A DNA stretch of 64,000 nt from Sanderia malayensis. Lineage: Eukaryota > Cnidaria > Scyphozoa > Semaeostomeae > Pelagiidae. This document shows, in pieces, positions 1 to 64,000 of the stretch. A program made the translations under genes and the position numbers. Position 1 is the first letter of the stretch. Every line of letters begins with the position of its first letter. Below the pieces are notes generated by a model. The model had not been told where the DNA came from, did no database searches, and saw nothing but the letters and a program-made list of their open reading frames with translations. The stretch spans positions 372,001-436,000 of the forward strand of contig RQOL01000828.1 in assembly GCA_013076295.1 (NCBI GenBank), written 5' to 3'.

Positions 1-596
1 CTAATCTCAAAACATATTCAGGAGCAGGGTTTCCAACCCTGGCTTCTTGCATGCTAGGAAAGTACTCTACCATTGAGCTGCACCCCCGATGAGCTATTAA
101 ACTCAAGCAGTCAAAGTTTCTGTAACTTAACGCCATTGCTTGTATGCATAATTGCAAATAAACAATCAAAATAATCTAAAAATAGATGGAAGAGCAGGTT
201 TTCAAACCCTAGGCCTCTCGCATGCTAAGCGAGCACTCTACCACTGAGCTACACCCCCAACCAGCTATGAAGCTCTAGACGTGAAAACTTTTGTAATTTA
301 ATGACTTTTTTTGTATGCATAAATGCAAATGAACAATAAAAATAATCTCAAAATAGATGGAGGAGCAGGGTTTCGAACACGGGGCCTCTCGCATCCTAAG
401 CGAGCACTCTACCACTGAGTTACACCCCCGATGAGATAGTAAACTTTAGCAGTGAAAGCTTTTGTAAGTTAACACCTTTTCGTATATGCATAAGCTCAAG
501 TAACTTAGGAAATTAATCTCAAAACATATGCAGGGCAGGGTTTTCAACCCTGGGCTTCTAGCATGCGAAGAGAACACTCTGCCACTGAGCTGCACC
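1..596 (-). repeat. tRNA-Ala-like tandem array, block 1
   Basis: About four head-to-tail units of the tRNA-like repeat, read on the minus strand. The copies here are mostly degenerate: T-arms read ttccaaccct or ttcaaaccct instead of ttcgaaccct, and the copy at about 358-429 has a damaged T-stem. The block ends inside the acceptor stem of a unit, where BEL-1 is inserted; the five bases GCACC at 592-596 are the left target-site duplication. Confidence 0.9.
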
Positions 597-958
597 TGTC
601 GGAGAACTTAACTCCGATTTGCTAGTTGTTAGCTTGAACAGAAATTTCGCAAGAAGAAACACACTGATCAATAGAATTCAGCTTTTTCAAAAGTGTACAC
701 TCATGTCCACTTCAATTCTATCTCGAAAAACGCAACTGAACAATACATAAATTTCATAATTATTTCAACGTGCTTTATAGGAAATGAGTAATATTCTTTA
801 AACTACAAACCAATCAGATCGTTACAAATGTCTCTATTTTATCCAATCAAAACATAATTAGTAATATAAGGGTTAGTCATTAAACCATGTGGAAGGCCAT
901 CACAGTAAGAAGTTCGATGAGTCAGTTAGCTGCGCATGTGCACAAGGAATTTCCCACA
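597..958 (-). repeat. BEL-1 3' LTR
   Basis: Left LTR, 362 bp, starting tgtcgg and ending cccaca on the plus strand, so TG...CA on the element strand. The polypurine tract AAGGAGGGGGGAA (element strand) abuts it at about 959-971. Confidence 0.95.
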
Positions 959-974
959 TTCCCCCCTCCTTGAC

Positions 975-2937
975 TCAAAGGGAGTCAAGAAGCGCTTGGG
1001 TCTTAGCGCGCGCGTCTCGCGCTGCAGCTCGAGTAGGTCGGCGGCTCTGATCCTGGTGACCTTGCAACTCGTTCTGATTTCTATCACTAGACACACTTCT
1101 ACTGTTCTCGTTCGAATTACGCTGACTACTCTCAACTTCTAATGGGTAAAGCTTCTGAATAGGACGATTCAATACATCAGGCTTACCCTTGCCTGGTTTT
1201 CTAACCTTCGCCCCTCTTACCACTCCATCTGTTCCCTTGATTAGCGCCTGCACGATTCCTGTTTTCCACAATCCTCTCTTCATATTGTCCTCGTAGATAA
1301 GGACAATGTCACCTACCGACACTGAACTCGGTTTATTTTTCCTTTGTCGATGTCTCTCGCGTAGGTCTACAAGGTATTCCTTTCTCCACCTGTTCCAAAA
1401 GTGCGTTAATTTCCTGGTAAGATTTAAGAATCGACTGTTTACCGTATTAGAATTACCCGTGTAATCTTCCTCGTCATCACTTTCACCAATCTCAATGCCT
1501 TCTGACAGTGTGGATAATCGATGTCCGAACATCAAGTGTGAAGGTGTCAAGACTTGACCTTCAATCTCATCGTAACTGTAGGTCAAGGGCCTGGAATTAA
1601 GAGTATTCTCAATCTCTGATAACACAGTGTTTAGTTCATCAAAAGTTAATTTAGCGTTACCTAACACCTTCCTTGCGCATCTTTTCACCGATTGCATCAT
1701 TCGCTCAAAAAATCCTCCCCACCATGGACTTCTTTCCAAGTTGAACTTCAACTGAATGCGTCTAGACAGTAGAAATTCTTGTACCGTTGACTCCTTTGAC
1801 ACTTCCTTGAGTGACCTTGCTGTGGCCTTGAAGGTTTTGGCATTATCTGAAACGATAAGATGTGGTGTGCCTCTGCGGGCACAGAATCGTCTTAAGCAAT
1901 TGATAAAGGTGCTAGCATTAAGATCAGATACCAACTCCAAATGCAATGCCCTTGTTACGCAGCAAGAGAATAAAGCAAGATATGCTTTGGACATTTCACC
2001 TGATATCTGCTTCACAAAAAACGGGCCAGCGAAATCAACCCCTACTCTACTGAAGGGCAACCAGTGGCGGCGCCAGGGGGGGAATGGGGGGGACTAGTCC
2101 CCCCCATTTTTTCAGAAAGATGGTATCTGAGATTCATGCAAATCCGGTGAGAAAATTGGGGGGGGGGTAGGCCTACGTTCTGTGAATTGTGTCGCAAGAT
2201 TATTTCAATGTAAAACACAAAAATGATACCTTTTTGTTTAACAGTTCCCAATAAACAAGTGAAAATTAAAGTCTATAGGTCAGTTCACGATTCTATTGGA
2301 CATGTAAAGCTTCCACATTTGAAATCATATATCAGCTTAAAATGCAAAGAGCATTAGGGCGTCTCCCATGAATTCCATCTTGGAAGGGAATTTTCCGACG
2401 TTCAACGCTGCTATCAACGGGTGTTGTTTCAAAATATTTTCGCCGAGATTGACTCTCGTAACTATACCCATTTGTTATGTTTCTGTGAAGGTTTTTTGTG
2501 TTGTTCTAATAATATATGCAGAAAGAGAAATCAAAGGATCCTAAGCCATTTTGAGACCTCAGAAATGACAAAATCCCGGAGCTTCCGGGGGCTTCGCCCC
2601 CTGGACCCCTACCAGGGCGCTGCCCTGGACCCGCTGGGGGCTTACATCGCCCTCAGACCCCCAGCTGTTTTAGGCAATGGCTTCCGGCCAAAACACAATT
2701 TTTAAAATTTTCTTGCCCGCCCCGGAAAAAATCCCCCCCACCTTTTTGGAGCTGGCGCCGCCACTGATGGCAACGCCTGTTTACTCTAAACTCAGGTAAT
2801 GCGGAAGTCTGGCCAGGTCGATACGCCTTTCCTTCAAATTTCTTGCAAATAAAACACCCTCTGAGCAATTTCTTAACGTACTGCCTACCTTTTACAATCC
2901 AGAACTTTGTTCTCACTTCGGCTAAAGTAGTCTTCAC
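975..2937 (-). pseudogene. BEL-1 integrase, split by a hAT-like insertion
   Basis: The integrase N-terminal zinc-binding part lies at 2937-2767 (LAEVRTKFWIVKGRQYVKK, CFICKKFEGKAY). The catalytic core and C-terminal part lie at 2061-975. Visible catalytic residues are the first D in GVDFAGP, the second D in VSDNAKTF and the E in GGFFERMMQ, a DDE triad. The C-terminal region has HFWNRWRKEYL and VGDIVLIYEDN, typical of BEL/Pao. The two parts are separated by the 705-bp element at 2062-2766 and its target duplication. Confidence 0.9.
2062..2766. mobile_element. Non-autonomous hAT-like element
   Basis: A 705-bp insertion with perfect 15-bp terminal inverted repeats CAGTGGCGGCGCCAG. It is flanked by an 8-bp duplication that matches at 7 of 8 bases (agggcaac at 2054-2061, atggcaac at 2767-2774). 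The CAGTGGCGG terminus and 8-bp duplication are hAT hallmarks. It has no transposase; short open stretches inside it look like chance. The interior has G/C runs and short palindromes (about 2577-2670). Removing it and one duplication copy restores continuity of the BEL-1 integrase. Confidence 0.85.
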
Positions 2938-2989
2938 ACCTCCGTGATGCGTCTTGTCTCGTTCCTAGTCAGCTGTTTCTGAACTTCTC

Positions 2990-3238
2990 TTATCCAGTAC
3001 AATTCTGTCCCCATTGGTCCTTCTCCGATTGTTGAAGTATTTCTGCCACCCTAAACTGCACCCACTGTTTCCACTCTCCTTGATTATTGATCCAGTAGAG
3101 TGCAGTTTTGCTATCTAGCCAGAACCTAACCTTGTTAATTGTAACTTGCTCACTCAAGGCATTCTTCACATTGCTCATTAATGCCGCTAAGATCCTAGCT
3201 GATAAAAGCTCCAACCTAGGGATAGTCAACTGCTTCAA
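2990..3238 (-). pseudogene. BEL-1 RNase H fragment
   Basis: An 82-residue remnant with the BEL/Pao RNase H signature IPRLELLSARILAAL and WLDSKTALYWINN, frameshifted from the reverse transcriptase upstream. The normally following 150-200 residues are mostly absent. In BEL-2 the distance from the equivalent GEWG motif to the LAEIRSRFW motif is about 600 bp, but here it is about 75 bp, so roughly 0.5 kb has been deleted near 2985. Confidence 0.85.
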
Positions 3239-3256
3239 GGGTGCTACTCTACTTTT

Positions 3257-4435
3257 TCAGCATAGTAACTTGGTAAATATACCTGAGTTGGTCTTGTACA
3301 CCAAGTAAATTGCTGCACAATATCCCTTTTGACTGGCATCTCCAAACCCATGCAATTGACAATCCAACACCTCTCCTTCTCCCTCGTAGAACATGAACCT
3401 TGGGATCGTTATAGACTCTACTTCATTCAATTCAGACACCCATGCTTCCCATCTACGTTGTTGTTCCTCTGGAACTGGTTCATCCCATCCAAGATTCTCC
3501 TTGCACAACTCCTGGAAGATAAACTTTGCTTTCACACAGAGAGGGCTAACAATACCTGTTGGATCGAAAATCATTGCAAGATTACTCAAAATACCCCGTT
3601 TTGTAACCTCCTGAGGCATATCACTAACTGCTACTTTGGCCAATTCAAATTCTAGTGAATCTTGCTGACTGTCCCAGTTAAGACCCAAAACTTTTGTTTT
3701 TCCCTTTTTCGCTGGACCAAAGCTTTCCTTTGCATATGACTCTTCTGACTGCTTTTTTGTAACCTCTCTACCTGAATTATCATGTTTTTCTCCTTCACTT
3801 ATCCTGTTCTTTAAATCTGAATCATTTGTTTTCCATTTCCGCAACTTGAAGCCACCCTCTTCCAACCTATTCTTGACCTTCTCATATAAAGCAAAACTCA
3901 CATCAGAGTCCTTGACACTTACCACAAAATCATCTACATAGATACTCCTTGCTACTTGCTGCACAAACAGGGGATCTAACTGCTTGAATGTTTCTATGTG
4001 ATATTTCAATACAGCGTTCAAAAGAAAGGGGGAAGAATTGACACCAAATACAACTCGGTTAAAACGGTATGTGACTATTTTTGGCTTATCAGCCATCACA
4101 TTGTCAAACCAAAGAAATCTCAGACAATCTCTATCTGCTGAGTCGATTTCTATATTGAGAAAAGCCTTCTCAATATCTCCTACCAAAGCAACCTTACCTT
4201 CTTGAAACCTGAGTAAGATGTCAAAAATCAGAGGGGTGAGGGGAGGACCCACATGAAGGCAATCATTCAGAGAGACTCCAAATTTCCTGTCTCTGCAGGA
4301 AGCATCATAAACTATACGCACCTTTGTGGTCTCAGCTTCATCCCTTATGACAGCAGTGTGAGGCAGGTAGTGAACCTTCTCAGCCATGTCTAGTTCTGGT
4401 ACCATTTCAATTATGCCCATTTGCAACTGTTCCAT
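3257..4435 (-). pseudogene. BEL-1 reverse transcriptase
   Basis: A 392-residue open stretch covering the BEL/Pao reverse transcriptase: KVRIVYDAS, LNDCLHVGPPLTPLIFDIL, the first catalytic aspartate in LVGDIEKAFLNI, the template-grip FNRVVFGVNSSPFLLNAVL, and the YVDD catalytic box in SIYVDDFVV. It runs on into the connection domain (DPTGIVSPLCVKAKFIFQELC). It is out of frame with protease upstream and with RNase H downstream. The motifs are intact, so it is recently decayed rather than ancient. Confidence 0.92.
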
Positions 4436-6649
4436 AGTAATACCATGTATTTCTCAAGAATCCCTGTCTCCTTCTCCAATCTTTTCATCTGGCTTTTTAA
4501 CCTAGCTAAGCTGTTGAGATAATTAGAAGGTAAAGGTTTGTGTCCTGCCTTCCATGGAAGGCCAACCAAATATCTGCCACCTGTGAAGGAAATGTTATCA
4601 ATAACCTTTTCATGTACCTCATTCTGAGGTCGTATTCCCAAAGTATCCAAGTCCCACAGCTTATGCACTTCTAGCCCCAAATTCCTTTCTTCATTGTGTT
4701 CAACAGAAACAATATTGGAATTAAAGGTGTCAACATCCTCATTATAATTTGAACACTTACCGCTAAGTGGGCCTGACAGAACCCATCCAAGGGTTGTCTT
4801 CACAGCTGCCGGTTCATTTGGCCCCCCTCGTATACAGGTGCCCTCTTGAAACTCCCATAGAAAATCTGAGCCAACCAGTACTTGAATATCAAGCAGTCTG
4901 TCATATCTTGAACAATCTGCAAACCAAACATCCTTCAGATGCTTGTAAAACTTCTTAGCATCCTCTGGGTGGACGTTAACAATGTTAGTAATCTCGTCCA
5001 CAACAAAACAAGTGACTGTAGTAACCTTTCCTCCTCTCAAGGAGGAAAGTGTGAACTCAACTACATCTCTCTCCTTTCTATCTACCTCTCTGTGTCCAAA
5101 TGCTTTTATGCCTAAAGTCTCTTTTCTCAAACAATTCAGTCCTAACTTGGCTACAGCCTCAGCAGTAATAAAGGACTTATGATTGCCCGTATCAAACAAT
5201 ACTCTCACTGTGCTTCCAGTATTCTCGTTTACCTTTGCTAAAGCTGTCTGTAGAGCTACTCTACCACCAGAGCCAGTGCTGCCTACCCAAGAAACTGCAT
5301 TTGCATTAAGCGGAGGTGCGCTGGGCCTAGGCTGCGATTCCTTAACCTCAGGCTTGGCCTGCGAGTTAGCGTGGTTAGTACATATAGAGGTGTGATGCCT
5401 TCCTTTGCAAACATTACATTTTTTGTTAAAGTGGCATTGGAAAGATTTATGCCCCCCTCCCAAGCATATAAAACATTTAAAGTTTTTCTTTAAAAAGCTC
5501 TTACGATCATCTACCGTTGCTACGATAGGGCAGTCCTCGTGCACATGCTCTTGGCTGCAATATGCACATCTCTTCTTCTCTTCTTTGCCTGCAAACAGAG
5601 CATTTGCCGTCCCCATTGTTGTTCTTCTTGGGTTGCTCTCCTGTCTTGATCTTCTCGTATCTTCGGGTCTTCCTTGGCCATTGGGGTTTCTCAACAATGG
5701 AACGTGACATTCTCTGATCTCCAACTCCTTCGACAGCGATCCGAGCATTTCTTCTAAATTCCAGTCGAGGTGCGATTTCCCAACATCTCTGAGCATTCCC
5801 AGCCGAATTCCCTCAGGAAGTTTTTCAATTAAAACCGGAACAATAATGCTGGAGTATGTTATTTTGTCAACGCCGAGAGCCTCCAGTCCGCGGAAATGTG
5901 TCTCGATATGATCATGAAATGATCTCAGTCTTGCGGTGTTCTTCTCGTTAAAAACCGGTGCCAGGTTCAATAGCTGATTGATGTGGGCGCGTTGAATAAC
6001 ACCCGGATTTGCGTAACGGCTCTTCAGGAAATTCACTGCGGTTTCGTAAGATGAGTCAGTCGACGGGATTCCTGCAATCACGCTTCGGGCCGGCTCTTCT
6101 AAAAATCCCCTCAGGTATTTCAGCTTGTCGACGTCGGCCAAATTTTCATTATCATTCACTGTGCTACAAAAACTGTCCCAAAACTCACTCCATTCGTGAA
6201 TCTTTCCACTAAATTTGCTCAATTCAAGCGCGGGGAGCTTTACTGGCGTTCTTCTTTTCATCGTTGTGCCTTGGCTATCGTCTGACCTCACTGACTGGAT
6301 ACTCTCTAAGGAATCACGCCGTCCCCTAGGGCCTGAAGCTATGGATTCATTCTCTGTAATTTCTTCTAGTTGCTTTTCGGTCGATACTATCGCCCCAATC
6401 TCTGTAATCTATCGCATCATCCATCTCTTTCTCGCCGTCTTCATCTTCGTACTCGATAATAAAGTCAAGAATCCTCTCGTCAAAGTCCTTTAAAGTGCCT
6501 TGGATCTCTTTCAACTCTACCAAGTACTTTTTCAATAAAACCGCGTCTCGTGGTTCGTCTCTGAGGACTTCTCTTACTCGTTTCACCAAAATCGTTGCAC
6601 TTCTTCTATACAAGGAACGTTTTTTCTTCAGTTTCTCGAACTCATCCAT
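4411..6649 (-). pseudogene. BEL-1 gag and aspartic protease (frameshifted)
   Basis: The gag starts at 6649 with a charged, probably coiled-coil N-terminus. The reading frame shifts near 6410 and continues as a 626-residue stretch (6291-4411). This has the conserved gag core (EFWDSF, LEEPARSVI), two to three cysteine-histidine knuckles (CAYCSQEHVHEDC, CFICLGGGHKSFQC, CNVCKGRHHTSIC) and a retropepsin with the active-site triad in VLFDTG (DTG). It ends in the N-terminal linker of the reverse transcriptase, where a second frameshift near 4430 separates it from the rest of pol. BEL-2 encodes a clearly related protein. Confidence 0.9.
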
Positions 6650-6662
6650 CTCTAATTCAAAC

Positions 6663-6681
6663 TATCCGGCTCGGTGGACCA
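6663..6681 (-). promoter_or_regulatory. BEL-1 primer binding site
   Basis: On the element strand TGGTCCACCGAGCCGGATA lies two bases inside the 5' LTR. It is complementary to a tRNA 3' end finishing in ...GGACCA. The same 19 bases occur at the matching place in BEL-2, so both use the same primer. The implied 3' end resembles animal tRNA-Tyr, but the acceptor bases are not an exact match to what I know, so the primer identity is left open. Confidence 0.75.
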
Positions 6682-6683
6682 TC

Positions 6684-7044
6684 TGTCGGAGAACTTAACT
6701 CCGATTTGCTAGTTGTTAGCTTGAACAGAAATTTCGCAAGAAGAAACACACTGATCAATAGAATTCAGCTTTTTCAAAAGTGTACACTCATGTCCACTTC
6801 AATTCTATCTCCAAAAACGCAACTGAACAATACATAAATTCATAATTATTTCAACGTGCTTAATAGGAAATGAGTAATATTCTTTAAACTACAAACCAAT
6901 CAGATCGTTACAAATGTCTCTATTTTATCCAATCAAAACAAAATTAGTAATATAAGGGTTAGTCATTAGACCATGTGGAAGGCCATCACAGTAAGAAGTT
7001 CGATGAGTCAGTTAGCTGCGCGTGCGCACAAGGAATTTCCCACA
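6684..7044 (-). repeat. BEL-1 5' LTR
   Basis: Right LTR, 361 bp, matching the left copy apart from about six substitutions and one single-base indel. It is followed by the GCACC duplication at 7045-7049 and then by the remainder of the interrupted tRNA-like unit. Confidence 0.95.
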
Positions 7045-7493
7045 GCACCCCCGATGAGCTATTAAACTCAAGCAGTCAAAGTTTCTGTAACTTAACGCCA
7101 TTGCTTGTATGCATAATTGTAAATAAACAATCAAAATAATCTCAAAGTAGATGGAAAAGCAGGGTTTCAAACCCTGCGGCTCTCGCATGCGATACCAGCG
7201 CTTTACCACTGAGCTACATCCCCAACTAGCTACGAACCTCTAGAAGTTGTCGCTTTTGTAATATAATGCCATTTCTTGTGTGCATAATTGCAAATAAACA
7301 ATCAAAATAATCTCAAAATAGATGGAGGAGCAAATATTCGAACACTGGGACTGTCGCATGCAATGCCAGCGCTCTACCACTGAGCTACACCCCCAACGAG
7401 CTATGAAGCTCTAGAAGTCAACGCCTTTGTAATTTAATGTCTTTTTTTGAATGCATAAGTGCAAATGAAGAATCAATATAATTTCAAAATAGA

Positions 7494-7565
7494 TGGAAGA
7501 GCAGGGTTTCGAACCCTGGGCTTCTAGCATGCTAAGCGAGCACTCAACCACTGAGCTACACCCCC
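7494..7565 (-). tRNA. tRNA-Ala-like, anticodon AGC
   Basis: 72-nt cloverleaf with 5' GGGGGTG acceptor strand, A box TAGCTCAGTGG and B box GGTTCGAAACC. The anticodon loop TTAGCAT reads AGC. One mismatch lies in the anticodon stem (CTCGC against GCTAG). Possibly a pseudogene. Confidence 0.55.
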
Positions 7566-9706
7566 AACGAGCACTGAAGCTTTAGAATTGAACGTTTTTG
7601 TAATTTAATGTCTTTTTTTGCATGCATAAATGAAAATGAACAATCAATATAATCTCGAAAAATATGGAGGAGCAGGCAATCGAGCCGTGGACCTCTCGCA
7701 TGCAAAGCGAGCGCTCTACCACTGAGCTAAACCCCCGATGAGATGGTAAACTCTAGCAGTGAAGGCTTTTGTAAGTTAACGTCTTTTCGTTTATCCATGA
7801 TTTCAAATAAATTAGGAAACTAATCTCAAAACATATGCAGGAGCAGGGTTTTCAACCCTGGGCTTCTAGCATGCGAAGAGAACACTCTACCACTAAGCTG
7901 TACCCCCGATGAGCTATTAAACTCAAGCAGTCAAAGTTTCTGTAACTTAACGCCATTGCTTGTATGCATAATTGCAAATAAACAATCAAAATAATCTCAA
8001 AATAGATGGAAGAGCAGGATTTCAAACCCTGTGGCTCTCGCATGCGAAGCCAGTGCTTTACCACTGAGCTACACCCCCGACGAGCTATGAAGCTCTAGAG
8101 AAAAACGCTTTTGTAATTTAATGACTAATTTTTCTATGCATAAATGCAAATGAACAATGAAGATAATCTCAAAACATATGAAGGAGCAGGGTTTCGAACC
8201 CTGGGCCTCTCGCATGAGCGTTCTACAACTAAGCTACACCCCCAACGAGCTATGAAGCTCTAGAAGTGAACGCTTTTGTAATTGAATGACTTTTTTTGTA
8301 TGCATAAATGCAAATGAACAATCAAATTAATCTCAAAATAGATGGAGGAGCAAGGTTTCGAACCCTGGGACTCTCGCATGCTAAGCGAGCACTCTTCCAC
8401 TGAGCTACACCCCCGATAAAAAGTAAACTCTAGCAGTGAAGGCTTTTGTAAGTTAACGCCTTTTCGTAGCTGCATAAGTTCAAATAACTTATGAAACTAA
8501 TCTCGAAACATATGCAGTAGCAGGGTTTCCAAACCTGGGCTTCTAGAATGCTATAAGAACACTCTACCACTGAGCTACACCCCAACAAGCTATGAAGATC
8601 TAGAAGTCAACGCCTTTGTAATTTAAAGCCCTTTTTGTATGCATAAATGCAAATGAACAATCAATATAATCTTAAAATAGATTGAGGAGCAGGGTTTCGA
8701 ACCCTGGGCTTCTAGCATGCTAAGCGAGCACTCAACCACTGAGCTACACCTCCAACGAGCACTGAAGCTTTAGAATTGAACGTTTTTGTAATTTAATGTC
8801 TTTTTTTGCATGCATAAATGAAAATGAACAATCAATATAATCTCGAAAAATATGGAGGAGCAGGCAATCGAGCCGTGGACCTCTCGCATGCAAAGCGAGC
8901 GCTCTACCACTGAGCTACACCCCCGATGAGATGGTAAACTCTAGCAGTGAAGGCTTTTGTAAGTTAACGTCTTTTCGTTTATCCATGATTTCAAATAAAT
9001 TATGAAACTAATCTCAAAACATATGCAGGAGCAGTGTTTTCAACCCTGGGCTTCTAGCATGCGAAGAGAACACTCTACCACTGAGCTGCACCCCCGATGA
9101 GATATTAAACTCAAGCAGTCAAAGTTTCTGTAACTTAACGCTATTGCTTGTATGCATAATTGCAAATAAACAATCAAAATAATCTCAAAATAGATGGAAG
9201 AGCAGGATTGCAAACAATGTGGCTCTCGCATGCGAAGCCATCGTTTTACCACTGAGCTACACCCCCAACGAGCTATGAAGCGATAGAGGAAAACGCTTTT
9301 GTAATTTAATGACTTATTTTTGTACGCATAAATGCAAATGAACAATCAAGATAATCTCAAAACATATGAAGGAGCAGGGTTTCGAACCCTGGGTCTCTCG
9401 AATGCTAAGAGAACTTTCTACCACTGAGCTGCACCCCCGATCAGCTATGAAACTCATGCAGTCAACGTTTCTGTAACTTAACGCCATTTCTTGTATGCAT
9501 CATTGCAAATAAACAATCAAAATAATCTCAAAATAGATGGAGGAGCTGGGTCTCAAACCCTGGGCTTCTCGCATGCTATGCGAGCACTCTATCACTGAGC
9601 TACACCCCCAACCAGCTATGAAGCTCTAGAAGTCAAAGTTTTGTACTTTAATGCCTTTTTTGTAAGCATAATGGATAATGAACAATGAATATAATCTCAA
9701 AATAGA

Positions 9707-9778
9707 TGGAGGAGCAGGGTTTCGAACCCTGGGCCCCTCGCATGCAAAGCGAGCGCTCTACCACAGAGCTACACCCCC
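9707..9778 (-). tRNA. tRNA-Ala-like, anticodon UGC
   Basis: 72 nt, B box intact, anticodon stem CTCGC/GCGAG with loop TTTGCAT (UGC), acceptor with the G3-U70 pair. The D-arm has one substitution (A box TAGCTCTGTGG). Confidence 0.6.
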
Positions 9779-10045
9779 TACGAGCTATGAAGCTCTACAA
9801 GTCAACGCTTTTGTAATTTATTGCCTTTTTTATATGCTTGAATGCAAATGAACAATCAATATAATGTCAAAAGAGATTGAGGAGCAGGGTCTCAAACCCT
9901 GGGCTTCTCGCATGTTATGCGAGCACTCTACCATTGAGTTACACCCCCAACGAGCTATGAAGCTCAAGAAGTCAACGCTTTTGTACTTTAATGCCTTTTT
10001 GTAAGCATAAATCCTAAAGAGCAATCAATATAATTTCAAAATAGA

Positions 10046-10117
10046 TGGAGGAGCAGGGTTTTGAACCCTCGGCCTCTCGCATGTTAAGCGAGCACTTTAC
10101 AACTGAGCTACACCCCC
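10046..10117 (-). tRNA. tRNA-like, anticodon AAC (Val) on an Ala body
   Basis: The anticodon stem CTCGC/GCGAG is perfect and the loop TTAACAT reads AAC, a valine anticodon. The acceptor still has the alanine G3-U70 pair and A73. The B box GTTCAAAAC fits consensus. The D-stem has one mismatch and a G-U pair, and the T-stem has one mismatch. Related copies lie near 24538, 29160, 29672, 31197, 34868 and 38372. Confidence 0.5.
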
Positions 10118-10958
10118 GATGAGATAGTTTACTCTAGCAGTTAAACCTTTTGTAAATTAACGCCATTTCGTATATCCATAAGTTCAAATAAATTATGAAA
10201 CTAATCTCAAAACATATGCAATAGCAGGGTTTCCAACCTTGGGCTTCTAGCATGCTATAAGAACACTCTACCACTGAGTTACACCCCCAAGGAGCTATGA
10301 AGCTCTAGAAGTCAAAGCATTTGTAATTTAATGTAATTGTAATTGTAATTGTTATTTTAATTTAATGTAATTGTAATTGTTGTTGTAATTGTATTTGTAA
10401 TTGTAATTTTTTTGTATGCATCATTGCAAATAAAAAATCATAATAATCTCAAAATAGATGGAGGAGCAGGGTCTCAAACCCTGGGCTTCTCGCATTCTAT
10501 GCGAGCACTCTACCTCTGAGCTACACCCTCAACGAGCTATGAAGCTCTAGAAGTCAACGCTTTTGTAATTTAACGCCTTTTTTGTATGCATAAATGCAAA
10601 TGAACAATGAATATAATGTCAAAATAGACCGAGGAACAAGGTTTCGAACCCTGGGCTTCTCGCATATTAAGCGACCACTCTACCACTGATCTACACCCTA
10701 AACGAGATATGAAGTTCTACAAGTCAACGCTTTTGTAATTTAATGCCTTTTTTGTATGCTTGAATGCAAATGAACAATCATTATAATGTCAAAATAGATG
10801 GAGGAGCAGGGTCTCAAGCCCAGGGCTTCTCGCATGCTATGCGTGCACTCTACAACTGCGCTACAGCCCCCCCCCCCCCCACGAGCTATGAAGTTCTAGA
10901 AGTCAAAGCTTTTGTACTTTAATGCCATTTTTGTAAGCATAAATGCATCAATGTTCAA

Positions 10959-11023
10959 ATAGTAATCTATCCTCACCGAATGTCTCTCTCTTCTTTTCAA
11001 TTTGGCTAAGATATGGAGAGTGC
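10959..11023 (-). repeat. Split direct repeat B2 (element 3' terminus)
   Basis: 65 bp starting ATAGTAATCTATCC and matching 11266-11330 almost exactly (one visible substitution). It marks the left edge of the retroelement in the array. Confidence 0.9.
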
Positions 11024-11096
11024 GAAGGAGGCTTCGCAGTTTGAAAGGTAGAGAGAGATATTACCGTCGCTGCGGGAGGAGAGGAAGGCCGTTATC

Positions 11097-11269
11097 AACG
11101 CACTGTTGCTAGTTGCTGAAGGAGGGCTGTTATTCAGCGCATGGCTCATTATATACTGCCAAATTCCCCTGAGGGTTATGGAAGCAACTCCCCGAGCTCC
11201 TTAAAGGTCCTTAGGGGCGCATATCTCAGCCTTATCATAAGTTCATAGAAATTCATCCGGTGAGAATAG
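11097..11269 (-). repeat. Split direct repeat A2
   Basis: 173 bp matching A1 at 24011-24183 in the same orientation with only a few substitutions. It ends in GAATAG, where it meets B1. Confidence 0.9.
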
Positions 11270-11330
11270 TAATCTATCCTCACCGAATGTCTCTCTCTTC
11301 CTTTCAATTTGGCTAAGATATGGAGAGTGC
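11266..11330 (-). repeat. Split direct repeat B1
   Basis: 65 bp matching B2, directly joined to A2 through the shared ATAG. The A2/B1 junction is what a circular intermediate of such an element is expected to look like. Confidence 0.9.
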
Positions 11331-11480
11331 TTCGGAGGCAGCAATATGAAGTTCGCAGAAAACCTGTATGAGGAGTGACACAATACAACAACTCTATGAC
11401 ATTTAGTCGAATGTGTATATATATATCCATAACTCAATTAGAGAGGGCCGAAAATAGGAAAAAACCCCTGGGCTAAAAAG

Positions 11481-12809
11481 CTAACAAAAAATTGGGGAAA
11501 ACCCTTCTAAAGAATTTCTTAAATTAAAGTTCTGGCCAAGTTGTGACATGGTTGAGGAAGCACTTGAACGAGTAGTCTCTTCTGCGGGGGTAGGAGCAGG
11601 GACAGACAAAACTTTATCACACTGAGTATAATAAAGCGCCATATCGGTGTTCCTCCAACCCACATGACGCGCGATACCGGACAATGGAACACCGAGCAAG
11701 GCCATAGTAACGGAGCAGCCACTACGGAAACTATGCACCGTTTCGCCTTCGAAGATAGATAGTTCCGACATGTATTTCTTCAGTCGATTTGCGACGGCTG
11801 ATCCGGTGAAAGCATCTGTTGTAATACGGCCTTGGCGGTCAGTGGTCCGAAATAAGAAGCCAGCACGCAGGTCGATGGACATGGCCGAGGCGAGAGAAAG
11901 GTACAGTTTGAAATTAGAGACCGGACAAGCTGAACATGCCGGCACACGTCGTATTGCGAACACGTTGCTGTGGTTGCCCCTGAGTGTCTTCCCGAACACT
12001 TGATTGAAAACGTAGCATTTGCCATCCTCAGCGACAAGGACGTCCGAAGCCTTTGTTCTCCCCAGGTCCGATGCCCGGTTGCCAGAGAAGAAATCGACGC
12101 AAAAGAAAGCTAAGTCCCGACACAACAGATAAAGTGTAGAAGGGTTTTGGCCTGACGGACGAATCAGCTGTCTTAAATGGTCGCAAACCAGGACCAGCTT
12201 GTCCAAAAACAGTGGTTTAGCCTGTGTAGGAGAGACCCTAGCAACGGTTTGGCTTTCGAGGACTAACGTGTGATATTCCTTTACCGAGTAATGAGAAGCG
12301 GGATTCCCAAGTTGCAGCTCATAATTCCAGCTTGTACCCCGTCCATGATTCTTGAAGATAGTACGCAACTTCCCAATGTAACTGTCAATCGTGCCGGCCG
12401 CGAGACCACGATAGCAACTGCAACCAGAGCTGTCACTCTGAGATTTACACGCGTCCGTATGGGTGATAGTTTTACCGAACTGATCCTTCCAAATGAGAAA
12501 ATCAATAACGTTCCGAGGCGTAGCGGTAGCAACTGTTTTCTTGGTAGGTAGCGACCAAAGAAAGGATTCCGAATCTTGCTGCAGCTTGCCTTTCTGCTTT
12601 TGATAAGGTTTTACTTGTTTATAGCGGGTGAGACTATCGAAGCGCGCCTGGATTGCGGAGTGGTCAGCCGAGATTTTAGACGACGACACGGCAGCTGAAG
12701 ATGCTGGTAGGCCACAATGCAGACAGAAATGAAAATCGAAGTCGTTCGTATAATTACAAGCATCACACCGAGCAGCCGGTTTCCATAGCCGTGGAATCTG
12801 AGCGCCAGT
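11481..12809 (-). CDS. Tyrosine recombinase with N-terminal zinc ribbon (Ngaro-type ORF)
   Basis: The enzyme that integrates the circular element copy by strand exchange instead of a DDE integrase. The open frame of 402 residues from 12689 extends upstream without a stop to a likely splice acceptor (TTGATTCTTAG, ending at 12810). The extension has a CxxC-x11-CxxC zinc ribbon (CDACNYTNDFDFHFCLHCG, about 12719-12775). Catalytic residues are visible: the first Arg in GNRASDL, HxxR in HSFRSG, His/Trp in ARHVGW, and the nucleophile Tyr in ALYYTQ. No start codon is obvious in the extension, so it is probably made from a spliced mRNA. It lies just after pol and appears intact. Confidence 0.88.
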   Translation of the reverse strand, partial: TGAQIPRLWKPAARCDACNYTNDFDFHFCLHCGLPASSAAVSSSKISADHSAIQARFDSLTRYKQVKPYQKQKGKLQQDSESFLWSLPTKKTVATATPRNVIDFLIWKDQFGKTITHTDACKSQSDSSGCSCYRGLAAGTIDSYIGKLRTIFKNHGRGTSWNYELQLGNPASHYSVKEYHTLVLESQTVARVSPTQAKPLFLDKLVLVCDHLRQLIRPSGQNPSTLYLLCRDLAFFCVDFFSGNRASDLGRTKASDVLVAEDGKCYVFNQVFGKTLRGNHSNVFAIRRVPACSACPVSNFKLYLSLASAMSIDLRAGFLFRTTDRQGRITTDAFTGSAVANRLKKYMSELSIFEGETVHSFRSGCSVTMALLGVPLSGIARHVGWRNTDMALYYTQCDKVLSVPAPTPAEETTRSSASSTMSQLGQNFNLRNSLEGFSPIFC

Positions 12810-12816
12810 CTAAGAA

Positions 12817-14937
12817 TCAAAACAAGAGTTTACAAGCATAAAGATCCCAACACAGTGGCTTTTCGTGCCAGCCGACTTTCTTATCCGGGAGAAATAGAAG
12901 AATGCCTGACTGATCTTTAGCTCCTATCTTGAGGTGAGCTACCGACAGTGACCTTAGCACCGGCCACCAATACTTTCTAGGTGACAGGTCGGGGATTACC
13001 ATGGTCACTAAACATCCAGAACCTTTGAGGAAGCGCAGCAATGCGCCTATCAGGACAAATGGTGGAAACACGTAATAGGTTTCGGAAGGATCAAGGGCCT
13101 GTGCGAAAATGTTGAGACCCTCGGCACTTGGACATGGTACTGGAGAAAAGAACTTTAAAGCACGTCCTGAGCGGTCATGACGCACGTTTGAAGGTATGGC
13201 CATAAGATCAAAGGTATGTGGGCCGAAGACGCTATCCACCTGTCTCCATGTGGCGTCAGAGAGACAGCAGTCTATATCCGAACGGAATCGCGAAGGTGTA
13301 TCTGCTGCCTGAGCCTGCGAAGGAACGTAATGCAGCTCCCAAGTCGTGTTGAGCTGCATGGTTAATTCAAAAAGATTTTTTATCTCCATATTCAGTGAAA
13401 AGTTCTTTCCGCCTTCATTATTCCAAAACTGGAGGAGGTTGGTGCTGTCAATGTAGGCGTCGACGTGGGCATTAAAGATTTTGCTGGAAAAAGTGGAGAG
13501 TGTATTGTAGAGAGCTTTCGCCTCCCTCACCGCAATGGGAGTGTGGATATCGTGTTCTGACCAATAATCGCGTGTTGTCTGATCACCGGACGGTAAGTGA
13601 AGGATACCACCCCAACCAGAATTTGAGGCGTCGGAGTGCAACGTAATTACGATGTGTTTTTCTGACCTCCAGGAAAGCGAACCCTTCCACGTGTCAAGGA
13701 ACCGCCAGTATTGAAGTTCTTCCCTGAGGTTTGCTGCCACCGAAACTGGTTTAGACGCTTTGATCCCTTCGCTTATAGCGGCATTCACTTCCTGGATGTA
13801 TAACCGCGCGGCAGGAACTTCCAAGGCAAAAGAAATGGCTTTTCCAGCAAACCGTTGCAATGTCTTTACGGAAACCTTTTTTGAATCCAAAATAGACTCT
13901 CTTAAGGTGGCAAACTTTTGGACCTTGTCTTGTGGGAGCGAGAAACATTGCGATGTGGAGTCCGAGATAAATCCGAGGAACAAGATTTGTTGTGTAGGCA
14001 TGAAGACTGATTTTTTAATTCCAATAAAATACCCGCAATTGATTAATACTAACGAAGTTACAAAGATAGCAGCCTCGGCCAGCTCAAAATTTGACCAGTT
14101 TTTCGCAGCTGATGCCGGTAAACGAAGTTGGCCGACGTGTCGATCGTCAATGTATTGCGTAACCGGAACACCCTGTGTTCTGATGAAATGAGAAGCAGCG
14201 AGGCCGGTAGACTGGTATATATAAGCACTCGGGCTCCAACCAAAAGGAAGCGTGTTATAAACAAAATAATAACCCTTCCAATAAACGCCGAAAAATTGTC
14301 GATTGTCTGGTGTTAGTCGTATGTGGTCATACCCCGATTTGTCATCCAATTTAGTTTGGTAATGGATTGGCTCTACGTAGCGGGGCAGATCGGTAACAAA
14401 GTCGAGGTGAGTTTTCGGAAATTTCATCCATAGATTTAAGAACCGTTCGTCATGGCATAAACGCGGCTTTGTTGGCTCTACTGTGAGAGGCATAACCAAA
14501 TGTGGAGGGGTGCAGTCGCCCTCTTTTCCCCAGATTGAGAGAGAGCCATTGCGCACCCTTTCAAGGAGTGGTGCGGAGATAAAATCTTCGAAGGCGTCGC
14601 AGGACTTGCTATTAGAGAACATGGCTTTAGGCGGGAGTTTTGAGTTGTAGTATTTCCCCTTGAAAGAGCCACGAAATCGGGAAAAGAAATCGTGAACGGA
14701 GACACCATCGGAAATGTATCGCAAAATTTCGTCGCGATGCTTATAGCCGCTTGTAATAAAATCCCAGGTCGCAAAATGGTTTGTAAGATTTCCTGCGACG
14801 AATGTCTCTGGATCCGGAAATATAACATTACGTGCCGAAACTTTGAGGCGTCCGTGGCGAACATCCGTTAAAACATTTAAAGAATACTGAGTGGCTGGAT
14901 CAGAGGGTTTTCCTTCCCAATCGCACCATTGTTCCAT
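12817..14937 (-). CDS. Ngaro/DIRS-order pol: reverse transcriptase and RNase H
   Basis: 706 residues, uninterrupted. The reverse transcriptase (about residues 130-330) has KPRLCHDERFLN, LDDKSGYDHIRLT, LPFGWSPSAYIYQ and the catalytic box YIDD. The RNase H domain (about 440-560) shows HSDASNSGWGG, the Glu in REAKALYNTL, YIDSTNLLQFW and PSQAQAADTPSR, so the acidic residues are present. The C-terminal region (about 570-706: FDLMAIPSNVRHDRS, VFPPFVLIGALL) matches the extra domain after RNase H in DIRS-order elements, sometimes compared with a degenerate adenine methyltransferase. The start is the first Met of the open frame; a splice acceptor upstream (CTTTGTCTAG) could extend it. Confidence 0.92.
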   Translation of the reverse strand: MEQWCDWEGKPSDPATQYSLNVLTDVRHGRLKVSARNVIFPDPETFVAGNLTNHFATWDFITSGYKHRDEILRYISDGVSVHDFFSRFRGSFKGKYYNSKLPPKAMFSNSKSCDAFEDFISAPLLERVRNGSLSIWGKEGDCTPPHLVMPLTVEPTKPRLCHDERFLNLWMKFPKTHLDFVTDLPRYVEPIHYQTKLDDKSGYDHIRLTPDNRQFFGVYWKGYYFVYNTLPFGWSPSAYIYQSTGLAASHFIRTQGVPVTQYIDDRHVGQLRLPASAAKNWSNFELAEAAIFVTSLVLINCGYFIGIKKSVFMPTQQILFLGFISDSTSQCFSLPQDKVQKFATLRESILDSKKVSVKTLQRFAGKAISFALEVPAARLYIQEVNAAISEGIKASKPVSVAANLREELQYWRFLDTWKGSLSWRSEKHIVITLHSDASNSGWGGILHLPSGDQTTRDYWSEHDIHTPIAVREAKALYNTLSTFSSKIFNAHVDAYIDSTNLLQFWNNEGGKNFSLNMEIKNLFELTMQLNTTWELHYVPSQAQAADTPSRFRSDIDCCLSDATWRQVDSVFGPHTFDLMAIPSNVRHDRSGRALKFFSPVPCPSAEGLNIFAQALDPSETYYVFPPFVLIGALLRFLKGSGCLVTMVIPDLSPRKYWWPVLRSLSVAHLKIGAKDQSGILLFLPDKKVGWHEKPLCWDLYACKLLF

Positions 14938-15432
14938 TCTAGGAGCAGGTTGAGATACAAGACGTTTAATGCTTGCATGAAACGACGTATGTTGTCTTGG
15001 AGACTAGACAAAGGAAGAGAACAGACTTGGTAAGACAGTTGTGACAGAAGGAGGGAAAATAGAAAACCCTCAAACCCAGCCACCCAGACCGACAGCCAGA
15101 GGCCGCGTATTAGAGCCCTTAGTTAGGCCCCCGAGTGACTGAGCAAGAGGAAAGGCAAAGTAAGATGCGGAAAGCAGAAGTTTGAGTGCAGAGAACTTTT
15201 CTTTGACGTTATTTAAAACGTTAGATAATGAAACAGAAAGACTAACGCGGACACGAGAAAAATACGACAAAAAGCTTTGTGTAAAGAACGTTAATTATGT
15301 GAAACAACACAATGAAAACTCTTTAGAGGTCACTGTCAATTAATACAAAAATTAGAGAAAAAACTCAAGAGCAAGTTGTTCATAGACATAGCAGAGTTCA
15401 CAACAAATATCAACGATGGTTCGCCCCCAAAA
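14938..15432 (-). other. Ngaro-type element, gag-pol intergenic stretch
   Basis: About 0.5 kb between the gag stop (15433) and the pol start (14937), without a convincing coding frame. It contains candidate splice signals on the element strand, including a pyrimidine-rich acceptor ending CTTTGTCTAG near 15010, so pol may be made from a spliced RNA. No tandem repeats seen. Confidence 0.5.
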
Positions 15433-15634
15433 TTATGGATTCTTTGTAAATCTTGGCGAACGAGAACGTGGACCACTTTGCTCGTTCATACGCTTAAAGC
15501 ATCTAGCGTAAGAGTGATTAGTGGCGAAGCAATAGGAACAGTGACGTCTACGCAAAGGGCGAGGTTGATGATACGGGTGGTAAGAGTAAGGAGAGCGGGG
15601 GGTTGCCCTGTAAAAGAACCAGTGGGGGGAGGAG

Positions 15635-16005
15635 TGTTGGGAATCCTCAACAGCGGCGGCGCGCGCACAAGAACATGGGCATGGTTGTTGCAGATGACTC
15701 ATGTATGAGCCAAATCGCCTATTTTTACTTTATTACTTGATTTGTGACATTTTTTCACTCTTAGTAATTTTAGAATAAAATCTTCCTTTTTCCTGTTTTT
15801 ATAATTTGATTGGTTGATTTCATATGTACACGTCAAAGGATACAATCATATATTGCTGTATTAGATTAGATTTGTTCAGTTGTATTGAAGTTGTTTTGGA
15901 GTTGCGTTGAAAAATTATGAGAAAACGATAAACACTGCGTACTTCTTTGTGTGGTTCCTTAACCCATAGTAAAAGAAACAGAGAGTTGGATTGCGATCCA
16001 CAACA
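15635..16005 (+). repeat. BEL-2 5' LTR
   Basis: 371 bp, TGTTGGG...CAACA. Preceded by the AGGAG duplication. Confidence 0.96.
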
Positions 16006-16007
16006 CA

Positions 16008-16026
16008 TGGTCCACCGAGCCGGATA
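16008..16026 (+). promoter_or_regulatory. BEL-2 primer binding site
   Basis: TGGTCCACCGAGCCGGATA two bases after the 5' LTR, identical to that of BEL-1 although the two LTR sequences are unrelated by eye. Confidence 0.8.
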
Positions 16027-16028
16027 CT

Positions 16029-17555
16029 ATGAGTCGAGAAACCGAAGACATCGACCTTTTGAGAAAAAGAAGAAGCATCTTTCGTCGAATCACGACAAGG
16101 ATTCTGAATAAAGTCGAGGCAATAAAAGATGACGAAGAAGAAGTCGATGTGCGGGAGGCAAAGAAGATCGAAATCCAGTTGAAAGAGAAGCAAGCTCAAC
16201 TGAAAGAAGTAGACGCAAGAATATTGGATTACTTGTTGGCAAATGAGAGCGAAGAAACTTGTGAAAGAGAACTAGAAGAAGCCAATGAGTACGGTGAGAG
16301 GATTACAAAATCTTTAATTTTGATAGAGGAAGACTTAGAACAGGTAGAGGAACGTGCGTCAGTTAGCTCTGCCGGATCTAGGATATCTCGATCAAGCGCT
16401 GGGTCAATAAAATCACCAAATGAGTATAGCAAGAAAAAGAGTGCACGAGTGAAGTTGCCTCAGCTAGAAATTAAGAAATACTCGGGGAAGGCACACGAAT
16501 TTCAAGAGTTTTGGGACAGTTATTCGAGCGCGATTCATGAGAACGATGAGTTAGCAGACGTCGACAAACTGAAATATCTGAAAGGCTTGTTAGAAGAGCC
16601 GGCGCGTTCAGTGATTGGGGGATTGCCCATGACAGAAGCCAACTACGTCATTGCGGTTGACCTGCTCAGGAAGAGGTTCGCCAAGCCCGCGATGATTCAG
16701 CATGCGCATATTAACCAGCTGATCAACTTGGCCCCCGTCTTCAACGAAGATGACGTCAGAAGACTCAGAAGCTTCCGGGATCAGATCGAGGCTCATTTCC
16801 GTGGATTGCAAGCCATGTGTGTTGATCAAATGACGTATTCGCGAATTGTTGTTCCTGTTTTGGTGGAAAAGTTGCCTAAGACCCTTCGGTTCAGTATGGT
16901 TAGGGCAGTGGGGAAAACGGCATTGGAATGGTCCGTTGAAGAGTTTCTGAACGCCATCGATTTGGAATTAGAAGTACGAGAATGCTTCAATTCACCATTG
17001 AAAAGCGACCACTTTGCTGTGGCGACCAACGGAACGAGGAGGCCTAAAATGTCTGGTGGTGGTTCGGCAAGTGCCCTTTACGCATCTGCTGGCCAAGAGA
17101 AGAAGAAGAAATGTGTTTACTGTGAAGAAGAACATCGTCCTGAAGAGTGCCAGAAGCACAAAGACCCAGATGAGAGAAAAGGTTTGCTTAGAAAGGGTTT
17201 TAAATGTTTTATTTGCCTAAGAGGGGGGCATAGAGCTTTTGAATGTTTGACTAAATACAAATGCACGGTTTGTAAGGCGAAGCATCATGTGTCAATTTGC
17301 AACAACAGCCCTGCAGCACCGCTAGCTAGCCAGCAGCCAACTAGTACCAGTAAGTTGCAGTCGCAGCAACAGCAGCAGGCCAATGCATTAGACCCCAGCG
17401 CCCCCACTTGGGTGGGTAGTACGTGCTCAGGGAATGAGGTGGCCTTACAGACAGCCTTGGCATATGTGGATGACCAAAGAGAGCAGAAAGTGAGAGTGTT
17501 GTTTGATTCTGGAAGTCAGAGGTCATTCATTTCTGCCAAAGCTGTCAAACCTTAG
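16029..17555 (+). pseudogene. BEL-2 gag and start of protease
   Basis: 508 residues from ATG at 16029. The charged N-terminus (RKRRSIFRRITTRILNKVE, glutamate-rich) is probably a coiled coil. Then come the gag core (EFWDSYSS, LEEPARSVIGG, LINLAPVFNEDD), zinc knuckles (CVYCEEEHRPEEC, CFICLRGGHRAFEC, CTVCKAKHHVSIC), a glutamine-rich linker and the retropepsin start with VLFDSG (DSG catalytic triad). The frame stops at 17555 after AKAV, where loss of one A in an A-run looks responsible; the protein continues at 17558 in another frame. Confidence 0.92.
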
Positions 17556-17557
17556 GG

Positions 17558-18040
17558 TTGCGGCCTGTGAGAAGAGAGAACTTAGAGATCAATGCATTTG
17601 GGAGCAGAATGCCGGATGACAGAGAACGAGGTGTGATAGAATTAGCTTTAAATTCCTTAGATGGAAATAAAATGATTAACATTTCCTGTTTTGTTGTTGA
17701 AAACGTAGCTGACATCTCTAACATTCACATAGAATATGTGAAGAAACTTTACCCTCATTTGCAAACGATATGGTTCTCAGATGTTTCTAGGTCTACCGAG
17801 AAGCTAAGCATTCAGATTTTGGTTGGAGCAGACTACATGTGGGAGTTCTTAGAAGGAGAAGAAAGACGAGGGGGGCCTCATGAACCTGTGGCAACAAAAA
17901 CGGCCCTTGGATGGGTTTTATCAGGACCACTAAAGGGTAAGAGATTAACCTTTCATCTTCGGTCAACTGTATTTCTGTCAGTACAAGAAGTGAGTTTATT
18001 GACAGGCAGGTGCACAAGCTGTGGGACCTGGATAGTATAG
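17558..18040 (+). pseudogene. BEL-2 protease C-terminal part and linker
   Basis: Continuation of the protease region in a shifted frame, with the BEL/Pao motifs ILVGADYMWEFLEGE and GGPHEPVATKTALGWVLSGPL, which precede the reverse transcriptase. It corresponds to the ILVGSDFLWEFQEGT block of BEL-1. It ends by frameshift near 17950-18010. Confidence 0.88.
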
Positions 18041-18999
18041 GCATTAGGCCAGTAGATGAGGCTCAGGAGTTGTTGGTAGACAACATAAGGTTCACAGGGA
18101 GTAGATATTCAGTAGGGTTGCCATGGAAAGCTGGCCATGGTCCCTTGCCTTTGAACTACAACAATTCGCTGGCAAGGTTGAAGAACCAAATAAAAAAGCT
18201 CAGACAGGACCCACAAACCTTTCAGAAGTACAATGAGATAATAGAGGAGCAGGTAGAACAAGGAATTATATCCAGAGTTCTAGACATGGATAAGGCAGAC
18301 AAGGTATCCTATCTTCCCCACGCAGCGGTAGTTAGAGAGGATTCAGAAACCACCAAGGTCAGAATTGTTTATGATGCTTCATGCAAGGATAAGGTGACAA
18401 AGATCTCATTAAATGACTGTCTTCATGTTGGTCCATCACTGACACCCCTGATATTTGATATACTGCTAAGGTTTCGGGGTATGAGAGTAGGCTTAGTTGG
18501 AGACATTGCAAAGGCATTCTTAAACATTGAAGTCAACCCAGAAGATAGAGATTGCTTGCGATTTTTTTGGGTTGATGACATAACTGTAGAAGACCCAGAG
18601 ATTGTTGTTTATAAGTTTAATCGGGTTGTGTTTGGGGTGAACAGTTCACCATTTTTGCTGAATGCTGTTCTTCGTCACCATCTGCAAACTTTTGATGAAG
18701 TAGATCCAGACTTTGTTGCTCTTTTGTCCAAGTCATTTTATGTAGACGATTTGGTAGCCGGGGCCAACAACAAGGAAGCAGCCTTTCAGCTATTCAATAA
18801 GGCAAGGGATAGGTTACAGCAAGGAGGGTTCCAATTGAGAAAGTGGAAGACAAATGATGAAAGCTTGAGGGAAAGAATTTTGCGAGTTGAAGGGAAGTCT
18901 GATGGTGAGATGTTGCAAGGGCAAGGTGATGAATCTTATGCTAAGGAGACTTTGGGGCAAGGGAAGAAGGTGGAGGAGAGGCTAAGGTACTTGGTATAG
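18010..18999 (+). pseudogene. BEL-2 reverse transcriptase
   Basis: 329 residues with KVRIVYDAS, LNDCLHVGPSLTPLIFDIL, LVGDIAKAFLNI (catalytic Asp), FNRVVFGVNSSPFLLNAVL and the YVDD box in KSFYVDDLVAG. It ends at a one-base frameshift near 18990. The catalytic residues are intact. A second frameshift follows near 19112 in the connection region (LFDP then a stop). Confidence 0.93.
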
Positions 19000-19138
19000 G
19001 TTGGGCATATGAAGAAGATTTGTTGAAATTTGACCTCTTAAAACTGGGAAAGGCCATGAATGACCCAACTAAAAGGGGCATATTGAGTACATTGGCTATG
19101 TTGTTTGACCCCTAGGATTAATCAGCCCCATTGGAGTT

Positions 19139-19796
19139 TTGGCAAAGATAATTTTCCAGGAACTGTGTGTAGGCAAGTTAGGCTGGGATGACCCTATTCC
19201 TGAGGACAAAGCCAACAGATGGAGAGAGTGGATGAAGAACTTGGATGAGATAAAGCAAATATCTGTTCCAAGATGTGTTTTTAATGAGAATGAGGGAACA
19301 GTCCTGAGTTGTGATTTGCATGGATTCGGAGATGCTAGCAAGAAGGCCTATTGTGCAGTGATATATCTTGTGTATAGGACTACAAGGAATTTTCTCTAAA
19401 CTTCTCTGTGCCAAGACTAGAGTGGCTCCAATTAAGGACTTGAGTATACCCCGACTCGAGCTATTATCGGCAAGAATTCTTGTTGTCCTGATGAAGAATG
19501 TTATGAGTGCCTTAACAGCTCAGGTGAGAATTGAGAGAGTAAAATATTGGCTGGACAGCAAAACAGCACTCTATTGGATAAATAACCAGGGGGAATGGAA
19601 GCAATGGGTTCAATTTAGAGTTGCTGAAATATTGAAACTGTCAAGCAAAGGAGAATGGGGGCATGTAGGTGGGACAGAAAACCCTGCGGACATTGGCTCT
19701 AGAGGTGTTATGGCATCATCCCTAAGCAATAGTCAGCTCTGGTGGGAAGGTCCTGTATGGTTGAGAGGGGATGAAGGTCAATGGCCCAAGGATTAG
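19139..19796 (+). pseudogene. BEL-2 connection and RNase H region
   Basis: Two overlapping frames (19139-19399 and 19368-19796) joined by a one-base shift near 19385. Together they give the connection domain (IIFQELCVGKLGWDDPIPE), DLHGFGDASKKAYCAV, and the RNase H motifs IPRLELLSARILVVL, WLDSKTALYWINN and GGTENPADIGSRG. Confidence 0.9.
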
Positions 19797-20550
19797 TGCT
19801 GTCAGACTCAAAAGAGGTAGGGGATGAAAGAAAGAAGGCAGTCACAATGACCATAGTAGCAGAAGAGAGTAAGGGTGTAGGTCAGGTTGTCAACATAGAG
19901 AGATTCAGTACTGCTGAGAGATTACTGAGAGTTACTTCATGGGTCTTGAGATTTCTGCACAATTTAAAGCAGAAAGTCCGAAAAGAAGAACCGAGGTCAG
20001 GGTGTCTCAAAGCAGAAGAGATGATAATGGCAGAGAAGATGTGGATAAAGGATGCACAAGAGTTGTTAAGAAGGAGTGTAGACTATGAGAAAATGCGAGT
20101 ACAGCTAGGTGTGATTGAAAGTGAGGGAGTGCTTGTATGCAAGGGAAGATTAGAGAACTCTGATCTTGAAATGACTCTAGATACCCAATCATTTTGCCAA
20201 AGGAACACAGATTAACAGAATTGATTGTGCTTGATTGCCATGAAAGGGTTCACCACTCTAAGGTTAGGGCGACTTTAGCAGAGATCAGATCCAGATTCTG
20301 GATCACGAGGGGAAGACAGTATGTCAAAAAGATTATAAGACCGTGTTTTCGTTGTAAGTTGATGGAAGGGAAAGCGTTCAACAACCCTGCAACGGCGGCG
20401 TTGCCAGGATTCAGAGTGAGAGAAGCTCCTCCGTTCAGCAGCACAGGGGTAGATTTTGCAGGTCCATTGCTTGTGAAAGGAGATAAGGGTGAGATGGTGA
20501 AGGCGTACATTGCATTGTTCACATGTTGCGTTACAAGAGCTGTTCACTAG
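19781..20550 (+). pseudogene. BEL-2 RNase H-integrase linker and integrase N-terminus
   Basis: Two frames (19781-20215 and 20194-20550) separated by a one-base shift near 20190. The second has the integrase zinc-binding region (CHERVHHSKVRATLAEIRSR, CFRCKLMEGKAF) and the first catalytic Asp in GVDFAGPLLV. It stops after CVTRAVH by a one-base loss near 20548. Confidence 0.9.
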
Positions 20551-21473
20551 AGTTGGTCATGAATCTTACGGCGTCCACTTTCTTGAATAGTCTGCGTCGG
20601 TTTTGCGCTAGAAGAGGAACACCTGGACTTATTGTCTCGGACAATGCTAAGACATTCAAGTCAGCTGAAAAGGTTTTGCGCAAAGTAGTTAGTGATGGTA
20701 GAGTAGAGAATTTCTTGAGAGCCAGGCGCATAACGTGGAGGTTTAACTTAGAACGCACACCGTGGTGGGGCGGATTTTTTGAGAGAATGGTTGGAAATGT
20801 AAAAAGGAGTTTGAAGAAAGTCTTGGGCAATGCGAGAGTATCAGCAGATGAGATGAACACTGTGTTGGCTGAAGTGGAGGGAATCCTTAACTCTAGACCA
20901 CTGACTTATTACAACGAGGAGCTAGAGGGTCAGGTGCTCACACCTTCACATCTGTTAGTCGGTAGACGAGTATCGCCCTTATCAGATAGCGTTAGCCAAG
21001 ACATAGAACTTGATGAAGAGGAAGTTGAGGATTGTAATCTCTCGAAACGTTTTCTGTATTTGACGAAGAAACTTAGACATTTCTGGAACAGGTGGCATAA
21101 GGAATATTTGACGAGTTTACGAGAGACACACAGGTTGAGAAAGAACAAGCCGAACGAGGTCAAGCAAGGAGATCTTGTACTGGTACAAGAAGATAATGCC
21201 AAGAGAAATACATGGAAGGTAGGTATCATAGAAGACTTGGTAAAGGGAAAAGACGGAGAAATCAGAGGAGCAAAGGTAAGAAAGGTATCAAAAGGTAAGG
21301 TGGAGGTTCTGAGTAGACCACTACAAAAACTATTTCCGTTAGAAGAAGGAAAACCAGAGAGAGTCATGGAAAGAATGAATGACGAGAACGTGAGAGAAGA
21401 GAGAGTGCGAGAGACGAGAGGAAAGAGGATGAAAGCACAGGGTGGAAACGACCTCGCAGAGCAGCAGCCTTAG
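20523..21473 (+). pseudogene. BEL-2 integrase core and C-terminus
   Basis: 316 residues holding the second catalytic Asp (VSDNAKTF) and the catalytic Glu (GGFFERMVGN), followed by LNSRPLTYY, LTPSHLLVGRR, HFWNRWHKEYL and a C-terminal barrel-like segment (QGDLVLVQEDN). It is out of frame with the first Asp upstream. The polypurine tract follows 3' of the stop. Confidence 0.92.
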
Positions 21474-21530
21474 ATGCGCGGTTGAGGACCCAGCTTATGC
21501 TCGAACCTTGATGGTTCAAGGAGGAGGGTG

Positions 21531-21903
21531 TGTTGGGAATCCTCAACAGCGGCGGCGCGCGCACAAGAACATGGGCATGGTTGTTACAGATGACTCATGT
21601 ATGAGCCAAATCGCCTATTTTTACTTTATTACTTGATTTTGTGACATTTTTTCACTCTTAGTAATTTTAGAATAAAATCTTCCTTTTTCCTGTTTTTTAT
21701 AATTTGATTGGTTGATTTCATATGTACACGTCAAAGGATACAATCATATATTGCTGTATTAGATTAGATTTGTTCAGTTGTATTGAAGTTGTTTTGGAGT
21801 TGCGTTGAAAAATTATGAGAAAACGATAAACACTGCGTACTTCTTTGTGTGGTTCCTTAACCCATAGTAAAAGAAACAGAGAGTTGGATTGCGATCCACA
21901 ACA
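21531..21903 (+). repeat. BEL-2 3' LTR
   Basis: 373 bp, nearly identical to the 5' LTR. Preceded by a polypurine tract AAGGAGGAGGG and followed by AGGAG at 21904-21908. Confidence 0.96.
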
Positions 21904-22317
21904 AGGAGCATAAGATGGACACCCGCTTTGCAAACTAAGATAAGGAGGGGGGTTAATGTTAGAATGGCCGGGATTGTTAAAATTCTTATCAACCTTTCCT
22001 ATTGCCTCGACCACTTTCTCATAGTCTTTGTCACCAAAGAGCGCCAGAACGTAATTCCGGAACTGTTCGACCGGATGGCCAATCTTTTCTGAAAGTTTGG
22101 CGTGTACGGCGGTGAAATAGTCTGCCTTCTTGTGCTGACGTTCCCTGGATACGATTTTTAGACGTTCAGCTTTTTCCAGGGCCATGTATTTATCAAAATC
22201 TGGAGAATGTCGTAGGGCATATTGCACAATTTCTTTTGTGATATTTTCCACCGATGGCTGACGCAAACTCTCGAGCGCTTCCAAGCGCTTTAACAGGCCA
22301 TCAACATTGTTTTGAGG

Positions 22318-23787
22318 CTAAGAACGGAAAATAACTGAGATAAGGTGCTGGTTGCGCCAATGTCACAAAACACAATAGCTCTAGTAAGTGAAAACGCACA
22401 AAGTCATTTAGTATCATCCGTCAAGTGCAATCCACAATCGGTAAGGTTACAGGTCACTACCGTGTAAAATATCAAAAAATCCATGAATGCCTATAGGCCA
22501 CCTGCAGGCCATGAGGACAATGTAGTGTAGGATAACAATAAATTCATAAAATTATTATAGGGCGTCTGCAAGCCACGCGGTTAAAGTTACAGGTCAATGC
22601 AGTGCCACATACCAACAAATTCATAAATTATTATAGGTCATCGGCAAGCCACAATGGTTAAAATTACAGGTCAATGCAGTGCCACATAGCGACAAATTCA
22701 TAAATTATTATAGGTCATCTGCAAGCCACAAGGTTAAAATTACAGGTCAATGCAGTGCCACATACCAACAAATTCATAAATTATTATAGGTAATCTGCAA
22801 GCCACAATGGTTAAAGTTACAGGTTGATGCAGTGCCACATATTCACAAAGTTATAAATTATTATAGGACATCTGCAAGCCACAAGGCTAAAATTAAAGGT
22901 CGATGCAGTGTCACATACCAACAAATTCATAAATTTTTATAGGTCATCTGCAAGCCACAATGGTTAGGATTACAGGTCAATGCAGTGCCACATAGCGACA
23001 AATTCATAAATTAGCTATTATAGGTCATCTGCAAGCCACAAGGTTAAAATTACAGGTCAATGCAGTGCCACATACCAACAAATTCATAAATTATTATAGG
23101 TCATCTGCAAGCCACAATGGTTAAAATTACAGGTCAATGCAGTGCCACATAGCGACAAATTCATAAATTATTATAGGTCATCTGCAAGCCACAAGGTTAA
23201 AATTACAGGTCAATGCAGTTGCCACATACCAACAAATTCATAAATTATTATAGGTCATCTGCAAGCCACAATGGTTAAAATTACAGGTCAATGCAGTGCC
23301 ACATATTCACAAATTTATAAATTATTATAGGACATCTGCAAGCCACAAGGTTAAAATTACAGGTCAATGCAGTGTCACGTACCAACAAAATTCAGAAACT
23401 ATTATAGGTCATCTGCAAGCCACAAATTCTGTAAGTTATAGAGCAATGCCGTGCCGGGCAACAAACGCAAATTGAAAATGGGCAACCAACGCAAATTAAA
23501 ATGCTATAACCTAGCCTAAAGTTCCCGAATTGAGAATACAAAACCTGACCTAAGGGGACAATTAAAACATAGGCGTGGGAATGTGATAAGCTAATATGGC
23601 AAACAGGAAGACTTTCTCTTGAGAACAGGAAGACTTTCTTTCGAAAACAGGAAGACTTGCCTGAAGAGACCTAATGCGATAAAGTTAACTAGAAGGGGAA
23701 AAACAAGCAGCCCGTACGAACAAAGAGGAGAAACACAAGAAATACGAAAATGGGTATAACCAAAACCGCGTATCCAATGTTACTCAC
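22318..23787 (-). other. Putative 1.47-kb intron in the Ngaro-type gag
   Basis: It starts with GTGAGTA (minus strand, 23787) and ends with TTCTTAG (22318). Both flanking exons are in phase 0. Most of its length is the minisatellite at about 22480-23440. The exon 1 frame reads on through the donor for 32 further residues including a hydrophobic stretch, which I take to be intron translation. Confidence 0.65.
22480..23440. repeat. 76-bp minisatellite inside the retroelement
   Basis: About 12-13 tandem copies with a period near 76 bp. The core is taggtcatctgcaagccaca, followed by aggttaaaattacaggtcaa and tgcagtgccacatacc. Copies alternate between two variants (accaacaaattcat and agcgacaaattcat) in the middle of the block, which suggests duplication of a two-copy unit. 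No coding frame is conserved across copies. Confidence 0.92.
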
Positions 23788-24010
23788 CGGCAGCTCAACA
23801 GGATTTTCGGGGCGAGGAGCACCACGTGGCGGTTGGTCGATTGGAGCTGCTGGAACAACGGGAGCAGGTTCAGCTGCGGCTACATTTTCCAAAGCGGCCT
23901 GGAGGGCGTTCTCGCACACGGGAGCTGGCACTTGATTGTTGGCAGACATTTTCTTCGTTTAAACGTTATGGCAGCGACGGTATTAAAATTCTCTTTATCT
24001 GTAGTTCTCA

Positions 24011-24183
24011 AACGCACTGTTGCTAGTTGCTGAAGAAGGGCTGTTATTCAGCGCATGACACATTAAATACTGCCAAATTCACCAGAGGGTTATGGAAGCA
24101 ACTCCCCGAGCTCCTTAAAGGTCCTTACGGGCGCATATCTCAGCCTTATTATAAGTTCATAGAAATTCATCCGGTGAGAATAG
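24011..24183 (-). repeat. Split direct repeat A1 (element 5' terminus)
   Basis: 173 bp directly repeating A2 at 11097-11269. Just outside its ATAG end the array spacer resumes (gttatgaaactaatctcaaa). The promoter for the element RNA is expected in or near this repeat, upstream of the gag start at 23949. Confidence 0.9.
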
Positions 24184-26415
24184 GTTATGAAACTAATCTC
24201 AAAACCTATGCAGGAGCAGGGTTTGCAACCCTGGGCTTCTAGCATGCTAAGAGAAAACTCTACCACTGAGCTACACCCCCAACGAGCTATGAAGCTCTAG
24301 AAGTCAACGCTTTCGTAATTTAGCGCCTTTTTTGTATGCATAAATGCAAATGAACAATGAATATAATGTCAAAAGAGACGGAGGAGCCGGGTCTCAAACC
24401 CTGGGCTTCTCGCATGTTATGCGAGCACTCTACCACTGAGTTACACCCCCAACGAGCAATGAAGCTCAAGAAGTCAACGCTTTTGTACTTTAATGCCTTT
24501 TTGTAAGCATAAATTCTAAAGAGCAATTTCAAAATAGATGGAGGAGCAGGGTTTTGAACCCTCGGCCTCTCGCATGTTAAGCGAGCACTTTACAACTGAG
24601 CTACACCCCCATTAGATAGTATACTCTAGCAGTCAAACCTTTTGTAAATTAACGCCATTTCGTATATCCATAAGTTCAAATAAATTATGAAACTAATCTC
24701 AAAACATATGCAATAGCAGGGTTATCAACCCTGGGCTTCTAGCATGCTGTAAGAACACTCTACCACTGAGCTACACCCCCAACGAGCTATGAAGCTCTAG
24801 AAGTCAAAGCATTTGTGATTTAATGTAATTGTAATTGTAATTGTTATTCTAATTTAATGTAATTGTAATTTTTATTGTAATTGTATTTGTAATTGTAATT
24901 TTTTTGTATGCATCATTGCAAATAAAAAATCAAAATAATCTCAAAACAGATGGAGGAGCAGGGTCTCAAACTCAAACAGTCAACGCTTTTGTAATTTAGT
25001 GCCGTTTTTGTATGCATAAATGAAAATGAACAGTCAATATAATGTCAAAATAGATGGAGGAGCAGGGTGTCAAACCCAGGGCTTTTCGCATGCTATGCGT
25101 GCACTCTACAACTGCGCTACACCCCCAACGAGCTATGAAGCTTAAGAAGTCAACGCTTTTGTAATTTAGTGCCTTTTTTGTAAGCATAAATGATAATGAA
25201 GAATCAATATAATCTCAAAATAAATGGAGGTGCAGGGTTTCGAACCATGGGCCTCTCGCATGCAAAGCGAGCGCTCTACCACTGAGCTACACCCCCTACG
25301 AGCTATGAAGCTCTAGAAGTCAACGCTTTTGTTATTTAGTGCCTTTTTTGTATGCATAAATGCAAATGAACAATGAATATAATGTCAAAATAGATGGAGA
25401 AGCAAGGTTTCGAACCCTTGGCTTCTCGCATGCCAAGCGAGCACTCTTCCACTGAGCTACGCCCTGAGCGAGTTATAAAGCTATAGAAGTCAACGCTTTA
25501 GTAATTTAATGCCTTTTTTGTATCCATAAATGCTAATGAACAATCAATATAATCTCAAAACAGTTGGAGGAGCAAGGTTTCGAGCCCTGGGTCTCTCGAA
25601 TGCTGAGAGAACTTTCTACCACTGAGCTGCACCCCCGATCAGCTATCAAACTCATGCAGTCAACGTTTCTGTAACTTAACGCCATTTCTTGTATGCATCA
25701 TTGCAAATAAACAATCAAAATAATCTCAAAATAGATGGAGGAGCTGGGTCTCAAACCCTGAGCTTCTCGCATGCTATGCGAGCACTCTACCACTGAGCTA
25801 CACCCCCAACCAGCTATGAAGCTCTAGAAGTCAAAGTTTTGTACTTTAATGCCTTTTTTGTAAGCATAAATGATAATGAACAATCAATATAATCTCAAAA
25901 TAGATGGAGGAGCAGGTTTTCGAACCCTGGGCCTCTCGCATGCAAAGCGAGCGCTCTACCACTGAGCTACACCCCCTACGAGCTATGAAGCTCTAGAAGT
26001 CAACGCTTTTGTTATTTAATGCCTTTTTTGTTTGCATAAATGCAAATGAACAATGAATATAATGTTAAAATAGATGCACAAGCAAGGTTTCGAACCCTTG
26101 GCTTCTCGCATGCCGAGCGAGCACTCTTCCACTGAGCTAGGCCCTCAACGAGTTATGAAGCTCCAAAAGTCAACGCTTTAGTAATTTAATGCCTTTTTTG
26201 TATGCATAAATGCTAATGAACAATCAATATAATCTCAAAACAGATGGAGGAGCAGGGTTTCGAACCTTGGGCCTCTTGCATGCAAAGCGAGCACTCTACC
26301 ACTGAGCTGCACCCCCGACGAACTATCAAACTCAAGCAGTCAACGTTTCTGTAACTTAACGCCATTTCTTGTATGCATCATTGCAAATAAACAATCAATA
26401 TAATCTCAAAATAGA

Positions 26416-26487
26416 TGGAGGAGCAGGGTTTCGAACCCTGGGCCTCTCGCATGCAAAGCGAGCGCTCTACCACTGAGCTACACCCCC
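26416..26487 (-). tRNA. tRNA-Ala (UGC), consensus copy
   Basis: Matches the array consensus throughout: acceptor GGGGGTG/CTCCTCC with G3-U70 and one U-U mismatch at 6-67, D-arm GCTC-AGTGGTA-GAGC, anticodon stem CTCGC/GCGAG with loop TTTGCAT (UGC), T-arm CAGGG-TTCGAAA-CCCTG, A73, and TTTT a few bases downstream. Compared with a typical animal tRNA-Ala the only structural defect is the 6-67 mismatch. Confidence 0.75.
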
Positions 26488-27597
26488 TACGAGCTATGAA
26501 GCTCTAGAAGTCAGCGCTTTTGCTATTTAATGCCTTTTTTGTATGCACAAATGCAAATGAACCATGAATATAATGTCAAAATAGATGGAGGAGCAGGGTC
26601 TCAAACCCTGGGCTTCTCTCATGCTCTGCGAGCACACTACAACTGAGCTACACCCCCAACCAGATATGAAGCTCTTGAAGTGAACGCTTCTGTAATTCAA
26701 TGCCTTTTTTGTATGCATAAGTGCAAATGAACAATCATTATAGCCTCAAATTATATGGAGGGCATGGTTTCGAACCCTGGGCCTCTCCGATGCTAAGCAA
26801 GCACTTTACAACTGAGCTACACTCCCAACGAGCTATGAAGCTCTAGACGTCAACGCTTTTGTAATTAACCTTTTTTGTATGCATAAATGCAAATGAACAA
26901 TGAATATAATGTCAAAATAGATTGAGGAGCATGGTTTCGAACTCTGGGCCTCTCGCATGCAAAGCGAGCGCTCTACCACTGAGCTACAACCCCAACGAGC
27001 TATGAAGCTCTTGGAGTCCACGCTTTTGTAAATTAATGCCTTTTTTATGCATTTATGCAAATGAACAATCGATATAATCTCAAAATCGATGGAGGAACAG
27101 GGTCTCAAACCCTGGGCTTCTCGCATGCTAATGCGAGCACTCTACCACTGAGTTACACCCCAACGAGCTATGAAGCTCTAGAAGTCAACGCTTTTGTACT
27201 TTAATGCCTTTTTGTAAGCATAAATTCTAAAGAACAATCAATATAATTTCAAAATAGATGGAAGAGCAGGGCTTTGAACCATCGGCCTCTCGCATGTTAA
27301 GCGAGCACTTTACAACTGAGTTACACCCCCGATGAGATAGTAAACTCTAGCAGTCAAACCGTTTGTAAGTTAACGCCATTTCGTATATCCATAAGTTGAA
27401 ATAAATTATGAAACTAATCTCAAAACATATGCAATAGCAGGGTTTGCAACCTGGGGCTTCTAGCATGCTATAAGAACACTCTACCACTGAGCTACACCCC
27501 CAACGAGCTATGAAGCTCTAGAAGTCAACGCTTTTGTACTTTAATGCCTTTTTGTAAGGATAATTCTAATGAACAATCAATATAATTTCAAAAAAGA

Positions 27598-27712
27598 TGA
27601 AGGAGCAGGGTTTCGAACCCTGGGCCTCTCGCATGCAAAGCGAGCGCTCTACCACTGAGCTAGTCGCATGCTAAGCGACCAACTCTACCACTGAGCTACA
27701 CCCTCAACGAGA
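27598..27712 (-). pseudogene. Chimeric tRNA-like unit
   Basis: A consensus UGC copy (27598-27663) loses its 5' acceptor strand and is fused directly to the anticodon and D-arms of a second copy (tagtcgcatgctaagcgacca, then actctaccactgagctacac). The unit therefore has two anticodon regions and no proper 5' end for the first. It looks like unequal recombination between units. Confidence 0.7.
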
Positions 27713-27802
27713 TATGAAGCTCTAGAAGTCAGCGCTTTTGTAATTTAATGCTTTTTTGTATGCATAAATGCTAATGAACAATCAATATAATCTCAAAATA
27801 GA

Positions 27803-27874
27803 TGGAGGAACAGGGTTTCGAACCCTGGGCCTCTCGCATGCTAAGCGAGCGCTCTACCACTTAGCTACACCCCC
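27803..27874 (-). tRNA. tRNA-Ala-like, anticodon AGC
   Basis: Anticodon stem perfect with loop TTAGCAT (AGC), T-arm intact, acceptor G7-U66 wobble, one D-stem substitution (GCTA). G3-U70 retained. Confidence 0.6.
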
Positions 27875-29501
27875 AACGAGTTCTGAAGCTCTATAAGTGA
27901 ACGCTTTAGCAATTTAATGCCTTTTTTGTATGCATAAATGCAAATGAACAATCAAAATAGTCTCAAAATGGATTTAGGGGCATGGTTTCGAACCCTGGGC
28001 CTCTCACATGCTAAGCAAGCACTTTACAACTGAACTACACCCCCGATGAGACAGTAATTTCTAGCATTCAAAGCTTTTGTAAGTTAACGCCTTCTCGTAT
28101 ATGCATAGGTTCAAATAGGGTACGAAACTAATCTCAAAACATATGCAGGAGCAGGGCTTCCAACCCTGGGCTTCTGGCATGCTAAGAGAACTTTCTACCA
28201 CTGAGCTTTACCCCCGATCACCTATCAAACTCATGCAGTCAACGTTTCTGTAACTTAACACCCTTTCTTGTATGCACCATTGCAAATAAACAATCAAAAT
28301 AATCTCAAAATAGATGGAGGAGCAGGGTCTCAAACCCTGGGCTTCTCGCATGCTTTGCGAGCACTCTTCAACTGAGCTACACCCCCTACGACCTATGAAG
28401 CTCTAGAAGTCAAAGCTTTTGTACTTGAATGCCTTTTTTGTAAGATGATAATGAACAATCAATATAATGCAAAATAGATCGGGGAACAAGGTTTCGAACC
28501 CTGGGCTTCTGGCATGTTAAGCGAGCACTTTACAACTGAGTTACACCCCCGATGAGATAGTAAACTCTAGCAGTCAAACCTTTTGTAAGTTAACGCGATT
28601 TCGTATATCCATAAGTCCAAATAAATTATGAAACTAATCTCAAAACATATGCAATAGCAGGGTTTCCAACCTTGGGCTTCTAGCATGCTATAAGAACACT
28701 CTACCATTGAGCTACACCCCCAACGAGCTATGAAGTTCTAGAAGTCAACGTATTTGTAATTTAGTGCCGTTTTTGTATACATAAATGAAAATGAACAATC
28801 AATATAATGTCAAATTAGATGGAGGAGCAGGGTCTCAAACCCTGGGCTTCTCGCATGCAAAGCGAGCGCTCTACCACTGAGCTGCACACCCGACGAACTA
28901 TGAAACTCAAGCAGTCAACGTTTCTGTAACTTAACGCCATTTCTTGTATGCATAACTGCAAATAAACAATCAAAATAATTTCAAAATAGATGGAGGAGCA
29001 GGGTCTCAAAACCTGGGCTTGTCGCATGCTATGCGTGCACTCTACCTCTGAGCTACACCCCTAACGAGCTATGAAGCTCTAGAAGTCAACGCTTTTATAT
29101 TTAATGCCTTTTTTGTGAGCATAAATGCTAATGAATAATCAATATAATCAAAAAAATAGATGGAGGAGCAGGGTTTTGAACCCTCGGCCTCTCGCATGTT
29201 AAGCGAGCACTTTACAACTGACCTACACCCCCGATGAAATAGTAAACTCTAGCAGTCAAACCTTTTGTAAGTTAACGCCATTTCGTATATCCATAAGTCC
29301 AAAGAAATTATAAAACTAATCTCAAAACATATGCAATAGCAGGGTTTCCAACCTTGGGCTTCTAGCATGCTATAAGAACACTAATCCCCAGAGCTACACC
29401 CCCAACGAGCTATGAAGCTCTAGAAGTCAACGGTTTTGTAATTTAACGCCTTCTTTGTATGCATCAATGCAAATGAACAATGAATATAATGTCAAAATAG
29501 A

Positions 29502-29573
29502 TGGAGTAGCAGGGTTTCGAACCCTGGGCCTCTCGCATGCAAAGCGAGCGCTCTACCACTGAGCTACACTCCC
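29502..29573 (-). tRNA. tRNA-Ala-like, anticodon UGC
   Basis: T-arm, anticodon arm (loop TTTGCAT) and D-arm match consensus. The acceptor has two changes (tggagtag on the plus strand and GGGAGTG at the 5' strand), which weaken pairing. Confidence 0.55.
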
Positions 29574-29671
29574 AAGGAGCTATGAAGCTCTAGAAGTCAA
29601 AGCTTTTGTACTTTAATGCCTTTTTTGTAAACATAAATGCTAATGAACAATCAATATAGTCTCAAAATAGA

Positions 29672-29743
29672 TGGAGGAGCAGGGTTTTGAACCCTCGGCC
29701 TCTCGCATGTTAAGCGAGCACTTTACAACTGAGTTACACCCCC
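29672..29743 (-). tRNA. tRNA-like, anticodon AAC (Val) on an Ala body
   Basis: Perfect anticodon stem with loop TTAACAT, consensus acceptor with G3-U70 and B box GTTCAAAAC. The D-arm A box is altered (TAACTCAGTTG). Confidence 0.45.
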
Positions 29744-31874
29744 GATGAGATAGTAAACTCTAGCAGTCAAACCTTTTGTAAGTTAACGCCATTTCGTATA
29801 TCCATAAGTTGAAATAAATTATGAAACTAATCTTAAAACATATGCAATAGCAGGGTTTCCAACCTGGGGCTTCTAGCATGCTATAAAAACACACTACCAC
29901 TGAGCTACACCCCCAACGAGCTATGAAGCTCTAGAAGTCAACGCTTTTGTAATTTAACGCCTTTTTGTAAGCATAAATGCAAATGAACAATTAATATAAT
30001 GTCAAAATAGAGGGAGGAGCAGGGTTTCGAACCCTGGGCCTCTCGCATGCAAAGCGACCGCTCTACCACTGAGCTACACCCCCAACGAGATATGTAGCTC
30101 TAGAAGTCAAAGCTTTTGTACTTTAATGCCTTTTTTGTAAGCATAAATAATAATGAACAATCAATATAGTCTCAAAATAGATGGAGGAGCAGGGTTTCGA
30201 ACGCTGGGCCTCTCGCATGCAAAGCGAGCGCTCTACCACTGAGCTGCACCCCCGACGAACTATGAAACTCAAGCAGTCAACGTTTCTGTAACTTAACGCC
30301 ATTTCTTGTATGCATAACTGCAAATAAACAATCAAAATAATCTCAAAATAGATGGAGGAGCAGGGTCTCAAAACCTGGGCTTCTCGCATGCTATGCGTGC
30401 ACCCTACCTCTGAGCTACACCCCCAACGAGCTATGAAGCTCTAGAAGTCAACGCTTTTATATTTAATGCCTCTTTTGCAAGCATGAATGCAAATGAACAA
30501 TCCATATAATGTCAAAATAGATGGAGGAGCAGGGTCTCAAACCCTGGGCCTCTCTCATGCTCTGCGGGCACACTACAACTGAGCTACACCCCCAACCAGA
30601 TATGAAGCTCTTGAAGTGAACGCTTCTGTATTTCAATGCCTTTTTTGTATGCATAAGTGCAAATGAACAATCATTATAGTCTCAAATTATATGGAGGGCA
30701 TGGTTTCGAACCCTGGGCCACTCCGATGCTAAGCAAGCACTTTACAACTCAGCTACACTCCCAACGAGCTATGAAGCTCTAGACGTCAACGCTTTTGTAA
30801 TTTAACGCTTTTTTTGTATGCATAAATGCAAATGAACAATGAATATAATGTCAAAATAGATTGAGGAGCAGGGTTTCGAACCCTGGGCCTCTCGCATGCA
30901 AAGCGAGCGCTCTACCACTGAGCTACAACCCCAACGAGCTATGAAGCTCTTGGAGTCCACGCTTTTGTAATTTAATGCCTTTTTTTATGCATTTATGCAA
31001 ATGAACAATCGATATAATCTCAAAATCGATGGAGGAACAGGGTCTCAAACCCTGGGCTTCTCGCATGTTATGCGAGCACTCTACCACTGAGTTACACCCC
31101 CAATGAGCTATGAAGCTCTAGAAGTCAACGCTTTTGTACTTTAATGCTTTTTTGTAAGCATAAATTCTAAAGAACAATCAATATAATTTCAAAATAGATG
31201 GAAGAGCAGGGCTTTGAACCCTCGGCCTCTCGCATGTTAAGCGAGCACTTTACAACTGAGTTACACCCCCGATGAGATAGTAAACTCTAGCAGTCAAACC
31301 TTTTGTAAGTTAACGCCATTTCGTATATCCATAAGTTGAAATAAATTATGAAACTAATCTCAAAACATATGCAATAGCAGGGTTTTCAACCTGGGGGCTT
31401 CTAGCATGCTAAGAGAACCTTCTACCACTGAGCTTTACCCCCGATCACCTGTCAAACTCATGCAGTCAACGTTTCTGTAACTTAACGCCATTTCTTTTAT
31501 GCATCATTGCAAATAAACAATCAAAATAATCTCAAAATAGATGGAGGAGCAGGGTCTCAAACCCTGGGCATCTCGCATGCTATGCGAGCACTCTACAACT
31601 GAACTACACCCCCTACGACCTATGAAGCTCTAGAAGTCAAAGCTTTTGTACTTGAATGCCTTTTTTGTAAGATGATAATGAACAATCAATATAATGCAAA
31701 ATAGATCGGGGAACAAGGTTTCGAACCCTGGGCTTCTCGCATATTAAGCGACCACCCTACCACTGAGCTACACCCCCAACGAGCTATGAAGCTCCAGAAG
31801 TCAACGCTTTTGTACTTTAATGCCTTTTTGTAAGGATAAATTCTAATGAACAATCAATATAATTTCAAAAAAGA

Positions 31875-31946
31875 TGGAGGAGCAGGGTTTCGAACCCTGG
31901 GCCTCTCGCATGCAAAGCGAGCGCTCTACCACTGAGCTACACCCCC
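31875..31946 (-). tRNA. tRNA-Ala (UGC), consensus copy
   Basis: Identical in the tRNA body to the copy at 26416. Its flanks match the unit at 32382 (507 bp away, three unit lengths), so the two arose by local duplication. Confidence 0.75.
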
Positions 31947-32043
31947 TACGAGCTATGAAGCTTTAGAAGTCAACGCTTTTGTAATTTAACGCCCTTTTGT
32001 ATGCATAAATGCAAATGAATAATGAATATAATGTCAAAATAGA

Positions 32044-32115
32044 TGGAGGAACAAGGTTTCGAACCCTGGGCTTCTCGCATATTAAGCGACCACTCTACCA
32101 CTGAGCTACACCCTA
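32044..32115 (-). tRNA. tRNA-like, anticodon AAU (Ile) on an Ala body
   Basis: Anticodon loop TTAATAT reads AAU (isoleucine). The stem has one end mismatch and the T-loop TTCGAAA is intact. The acceptor 5' strand is TAGGGTG, so pairs 1 and 2 are weakened. Sister copies lie near 10630, 32214, 32553, 32722, 36056, 38883, 39053, 41709 and 41878, so this is an amplified subfamily. Confidence 0.4.
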
Positions 32116-32381
32116 AACGAGATATGAAGCTCTACAAGTCAACGCATTTGTAATTTAATGCCTTTTTGTATGCCTTAATGCAAATGAATAATGAATATAA
32201 TGTCAAAACAGATGGAGGAACAAGGTTTCGAACCCTGGGCTTCTCGCATATTAAGCGACCACTCTACCACTGAGCGTCACCCCCAACGAGCTATGAAGCT
32301 CCAGAAGTCAACGCTTTTGTACTTTAAGGCCTTTTTGTAAGGATAAATTCTAATGAACAATCAATATAATTTCAAAAAAGA

Positions 32382-32453
32382 TGGAGGAGCAGGGTTTCGA
32401 ACCCTGGGCCTCTCGCATGCAAAGCGAGCGCTCTACCACTGAGCTACACCCCC
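32382..32453 (-). tRNA. tRNA-Ala (UGC), consensus copy
   Basis: Same body as 31875-31946, with all arms consensus and G3-U70 present. Confidence 0.75.
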
Positions 32454-34025
32454 TACGAGCTATGAAGCTTTAGAAGTCAACGCTTTTGTAATTTAACGCC
32501 TTTTTGTATGCATAAATGCAAATGAATAATGAATATAATGTCAAAATAGATGGAGGAACAAGGTTTCGAACCCTGGGCTTCTCGCATATTAAGCGACCAC
32601 TCTACCACTGAGCTACACCCTAAACGAGATATGAAGCTCTACAAGTCAACGCATTTGTAATTTAATGCCTTTTTGTATGCCTTAATGCAAATGAATAATG
32701 AATATAATGTCAAAACAGATGGAGGAACAAGGTTTCGAACCCTGGGCTTCTCGCATATTAAGCGACCACTCTACCACTGAGCGTCACCCCCAACAAGCTA
32801 TGAAGCTCCAGAAGTCAACGCTTTTGTACTTTAAGGCCTTTTTGTAAGGATAAATTCTAATGAACAATCAATATAATTTCAAAAAAGATGGAGGAGCAGG
32901 GTTTCGAACCCTGGGCCTCTCGCATGCAAAGCGAGCACTCTACCACTGAGCTACAACCCCAACCAGCTATGAAGCTCTAAATGTCAACGCTTTCGTAAAT
33001 TCATGCCTTTTGTGTAACCATAAATGCAAGTAAACAATCAATATAATGTTAAAATAGATGGAGGACCAGGGTTTCGAACCCTGGGCTTCTCGCATGCTAA
33101 GCGACCAACTCTACCACTGAGCTACACCCTCAACGAGATATGAAGCTCTGGAAGTCAGTGCTTTTGTGATTTAATGCCTTTTTTGTATGCATAAATGCTA
33201 ATGAACAATCAATATAATGCAAAATAAATGGACGAGCAGGGTCTCAAACCCTGGGCTTCTCGCATGCTATGCGAGCACTCTACCACTGAGCTACACCCCG
33301 AACGAGCTATGAAGTTCTAGAAGTCAACGCTTTTGTAATTTAATGCTTTTTTGTATGCATAATTGCAAATGAACAATCAATACAATGTCAAAATTGATGG
33401 AGGAGCAGGATCTCCAAGGAGCTATGAAGCTCTAGAAGTCAACGTTTCTGTAACTTAACGCCATTTCTTGTATGCATAACTGCAAATAGACAATCAAAAT
33501 AATCTCAAAATAGATCGAGGAGCAGGGTCTCAAACCCTGCGCTTCTCGCATGCTATACGTGCACTCTACAACTGCGCTACACACCCCCCACGAGCTATGA
33601 AGTTCTAGAAGTCAAAGCTTTTGTACTTTAATGATTTTTTTGTAAGCATAAATGCTAGCGAACAATCAATATAATCCAAAATAGAGGGAGGAGCAGGGTT
33701 TCGAACGCTGGGCCTCTCGCATGCAAAGCGAGCGCTCTACCACTGAGCTGCACCCCCGACGAACTATGAAACTCAAGCAGTCAACGTTTCTGTAACTTAA
33801 CGCCATTTCTTGTATGCATAACTGCAAATAAACAATCAAAATAATCTCAAAATAGATGGAGGAGCAGGGTCTCAAAACCTGGGCTTCTCGCATGCTATGC
33901 GTGCACTCTACCTCTGAGCTACACCCCCAACGAGCTATGAAGCTCTAGAAGTCAACGCTTTTATATTTAATGCCTCTTTTGTAAGCATGAATGCTAATGA
34001 ATAATCAATATAATCATAAAATAGA

Positions 34026-34097
34026 TGGAGGAGCAGGGTTTCGAACCCGGGACCTCTCGCATGCAAAGCGAGCGCTCTACCACTGAGCTACACCCCC
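34026..34097 (-). tRNA. tRNA-Ala-like, anticodon UGC
   Basis: Acceptor, D-arm and anticodon arm consensus (loop TTTGCAT). The T-stem has one mismatch (cccgg for ccctg). Confidence 0.6.
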
Positions 34098-37000
34098 AAC
34101 GAGCTATGAAGCTCTAGAAGTCGACGCTTTTGTAATTTAATGCCTTTTTGTATGCATAAATGCAAATGAACAATCCATATAATGTCAAAATAGATGGAGG
34201 AGCAGGTTCTCAAACCCTGGGCCTCTCTCATGCTCTGCGAGCACACTACAACTGAGCTACACCCCCAACCAGATATGAAGCTCTTGAAGTGAACGCTTCT
34301 GTATTTCAATGCCTTTTTTGTATGCATAAGTGCAAATGAACAATCATTATAGTCTCAAATTATATGGAGGGCATGGTTTCGAACCCTGGGCCTCTCCGAT
34401 GCTAAGCAAGCACTTTACAACTCAGCTACACTCCCAACGAGCTATGAAGCTCTAGACGTCAACGCTTTTGTAATTTAACGCTTTTTTTGTATGCATAAAT
34501 GCAAATGAACAATGAATATAATGTCAAAATAGATTGAGGAGCAGGGTTTCGAACCCTGGGCCTCTCGCATGCAAAGCGAGCGCTCTACCACTGAGCTACA
34601 ACCCCAACGAGCTATGAAGCTCTTGGAGTCCACGCTTTTGTAAATTAATGCCTTTTTTTATGCATTTATGCAAATGCACAATCGATATAATCTCAAAATC
34701 GATGGAGGAACAGGGTCTCAAACCCTGGGCTTCTCGCATGTTATGCGAGCACTCTACCACTGAGTTACACCCCCAATGAGCTATGAAGCTCTAGAAGTCA
34801 ACGCTTTTGTACTTTAATGCCTTTTTGTAAGAATAAATTCTAAAGAACAATCAATATAATTTCAAAATAGATGGAAGAGCAGGGCTTTGAACCCTCGGCC
34901 TCTCGCATGTTAAGCGAGCACTTTACAACTGAGTTACACCCCCGATGAGATAGTAAACTCTAGCAGTCAAACCTTTTGTAAGTTAACGCCATTTCGTATA
35001 TCCATAAGTTGAAATAAATTATGAAACTAATCTCAAAACATATGCAATAGCAGGGTTTTCAACCTGGGGGCTTCTAGCATGCTAAGAGAACCTTCTTCCA
35101 CTGAGCTTTACCCCCGATCACCTGTCAAACTCATGCAGTCAACGTTTCTGTAACTTAACGCCATTTCTTGTATGCATCATTGCAAATAAACAATCAAAAT
35201 AATCTCAAAATGGATGGAGGAGCAGGGTCTCAAACCCTGGGCTTCTCGCATGCTATGCGAGCACTCTACAACTGAGCTACACCCCCTACGACCTATGAAG
35301 CTCTAGAAGTCAAAGCTTTTGTACTTGAATGCCTTTTGTGTAAGATGATAATGAACAATCAATATAATGCAAAATAGATGGAGGAGCAGAGTCTCAAACC
35401 CTGGGCTTGTCGCATGCTATGCGAACACTCTACCACTGAGCTACACCTGCTACGAGCTATGAAGTTCTATAAGTCAACGTATTTGTAATTTAGTGCCGTT
35501 TTTGTATGCATAAATGAAAATGAACAATCAATATAATGTTAAAATAGATGGAGGGCCATGGTTTCGAACCCTGGGCCTCTCCCATGCTAAGCTAGCACTT
35601 TACAACTGAGCTACACCCTCGATGAGAAAGTAATTGCTAGCATTCAAAGCTTTTGTAAGTTAACGCCTTTTCGTATATGCATAGGTTCAAATAGGGTACG
35701 AAACCAATCTCAAAACATACGCAGGAGCAGGGTTTCCAACCCTGGGCTTCCAGCATGCTAATTGAACTTTCTACAACTGAGGTGCACCCCCGATCAGCTA
35801 TCAAACTCATGCAGTCAACGTTTCTGTAACTTAACATCATTTCTTGTATGCATCATTGCAAATAAACAATCAAAATATTCTCAAAATAGATGGAGGAGCA
35901 GGGTCTCAAACCCTGGGCTTCTCGCATGCTATGCGAGCACTCTACAACTGAGCTACACCCCCTACGACCTATGAAGCTCTAGAAGTCAAAGCTTTTGTAC
36001 TTGAATGCCTTTTTTGTAAGATGATAATGAACAATCAATATAATGTCAAAATAGATGGAGGAACAAGGTTTCGAACCCTGGGCTTCTCGCATATTAAGCG
36101 ACCACTCTACCACTGAGCTACACCCTAAACGAGATATGAAGCTCTACAAGTCAACGCATTTGTAATTTAATGCCTTTTTGTATGCCTTAATGCAAATGAA
36201 TAATGAATATAATGTCAAAACAGATGGAGGAACAAGGTTTCGAACCCTGGGCTTCTCGCATATTAAGCGACCACTCTACCACTGAGCGTCACCCCCAACG
36301 AGCTATGAAGCTCCAGAAGTCAACGCTTTTGTACTTTAAGGCCTTTTTGTAAGGATAAATTCTAATGAACAATCAATATAATTTCAAAAAAGATGGAGGA
36401 GCAGGGTTTCGAACACTGGGCCTCTCGCATGCAAAGCGAGCACTCTACCACTGAGCTACAACCCCAACCAGCTATGAAGCTCTAAATGTCAACGCTTTCG
36501 TAAATTCATGCCTTTTGTGTAACCATAAATGCAAGTAAACAATCAATATAATGTTAAAATAGATCGAGGACCAGGGTTTCGAACCCTGGGCTTCTCGCAT
36601 GCTAAGCGACCAACTCTACCACTGAGCTACACCCTCAACGAGATATGAAGCTCTGGAAGTCAGTGCTTTTGTGATTTAATGCCTTTTTTGTATGCATAAA
36701 TGCTAATGAACAATCAATATAATGCAAAATAAATGGACGAGCAGGGTCTCAAACCCTGGGCTTCTCGCATGCTATGCGAGCACTCTACCACTGAGCTACA
36801 CCCCGAACGAGCTATGAAGTTCTAGAAGTCAACGCTTTTGTAATTTAATGCTTTTTTGTATGCATAATTGCAAATGAACAATCAATACAATGTCAAAATT
36901 GATGGAGGAGCAGGATCTCCAAGGAGCTATGAAGCTCTAGAAGTCAACGTTTCTGTAACTTAACGCCATTTCTTGTATGCATAACTGCAAATAGACAATC

Positions 37001-37530
37001 AAAATAATCTCAAAATAGATCGAGGAGCAGGGTCTCAAACCCTGCGCTTCTCGCATGCTATACGTGCACTCTACAACTGCGCTACACACCCCCCACGAGC
37101 TATGAAGTTCTAGAAGTCAAAGCTTTTGTACTTTAATGATTTTTTTGTAAGCATAAATGCTAGCGAACAATCAATATAATCCAAGATAGAGGGAGGAGCA
37201 GGGTTTCGAACGCTGGGCCTCTCGCATGCAAAGCGAGCGCTCTACCACTGAGCTGCACCCCCGACGAACTATGAAACTCAAGCAGTCAACGTTTCTGTAA
37301 CTTAACGCCATTTCTTGTATGCATAACTGCAAATAAACAATCAAAATAATCTCAAAATAGATGGAGGAGCAGGGTCTCAAAACCTGGGCTTCTCGCATGC
37401 TATGCGTGCACTCTACCTCTGAGCTACACCCCCAACGAGCTATGAAGCTCTAGAAGTCAACGCTTTTATATTTAATGCCTCTTTTGTAAGCATGAATGCT
37501 AATGAATAATCAATATAATCATAAAATAGA

Positions 37531-37602
37531 TGGAGGAGCAGGGTTTCGAACCCGGGACCTCTCGCATGCAAAGCGAGCGCTCTACCACTGAGCTACACCC
37601 CC
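37531..37602 (-). tRNA. tRNA-Ala-like, anticodon UGC
   Basis: Copy of 34026-34097 displaced by exactly 3505 bp, with the same T-stem mismatch. It shows that the higher-order duplication carries whole tRNA-like genes. Confidence 0.6.
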
Positions 37603-40526
37603 AACGAGCTATGAAGCTCTAGAAGTCGACGCTTTTGTAATTTAATGCCTTTTTGTATGCATAAATGCAAATGAACAATCCATATAATGTCAAAATAGAT
37701 GGAGGAGCAGGGTCTCAAACCCTGGGCCTCTCTCATGCTCTGCGAGCACACTACAACTGAGCTACACCCCCAACCAGATATGAAGCTCTTGAAGTGAACG
37801 CTTCTGTATTTCAATGCCTTTTTTGTATGCATAAGTGCAAATGAACAATCATTATAGTCTCAAATTATATGGAGGGCATGGTTTCGAACCCTGGGCCTCT
37901 CCGATGCTAAGCAAGCACTTTACAACTCAGCTACACCCCCAACGAGCTATGAAGCTCTAGACGTCAACGCTTTTGTAATTTAACGCTTTTTTTGTATGCA
38001 TAAATGCAAATGAACAATGAATATAATGTCAAAATAGATTGAGGAGCAGGGTTTCGAACCCTGGGCCTCTCGCATGCAAAGCGAGCGCTCTACCACTGAG
38101 CTACAACCCCAACGAGCTATGAAGCTCTTGGAGTCCACGCTTTTGTAAATTAATGCCTTTTTTTATGCATTTATGCAAATGCACAATCGATATAATCTCA
38201 AAATCGATGGAGGAACAGGGTCTCAAACCCTGGGCTTCTCGCATGTTATGCGAGCACTCTACCACTGAGTTACACCCCCAATGAGCTATGAAGCTCTAGA
38301 AGTCAACGCTTTTGTACTTTAATGCCTTTTTGTAAGAATAAATTCTAAAGAACAATCAATATAATTTCAAAATAGATGGAAGAGCAGGGCTTTGAACCCT
38401 CGGCCTCTCGCATGTTAAGCGAGCACTTTACAACTGAGTTACACCCCCGATGAGATAGTAAACTCTAGCAGTCAAACCTTTTGTAAGTTAACGCCATTTC
38501 GTATATCCATAAGTTGAAATAAATTATGAAACTAATCTCAAAACATATGCAATAGCAGGGTTTTCAACCTGGGGGCTTCTAGCATGCTAAGAGAACCTTC
38601 TTCCACTGAGCTTTACCCCCGATCACCTGTCAAACTCATGCAGTCAACGTTTCTGTAACTTAACGCCATTTCTTGTATGCATCATTGCAAATAAACAATC
38701 AAAATAATCTCAAAATGGATGGAGGAGCAGGGTCTCAAACCCTGGGCTTCTCGCATGCTATGCGAGCACTTTACAACTGAGCTACACCCCCTACGACCTA
38801 TGAAGCTCTAGAAGTCAAAGCTTTTGTACTTGAATGCCTTTTTTGTAAGATGATAATGAACAATCAATATAATGTCAAAATAGATGGAGGAACAAGGTTT
38901 CGAACCCTGGGCTTCTCGCATATTAAGCGACCACTCTACCACTGAGCTACACCCTAAACGAGATATGAAGCTCTACAAGTCAACGCATTTGTAATTTAAT
39001 GCCTTTTTGTATGCCTTAATGCAAATGAATAATGAATATAATGTCAAAACAGATGGAGGAACAAGGTTTCGAACCCTGGGCTTCTCGCATATTAAGCGAC
39101 CACTCTACCACTGAGCGTCACCCCCAACGAGCTATGAAGCTCTAGAAGTCAACGCTTTTGTACTTTAAGGCCTTTTTGTAAGGATAAATTCTAATGAACA
39201 ATCAATATAATTTCAAAAAAGATGGAGGAGCAGGGTTTCGAACCCTGGGCCTCTCGCATGCAAAGCGAGCACTCTACCACTGAGCTACAACCCCAACCAG
39301 CTATGAAGCTCTAAATGTCAACGCTTTCGTAAATTCATGCCTTTTGTGTAGCCATAAATGCAAGTAAACAATCAATATAATGTTAAAATAGATGGAGGAC
39401 CAGGGTTTCGAACCCTGGGCTTCTCGCATGCTAAGCGACCAACTCTACCACTGAGCTACACCCTCAACGAGATATGAAGCTCTGGAAGTCAGTGCTTTTG
39501 TGATTTAATGCCTTTTTTGTATGCATAAATGCTAATGAACAATCAATATAATGCAAAATAAATGGACGAGCAGGGTCTCAAACCCTGGGCTTCTCGCATG
39601 CTATGCGAGCACTCTACCACTGAGCTACACCCCGAACGAGCTATGAAGTTCTAGAAGTCAACGCTTTTGTAACTGAATGCTTTTTTGTATGCATAATTGC
39701 AAATGAACAATCAATACAATGTCAAAATTGATGGAGGAGCAGGATCTCCAAGGAGCTATGAAGCTCTAGAAGTCAACGTTTCTGTAACTTAACGCCATTT
39801 CTTGTATGCATAACTGCAAATAGACAATCAAAATAATCTCAAAATAGATCGAGGAGCAGGGTCTCAAACCCTGCGCTTCTCGCATGCTATACGTGCACTC
39901 TACAACTGCGCTACACACCCCCCACGAGCTATGAAGTTCTAGAAGTCAAAGCTTTTGTACTTTAATGATTTTTTTGTAAGCATAAATGCTAGCGAACAAT
40001 CAATATAATCCAAAATAGAGGGAGGAGCAGGGTTTCGAACCCTGGGCCTCTCGCATGCAAAGCGAGCGCTTTACCACTGAGCTACACCCCCTACGAGGTA
40101 TGAAGCTCTAGAAGTCAACGCTTTTGTAATTTAACGCCTCTTTTGTATGCATAAGTGCAAATGAACAATATAGTCTCAAAATAGATGGAGGGGCATGGTT
40201 TCGAACCCTGTGACTCTCCCATGCTAAGCTAGTACTTTACAACTTTGCTACACCCTCGATGAGACAGTAAGTGCTAGCATTCAAAGCTTTTGTAAGTTAA
40301 CGCCTTTTCGTATATGCATAAGTTCAAATAGGGTACGAAACTAATCTCAAAACATATGCAGGAGCAGGGTTTCCAACCCTGGGCTTCTAGCATGCCAAGA
40401 GAACTTTCTACCACTGAGCTGCACCCCGATCAGGTATCAAACTCATGCAGTCAACGTTTCTGTAACTTAACGCCATTTCTTGTATGCATCATTGCAAATA
40501 AACAATCAAAATAATCTCAAAATAGT

Positions 40527-40597
40527 TGGAGGAACAGGGTCTCGAACCCTGAGTTCTCGCATGCTGTGCGAGCACTCTACCACTGAGCTACACCCCC
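40527..40597 (-). tRNA. tRNA-Ala-like, anticodon AGC
   Basis: 71 nt. The anticodon stem CTCGC/GCGAG is perfect with loop ACAGCAT (AGC) and the T-loop TTCGAGA is intact. The variable region is one base short. Confidence 0.5.
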
Positions 40598-41036
40598 AAC
40601 GAGCTATGAAGCTCCAGAAGTCAAAGCTTTTGTACCTCAATGCCTTTTTTGTAAGCATAAATGATAATGAACAATCAATATAATCTCAAAATAGATGGAG
40701 GAGCAGGGTTTCGAACCTTGGGTTTTTCGCATGCTATGCGAGCACTCTACCACTGAGCTACACCACCGATGAGATAGTAAACTTAGCATTCAAAGCTCTT
40801 GTAAGTTAACGCCATTTCGTATATGCATAGGTTCAAATAGGGTACGAAACTAATCTCAACACGTATGCAGGAGCAGTGTTTCCAACCCTGGGTTTCTAGC
40901 ATGCTAAGAGAACTCTCTACCACTGAGCTGCACCCCCGATCAGCTATCAAACTCATGCAGTCAACGTTTCTGTAACTTAACGCCATTTCTTGTATGCATC
41001 ATTGCAAATAAACAATCAAAATAATCTCAAAATAGT

Positions 41037-41107
41037 TGGAGGAACAGGGTCTCGAACCCTGAGTTCTCGCATGCTGTGCGAGCACTCTACCACTGAGCTA
41101 CACCCCC
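41037..41107 (-). tRNA. tRNA-Ala-like, anticodon AGC
   Basis: Same sequence as 40527-40597, displaced by 510 bp as part of a tandem three-unit duplication. Confidence 0.5.
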
Positions 41108-43017
41108 AACGAGCTATGAAGCTCCAGAAGTCAAAGCTTTTGTACCTCAATGCCTTTTTTGTAAGCATAAATGATAATGAACAATCAATATAATCTCAAA
41201 ATAGATGGAGGAGCAGGGTTTCGAACCTTGGGCTTTTCGCATGCTATGCGAGCACTCTACCACTGAGCTACACCACCGATGAGATAGTAAACTTAGCATT
41301 CAAAGCTCTTGTAAGTTAACGCCATTTCGTATATGCATAGGTTCAAATAGGGTACGAAACCAATCTCAAAACATACGCAGGAGCAGGGTTTCCAACCCTG
41401 GGCTTCCAGCATGCTAATTGAATTTTCTACAACTGAGGTGCACCCCCGATCAGCTATCAAACTCATGCAGTCAACGTTTCTGTAACTTAACATCATTTCT
41501 TGTATGCATCATTGCAAATAAACAATCAAAATATTCTCAAAATAGATGGAGGAGCAGGGTCTCAAACCCTGGGCTTCTCGCATGCTATGCGAGCACTCTA
41601 CAACTGAGCTACACCCCCTACGACCTATGAAGCTCTAGAAGTCAAAGCTTTTGTACTTGAATGCCTTTTTTGTAAGATGATAATGAACAATCAATATAAT
41701 GTCAAAATAGATGGAGGAACAAGGTTTCGAACCCTGGGCTTCTCGCATATTAAGCGACCACTCTACCACTGAGCTACACCCTAAACGAGATATGAAGCTC
41801 TACAAGTCAACACATTTGTAATTTAATGCCTTTTTGTATGCCTTAATGCAAATGAATAATGAATATAATGTCAAAACAGATGGAGGAACAAGGTTTCGAA
41901 CCCTGGGCTTCTCGCATATTAAGCGACCACTCTACCACTGAGCGTCACCCCCAACGAGCTATGAAGCTCCAGAAGTCAACGCTTTTGTACTTAAAGGCCT
42001 TTTTGTAAGGATAAATTCTAATGAACAATCAATATAATTTCAAAAAAGATGGAGGAGCAGGGTTTCGAACCCTGGGCCTCTCGCATGCAAAGCGAGCACT
42101 CTACCACTGAGCTACAACCCCAACCAGCTATGAAGCTCTAAATGTCAACGCTTTCGTAAATTCATGCCTTTTGTGTAACCATAAATGCAAGTAAACAATC
42201 AATATAATGTTAAAATAGATGGAGGACCAGGGTTTCGAACCCTGGGCTTCTCGCATGCTAAGCGACCAACTCTACCACTGAGCTACACCCTCAACGAGAT
42301 ATGAAGCTCTGGAAGTCAGTGCTTTTGTGATTTAATGCCTTTTTTGTATGCATAAATGCTAATGAACAATCAATATAATGCAAAATAAATGGACGAGCAG
42401 GGTCTCAAACCCTGGGCTTCTCGCATGCTATGCGAGCACTCTACCACTGAGCTACACCCCGAACGAGCTATGAAGTTCTAGAAGTCAACGCTTTTGTAAC
42501 TGAATGCTTTTTTGCATGCATAATTGCAAATGAACAATCAATACAATGTCAAAATTGATGGAGGAGCAGGATCTCCAAGGAGCTATGAAGCTCTAGAAGT
42601 CAACGTTTCTGTAACTTAACGCCATTTCTTGTATGCATAACTGCAAATAGACAATCAAAATAATCTCAAAATAGATCGAGGAGCAGGGTCTCAAACCCTG
42701 CGCTTCTCGCATGCTATACGTGCACTCTACAACTGCGCTACACACCCCCCACGAGCTATGAAGTTCTAGAAGTCAAAGCTTTTGTACTTTAATGATTTTT
42801 TTGTAAGCATAAATGCTAGCGAACAATCAATATAATCCAAAATAGAGGGAGGAGCAGGGTTTCGAACCCTGGGCCTCTCGCATGCAAAGCGAGCGCTTTA
42901 CCACTGAGCTACACCCCCTACGAGGTATGAAGCTCTAGAAGTCAACGCTTTTGTAATTTAATGCCATTTCTTGTAAGCATAAATGATAATGAACAATCAA
43001 TATTGTCTCAAAATTGA

Positions 43018-43089
43018 TGGAGGAGCAGGGTTTCGATCCCTGGGCCTCTCGCACGCAAAGCGGGCGCTCTACCACTGAGCTACACCCCC
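43018..43089 (-). tRNA. tRNA-Ala-like, anticodon UGC
   Basis: Acceptor and D-arm consensus. The anticodon stem carries compensating changes (CCCGC against GCGTG region, loop TTTGCGT, anticodon UGC). The B box GATCGAAAC still fits consensus although T54 is replaced by A. Confidence 0.5.
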
Positions 43090-43242
43090 AACCAGCTATG
43101 AAGCTCTAGACGTCAACGCTTTTGTAATTTAATGCCTTTTTTGTATGCATAAATGCAAATGAACAATGAATATAATTTCAAAATAGATGGAGGAGCAAGG
43201 TTTCGAACCCTGGCCTTCTCGCATGCTAAACGACTACTCGAC

Positions 43243-44270
43243 CTCAAAGAACAATTCACCATTACCACAGACTACAAATAGACATAGGGATGGAAAAGGG
43301 AAGGCGAGCAAGGAAAATGAAAATGAAAACGAAAAGATAAAAGTGCTAATAGTTGGAGACTCTGAGACTACGTTTACACGGGAACGGACCCAGATGGGTC
43401 CGTTCTCGTTTTTAAAGCGAGTTTACACGGGAACGGATCCAAATCGGCTTGCGTTTACACGGGAACGTTCCCATAGCGAATTCACAATGCAGCGCATGCG
43501 CAACAATTGCATTTCTCTCCTTTGCCGCCAGATCATTGAAGATAACAATTCAACGGGACTATCATACTGAAATTGCCTCAGATCGAACATTTACTGGCCT
43601 CGCTGCCAAGCCGTTCCTATTTGGATCCGATCTAGTGTGTTTACACGAGACTAGAACGGGATTGTTCCCGTTCTGGAACGATTTGAAAGCGTTTCCAAAC
43701 TGGTACGGATACGGGAACGGACCCGTGCGTTCCCGTGTAAACGGAAGACCTATCCGTACCAGTTTCGGTACGGATCGCTTCGGGAACGTTCCCGTGTAAA
43801 CGGGGTCTCAATTACAGCGAATGAAATCTGAAAAGCTCTCAAATGACCAGCGAGATGTTGAAATAAGATTTACGCGTGGCATGAAAATCAAGCAAGCCGC
43901 ACCAAGGGCGGGAAATAATCATAGTGACGTCATAATTGTCCATATTGGAACGAACAATCTGAATTCAAGTAGCCAACCAGAACAAATATGCAAAGATACT
44001 ATCGATATGCTCAATCAAGTGCAAAAGAATAATCCCAGATCAAGAGTTACCTACTCATCGATCTTCAAAAGAAAAGATGACATGTCTCTGAATGCCAAAG
44101 CAATGAAGGTAAACAAACTGCTCTCAGAAGAACTTGCGATAAACGGAATGGACATGATTGACAACAGTAACATAATGTTCAGCAATCTATGGAATGACGG
44201 TTTGCATATTAGTGACGGAGGGGTACGTAAATTCTCAGGCAACATCAGCAAATTTATTAGATATTGTTAG
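43243..44270 (+). pseudogene. LINE ORF1 SGNH-hydrolase domain, split by a MITE
   Basis: The SGNH esterase-like fold is recognised by VLIVGDS (block I, nucleophile Ser) at about 43340-43363, HIGTNN (block III) near 43955 and DGLHISDGG (block V, Asp and His) near 44203-44223. The MITE at 43364-43805 cuts directly after the GDS codons; beyond it the protein continues with QLQRM from 43809. Upstream coding is lysine/glutamate-rich and lacks a clear start. The stop is at 44270. The domain would be complete without the MITE. Confidence 0.8.
43364..43805. mobile_element. MITE with reiterated terminal motifs
   Basis: 442 bp starting GAGACTACGTTTACACGGG and ending CCCGTGTAAACGGGG, with imperfect terminal inverted repeats and a probable 3-bp duplication TCT (43361-43363 and 43806-43808). 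The motif GTTTACACGGGAACGG is repeated directly near the left end (about 43371, 43419, 43444) and in inverse near the right end (about 43726, 43787). No transposase frame. The superfamily is not assigned. Confidence 0.75.
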
Positions 44271-44351
44271 AGGCGTCAAATCTCCCAGTCTAGTCGTAGG
44301 ATAAATAGGCCCATCAAACGTGGTAAGAGAAATGGTCTAAAAATAGCTTTT

Positions 44352-44954
44352 TTGAATATAGTCTCTTTAAGAAAACATAAATACGAGCTAGAAATTATAC
44401 TCAAAGATAATGATATTGATATTTTAGGCCTAAATGAAACACGCCTGAATGATAAAATTGAAGATTCAGAAGTTGACATAAATGGCTATTACGTTTTTCG
44501 CAATGATCGTGATGCAAACGGGGGAGGGGTAGCTTTATATGTAAAAGATAGTCTGCCATATCCAACTGTCAAATTAAAAAGCGAAAAATTAGAACTACTG
44601 CCGGTTGAGATCACACCTAGACATTCAAAATATTTTTTGGTTGTTTGCTGGTATCGTCCTCCTATTTCAGGGGTCGATGAAGAATCCTTTGAAAATCTTA
44701 GGGATTCCCTAAAACAACTAGATAAAGATGAGATCGAAATCATTTTGATTGTCGACACCAACCGTGATCTAAAAAACAAGCAAAGTAGCAATGCAAAAAG
44801 GCTCAAAGCAATATATGCTGAGTATCAACTTGAGCAACTGGTTAAAAGTTACACCAGAGTTTCTGCATCAACTAATGAGTATAATGAACAAAGAATTAGT
44901 AAAACACTAATTGACCATTTCTCTACCACTAAAAACAATACATATCTGAAGTAG
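44352..44954 (+). pseudogene. LINE APE-type endonuclease
   Basis: 200 residues resembling the apurinic-endonuclease domain of LINEs: LNIVSLRKHKYEL at the start, the catalytic Glu in GLNETRLND, ALYVKDSL, CWYRPPIS, and the C-terminal LIDHF with the conserved Asp-His. The usual GDFN motif reads VDTN, so a glycine is lost. The frame is interrupted near 44954 and resumes in a different frame at 44960. Confidence 0.8.
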
Positions 44955-44959
44955 ATATC

Positions 44960-45349
44960 TTGGAACTGGGGATGGTAGACCATTACCTAATATACGGAAC
45001 ACGTAAAATAGGCAAACAAAGAAACGAAAACAAAATACCTAAAATTATAGAGTCCCGTAACCTTAAGAAATATAATGATATAGCTTTTCAAAATGATCTG
45101 CTAGAAATCGAATGGGAAACCATCCTCGGCCCTCTTTCTGATGATCCAAACAGTATGGCAGCTACGTTTCAGGGGATTTTTGAGTCAATCCTTGAAATCC
45201 ATGCACCCCTCAGGAAAAAACGAGTACGCCATGATCCTACACCTTGGATAACCCCTGAAATAAGGAATCTTATGAAAAAAAGAGATAGGGCAAAGAGGGA
45301 TGCAATAAACTCTCCTGATATGTGGAAAAACGTTCAAGAAACTTCGTAA
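44960..45349 (+). pseudogene. LINE linker between endonuclease and reverse transcriptase
   Basis: 129 residues, out of frame with both neighbours. It has the typical inter-domain motif LRKKRVRHDPTPWITPEIR found between the endonuclease and reverse transcriptase of CR1/Jockey-type LINEs. Single-base frameshifts near 44955 and 45345 bound it. Confidence 0.75.
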
Positions 45350-45353
45350 TAGA

Positions 45354-46436
45354 GTGACTTCAGCAATACGAAGTGCTCTGCAGTCATACTATCTGGATCT
45401 AATAAATGAAAATAAAGAAAATCCAAAGCAAATGTGGAGGGCTGTGAATAGAGTGTTGAATAGGGAAACTCAATCAGCACAGATTTCTAGCATGGAAATC
45501 GAAGGAAGAAAACTTACTGAAGAAAATGAAATTGCCGAAGCTTTTAATCAGCACTTTATCACAGTCGGTCCAAAACTAGCTGAGAAACTAAAATCCAAAG
45601 CGAATGATGACCCTGCTGTTAAAATCAATGCTCAGGCTCAACAACTTGAGTTTAAGCAGATTGACAACACATATGTCGTAAACGCAATATCCAAATTAAA
45701 AAATGGAAAAGCGCCAGGACCAGATAAAGTCTCTACAAAGCTAGTAAAGGACGCTAGGGACTTCATCTGTAAACCATTAACTATGATCTACAACTCGTCC
45801 CTGCAAACCGGTCTTTTCCCAGATATTTGGAAGCTAGCAAATGTCACGCCTGTATTCAAGGCTGGTCCGAAAAATGACCCCAACAATTATAGGCCGATCT
45901 CTGTCATTGCTATTTTCTCAAGAATCTTGGAAAAGATCGTGCACGACCAGATGTTTGAGTTTCTTCAACCAATTCTAACACACAATCAGGCTGCTTTTAG
46001 GAAACTATATTCAACAATAACATCCTTAATAAACAGCTCTGATTCTTGGTATGAAACTATGGACAGGGGTGAAATGAATCTGACCATTTTCCTTGATCTA
46101 AAAAAGGCATTCGACACAGTCGACCATACTATCTTATTAGCAAAATTAAAAAGGTATGGCGTTAGAGGAATAGCAGGCGACTGGTTTACATCATATTTGC
46201 AAAATAGGAAACAGTTTTGCACCATCAATGGACATAAATCTTCAGCTAAAATGATAACTTGTGGAATCCCCCAGGGCTCGTGTCTTGGTCCACTCCTGTT
46301 CATAATCTATCTGAATGATTTTGAAACCTGCCTTCAATTATCTAAGGCCAGCATGTATGCAGATGACACACATGTTACTATAACATCCAAAAACCTTGAG
46401 AATCTTCTTGAGAATGCTCAAATCGAACTACTTAAT
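45354..46436 (+). pseudogene. LINE reverse transcriptase (3'-truncated)
   Basis: Reverse transcriptase with NGKAPGPDKVSTKLV, YRPISVIAIFSRILEKIVHD, FLDLKKAFDTVDH (catalytic Asp), GIPQGSCLGPLLFIIYLND and the catalytic box YADD at about 46357-46368. The thumb and everything 3' are missing; the sequence passes into the tRNA-like array at about 46437. The last residues of the open frame are array translation. Confidence 0.88.
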
Positions 46437-47202
46437 ACACCCCAAACGAGCTCTGAAGCTCTAGAAGTGAACGATTTTGTAATTTAATGCCTTTTTTGCA
46501 TGCATAAAAGCAATTGAACAAGCAATATAATCTCAAAATGGATTGAGAAGCATGGTTTCGAACCCTGGGCCTCTCGACTGCTAAGCGAGCAATTTACAAC
46601 TGAGCTACACCCCCGATGAGATAATAAACTCTAGCATTCAATGCTCTTGTAAGTTAACGCCATTTCGCATATGCATAGGTTCAAATAGGGTACGAAACTG
46701 ATCTCAAAAAATGTCCTTCTAGCATGCTATGCGAGCACTCTACAACTGAACTACACCCCCAACGAGCTCTGAAACTCTAGAAGTGAACGCTTTTGTAATT
46801 TAATGCCTTTTTGTGTATGCATAAATTCAAATGAACAATCAATATAATCTCAAAATAGATGGAGGAGCAGGGCTTCGAACCCTGGGCCTCTCGCATGCAA
46901 AGCGAGCGCTCTACCACCGAGCTACACCCCCGATGAGATAGTAAACTCTAGCATTCAAAGCGTTTGTAAGTTAACGCCATTTCTTGTAAGCATAGGTTCA
47001 AATATGGTATGAAACTAATCTCACGACATATGCAGGAGCAGGGTTTCCAACCCTGGGCTTCTAGCATGCTAAGCGAGCACTCTACCACTGAGCTACACCC
47101 CCGATGAGATAGTAAACTCTAGCAGTCAAACCTTTTGTAAGTTAACGCCATTTCGTATATCCATAAGTTCAAATAAATTATGAAACTGATCTCAAAACAT
47201 AT
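46437..47202 (-). repeat. tRNA-Ala-like tandem array, block 4
   Basis: About four and a half units. One unit near 46700 has lost most of its T-arm (atgtccttctagcatgc). The block ends at CATAT (47198-47202), the target duplication of BEL-3, just at the 3' end of a tRNA-like body. Confidence 0.9.
46860..46931 (-). tRNA. tRNA-Ala (UGC), near-consensus copy
   Basis: Acceptor with G3-U70, D-arm A box TAGCTCGGTGG, perfect anticodon stem with loop TTTGCAT and T-loop TTCGAAG. It fits the cloverleaf apart from the shared 6-67 mismatch. Confidence 0.7.
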
Positions 47203-47921
47203 TGTTACGTATCTCGGGACTGTAGTCTAAGTGTGTCCAAATGTCACGTGGTCACAAGTAACTTAAAGACTCTAATACGCGTAAAGTGGTCAATTTGCGT
47301 GATAAATTACTGGTGCGGAAGAGTTGACGATCTTATGAAAAAAACCAATTGTGAGGGTTAACGTAATAAATGCCAATAATCCAAAAACGTAAACTAAAAC
47401 ATAATCAATTATCAAAATAAGCAGAAGGCTATTATATTAGGTTATATAACATATCAATAAAATCGAGGGTAAATATTACCAAAAAGTAAAGATAAACGAA
47501 TATAGCTAGAATATAAACGAAATGCAAAATATGAAAGAGCCACGACAACTAAAAACGAAGTGTAAATACAAGAAACTTGACACGATATTTGCCCTAAAAA
47601 GGGAAAACACGAAACGAAAAGATAGGTAAAACAGACAAAAACTGTACTTACATATCGTAGCCTGCTTGCCCTGATATGCAGCCAAAGAATACTCGAGAAA
47701 TAACTGATATTCTAACTTATTGAAGCACAAAGAAAAAACACGTTTCACTAAAAACTCTGTCACACATACCAACTGAAAATGTTACATAAGGCACACAGAA
47801 ATAAAACCACACAGAACAAAGAAAATAAAACCACATGCACAAGTAGAACTACGGACTGGACTCAAATTTCCAACACGGACAGTATACCCCAAAACCACAA
47901 AAAATAAAATAAAAAGCTACA
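47203..47921 (-). repeat. BEL-3 3' LTR
   Basis: TGTTACGTATCTCGGG...GCTACA on the plus strand. It aligns with 59807-60536 over its full length with scattered substitutions and an 8-10 bp difference near the right end. Confidence 0.93.
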
Positions 47922-48032
47922 TGGCTCCCCTGAAATAAGCAAATTATTTCACAAAATTAAGTGTCCATTGTCCAAAGCTACGATTATAATATATTGTTCA
48001 AGAATAATAGAAATGGCTCCTCGGCCGGGAAC

Positions 48033-49580
48033 TTACCCCGATGCTGACTCACCACATGGTACCAGAAGCACCAGTTTCTGCACCGGACGATCGTAGAAAC
48101 GTACTGGGTTGATCCTCCTTCCCTTCTTGTCCAGGGTTTTATCCGCTACTGCAACTTGAACCTTGCGAATGCGACCATCTGCACTTGGGTACACACTAGA
48201 AATCCGAGAGAGTTCCCATTGGTTCCTCGCGAGGTTCTCTTCCTTCACCATGACAATATCCCCCACGCACAGGTTACGCTCAGGACGCACCCACTTCCGT
48301 CGTTCTTGCAAACTCAGTAGAGACTCCTTGCGCCAACGGGTCCAAAACTCGTTCGCCAAACGCTGAACACGTCTCCAGCGTCGATTGCAATAAACGTCTG
48401 CTTTTTTGAAGACTCCTGGTGGTGGAAGTAGGACCTTTGACTTCATTGTCAGAAGATGATTCGGCGTAAGAGGCTCAGGTGAATCCGGATCGGTAAGCTG
48501 GTTGACGGTAAGAGGTCGGCTGTTAACGATAGACTCTGCTTCACACATCAGGGTTCTCAGAGATTCATCATCCAGTTGTGCTCCGTTGCTAACTAGAAGA
48601 GATGACAAGACTGCACGCATTGTCCTAATCTGCCTCTCCCACACGCCTCCCATGTGGCTGGCGGTTGGCACGTTCATTTTGAAGCTAATCCAGTCGCATT
48701 TCGACTTCAGGAGCTCTTTTCTGACCTTGTTTTCATCCATTTCCTCAAGTGCTTCTCTCAGTTTTCTACGGGCTCCGACGAAGTTGGTCCCTTGATCGCT
48801 TCTGAGTTGTCGCACTGGCCCTCGTCTGCTTAAGAATCGTCTCAAGGCGTTGATGAACGAATCAGTAAACAGCGACGATGCAGTTTCAAGGTGAATTGCT
48901 CGCGACGACATACAAGTAAACAAAACTCCAAGCGCTTTAGCTCTTTGCGTCCTTCTTTGATTACAAACGGACCAAAATAGTCAACACCACAATACGTGAA
49001 GGGCGGGCAACATTCGAGACGATCTTCAGGAAGGCTGGACATCTTCTGCTGACAGGCTGCTCCGCGTAGCTTACGACAAGAGACACAAGATGAAATCGCT
49101 GCGTTGACAGACGAAGTTCCACCGATGATCCAAAATCCGTTAAATCGTATCTCATTGAAGGTGATTCCTTTGCCCTGATGCTTTGTTTTCTCATGGAAAT
49201 ACCTGATGATGACGGATGTAGCATGGTTTTTGCTTGGCAGAATTATAGGATGTTTAACAGCAATTGATAGATCAGCTTGTTCTAGACGCCCGTGGACTCG
49301 TAAAACACCTTTACTGTCAATGAATGGATCGAGTTTGGAAAGACTGCTCCTCATTTTCACGTTGGCTTCTTCTTGACAATTGGCCTTTTGCAAGACCTTA
49401 AGCTCTTCGGAAAACGATTCAGGTTGTACTGACTTGATAATCGTTAATCCGGCTTCTTCAATATCTGCAGCATTAACGCTTCTTTCGATTGTCGTTTTCT
49501 CAACACGACTTTTGAGAATCAGGATGTATTTACGGCATAGTGCTACAACTCTTTTCGCTCGATACCAGTTCGAAAACCGC
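48033..49580 (-). pseudogene. BEL-3 integrase and preceding linker
   Basis: From the right: the linker RFSNWYRAKRVVALCRKYI adjoining the Kolobok insertion, then FIDSKGVLRVHGRLEQADL, the zinc-binding region (HEKTKHQGKGITFNEIRFN, CVSCRKLRG), the first catalytic Asp in YCGVDYFGPF, a frameshift near 48910, then CMSSRAIHLE, the second Asp in RSDQGTNFVG and the Glu in GGVWERQIRTM. The C-terminal half has LNSRPLTV-type motifs (IVNSRPLTVN), EFWTRWRKESLLSLQ and CVGDIVMVKEEN. The stop is at 48033. One frameshift, otherwise well kept. Confidence 0.9.
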
Positions 49581-49757
49581 TTAAAGTGTTAGTGAACCCT
49601 AATCATTTGTTTCGCTTTTTTGATAGCTGTGACCCTAAAGAGTTAGGAAAAAAGTAAATTACGTGAAAATTATTTCGTTTTCCCCTGCAAAACGCCGCTT
49701 GAAAACCCCAAAACCCTCCAAAAAACCGCGTTCATCAGAAGTCTGGGTCGAGTTAGT

Positions 49758-49777
49758 TGTGACGTAGATACCGGGAC
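49758..49777 (+). promoter_or_regulatory. Inner inverted repeat, left copy (promoter-proximal)
   Basis: TGTGACGTAGATACCGGGAC, 106 bp upstream of the plus-strand start codon. It contains a TGACGT core like a CRE/ATF half site. Its exact inverse lies at 54471-54490. Confidence 0.6.
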
Positions 49778-49882
49778 GGGATCGTCGTCGGCCTATCTGT
49801 ATCAGTACTATTGCATTCGTCGCACGTTCAGTATTGTTTTGTTGTTGAAAGAGAAATAGCGTTTAATCACCTATAAAAGGAA

Positions 49883-50814
49883 ATGGATTTACAGTCAGAA
49901 TGTAGTAGTTGCAGTGCAGGCAGTTTTTCAAGCTTAGACGCTTCAGATTATGAAGAACAAGTAGATGAAGATGTTCATCTTGATGCGGTAAGAGATCCTT
50001 GTCTCGAGCACCTCCATAAGGAAAACAACACGGACGCTTTTGGCGATGAACTTTTACCTTATCAAGATGAACCCCTTGCTGATGAGGAATGGGTGAATGA
50101 GTATCGGGAAAGAAAAAATAGGGTTGTAGAGCAGGATGCAAGAATGGAACGTCGCCTCCGTAGGCAAGAATATGAACAAGAACGTAATTGGTAAAAGCAA
50201 CAAAGCAACACATTTTTCTTGTTCTAGGCCTCTCTTTCAATTCACATCTTTTGTCTCAGTGTACAATTTACTTTGTTGTGTATAGGTGTAAATGTGGAAA
50301 CTGCAGCGTAGATAATCTTGTCAACTCGAGGGAATGCTTTTGTTGTGCAGAAATAGAAGGTTGCGTAAGTGAACTTCACAGTGATAGAGTTGTGACAGAA
50401 GTCAATGAGCCTCCAAAATGCATAACTGAACACCCTGGCTTCAGACCCATTTGCCTTGAGCCATGGGTTTTAAGGCTTTCAGCACAAAAATTTCGAACTC
50501 GCCAAAATCAACGTTATCAACAGGGGAATAATGAAAATGCGTAAGTGCACACTATCTTCTTTTGTATGACATGGAAACAAATCCATAATCCTCAAACCAC
50601 TTGAAAGTGTGACACTTTCATTAATTGAATATAACTTCTAAGTTTCCTTAGATGTGTTGCATATCGTGATTTCACTCGACTTGTCCATGGTTTACTGGGA
50701 AGAAAAAGAATTCCGTTACCAGCATGTGTTTACGAGAAAATCAGAAAAAGGTTCCCTTCTGATACCCTAGCTGGGTATCAAGATGAGGATACCAGTGAAC
50801 CAGAAGATTTGTAA
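49883..50814 (+). CDS. P2X7 C-terminal (ballast)-domain-like protein carried by the transposon
   Basis: Exons 49883-50190, 50286-50540 and 50652-50814 with donors GTAAAAG and GTAAGT and acceptors GTGTATAG and CCTTAG. All junctions are in phase: 726 nt, 241 residues. The N-terminal part is acidic and serine-rich (CSSCSAGSFSSLDASDYEEQ), then charged. The C-terminal part has a cysteine-rich module: CKCGNC, ECFCCAE, CITEHPGFRPICLEPWVL, CVAYRDFTRLVHGLLGR, LPACVYEKIRKRFP. This spacing resembles the zinc-binding cytoplasmic domain of P2X7 receptors, which is also found as a stand-alone module in many invertebrate proteins. There is no transmembrane segment, so it is not a receptor. Its function in the transposon is unknown. 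Its stop lies 51 bp from the stop of the convergent transposase. Confidence 0.8.
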
Positions 50815-50864
50815 ATATTAATGAATAGGTAGCAAAGGAGAGAGGATCACTTTTTGTTCTGTTG

Positions 50865-53800
50865 CTATAGATTTTTTGGACAATCGTATTGCTTGTGACC
50901 CTTGCGTGGATTACCACATGTTCTACACTTTGGAGCAGCTCGTTTGGTTGTATTTGCCAATTCAGTTTCTGTTGATACTAAAAGAAAGATATTTACATTT
51001 CATGACATAGGAATAATTCATATTCAACAATTTATATATATATATTTAGAAACATATACTAACCGGGTAGCAGTGTAGGTGGAACCTCCTTTGTCGTCTT
51101 GGCTTTTCTCTCAGCATGTTTGCTAATAGCAGCCTCCTTACTTTGTTTTGTAAGTGCTGCAGTCATAGGTGGAGGAGACATCTCTTCTAACTCAGATCTG
51201 TTCTGTGACAACAGACCACCAGTCATTGCTTCGCACACAGTGTCATATAAACTTTGTATGTAATCTATATTAAGGAAAGTATACAAAATGTTAATTAATG
51301 ATTCAGCAGTCTATTCCATAAAGCTGACTTCAATTTTGTTCCCATGGCTGCTGCATCTTACCAAAATTCTGTGGCACCCTTGCATCTCTAACTGTTGCTT
51401 CACCGTTTTTGAACTTGGGGTATGTCACACGCACAATTGTTGCTCCATTCGCATCAAGCTTTTGCTGCCGCAGTATGTTTGCATTGAAATGTAGTATTGC
51501 TAAAATATGCCTGGAAGTAAGGATAGACCCCATCACAATATTACTAGAGCAGAATCATGTTTTTGATGATTAAAATTGCACAGCATGTGAAATCTAATAA
51601 CAATTGCAATTTACCGACAATACATTCCAACAAAAGTGAAGCCAATCATCTTTGGTGCAAAGTGATTAGCTACAGAATGGAAGCCTTCCAGACAGCTTGT
51701 TTGGGTAATAGGTGAAGCCTTTTTAATGCCTTTGATCAACCTTGGCTTTAGAAGTACAGCTGTCATTTTCTCATAAGCAATATCATCTACAAAATTAAAT
51801 GCACAATTATATAAGATAACTCTTTGCATATGAAAGCAGACATTTAAAGTTACTGAACTTGCACACAAACCTTTTTCCAGCCATCTACGCTCAGAAATGG
51901 TTTCTGGGTGATGACATTTATTAAACAGAGGATTATCGAGATTGTCATGAACATTTCTGACATGCCAAAGAAACGATTTAAATTTTGCCCATATAACATC
52001 AGGATTTCCAGATGGTGTTGAAACAGCACTCCAATGCAAATGATTAATGCACGGCTGTATCCATGGTGCGATGATGTCACAATTTTTCAATTTGGCTATT
52101 TTGAGAAATTCCTTTTTTATTTCTGCAAACATAAATCAATAAGCATTTTCAACTCATCTGGGCTATTATTGTATTCCAAATGGGTTCTTTAAGAAATATT
52201 CCAATATAAAACAAAATTGAACTAACTTTTTTTCAAATGCCACAAGTCAAAATAGTGGGTAAGCTGTACAAATTGTTCTTTCATGTGCTTGATGATCTGT
52301 GAATGCCGGTCAGAAACAAATGTTACGATATTAAGTTCATGCCCATACATAAAGCTGAAACAGTTTTTGAACCCAGCATATTCCATCTCATTACTGCTAC
52401 CCACTTGATTTCGCTATGAGAGGAATACAGAATGTGTTATTAACTTCTAATGTACCAAGAAATTGTAAATGTTATGGTACTGCATTTGATAATTAGAGTA
52501 AGTAACAGCAGATTACTATCCACCTGTACAACACTAAAGTCTATTATCTGGGCAGTATTGGAACAAAATATTGTGTAAATTCCAAATTTTGCATTATGAC
52601 CCATGCTGTCATGCCTTGCATCCCCAGTCACCACCAATTCTTCATTCTTTTCCTTTATGCAAGCAATTGCTTTGTTTTGGTACAGTTTCCAATGTGCGTG
52701 GATTGCAGGGAACAGTATTTCCTGTATATAGAACCCCAAGCATGATTATGAAAAAGGTGTTTCAATTGCAAACATACAAAAAAGTATAGTATATTTCATC
52801 ATCTCACATGTTGATGCTTGAAATATGTTCTTAGTGAAATTGTGGCTATGCCAATATGTTGCAGAATACGCAGAACTTTACAGGCTGATGCTCCAGTAGT
52901 CAATATACTAAAGGGCAGCAACAGATTCCCAGCTGGTATATTTGTCCCAGTTATCAGAGGTTGACTTGACCAGACATGTTCTTGTTTCGTGCATTTGCCA
53001 TTGAAACATCTTGTTTTGACTTCAAACATGGTTCCAACTTGACGAGAGGTCACAGATGGATTTTCTGATTTACAATTTGGACAAAACGAAAACAATAATA
53101 AAAGCTGTGACAAAAATACAATAAACTTCTTTTCCATCCTTTGATTACCACCAGCACTGCTGAAATGAATAGTATTATATGTATTAAGATGAGAACAGTG
53201 GGTAACATATCTTAACTTACTTGAATAAGATTAATGTTGTTTATTTCATACTTACCATTCACCTATTTCTTCATCAGCCTCCTCAGAACTATGCACATAT
53301 TCCTCCATGTCATAGTCTTCATCACTATCCATTTCTGTGTCATCGCATTCCATATCCGAACTATCAGAATCACACACATTCGCATCAACATTTGCGTCAT
53401 CAACAGTGCTGTGGTCAGCATCATCTGTCTCTGCAAAATCGTTGCCGTCATAGATTTCCTCTGCTCCTTTACGACTTTGATTCAAATTTTCTAATAGTGA
53501 TAAGAACATCAGAATATGTACACAACCGGTGCAGCATGTAAAATGTAGCATCATGATGTCATTATATAATATTATACCTAACTGTCTTCTCAAAATCTTC
53601 ACTTTGTGTTTCATGCCCAGCCAACAATTTTGCAGTCTTCTATTTTGTTTTTTTAGTGCTTTGCAGCTATAACAATCAAAGGTTGTTTGGCAAGAGAAAT
53701 CTTTAGCCTGGAAAAAACATGACAGTTTAAAATCCAAAACATGTCCATATGTACTTTTTAATTGTGGTAAAAATGTTTATTCCATTCTTACGGGAATATA

Positions 53801-54396
53801 TGACTGCTCATCACACAACAATGTCTCATCAGCTGACTCATCTTGATGTTCAGGTTCTGGGAATGACACTGTGGCAGATTTGGAAATCTCACGCAATACC
53901 TGACATTTTAGCAAAATATTATCAAAGTCAATAGGTTATACATTATTATACATATTTCAAAAAGAACCACATGTAACAATATACAAAAGAGCACCTGTCG
54001 ACGCTCTCTTGTTGTTGACTTCTGCGACGTGCTAGGCCTTGACGAACATGCAGCTTGATCGTGTTTTTTCTGGCAGGTTTGAATTGATGGAACTGCAGTT
54101 ACACCCAATTCATCTCTTTTCAAAACTGCTTTCATACTTTTTTGAAAACCAGGAACACACATTTTGGCTGTTTCAAAATCGTCGGGCTTAAAATGTTCAG
54201 AACATACAACCGAGTATTTTGTTGCTTGCCATTTGTCTCTTTTCATGTTTACAAAGTTAACCCACAGCTTTCTTCTCTTCACTGCAGCGGGTCTTTCGTC
54301 TCCATAGAAAGGGATCTTGTGGAGTGAGATACCACGGTCTTTTGATTCCTTGTTATTTTCATTGTTGCATCCGTACACAACACAGTAATCGGGCAT
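50865..54396 (-). CDS. THAP-DDE transposase, 12 exons (Kolobok-like)
   Basis: Exons read from splice signals: 54396-53995, 53899-53792, 53707-53578, 53490-53256, 53159-52808, 52721-52524, 52413-52227, 52122-51871, 51786-51615, 51510-51362, 51264-51064, 50977-50865. They total 2,499 nt, exactly 833 codons, with every junction in phase and GT-AG borders, giving 832 residues. The THAP zinc finger (residues 1 to about 90) has CVVYGC and VVCSEHF as C2CH ligands. An acidic stretch lies in exon 4. Candidate catalytic residues are D443 (TGDARHDSMGHNAKFG), D510 (TFVSDRHSQI) and E655 (TSCLEGFHSVANHF); HYFDLWHLKK follows the second Asp. The C-terminus has a CCHC-like knuckle (CRTCGNPRKGHKQYDC). The exon model is inferred; family assignment rests on TTAA and domain order. 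Confidence 0.85.
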
Positions 54397-54470
54397 TGTT
54401 GGTTTAATAATGTTATTCCGTCTTGCGTGAAGCAAAGCAAGCAAAGGCAGATAAATAAAGTTTTTAAATC

Positions 54471-54490
54471 GTCCCGGTATCTACGTCACA
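54471..54490 (-). promoter_or_regulatory. Inner inverted repeat, right copy (promoter-proximal)
   Basis: Exact inverse of 49758-49777, 75 bp upstream of the transposase start codon. Either a shared promoter element for both genes or an internal transposase binding site. Confidence 0.6.
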
Positions 54491-54678
54491 GCAGGTCGCC
54501 CCAATCCTCTTTCTTTTTGCGCGGTAATTTTTCAAAACACCCCAAAATTGCCATTTTCAAGGCCCCAAATGACACCCTTTTTGACTAAACACAGCAAAAT
54601 AAACTTTCTCATGATTTTCGCAACCCTTTTTTCAGTAGATTAGGCGAAAAACATGATTAGGGTTCACTAACACTTTAA

Positions 54679-55488
54679 TTCTTTCAGCAAGAGAAGGCAT
54701 GTTTATGACTTCAGAGGTCGCCATTGTGACAGATTTCTTGATTTCTTTGTCATCCTCTACGACTTCGAAGGAATCTCTGCTAGCTGGTCACTTGCTCTCA
54801 TCTTCCCACAGAAATTCAGGACCACGAAACCACCGAGAAGTTGTCAGTTCATTTGCCTTCATTCCTCTGGAAGTTTCATCTGCGGGATTTTCTTTAGATT
54901 CTACATACTTCCATTGACTCGCAAGGGTCTGGTCTTGAATTTCCTGCACCCTGTTGGCAACAAATACGTGAAACCGTCTGCTCTCGTTGTTAATGTAGCC
55001 TAAAACCACTTAACTGTCTGTCCAGTAGTGATCACTGTCAATATGGTATTCCAGTTCTCTGGTTTGTAACATCTTTGAATACGAATACGTTGTAGCTGCT
55101 CTAATTCACATCTCCACTTCTTCCAATCTGATTTTACGTTCTCTGGGATGGGGTCATCCCAATCAAGGTTGAGGCGGCACAGTTCTTGTAAAATAGATTT
55201 CCCTTGCAACAAGAGAGGGGCAACAAAGCCAAGTGGATCGAATATGGAACTCACTGTCAACAATATTCCTCTTCTTGTGCAGGGCTTGTCCTGTAACACG
55301 ATGGAAAACTGAAAGCAGTCAGACTCTACACACCACTGAACTCCGAGTGTGCGTTCTATGGGTAGCGAGTCTAAATCCAAGTCCATTTCTTTCACATCTT
55401 CTGCTCCATCCGACTCTGGGATTGCTTTGTGAACCTCCTTGCTGTTTGAAACAAACTTGTGCAGGTAAAAGCCCCCTTTGCTACACAT
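54679..55488 (-). pseudogene. BEL-3 reverse transcriptase connection and RNase H
   Basis: Two frames (55488-55000 and 55009-54788) covering the connection domain (RTLGVQWCVESDCFQFSI, SSIFDPLGFVAPLLLQGKSI, LDWDDPIPENVKSDW) and RNase H (YINNESRRFHVFVANRVQEI, NPADETSRGMKANEL). Coding continues to the Kolobok insertion at 54678. Compared with intact relatives the region with DASxxAY and LELxAA is missing between the two frames, so there is a short internal deletion near 55005. Confidence 0.85.
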
Positions 55489-55506
55489 CTCCTTGGTATT
55501 TTCGAT

Positions 55507-56756
55507 TCACTTCAGAGCATCTGTTGCAGCTGGAACCGATTTTAATCCGTCGTCTACATAGAAGTCCTTTCGCAGGAACTCCGCAGCTTGGCTACCAAGC
55601 TCGTCTTCATTATCATTGGCTGTTGTTTCCAAGGCAAAGTTTGCGCAACCAGGCGAAGAAGTTGCTCCGAAGAGGTGCACTGTTATTCGGTACTCTTGCG
55701 GCTCTGTGTTAATGTCACCTTCTTTCCACCACAAAAAACGAAGCAGGTCTCTGTGTTCTTCATTCACTTTCACCTGATAAAACATTCCTTTGATGTCACA
55801 TGTTATAGCAACAGGCTCTTGGCGAAACCTGCACAGCACTCCTGCCAGGTTGTTGGTCATATCCGGTCCCTGAAGTAGTTGATCATTGAGCGAATGTCCT
55901 CGAAACTCAGCTGCACAATCGAAGACGATGCGAATCTTGTTTTTCTTTGGATGGTACACACCATGGTGAGGTATGTACCAAACACTGCTCTTAGGTTGGT
56001 CTTTTGAACCAACGTTCGGTGGGAGGGGCTCTGCGTATCCATTATCAATTATGTCTTGCATAAATGCCACATAATCTTCTCGATATGTAGTTCCCTGTTT
56101 CGATTCAAAGGGTCGTTTCAGCTGGTTCAATCGGCGCAAAGCAAGATCTCTGTTGCTGGGCATGTCTAATTTCTCCTGTTTGAGCGGAAGTGGAATTTCA
56201 TAATGTCCACTATCTGTTTGATGAATTCCTCGTTCTACAATGCTGAGGAATTTTCTGTCATCCTTTGACAAACTCTTATTAGGGGCACCGATATGCTCTG
56301 TAAAATCACGCTCGAACATTTTCACGATGGCTGCTGGATTGACAATTTCCTTCGACCTTTCATTTATGATGAATTCCGGGCAAATGCTGCTGTCATTACC
56401 AACTTCATATGCGACTATTCTATTGCAGTTAGACTCATCTTCTGTCTCACGAGTATTTGTAGCATTGACTGGTCCCACAATGCACCAGCCGAGCAACGTG
56501 CGTACGGCATGCGGGTCTCCACCCTTTCCTGCTATAATTTCCTTTGGCTTAATTGCCTTTGGGCAATTGCATCCTATCAGTAGACCAATGTCTAAACTGT
56601 CGTCGCGTTCTAAAATCTTCTCCTTAATTTTTCTCAGATGAACCCATTTTTCCGCTATATCTGGGGTAGGAATCTGGTTTCTTCTTGCTGGAATGCTGTC
56701 CTTTGCATAGGTTTTAGGCAGCTCGACTTTGACACGTCTATCTAGGCGTTCATATA
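55507..56756 (-). pseudogene. BEL-3 protease C-terminal part and reverse transcriptase
   Basis: The frame starts at the LINE junction with DRRVKVELPKTYAKDSIPAR, IGLLIGCNCPKAIKP and DPHAVRTLLGWCIVGPV, the block that follows the protease active site in BEL/Pao. The DSG/DTG triad itself is absent. The reverse transcriptase has NKIRIVFDCAAEFRGHSLND, LLQGPDMTNNLAGVLCRFR, CDIKGMFYQV (catalytic Asp), FGATSSPGCANFAL and the YVDD box in DFYVDDGLKS. It stops at 55507 by frameshift. Confidence 0.9.
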
Positions 56757-58696
56757 ATATAATAATAATAATAATAATCAATTTATTTTGTGTTGGCTGC
56801 AAAAAATTATAGCTAAAAGCTAATTAAAGCCGATTAAGTTACGTGAATTAACTAAACTAGTTACAAAAATAAATATGAGTAAATTAAATTACTAAAGACA
56901 TAGCCTAATATACATTTTTAAAAACTACCCTTCCCGAGTATACCCCTCCCCTTTCCCGATGTCAATTAATGAATCCGACTTGATGAATAAAAGTCTGGCA
57001 CAACTTGCAGGTGCAAGATTTAGCTTTCCATGATTTTATCCTACTCTTAAACTGACTCAGTGTATTAGACTCCTTGATTTCATTTGGTAAGGAAGCCCAT
57101 AATTGGCATCCCCTGTATCTTATATCTTCAATTCCATATGCTGTAGCTCTAACCTTTGGCATTTGCAGGTGATTTCTATTTCTCACAGATAGATTTTTAG
57201 CTCTTTCCTTAAAGACATATGTCATGAATAATGGGCTCAGTCCATTCCTAGTTTTGAAAATCTCAGTCATTAGCACCTGCAGATTGCGCTGGTGAATTGT
57301 TATGGAGTCAGGGGCACTTAGCAATTCTTCAAAATTTGACTGGTCACCTTTGCATACGACCCTGAGAGCTTTTTCGTGTATTTTATTAATCTTTTTATTT
57401 ACGCCTCTGTCAACGAACATCCAAATCAAGGGGCAATAACTAAACTGTGATTTTATAAATGATTCCATGATTATCTTCAGCTGAGCTGGACTCATGTAGA
57501 CTGAGAGGCGGCGTAACGCATGTAACTTCTGGTTAGCTCTCGTGCATATGGCCTCGACATGCTTTTTGAAGTTAAGTTTTTTGTCCAAAATAACCCCTAA
57601 AAGTGTCTCACTTTCACTTTCCTTTATTTGAACGTCGTTCAATTTGATGGTCAAAGTAGTGCTAGGGTTGCAAAAAAACATTAGGTGACATTTTTCCGCG
57701 TTAAGACACAGAAAATTGTTAGAGAACCACCTTGAGAGTTCGTCACTGTCCTTTTCTAGTTTTTGAATTATGTTAATGGGATCATGGTCGCATACATAGA
57801 TGGTGGTATCGTCGGCATAATTACAGATCTTAAAGTAGTTAACAAATTGGAAAATTTCATTAATGAATATGCTTAACAGTAAAGGTCCTGGGACTGAGCC
57901 TTGAGGTACGCCAACAAATATATTTTTCCATTCACTGTGGCTACCATTCAACTTTACCCTTTGTTGTCTACAGGACAAGTAACTGTGTATGAGCTTTGAA
58001 GCCCCATAAGAAAGTCCATAGGCATTTAGTTTTACAATCAGCAGGTCATGGTTAACGCAATCAAATGCTTTTGAGAGGTCCATTAAAACTGCACCAACTA
58101 CTCCTCCGTTATCTAAAGCTATTTTACAGCTTTCTACAAAATTTATCAACGCATATTGGGTATTATATTCACTTTTAAAGCCACGTAGTAAGGGGGAGAA
58201 GAAGGAGGTCATATATTCATACAGTTGATTGTACAGTATTCTTTCAAATACCTTAGCGATTGCTGGTAGTAAGCTTATTGGTCTATAATTGATCTTTTTC
58301 ATGATGTCATTTTTCTTGAAAAGGGCAGATACATCAGCCATTTTGAGTTCATCAGGGAAGGTGCAATTATCTACACAATCGTTAAAAATGTTTTTAAGCG
58401 GCAAGGCAAAAATTTCAGCATTAGCTTTGCTGGTAAGCTTTGTTGTGGGCTACTCTTTTTGGGATTCATATTAAATAGCTGCTTTTTAAGTTCTTGTTCA
58501 GTTATTTTATGAAAAGAGAAAGAATAGGTATCGTCTGGCACAACGGCTGCTATCTTTAAGATACTTGAGTGCGATTTAAATTCTTCACTTGTTGCTAGAA
58601 CAGGATCATCAATTGTTATTGTGCTATTTGATTCTTCCTTTTCAGAAGTGATATCAAGAGATTTAGTTATGTTTACGAAATAAAGCTGGTTACTCA
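56756..58696 (-). mobile_element. 5'-truncated CR1/L2/Jockey-type LINE in BEL-3
   Basis: A 1.94-kb insertion on the minus strand ending in an (ATT)n tract next to 56756-56778, a typical simple-repeat LINE tail. It contains the C-terminal part of a LINE polyprotein and lacks the endonuclease. At its two borders the BEL-3 coding sequence does not meet: gag stops at TFSGDSFE and protease resumes after its active site, so about 1 kb of BEL-3 was lost with or after insertion. No clear target duplication. Confidence 0.85.
56962..58696 (-). pseudogene. LINE reverse transcriptase
   Basis: Two frames (58697-58371 and 58404-56962) separated by a one-base shift near 58400. Motifs: MNPKKSSPQQSLPAKLML (degenerate KSSGPD), INYRPISLLPAIAKVFERI, LMDLSKAFDCVNHDLL (catalytic Asp), GVPQGSVPGPLLLSIFINE and NYADDTTIYV with the YADD box, followed by the thumb (FLCLNAEKCHLMFF, LLGVILDKKLNFKKHVEAIC) and a conserved C-terminus. 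The stop is at 56962, followed by about 200 bp of 3' untranslated sequence. Confidence 0.9.
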
Positions 58697-59681
58697 AATG
58701 AATCGCCAGAAAAGGTGGGTGGTTCTCTCACTGGAAGCTGCGAAACTCTTTGCTGATTCAGTATTAAAGAGCTCAATTCAGTCTGCTTTACTTGCAGATT
58801 AGCTAGTTGATTTACTGTTATACCAATGTCTGCTGGCTGAACTCCTTGATCTGGTATTGCGATAGCTGAATTAATGCTGCATTCTTTATTTTCTTGCGAT
58901 GGAGTGAAGCTTGGCGCGCCTGGATTCAATGAATGGCTAACTACATTTGATTTATTTTCTACACACTGTTCGTTCTGGTTATTTTCAGGCCTTTTTTCTT
59001 CTTCCAAAATTTGTTGAAAAGCACGCTCTTCAGCCACTGCTATTGGGTAATCCTTTTCTAGTCGTAAGCGCTTTAACTCATTTTCTTTATCAATAAAATC
59101 AAGTTCTAACCTTAATTTGGCAGCCTTTGCCGCAGATTCTGTCCTCGCAAAGGAAACAGATCTCATCGAAGACCTATGGCTGCTTGGCCTAGAGGCGCTT
59201 GTCATTTTTGTCCTTGAAGAGACAACGCTGGGCTGACTTCTATATGAACCCCTTTCAAGGCGCTGAATACGCTCGCACAGCCTCACCCTGAAATCCGTAA
59301 ACTCTCTGTCTCTGACATCATACCAACGATACGACTCATCCTTTTCATTTGTATCAAGTAAACAATGAAAGGCTTGGTGGGCCGCATTAAATTGATCCTT
59401 TAGGGAATATAATTTATTGCGTTCTTCTTCAAGGGCTTCTAATTCTGTTTATCACACAAATTTCTTATTTTTTCAACCTGAGTTTCAACTTGCTGATAAG
59501 CTTTCTCTCTGCCTCTACCTCTTAATTCCTTCAGGTAGGATTTTCCCTTTTCTGTAAATCTTTTTCGGCGAGAAGAAACCTTTATTTGAATTTCAGATTG
59601 GGCCCGAACACTATCTGAAGTCGATTCTCTCTTGGAAAAGTTTAAATCATCTGGGGCTGAGACAGTACTCATTTTTACCAA
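58697..59681 (-). pseudogene. BEL-3 gag N-terminal part
   Basis: It starts at 59681, followed by a basic, coiled-coil-rich N-terminus (RRKRFTEKGKSYLKELRGRG). A one-base frameshift near 59448 separates this from the continuation ELEALEEERNKLYSLKDQF and YRWYDVRDREFTDF, which joins the stretch from 59286 (LCERIQRLERGSYRS, a glutamate-rich helix with EKENELKRLRLEKDYP-like character). It ends at REPPTFSGDSFE, the usual start of the BEL/Pao gag core, where the LINE begins. The zinc knuckles are lost. Confidence 0.8.
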
Positions 59682-59806
59682 TGTTTTTTTTCCAAAGTCA
59701 CGTTATTTCAATGCTTATAAAAATCACGGCACATTTCAGGAAATCAGTCTTTAATCAGTGTAAAATTTGGCTTTGAAATAGGAGGATAATTCACTCGATA
59801 TTTTAC

Positions 59807-60536
59807 TGTTGCGTATCTCGGGACTGGAGTCTAAGTGTGTCCAAATGTCACGTGGTCACAAGTTACTTAAAGACTCGAATACGCGTAAAGTAGTCAATTT
59901 GCGTGATAAATTGCTGGTGCCGAAGAATTGACGATATTATGAAGAAAACCAATTGTGAGGGTTAACGGTAATAAATGCCAATAATCCAACAACGTAAACT
60001 AAAACATAATTAATGATAAAAATAAGCAGAAGGCTATTATATTAGGTTATATAACATATCAATAAAATCAAGGGTAAATATTACGAAAAAGTAAAGATAA
60101 ACGAATATAGCTAGAATATAAACGAAATGCAAAATATGAAAGAGCTACGACAACTAAAAACGAAGTGTAAATACAAGAAACTTGACACGATACCTGCTCT
60201 AAAAAGGGAATACAGGAAACGAAAAGATAGGTAAAACAAACAAAAACTGTACTTACATATCGTAGCCTTTTTGCCCTGATATGCAGCCAATGAATACTCG
60301 ACAAATAACTGATATTTTAACTTATTGAAGCACAAAGAAAAAGCACGTTTCACTAAAAACTCTGTAACACATACCAACTGAAAATGTTACATAAGGCACA
60401 CAGAAATAAAACCACACAGAACAAAGAAAATAAAACCAAATGCACAAGTAGAACCACGGACTGGACTCAAATTACCAACACGGACAGCATACCCCAAAAC
60501 CACAAAAAATAAATGAAAAAGCTAATATATGTTACA
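59807..60536 (-). repeat. BEL-3 5' LTR
   Basis: TGTTGCGTATCTCGGG...ATGTTACA on the plus strand, followed by CATAT and the resumed array. The bases inside the LTR on the element strand (GTAAAATATCGAGTG) do not begin with TGG, so no primer binding site is called. Confidence 0.93.
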
Positions 60537-61436
60537 CATATGCAGGAGCAGGGTTTCCAACCCTGGGCCTCTCGCATGCAAAGCGAGCGCTCTACCACTG
60601 AGCTACACCCCCAACGAGCTCTCAAGGTCAAGAAGTGAACGCTTTTGTAATTTAATGCCTTTTTTGTATGCATAAATGCAATTGAAAAATCAATATAATC
60701 TCAAAATAGATGGAGGAGCATGGGCTCGAACCCTGGGCCTCTCGAATGCTAAGCGAGCAATTTAGAACTGAGCTACACCCCCACCCCCGTGGAGACAGTA
60801 AACTCTAGAAACCAAAGCTTTTGTAACTTAAGGCCATTTCGTATATGCATAGGTTCAAATAAAGTACGAAACTAATCTCAAATTAGATGGAGGAGCAGGG
60901 TCTCAAACCCTGGGCTTCTCGCATGCTACGCGAGCAATCTACCACTGAGCTGCACCCCCGATCAGCTATCAAACTCAAGCAGTCAACGTTTCTGTAACTT
61001 AACGCCATTTCCTGTATGCATAATTTCAAATAAACAATCAAAATAATCTCAAAATAGATGGAGGAGCAGGGTCTCAAACCCTGGGCTTCTCGCATGCTAA
61101 GCGAGCACTCTACCACTGAGCTACACCCCCAACGAGCTCTGAGGCTCTAGAAGTCAACGCTTTTGTAGTTTAATGCTTTTTTGTATGCATAAATGCAAAT
61201 GAACAATCAATATAATGTCAAAATAGATGGAGGAGCAGGGTATCGAACCCTGGGCCTCTGGCATGCAAAGCGAGCGCTCTACCACTGAGCTACACCCCCA
61301 ACGAGCTATAAAGCTCTAGAAGTCAACGCTTTTGTAATATAATGCCATTTCTTGTCTGCATAATTGCAAATAAACAATCAAAATAATCTCAAAATAGATG
61401 GAAGAGCAGGGTTTCAAACCCTGGGCCTCTCGCATG
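60537..61436 (-). repeat. tRNA-Ala-like tandem array, block 5 (right end)
   Basis: Five full units and a final unit cut in its anticodon stem (ctctcgcatg at 61427-61436). This is the right-hand boundary of the array in this window; unrelated sequence follows without a recognisable element end. Confidence 0.9.
61228..61299 (-). tRNA. tRNA-Ala-like, anticodon UGC
   Basis: Acceptor and D-arm consensus, T-loop TTCGATA, anticodon loop TTTGCAT (UGC). One mismatch lies in the anticodon stem (CTCGC against GCCAG). Confidence 0.55.
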
Positions 61437-62808
61437 GATGACTTGACTGAGTCGCATATGATGTATATGTGAGACAGTGAAGACATGTTTTCAGAATTTA
61501 CATGGACTATTTATGCTCAGAGTTGGCTTTTAAAGATATATCTCTGCTACGTTGTTGTCAGTCCAGCCTTAACAAAACGAATTACTTTTACATTACGTCT
61601 GGCTGGAACTTCAAGTTGCTACAGTGTTTTCATCGGGGTAGAAGTCGCAGAAATAAAATCGCAATATTTTGCATAGCAATTTATTATCATCGTCAGAGAT
61701 GTTACAAGTTTTCTGTTAAAACACGATGGTTCCAAAGTGAAAAATGGGCAAAAAATGAAACTGGTGTTTCCGTAGCTTTGTGTTTTTAATTTTTGTCTGG
61801 ACTATGTGTGTTGTGAGCAAAACGCACGCCTTCAGCTCTGCTTATCTGTTTCAGTTCATTTCGAATTTGTTTTGAAAACGGCTGCTTGAAAATCCCATTT
61901 ATTAATTAACTGCTGTAGCAGATTACTGTGCATGGTTCTCCAACAACAACCCCCGGTCATCGTGTTTGCTACTAGTTTTACTCACACAGCTCGGCATCCA
62001 TGATTTCTGACCAATTTCCTTTGTGAATTTTTCCTGCTGCTTGGAAATCAGACCGTGCGGAATAACATGTCGTTTGACTGACCGCCCGGTTTGTAGTACC
62101 CTCTTTCAAAGTGCCGCTATAGCGTTACCGTAAATTAAAATTTTTTGGTTAATAGCTGAAACGACGCGCGGGAGGTCATAGTGTTGTACCTTGAGAAACG
62201 ATTTTTTAATAAAGGCCGGGGTTGCGCACAGAGCAGATTTGAAAACGTTTTCCTGACGCTCTCCCATTATAAAAGTAGATTAATGTTATCTCAAGAAATT
62301 GGGCGGTTAGCCTACCGGTCCGGATTGCTTGAGTAGAGAAAGGCATTTACGTCGGTGATTCTGTAGTGTGCTCAGCAGCCTTACCAATGAGCACTTCAAA
62401 ATTAGCGAATCATAACACGCATTCTAACACTTAACCACATTTATCAACTATGATCTAAACAAACATATTCATTAGCCTTTTATAGTCAAACGTTTAACCA
62501 TAACCTACTCTTAACCTTATTTGCTTAAGTATTTACGACACATCCAACCTCGCAATTTATATTTAGTCAAACGCAACATTTAGTTACTCAGTTAGTTAAT
62601 TAATTAAGCATTAATTTTCGGTATGATACACTGACACAAGAAAGAAATTCACATCGTTTCTCTTCGAGCCTTCTGAGTACCAAACTTCAAAGCAACTACG
62701 AAAGCTGGGTAAATGTCTTGTAACTTATTTCGATTAGTGATTATAGTAGATACTCCAGCACAAACGGGAAGGCTAAAAGAATTATAACGAAATAATAATA
62801 AATAATAA
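61437..62808. other. Unassigned non-array sequence
   Basis: About 1.4 kb with no array unit, no recognised element and no convincing coding frame. Overlapping frames near 61485-61789 (63 and 95 codons) have no recognisable motif. The part from about 62400 is A/T-rich. It may include the start of the LTR that ends at 63366. Confidence 0.4.
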
Positions 62809-63366
62809 TGAAGGCCCCTTACGGACCACACCACCTGGCGGCCGCCGGTAATCTCATAAAAAACTAAAAGCCAAAAGGACTGCAGGCATAAGGCCACACA
62901 AGTGTTGCGAAGGAACAATGCAACGATGCTTGCAACTATAGCAACAGTAAACCATAGTAACAATTGACCTTTGATTTTATATATTCCTAATTTCGTAATC
63001 ACTTTTAGTTGAACTTTGATTTTATATTTCGTAATTTTTAACTGATCTATGATTTGACTTATTTTGATTAGTCCAGCATAATATTTAAATCAACATCATT
63101 CCTTTTTTGGTAATATTAGAGAAGTATTGAACTGTAGGTATATAAACTTGATCTCATTCATTTTTAGTGAGTTAGTTGAATTTTTAGTTTGTAATCATAA
63201 TATGAAGCTGTTGTTGAGTGACCGCATCACGAGTATCGAAGCCGAAGCAGCAAAGACTCTTCTATCGAGAAAGAAACTGTGAGTTTGCTCTAGTATTAAT
63301 AATTTGTTTGTGTTGGACCTTCGTCGTTGAGCCCATTTGTAAAATCCCCTTGTAAGTGGTTTTACA
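62809..63366 (+). repeat. Probable 5' LTR of a Ty3/gypsy element (start uncertain)
   Basis: The right end is inferred from TTTTACA followed by a primer-binding-site-like TGG. A TATA-like TATATAAAC lies near 63139. The left end is tentative (TGAAGGCCCC at 62809) because the 3' LTR is outside the window. Confidence 0.4.
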
Positions 63367-63367
63367 T

Positions 63368-63385
63368 TGGTGGCCAGTGTGGGTC
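63368..63385 (+). promoter_or_regulatory. Candidate primer binding site of the gypsy element
   Basis: TGGTGGCCAGTGTGGGTC one base after the presumed LTR end and about 190 bp upstream of gag. The primer tRNA is not identified. Confidence 0.45.
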
Positions 63386-63572
63386 TTGAAAAGAAAGAGA
63401 GAAATATAACAGTTCCTAAACTTTTTTGCTTTTGAGACAATTCACAAGAACATTGAATTTTGCTGCTACTGGTATTATTTTAAAGTATTTAACGTATTGT
63501 CTAATTGGGGAATCATCTTCGCCACGTCGAGCCAGCGTTTCATTTTTTGCCCTATTTCGTAACCTTATCGCC

Positions 63573-64000
63573 ATGGAAGCCCAGTTTAACAATATTGAAA
63601 GTCGCTTGACCGCAATGCAAGCTGCCATCGACGGGCAACCCTCTGCTCCGACCGGGTTATTTCAGTTGCGCCAATTTCAAGGTCTTCCAAACGAAGATGT
63701 TAATGACTGGTTGTCACGTTTCGAAGCACTATCCCGTTTTAATAATTGGACGGAAAGAAAACGATTCAGTGCCCTCACTCCTTCGTTAGAAGGTGCCGCT
63801 AAAGCGTGGTACGATTCGCAACCCGAGGAAAGTGTCGCATCATTTGAAGATCTTTCCACAGTCCTAAAAACGAGATTTGGCCCGCCAACCTTAGAATTTT
63901 TGTTTAGACAAGAACTGTATTCTCGAAAGCAAGGTCAGAACGAGCCACTTTCGGCTTATACAGAAGATATAAGTCGCAAGGGACAACGAATTGGTTTGTC
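63573..64000 (+). CDS. Ty3/gypsy gag, N-terminal part (runs off the window)
   Basis: An open frame from ATG at 63573 to the end of the window, 142 complete codons, no stop. The N-terminus NNIESRLTAMQAAIDG is probably helical. It is followed by the capsid-like Retrotrans_gag signature: GLPNEDVNDWLSRFEALSR, LEGAAKAWYDSQ, FEDLSTVLKTRFG, FRQELYSRKQGQNEPLSAYT. This pattern is typical of metazoan Ty3/gypsy gag. The first Met of the frame is taken as the start; an in-frame alternative (TAMQAA) is less likely. Confidence 0.85.
   Translation, partial: MEAQFNNIESRLTAMQAAIDGQPSAPTGLFQLRQFQGLPNEDVNDWLSRFEALSRFNNWTERKRFSALTPSLEGAAKAWYDSQPEESVASFEDLSTVLKTRFGPPTLEFLFRQELYSRKQGQNEPLSAYTEDISRKGQRIGL

Follow-up and report, generated by a model that had tools for sequence, protein, structure and literature searches.

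Kolobok transposons are defined by 5′-RR and YY-3′ termini and by a DDE transposase that carries a C/DxxH motif between the second aspartate and the glutamate (Kojima & Bao 2022, PMC9587614). In the available text of that paper, the Kol0 lineage is defined by a second gene, named KolX, whose product has the cytoplasmic ballast fold and resembles residues 476–595 of human P2X7. According to the same text, P2X7 arose when KolX was fused to a P2X4-like gene, and Nanor is probably a domesticated KolX. KolX matters because the P2X7 tail has been proposed to derive from it. According to the available text of Rump et al. 2020 (PMC7016195), the domain is found across animals, linked to two markers, and among its GDP-binding residues only R546 and R578 are kept outside vertebrates. 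In the literature searched, we found no report on KolX function, and the term KolX was met only in Kojima & Bao 2022.

Here we describe an element of this kind from the jellyfish Sanderia malayensis. An earlier note on the same DNA had proposed that such elements spread the domain through animal genomes, which agrees with the available text of Kojima & Bao 2022; it had offered this mobilisation as new, whereas the link from a transposon gene to the P2X7 tail was already published in 2022. Because that paper describes the same arrangement, the present element adds a further case, not an idea. What this genome adds is the all-convergent pairing of KolX with the transposase (47 of 92 clusters), a subterminal motif in two KolX families, and a lineage lacking the transposase core with conserved KolX exons 2–3.

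The element and its insertion site

The window is the whole stretch of 64,000 nucleotides of contig RQOL01000828.1 that was analysed. A DNA transposon of 5,090 bp occupies positions 49585–54674 and is bounded by TTAA on each side. We identify it, with a probability of about 0.9, as a full-length and probably autonomous Kolobok DNA transposon of the Kol0 lineage.

49581..49584, no strand: left TTAA target-site duplication (single TTAA at the same place in uninterrupted target relatives)
49585..49615, +: left terminal inverted repeat, 31 bp, begins AG (inverted-repeat comparison, copy alignment)
54644..54674, -: right terminal inverted repeat, terminates CT (inverted-repeat comparison, copy alignment)
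54675..54678, no strand: right TTAA target-site duplication (flank comparison)

The termini AG…CT conform to the 5′-RR and YY-3′ ends of Koloboks, as does the 4-bp TTAA target-site duplication of the window copy. The inverted repeats are 94% complementary over 35 nucleotides including TTAA and 93.5% over the 31 bp alone. The earlier note had proposed a search of related genomes for other TTAA-flanked copies with both genes; the host genome itself contains two additional full-length copies, with 100% and 99.96% identity across 5,090 bp and TTAA on both sides of each. When the flanks of the three near-identical copies were compared, no similarity was found. Near-identical copies with dissimilar flanks demonstrate that the transposition of this element is recent.

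The window copy is inserted within retroelement-like sequence, which, judged from its reading frames, is probably a BEL/Pao element. On contig C680, two relatives of this target are uninterrupted at the site (94.7% and 96.7% identity to the left and right flank, respectively), and at this site the left and right flanks overlap over the four bases TTAA and no more.

The two genes and their products

The first gene lies on the - strand and encodes the predicted transposase in 12 exons, from 54396 to 50865, with GT..AG introns and 832 amino acids without internal stop. All exons follow from the spliced translation, and exon 1 is listed with its Pfam match as well; those marked "aligned" were also compared with relatives.

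53995..54396, -: exon 1, THAP domain (PF05485, E 3.3e-14)
53792..53899, -: exon 2
53578..53707, -: exon 3
53256..53490, -: exon 4
52808..53159, -: exon 5
52524..52721, -: exon 6, GDARHDS, around the first catalytic aspartate (aligned)
52227..52413, -: exon 7, second aspartate (SDRH) and DLWH motif (aligned)
51871..52122, -: exon 8, conserved Cys/His residues (aligned)
51615..51786, -: exon 9, catalytic glutamate, CLEGFHS (aligned)
51362..51510, -: exon 10
51064..51264, -: exon 11
50865..50977, -: exon 12 including the stop, CxxC..H..C pattern by eye

The N terminus is organized as a THAP domain, and the core, aligned with 13 relatives, displays the D, D, DxxH and E of the Kolobok DDE plus C/DxxH definition. 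The SDRH aspartate, the DxxH motif and the glutamate are invariant in the 13 relatives and the window transposase. Of the two aspartates in GDxRxD, the second never varies and the first hardly does; either could be catalytic. Between DxxH and the glutamate, where a zinc finger is expected in Koloboks, nearly invariant H, H, C and H residues follow in the alignment with the 13 relatives. Together with the ends, the D, D, DxxH and E bear out the assignment to a Kolobok-type element made in the earlier note.

The second gene, KolX, lies on the + strand and is predicted to encode 241 amino acids in three exons, with GT..AG introns, the frame kept and no internal stop. At the level of sequence-based gene models, the earlier description of two convergent, intron-containing genes between TTAA-flanked inverted repeats is correct.

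49883..50190, +: exon 1 (spliced translation)
50286..50540, +: exon 2, with CKCGNC, ECFCC and CITEHPGF (spliced translation, Pfam match)
50652..50814, +: exon 3 including the stop, with LPAC and IRKRFP (spliced translation, Pfam match)

The supposed kinship of this protein with the P2X7 C-terminal domain was confirmed by Pfam, where it matches P2RX7_C (PF20478) with E 5.3e-6 and 26.9 bits, above the curated cut-off of 23.5, over profile positions 61–184 of 192. Single-sequence phmmer of the 241-residue protein against PDB gave no match up to E 1, and a profile search with KolX retrieved two distinct sequences at E 0.024, both of them P2X7. The P2X7 ballast domain has seven conserved cysteines around two zinc ions. 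In the profile alignment, whose two stretches are both weak (i-Evalue 3.9 and 0.9), the cysteines of CxCxxC, CC, C and PxC line up, and C506 of P2X7 can be aligned with either of two KolX cysteines. The structure model of a KolX relative has a predicted fold like that of the P2X7 ballast domain (PDB codes 6u9v and 8tr5); the remaining 14 Foldseek rows for this model (globins, malic enzyme) were disregarded. The KolX with ballast fold that defines Kol0 is thus present, by Pfam for the window protein itself and by the predicted model of its relative for the fold.

The earlier note had also read the intact frame as a sign of constraint. Within the window family constraint is not evident, as pN/pS of KolX against five relatives is 0.40–0.65 (0.71 when all pairs are pooled), with few changes. 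Conservation of KolX is seen across species, in an alignment with an extra invariant cysteine (C122 or C141 of P0003), and in a related lineage described below.

Convergent pairing and a subterminal motif

We clustered KolX-like matches genome-wide and took exon-8 matches to represent the transposase. Of the resulting 92 KolX clusters, which include one copy twice (C303:3545576 and C303:3548389; about one row was taken per KolX locus), a transposase match lies within 3 kb of 41, within 6 kb of 43 and within 12 kb of 47. At the 12-kb limit, all 47 pairings, comprising 45 distinct transposase matches, are convergent, with none divergent or tandem. The other 45 clusters have no exon-8 match within 12 kb, and KolX is missing from 18 of 64 transposase matches (64 of 66 rows were counted, the omitted two being second pieces of listed loci). 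In the sea anemone Actinostola, a THAP transposase (P0161) and a KolX (P0022) carry consecutive locus tags. Both results support the earlier proposal that the cargo gene is integral to the element. Seven related loci grouped as transposase-carrying, with the transposase match within 3 kb in six and at 9.4 kb in the seventh (C303:3722635), have a pooled KolX pN/pS of 0.46, and some contain stop codons.

Both genes are preceded by one copy of a 21-bp inverted repeat.

49758..49778, +: 21-bp subterminal inverted repeat, 105 bp upstream of the KolX start codon (100% complementary to its right partner)
54470..54490, -: 21-bp subterminal inverted repeat, 74 bp upstream of the transposase start codon (inverted-repeat comparison, genome search)

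Measured from the ends of the element, the motif spans 174–194 bp on the left and, in inverted orientation, 185–205 bp on the right. In a second family, whose KolX exon 2 is 53% identical, the distances are about 172–194 and 180–202 bp, in a piece that starts 6 bases before and stops 4 bases after the element. Exact matches of TGTGACGTAGANACC number 42 in 184 Mb, versus 1 for the reversed control. When 36 KolX loci were compared, 35 of the 42 were within 6 kb of such a locus, and inward-facing pairs bracketed a KolX locus in 14 of 14 cases. By eye, three of these pairs are the window-family copies and the other eleven belong to the second group. The remaining KolX loci compared have no exact match nearby; the motif is thus established in two groups only, not across Kol0. 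Its position shortly before both start codons makes it a possible promoter element common to the two genes, or a possible site for THAP or KolX. The word "subterminal" is absent from the main text of PMC9587614 and from the available text of PMC6004289; the motif could still be published.

A lineage lacking the transposase core and the role of KolX

By our account, the THAP-DDE transposase would bind the ends and cut and paste the element into TTAA. KolX would be a soluble protein with ballast fold and a probable zinc site, acting as a cofactor on the DNA of its own element by end binding, complex assembly or local relief of silencing; we give this cofactor mechanism roughly even odds.

A group of related elements bears on how KolX acts. 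Four loci (C405, C479, C675 and C303) contain an element of ∼3.17 kb, mutually 91–99.6% alike, which comprises KolX, the THAP exon and the transposase C terminus; no match to transposase residues of about 335–761 was found in these elements. The deletion junction is identical in all seven copies checked (C405, C479, C675, C569, C686, C859a and C655a; C892 and C655b were left out of this comparison) and the deletion is larger in C303. TTAA is clear on both sides in two of the four long loci (L073 and L075). A tree of KolX exons 2–3 and their intron unites the ten derivatives with C850 and C390 (ultrafast bootstrap 80), in a clade that adjoins the full copy C45b (bootstrap 96). C444, which also has no exon-8 match, was rejected as a derivative; it falls outside the clade, among full copies, and its KolX is frameshifted. 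The derivatives were first located via KolX, a discovery bias; a DNA search with the right end found all nine copies used among its 27 rows. For six of these rows, as judged by eye, no KolX is listed within 12 kb (C483 at 92%, C686:2923762 at 96% over 135 bases, and four at 73–79%).

Within this lineage, the two remaining coding parts have fared differently. The THAP exon has a frameshift or stop in seven of nine derivative copies, and its pN/pS in nine copies is near-neutral (0.95), versus 0.17 for KolX exons 2–3 (synonymous to nonsynonymous events 10:43 versus 17:12, Fisher p 0.0005). For KolX exon 1, the values are 0.34 in eight derivative copies and 16:27 events, and THAP against all KolX exons yields p 0.002. 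The seven junction-checked copies alone give 0.83 for THAP and 0.19 for KolX exons 2–3 (p 0.005). C655b was excluded, as its THAP exon lies outside the stretch read; its KolX appears neutral, and its inclusion shifts KolX exons 2–3 to 18:18 (p 0.003). All these comparisons come from one genome, with 63–82 events each, and were chosen after the data had been seen.

An initial count of intact KolX in 10 of 10 derivatives, based on exons 2–3 only, was overturned by exon 1, which carries a frameshift in C655a, C686 and C303, is missing by deletion from C655b, and was not found within the stretch read of C859a. Whole KolX is seen in 5 of 10 copies. Conserved KolX exons 2–3 next to a decayed THAP remnant suggest that KolX benefits the copy that carries it, a lead and not a proof, because in half of the copies no whole exon 1 is seen.

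We favour the view that KolX is a plain trans-acting transposition cofactor and that the derivatives only seem selected, owing to youth or sequence exchange with full-length copies, a reading we hold to be evenly balanced between right and wrong. It fits with KolX accompanying the transposase in 47 clusters and with the five derivatives that have no whole exon 1. However, pS is similar in KolX exons 2–3 (0.059) and THAP (0.046), which counts against youth or gene conversion, because either would reduce synonymous change too.

Somewhat less probable, yet a serious contender, is a private cis-favouring role of KolX, separable from the transposase (e.g. sequence-specific anti-silencing), with transposase-less copies selected to keep KolX. 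The spread of a lineage with a single junction argues for this role, as does the contrast in pN/pS, and C405, C479 and C892, nearly identical in the stretches read, have one THAP frameshift in common yet open KolX exons 1–3. The exon 1 lesions, the neutral KolX of C655b, the THAP exon unbroken in two of nine copies and the narrow post hoc sample speak against it. More specifically, KolX may be a self-favouring cis-acting factor, and a Kolobok lineage without transposase core may have spread and diversified under selection that keeps KolX and not the transposase remnant. A gene that helps any copy in trans should decay in a copy deprived of its transposase. The THAP remnant does decay, and KolX exons 2–3 much less, so that a benefit to the DNA encoding KolX is the simplest account; we nevertheless rate this fuller version as rather unlikely. 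Were it true, the P2X7 tail would descend from a factor with which a transposon favours its own DNA, possibly at the subterminal motif.

That KolX is a host gene captured once, with no role in the element, is very improbable: many animals do have ballast-domain proteins (Rump et al. 2020, PMC7016195, available text), but the fixed convergent pairing, the two genes being paired also in a second cnidarian genome, and the low pN/pS of KolX speak against it.

Coming back to the favoured trans-acting cofactor and its cis-acting rival, the host genome makes KolX function directly testable: it contains an open Kol0 element that moved recently, many loci related to it, a motif that may serve in binding or as a promoter, and a natural separation of KolX from the transposase. 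For the cis role only, the anti-silencing protein VANC of the Arabidopsis VANDAL elements (PMC10398659, available text) may serve as an analogy; it is encoded by a transposon gene beside the transposase, binds noncoding DNA of the element and removes silent marks from it, a likeness of logic alone.

Nanor and the PTHR36981 proteins (PMC7016195) are short, with a C-terminal zinc-coordinating cysteine domain and a variable N terminus, a layout like that of KolX with its probable zinc site; in contrast to transposon-borne KolX, they are treated as genes, and "transpos" has 0 occurrences in the available text of that paper. The cytoplasmic ballast domain of the P2X7 receptor (PF20478) is similar in predicted fold to the KolX relative, whereas KolX stands alone, with no channel part found, and has the additional invariant cysteine. 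Closest are the Kol0 Koloboks with KolX (PMC9587614, available text; Kolobok-1_XT), which have in common with the window element the TTAA duplication, the RR…YY ends, DDE plus DxxH, and a KolX with ballast fold, and from which it differs as a separate family in a separate host.

Uninterrupted KolX-like frames

Three uninterrupted reading frames of this genome resemble KolX, the P2X7 ballast-domain-like second gene of the Kolobok transposon in the window, and match the PF20478 profile (loci L037–L039):

C675:5505906-5506307, KolX-like frame
C303:2552008-2552400, KolX-like frame
C675:4990883-4991257, KolX-like frame

All three (178–214 amino acids) score 80–95 bits, far above the KolX of the window. 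The neighborhoods of L037 and L038 gave no match to the transposase query, and a weak match to that query adjoins L039. The frames may represent another Kol0 family or domesticated genes.

Shortened and partial copies

A second kind of short KolX-bearing form spans 2.67 kb between the subterminal 21-bp motifs, and the CxCG region of its KolX contains an insertion that keeps the reading frame:

C390:208276-210945, short form
C850:23140-25810, short form

Partial copies 96–97% identical to the window element lie 11–13 kb apart on a single contig:

C579:51516, partial copy (L033–L035 set)
C579:64684, partial copy (L033–L035 set)
C579:75495, partial copy (L033–L035 set)

Within the 7-kb stretches examined, their similarity is limited to the first 2,235 bp of the element, and they perhaps arose by segmental duplication of a single truncated copy. 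On C843 (23894–36929), KolX-like exon fragments at 26453, 29041, and 31627 recur with a period of ∼2.59 kb, and a further fragment at 36774 lies about two periods beyond the last of these, in what looks like a tandem array.

Other frames of the window and a tick protein

The remaining long frames of the window (975–21473, 44271–49588, and 55000–59448) appear retroelement-like, with families assigned by eye: BEL/Pao-like gag-pol pieces, a DIRS-like pair (11481–15003), and LINE-like reverse transcriptases.

Rump et al. (PMC7016195) describe an Ixodes protein with a “TAHP” domain ahead of the ballast domain. We suspect that “TAHP” is a misprint of THAP there and that the gene model behind this protein fuses genes of a Kol0 element.
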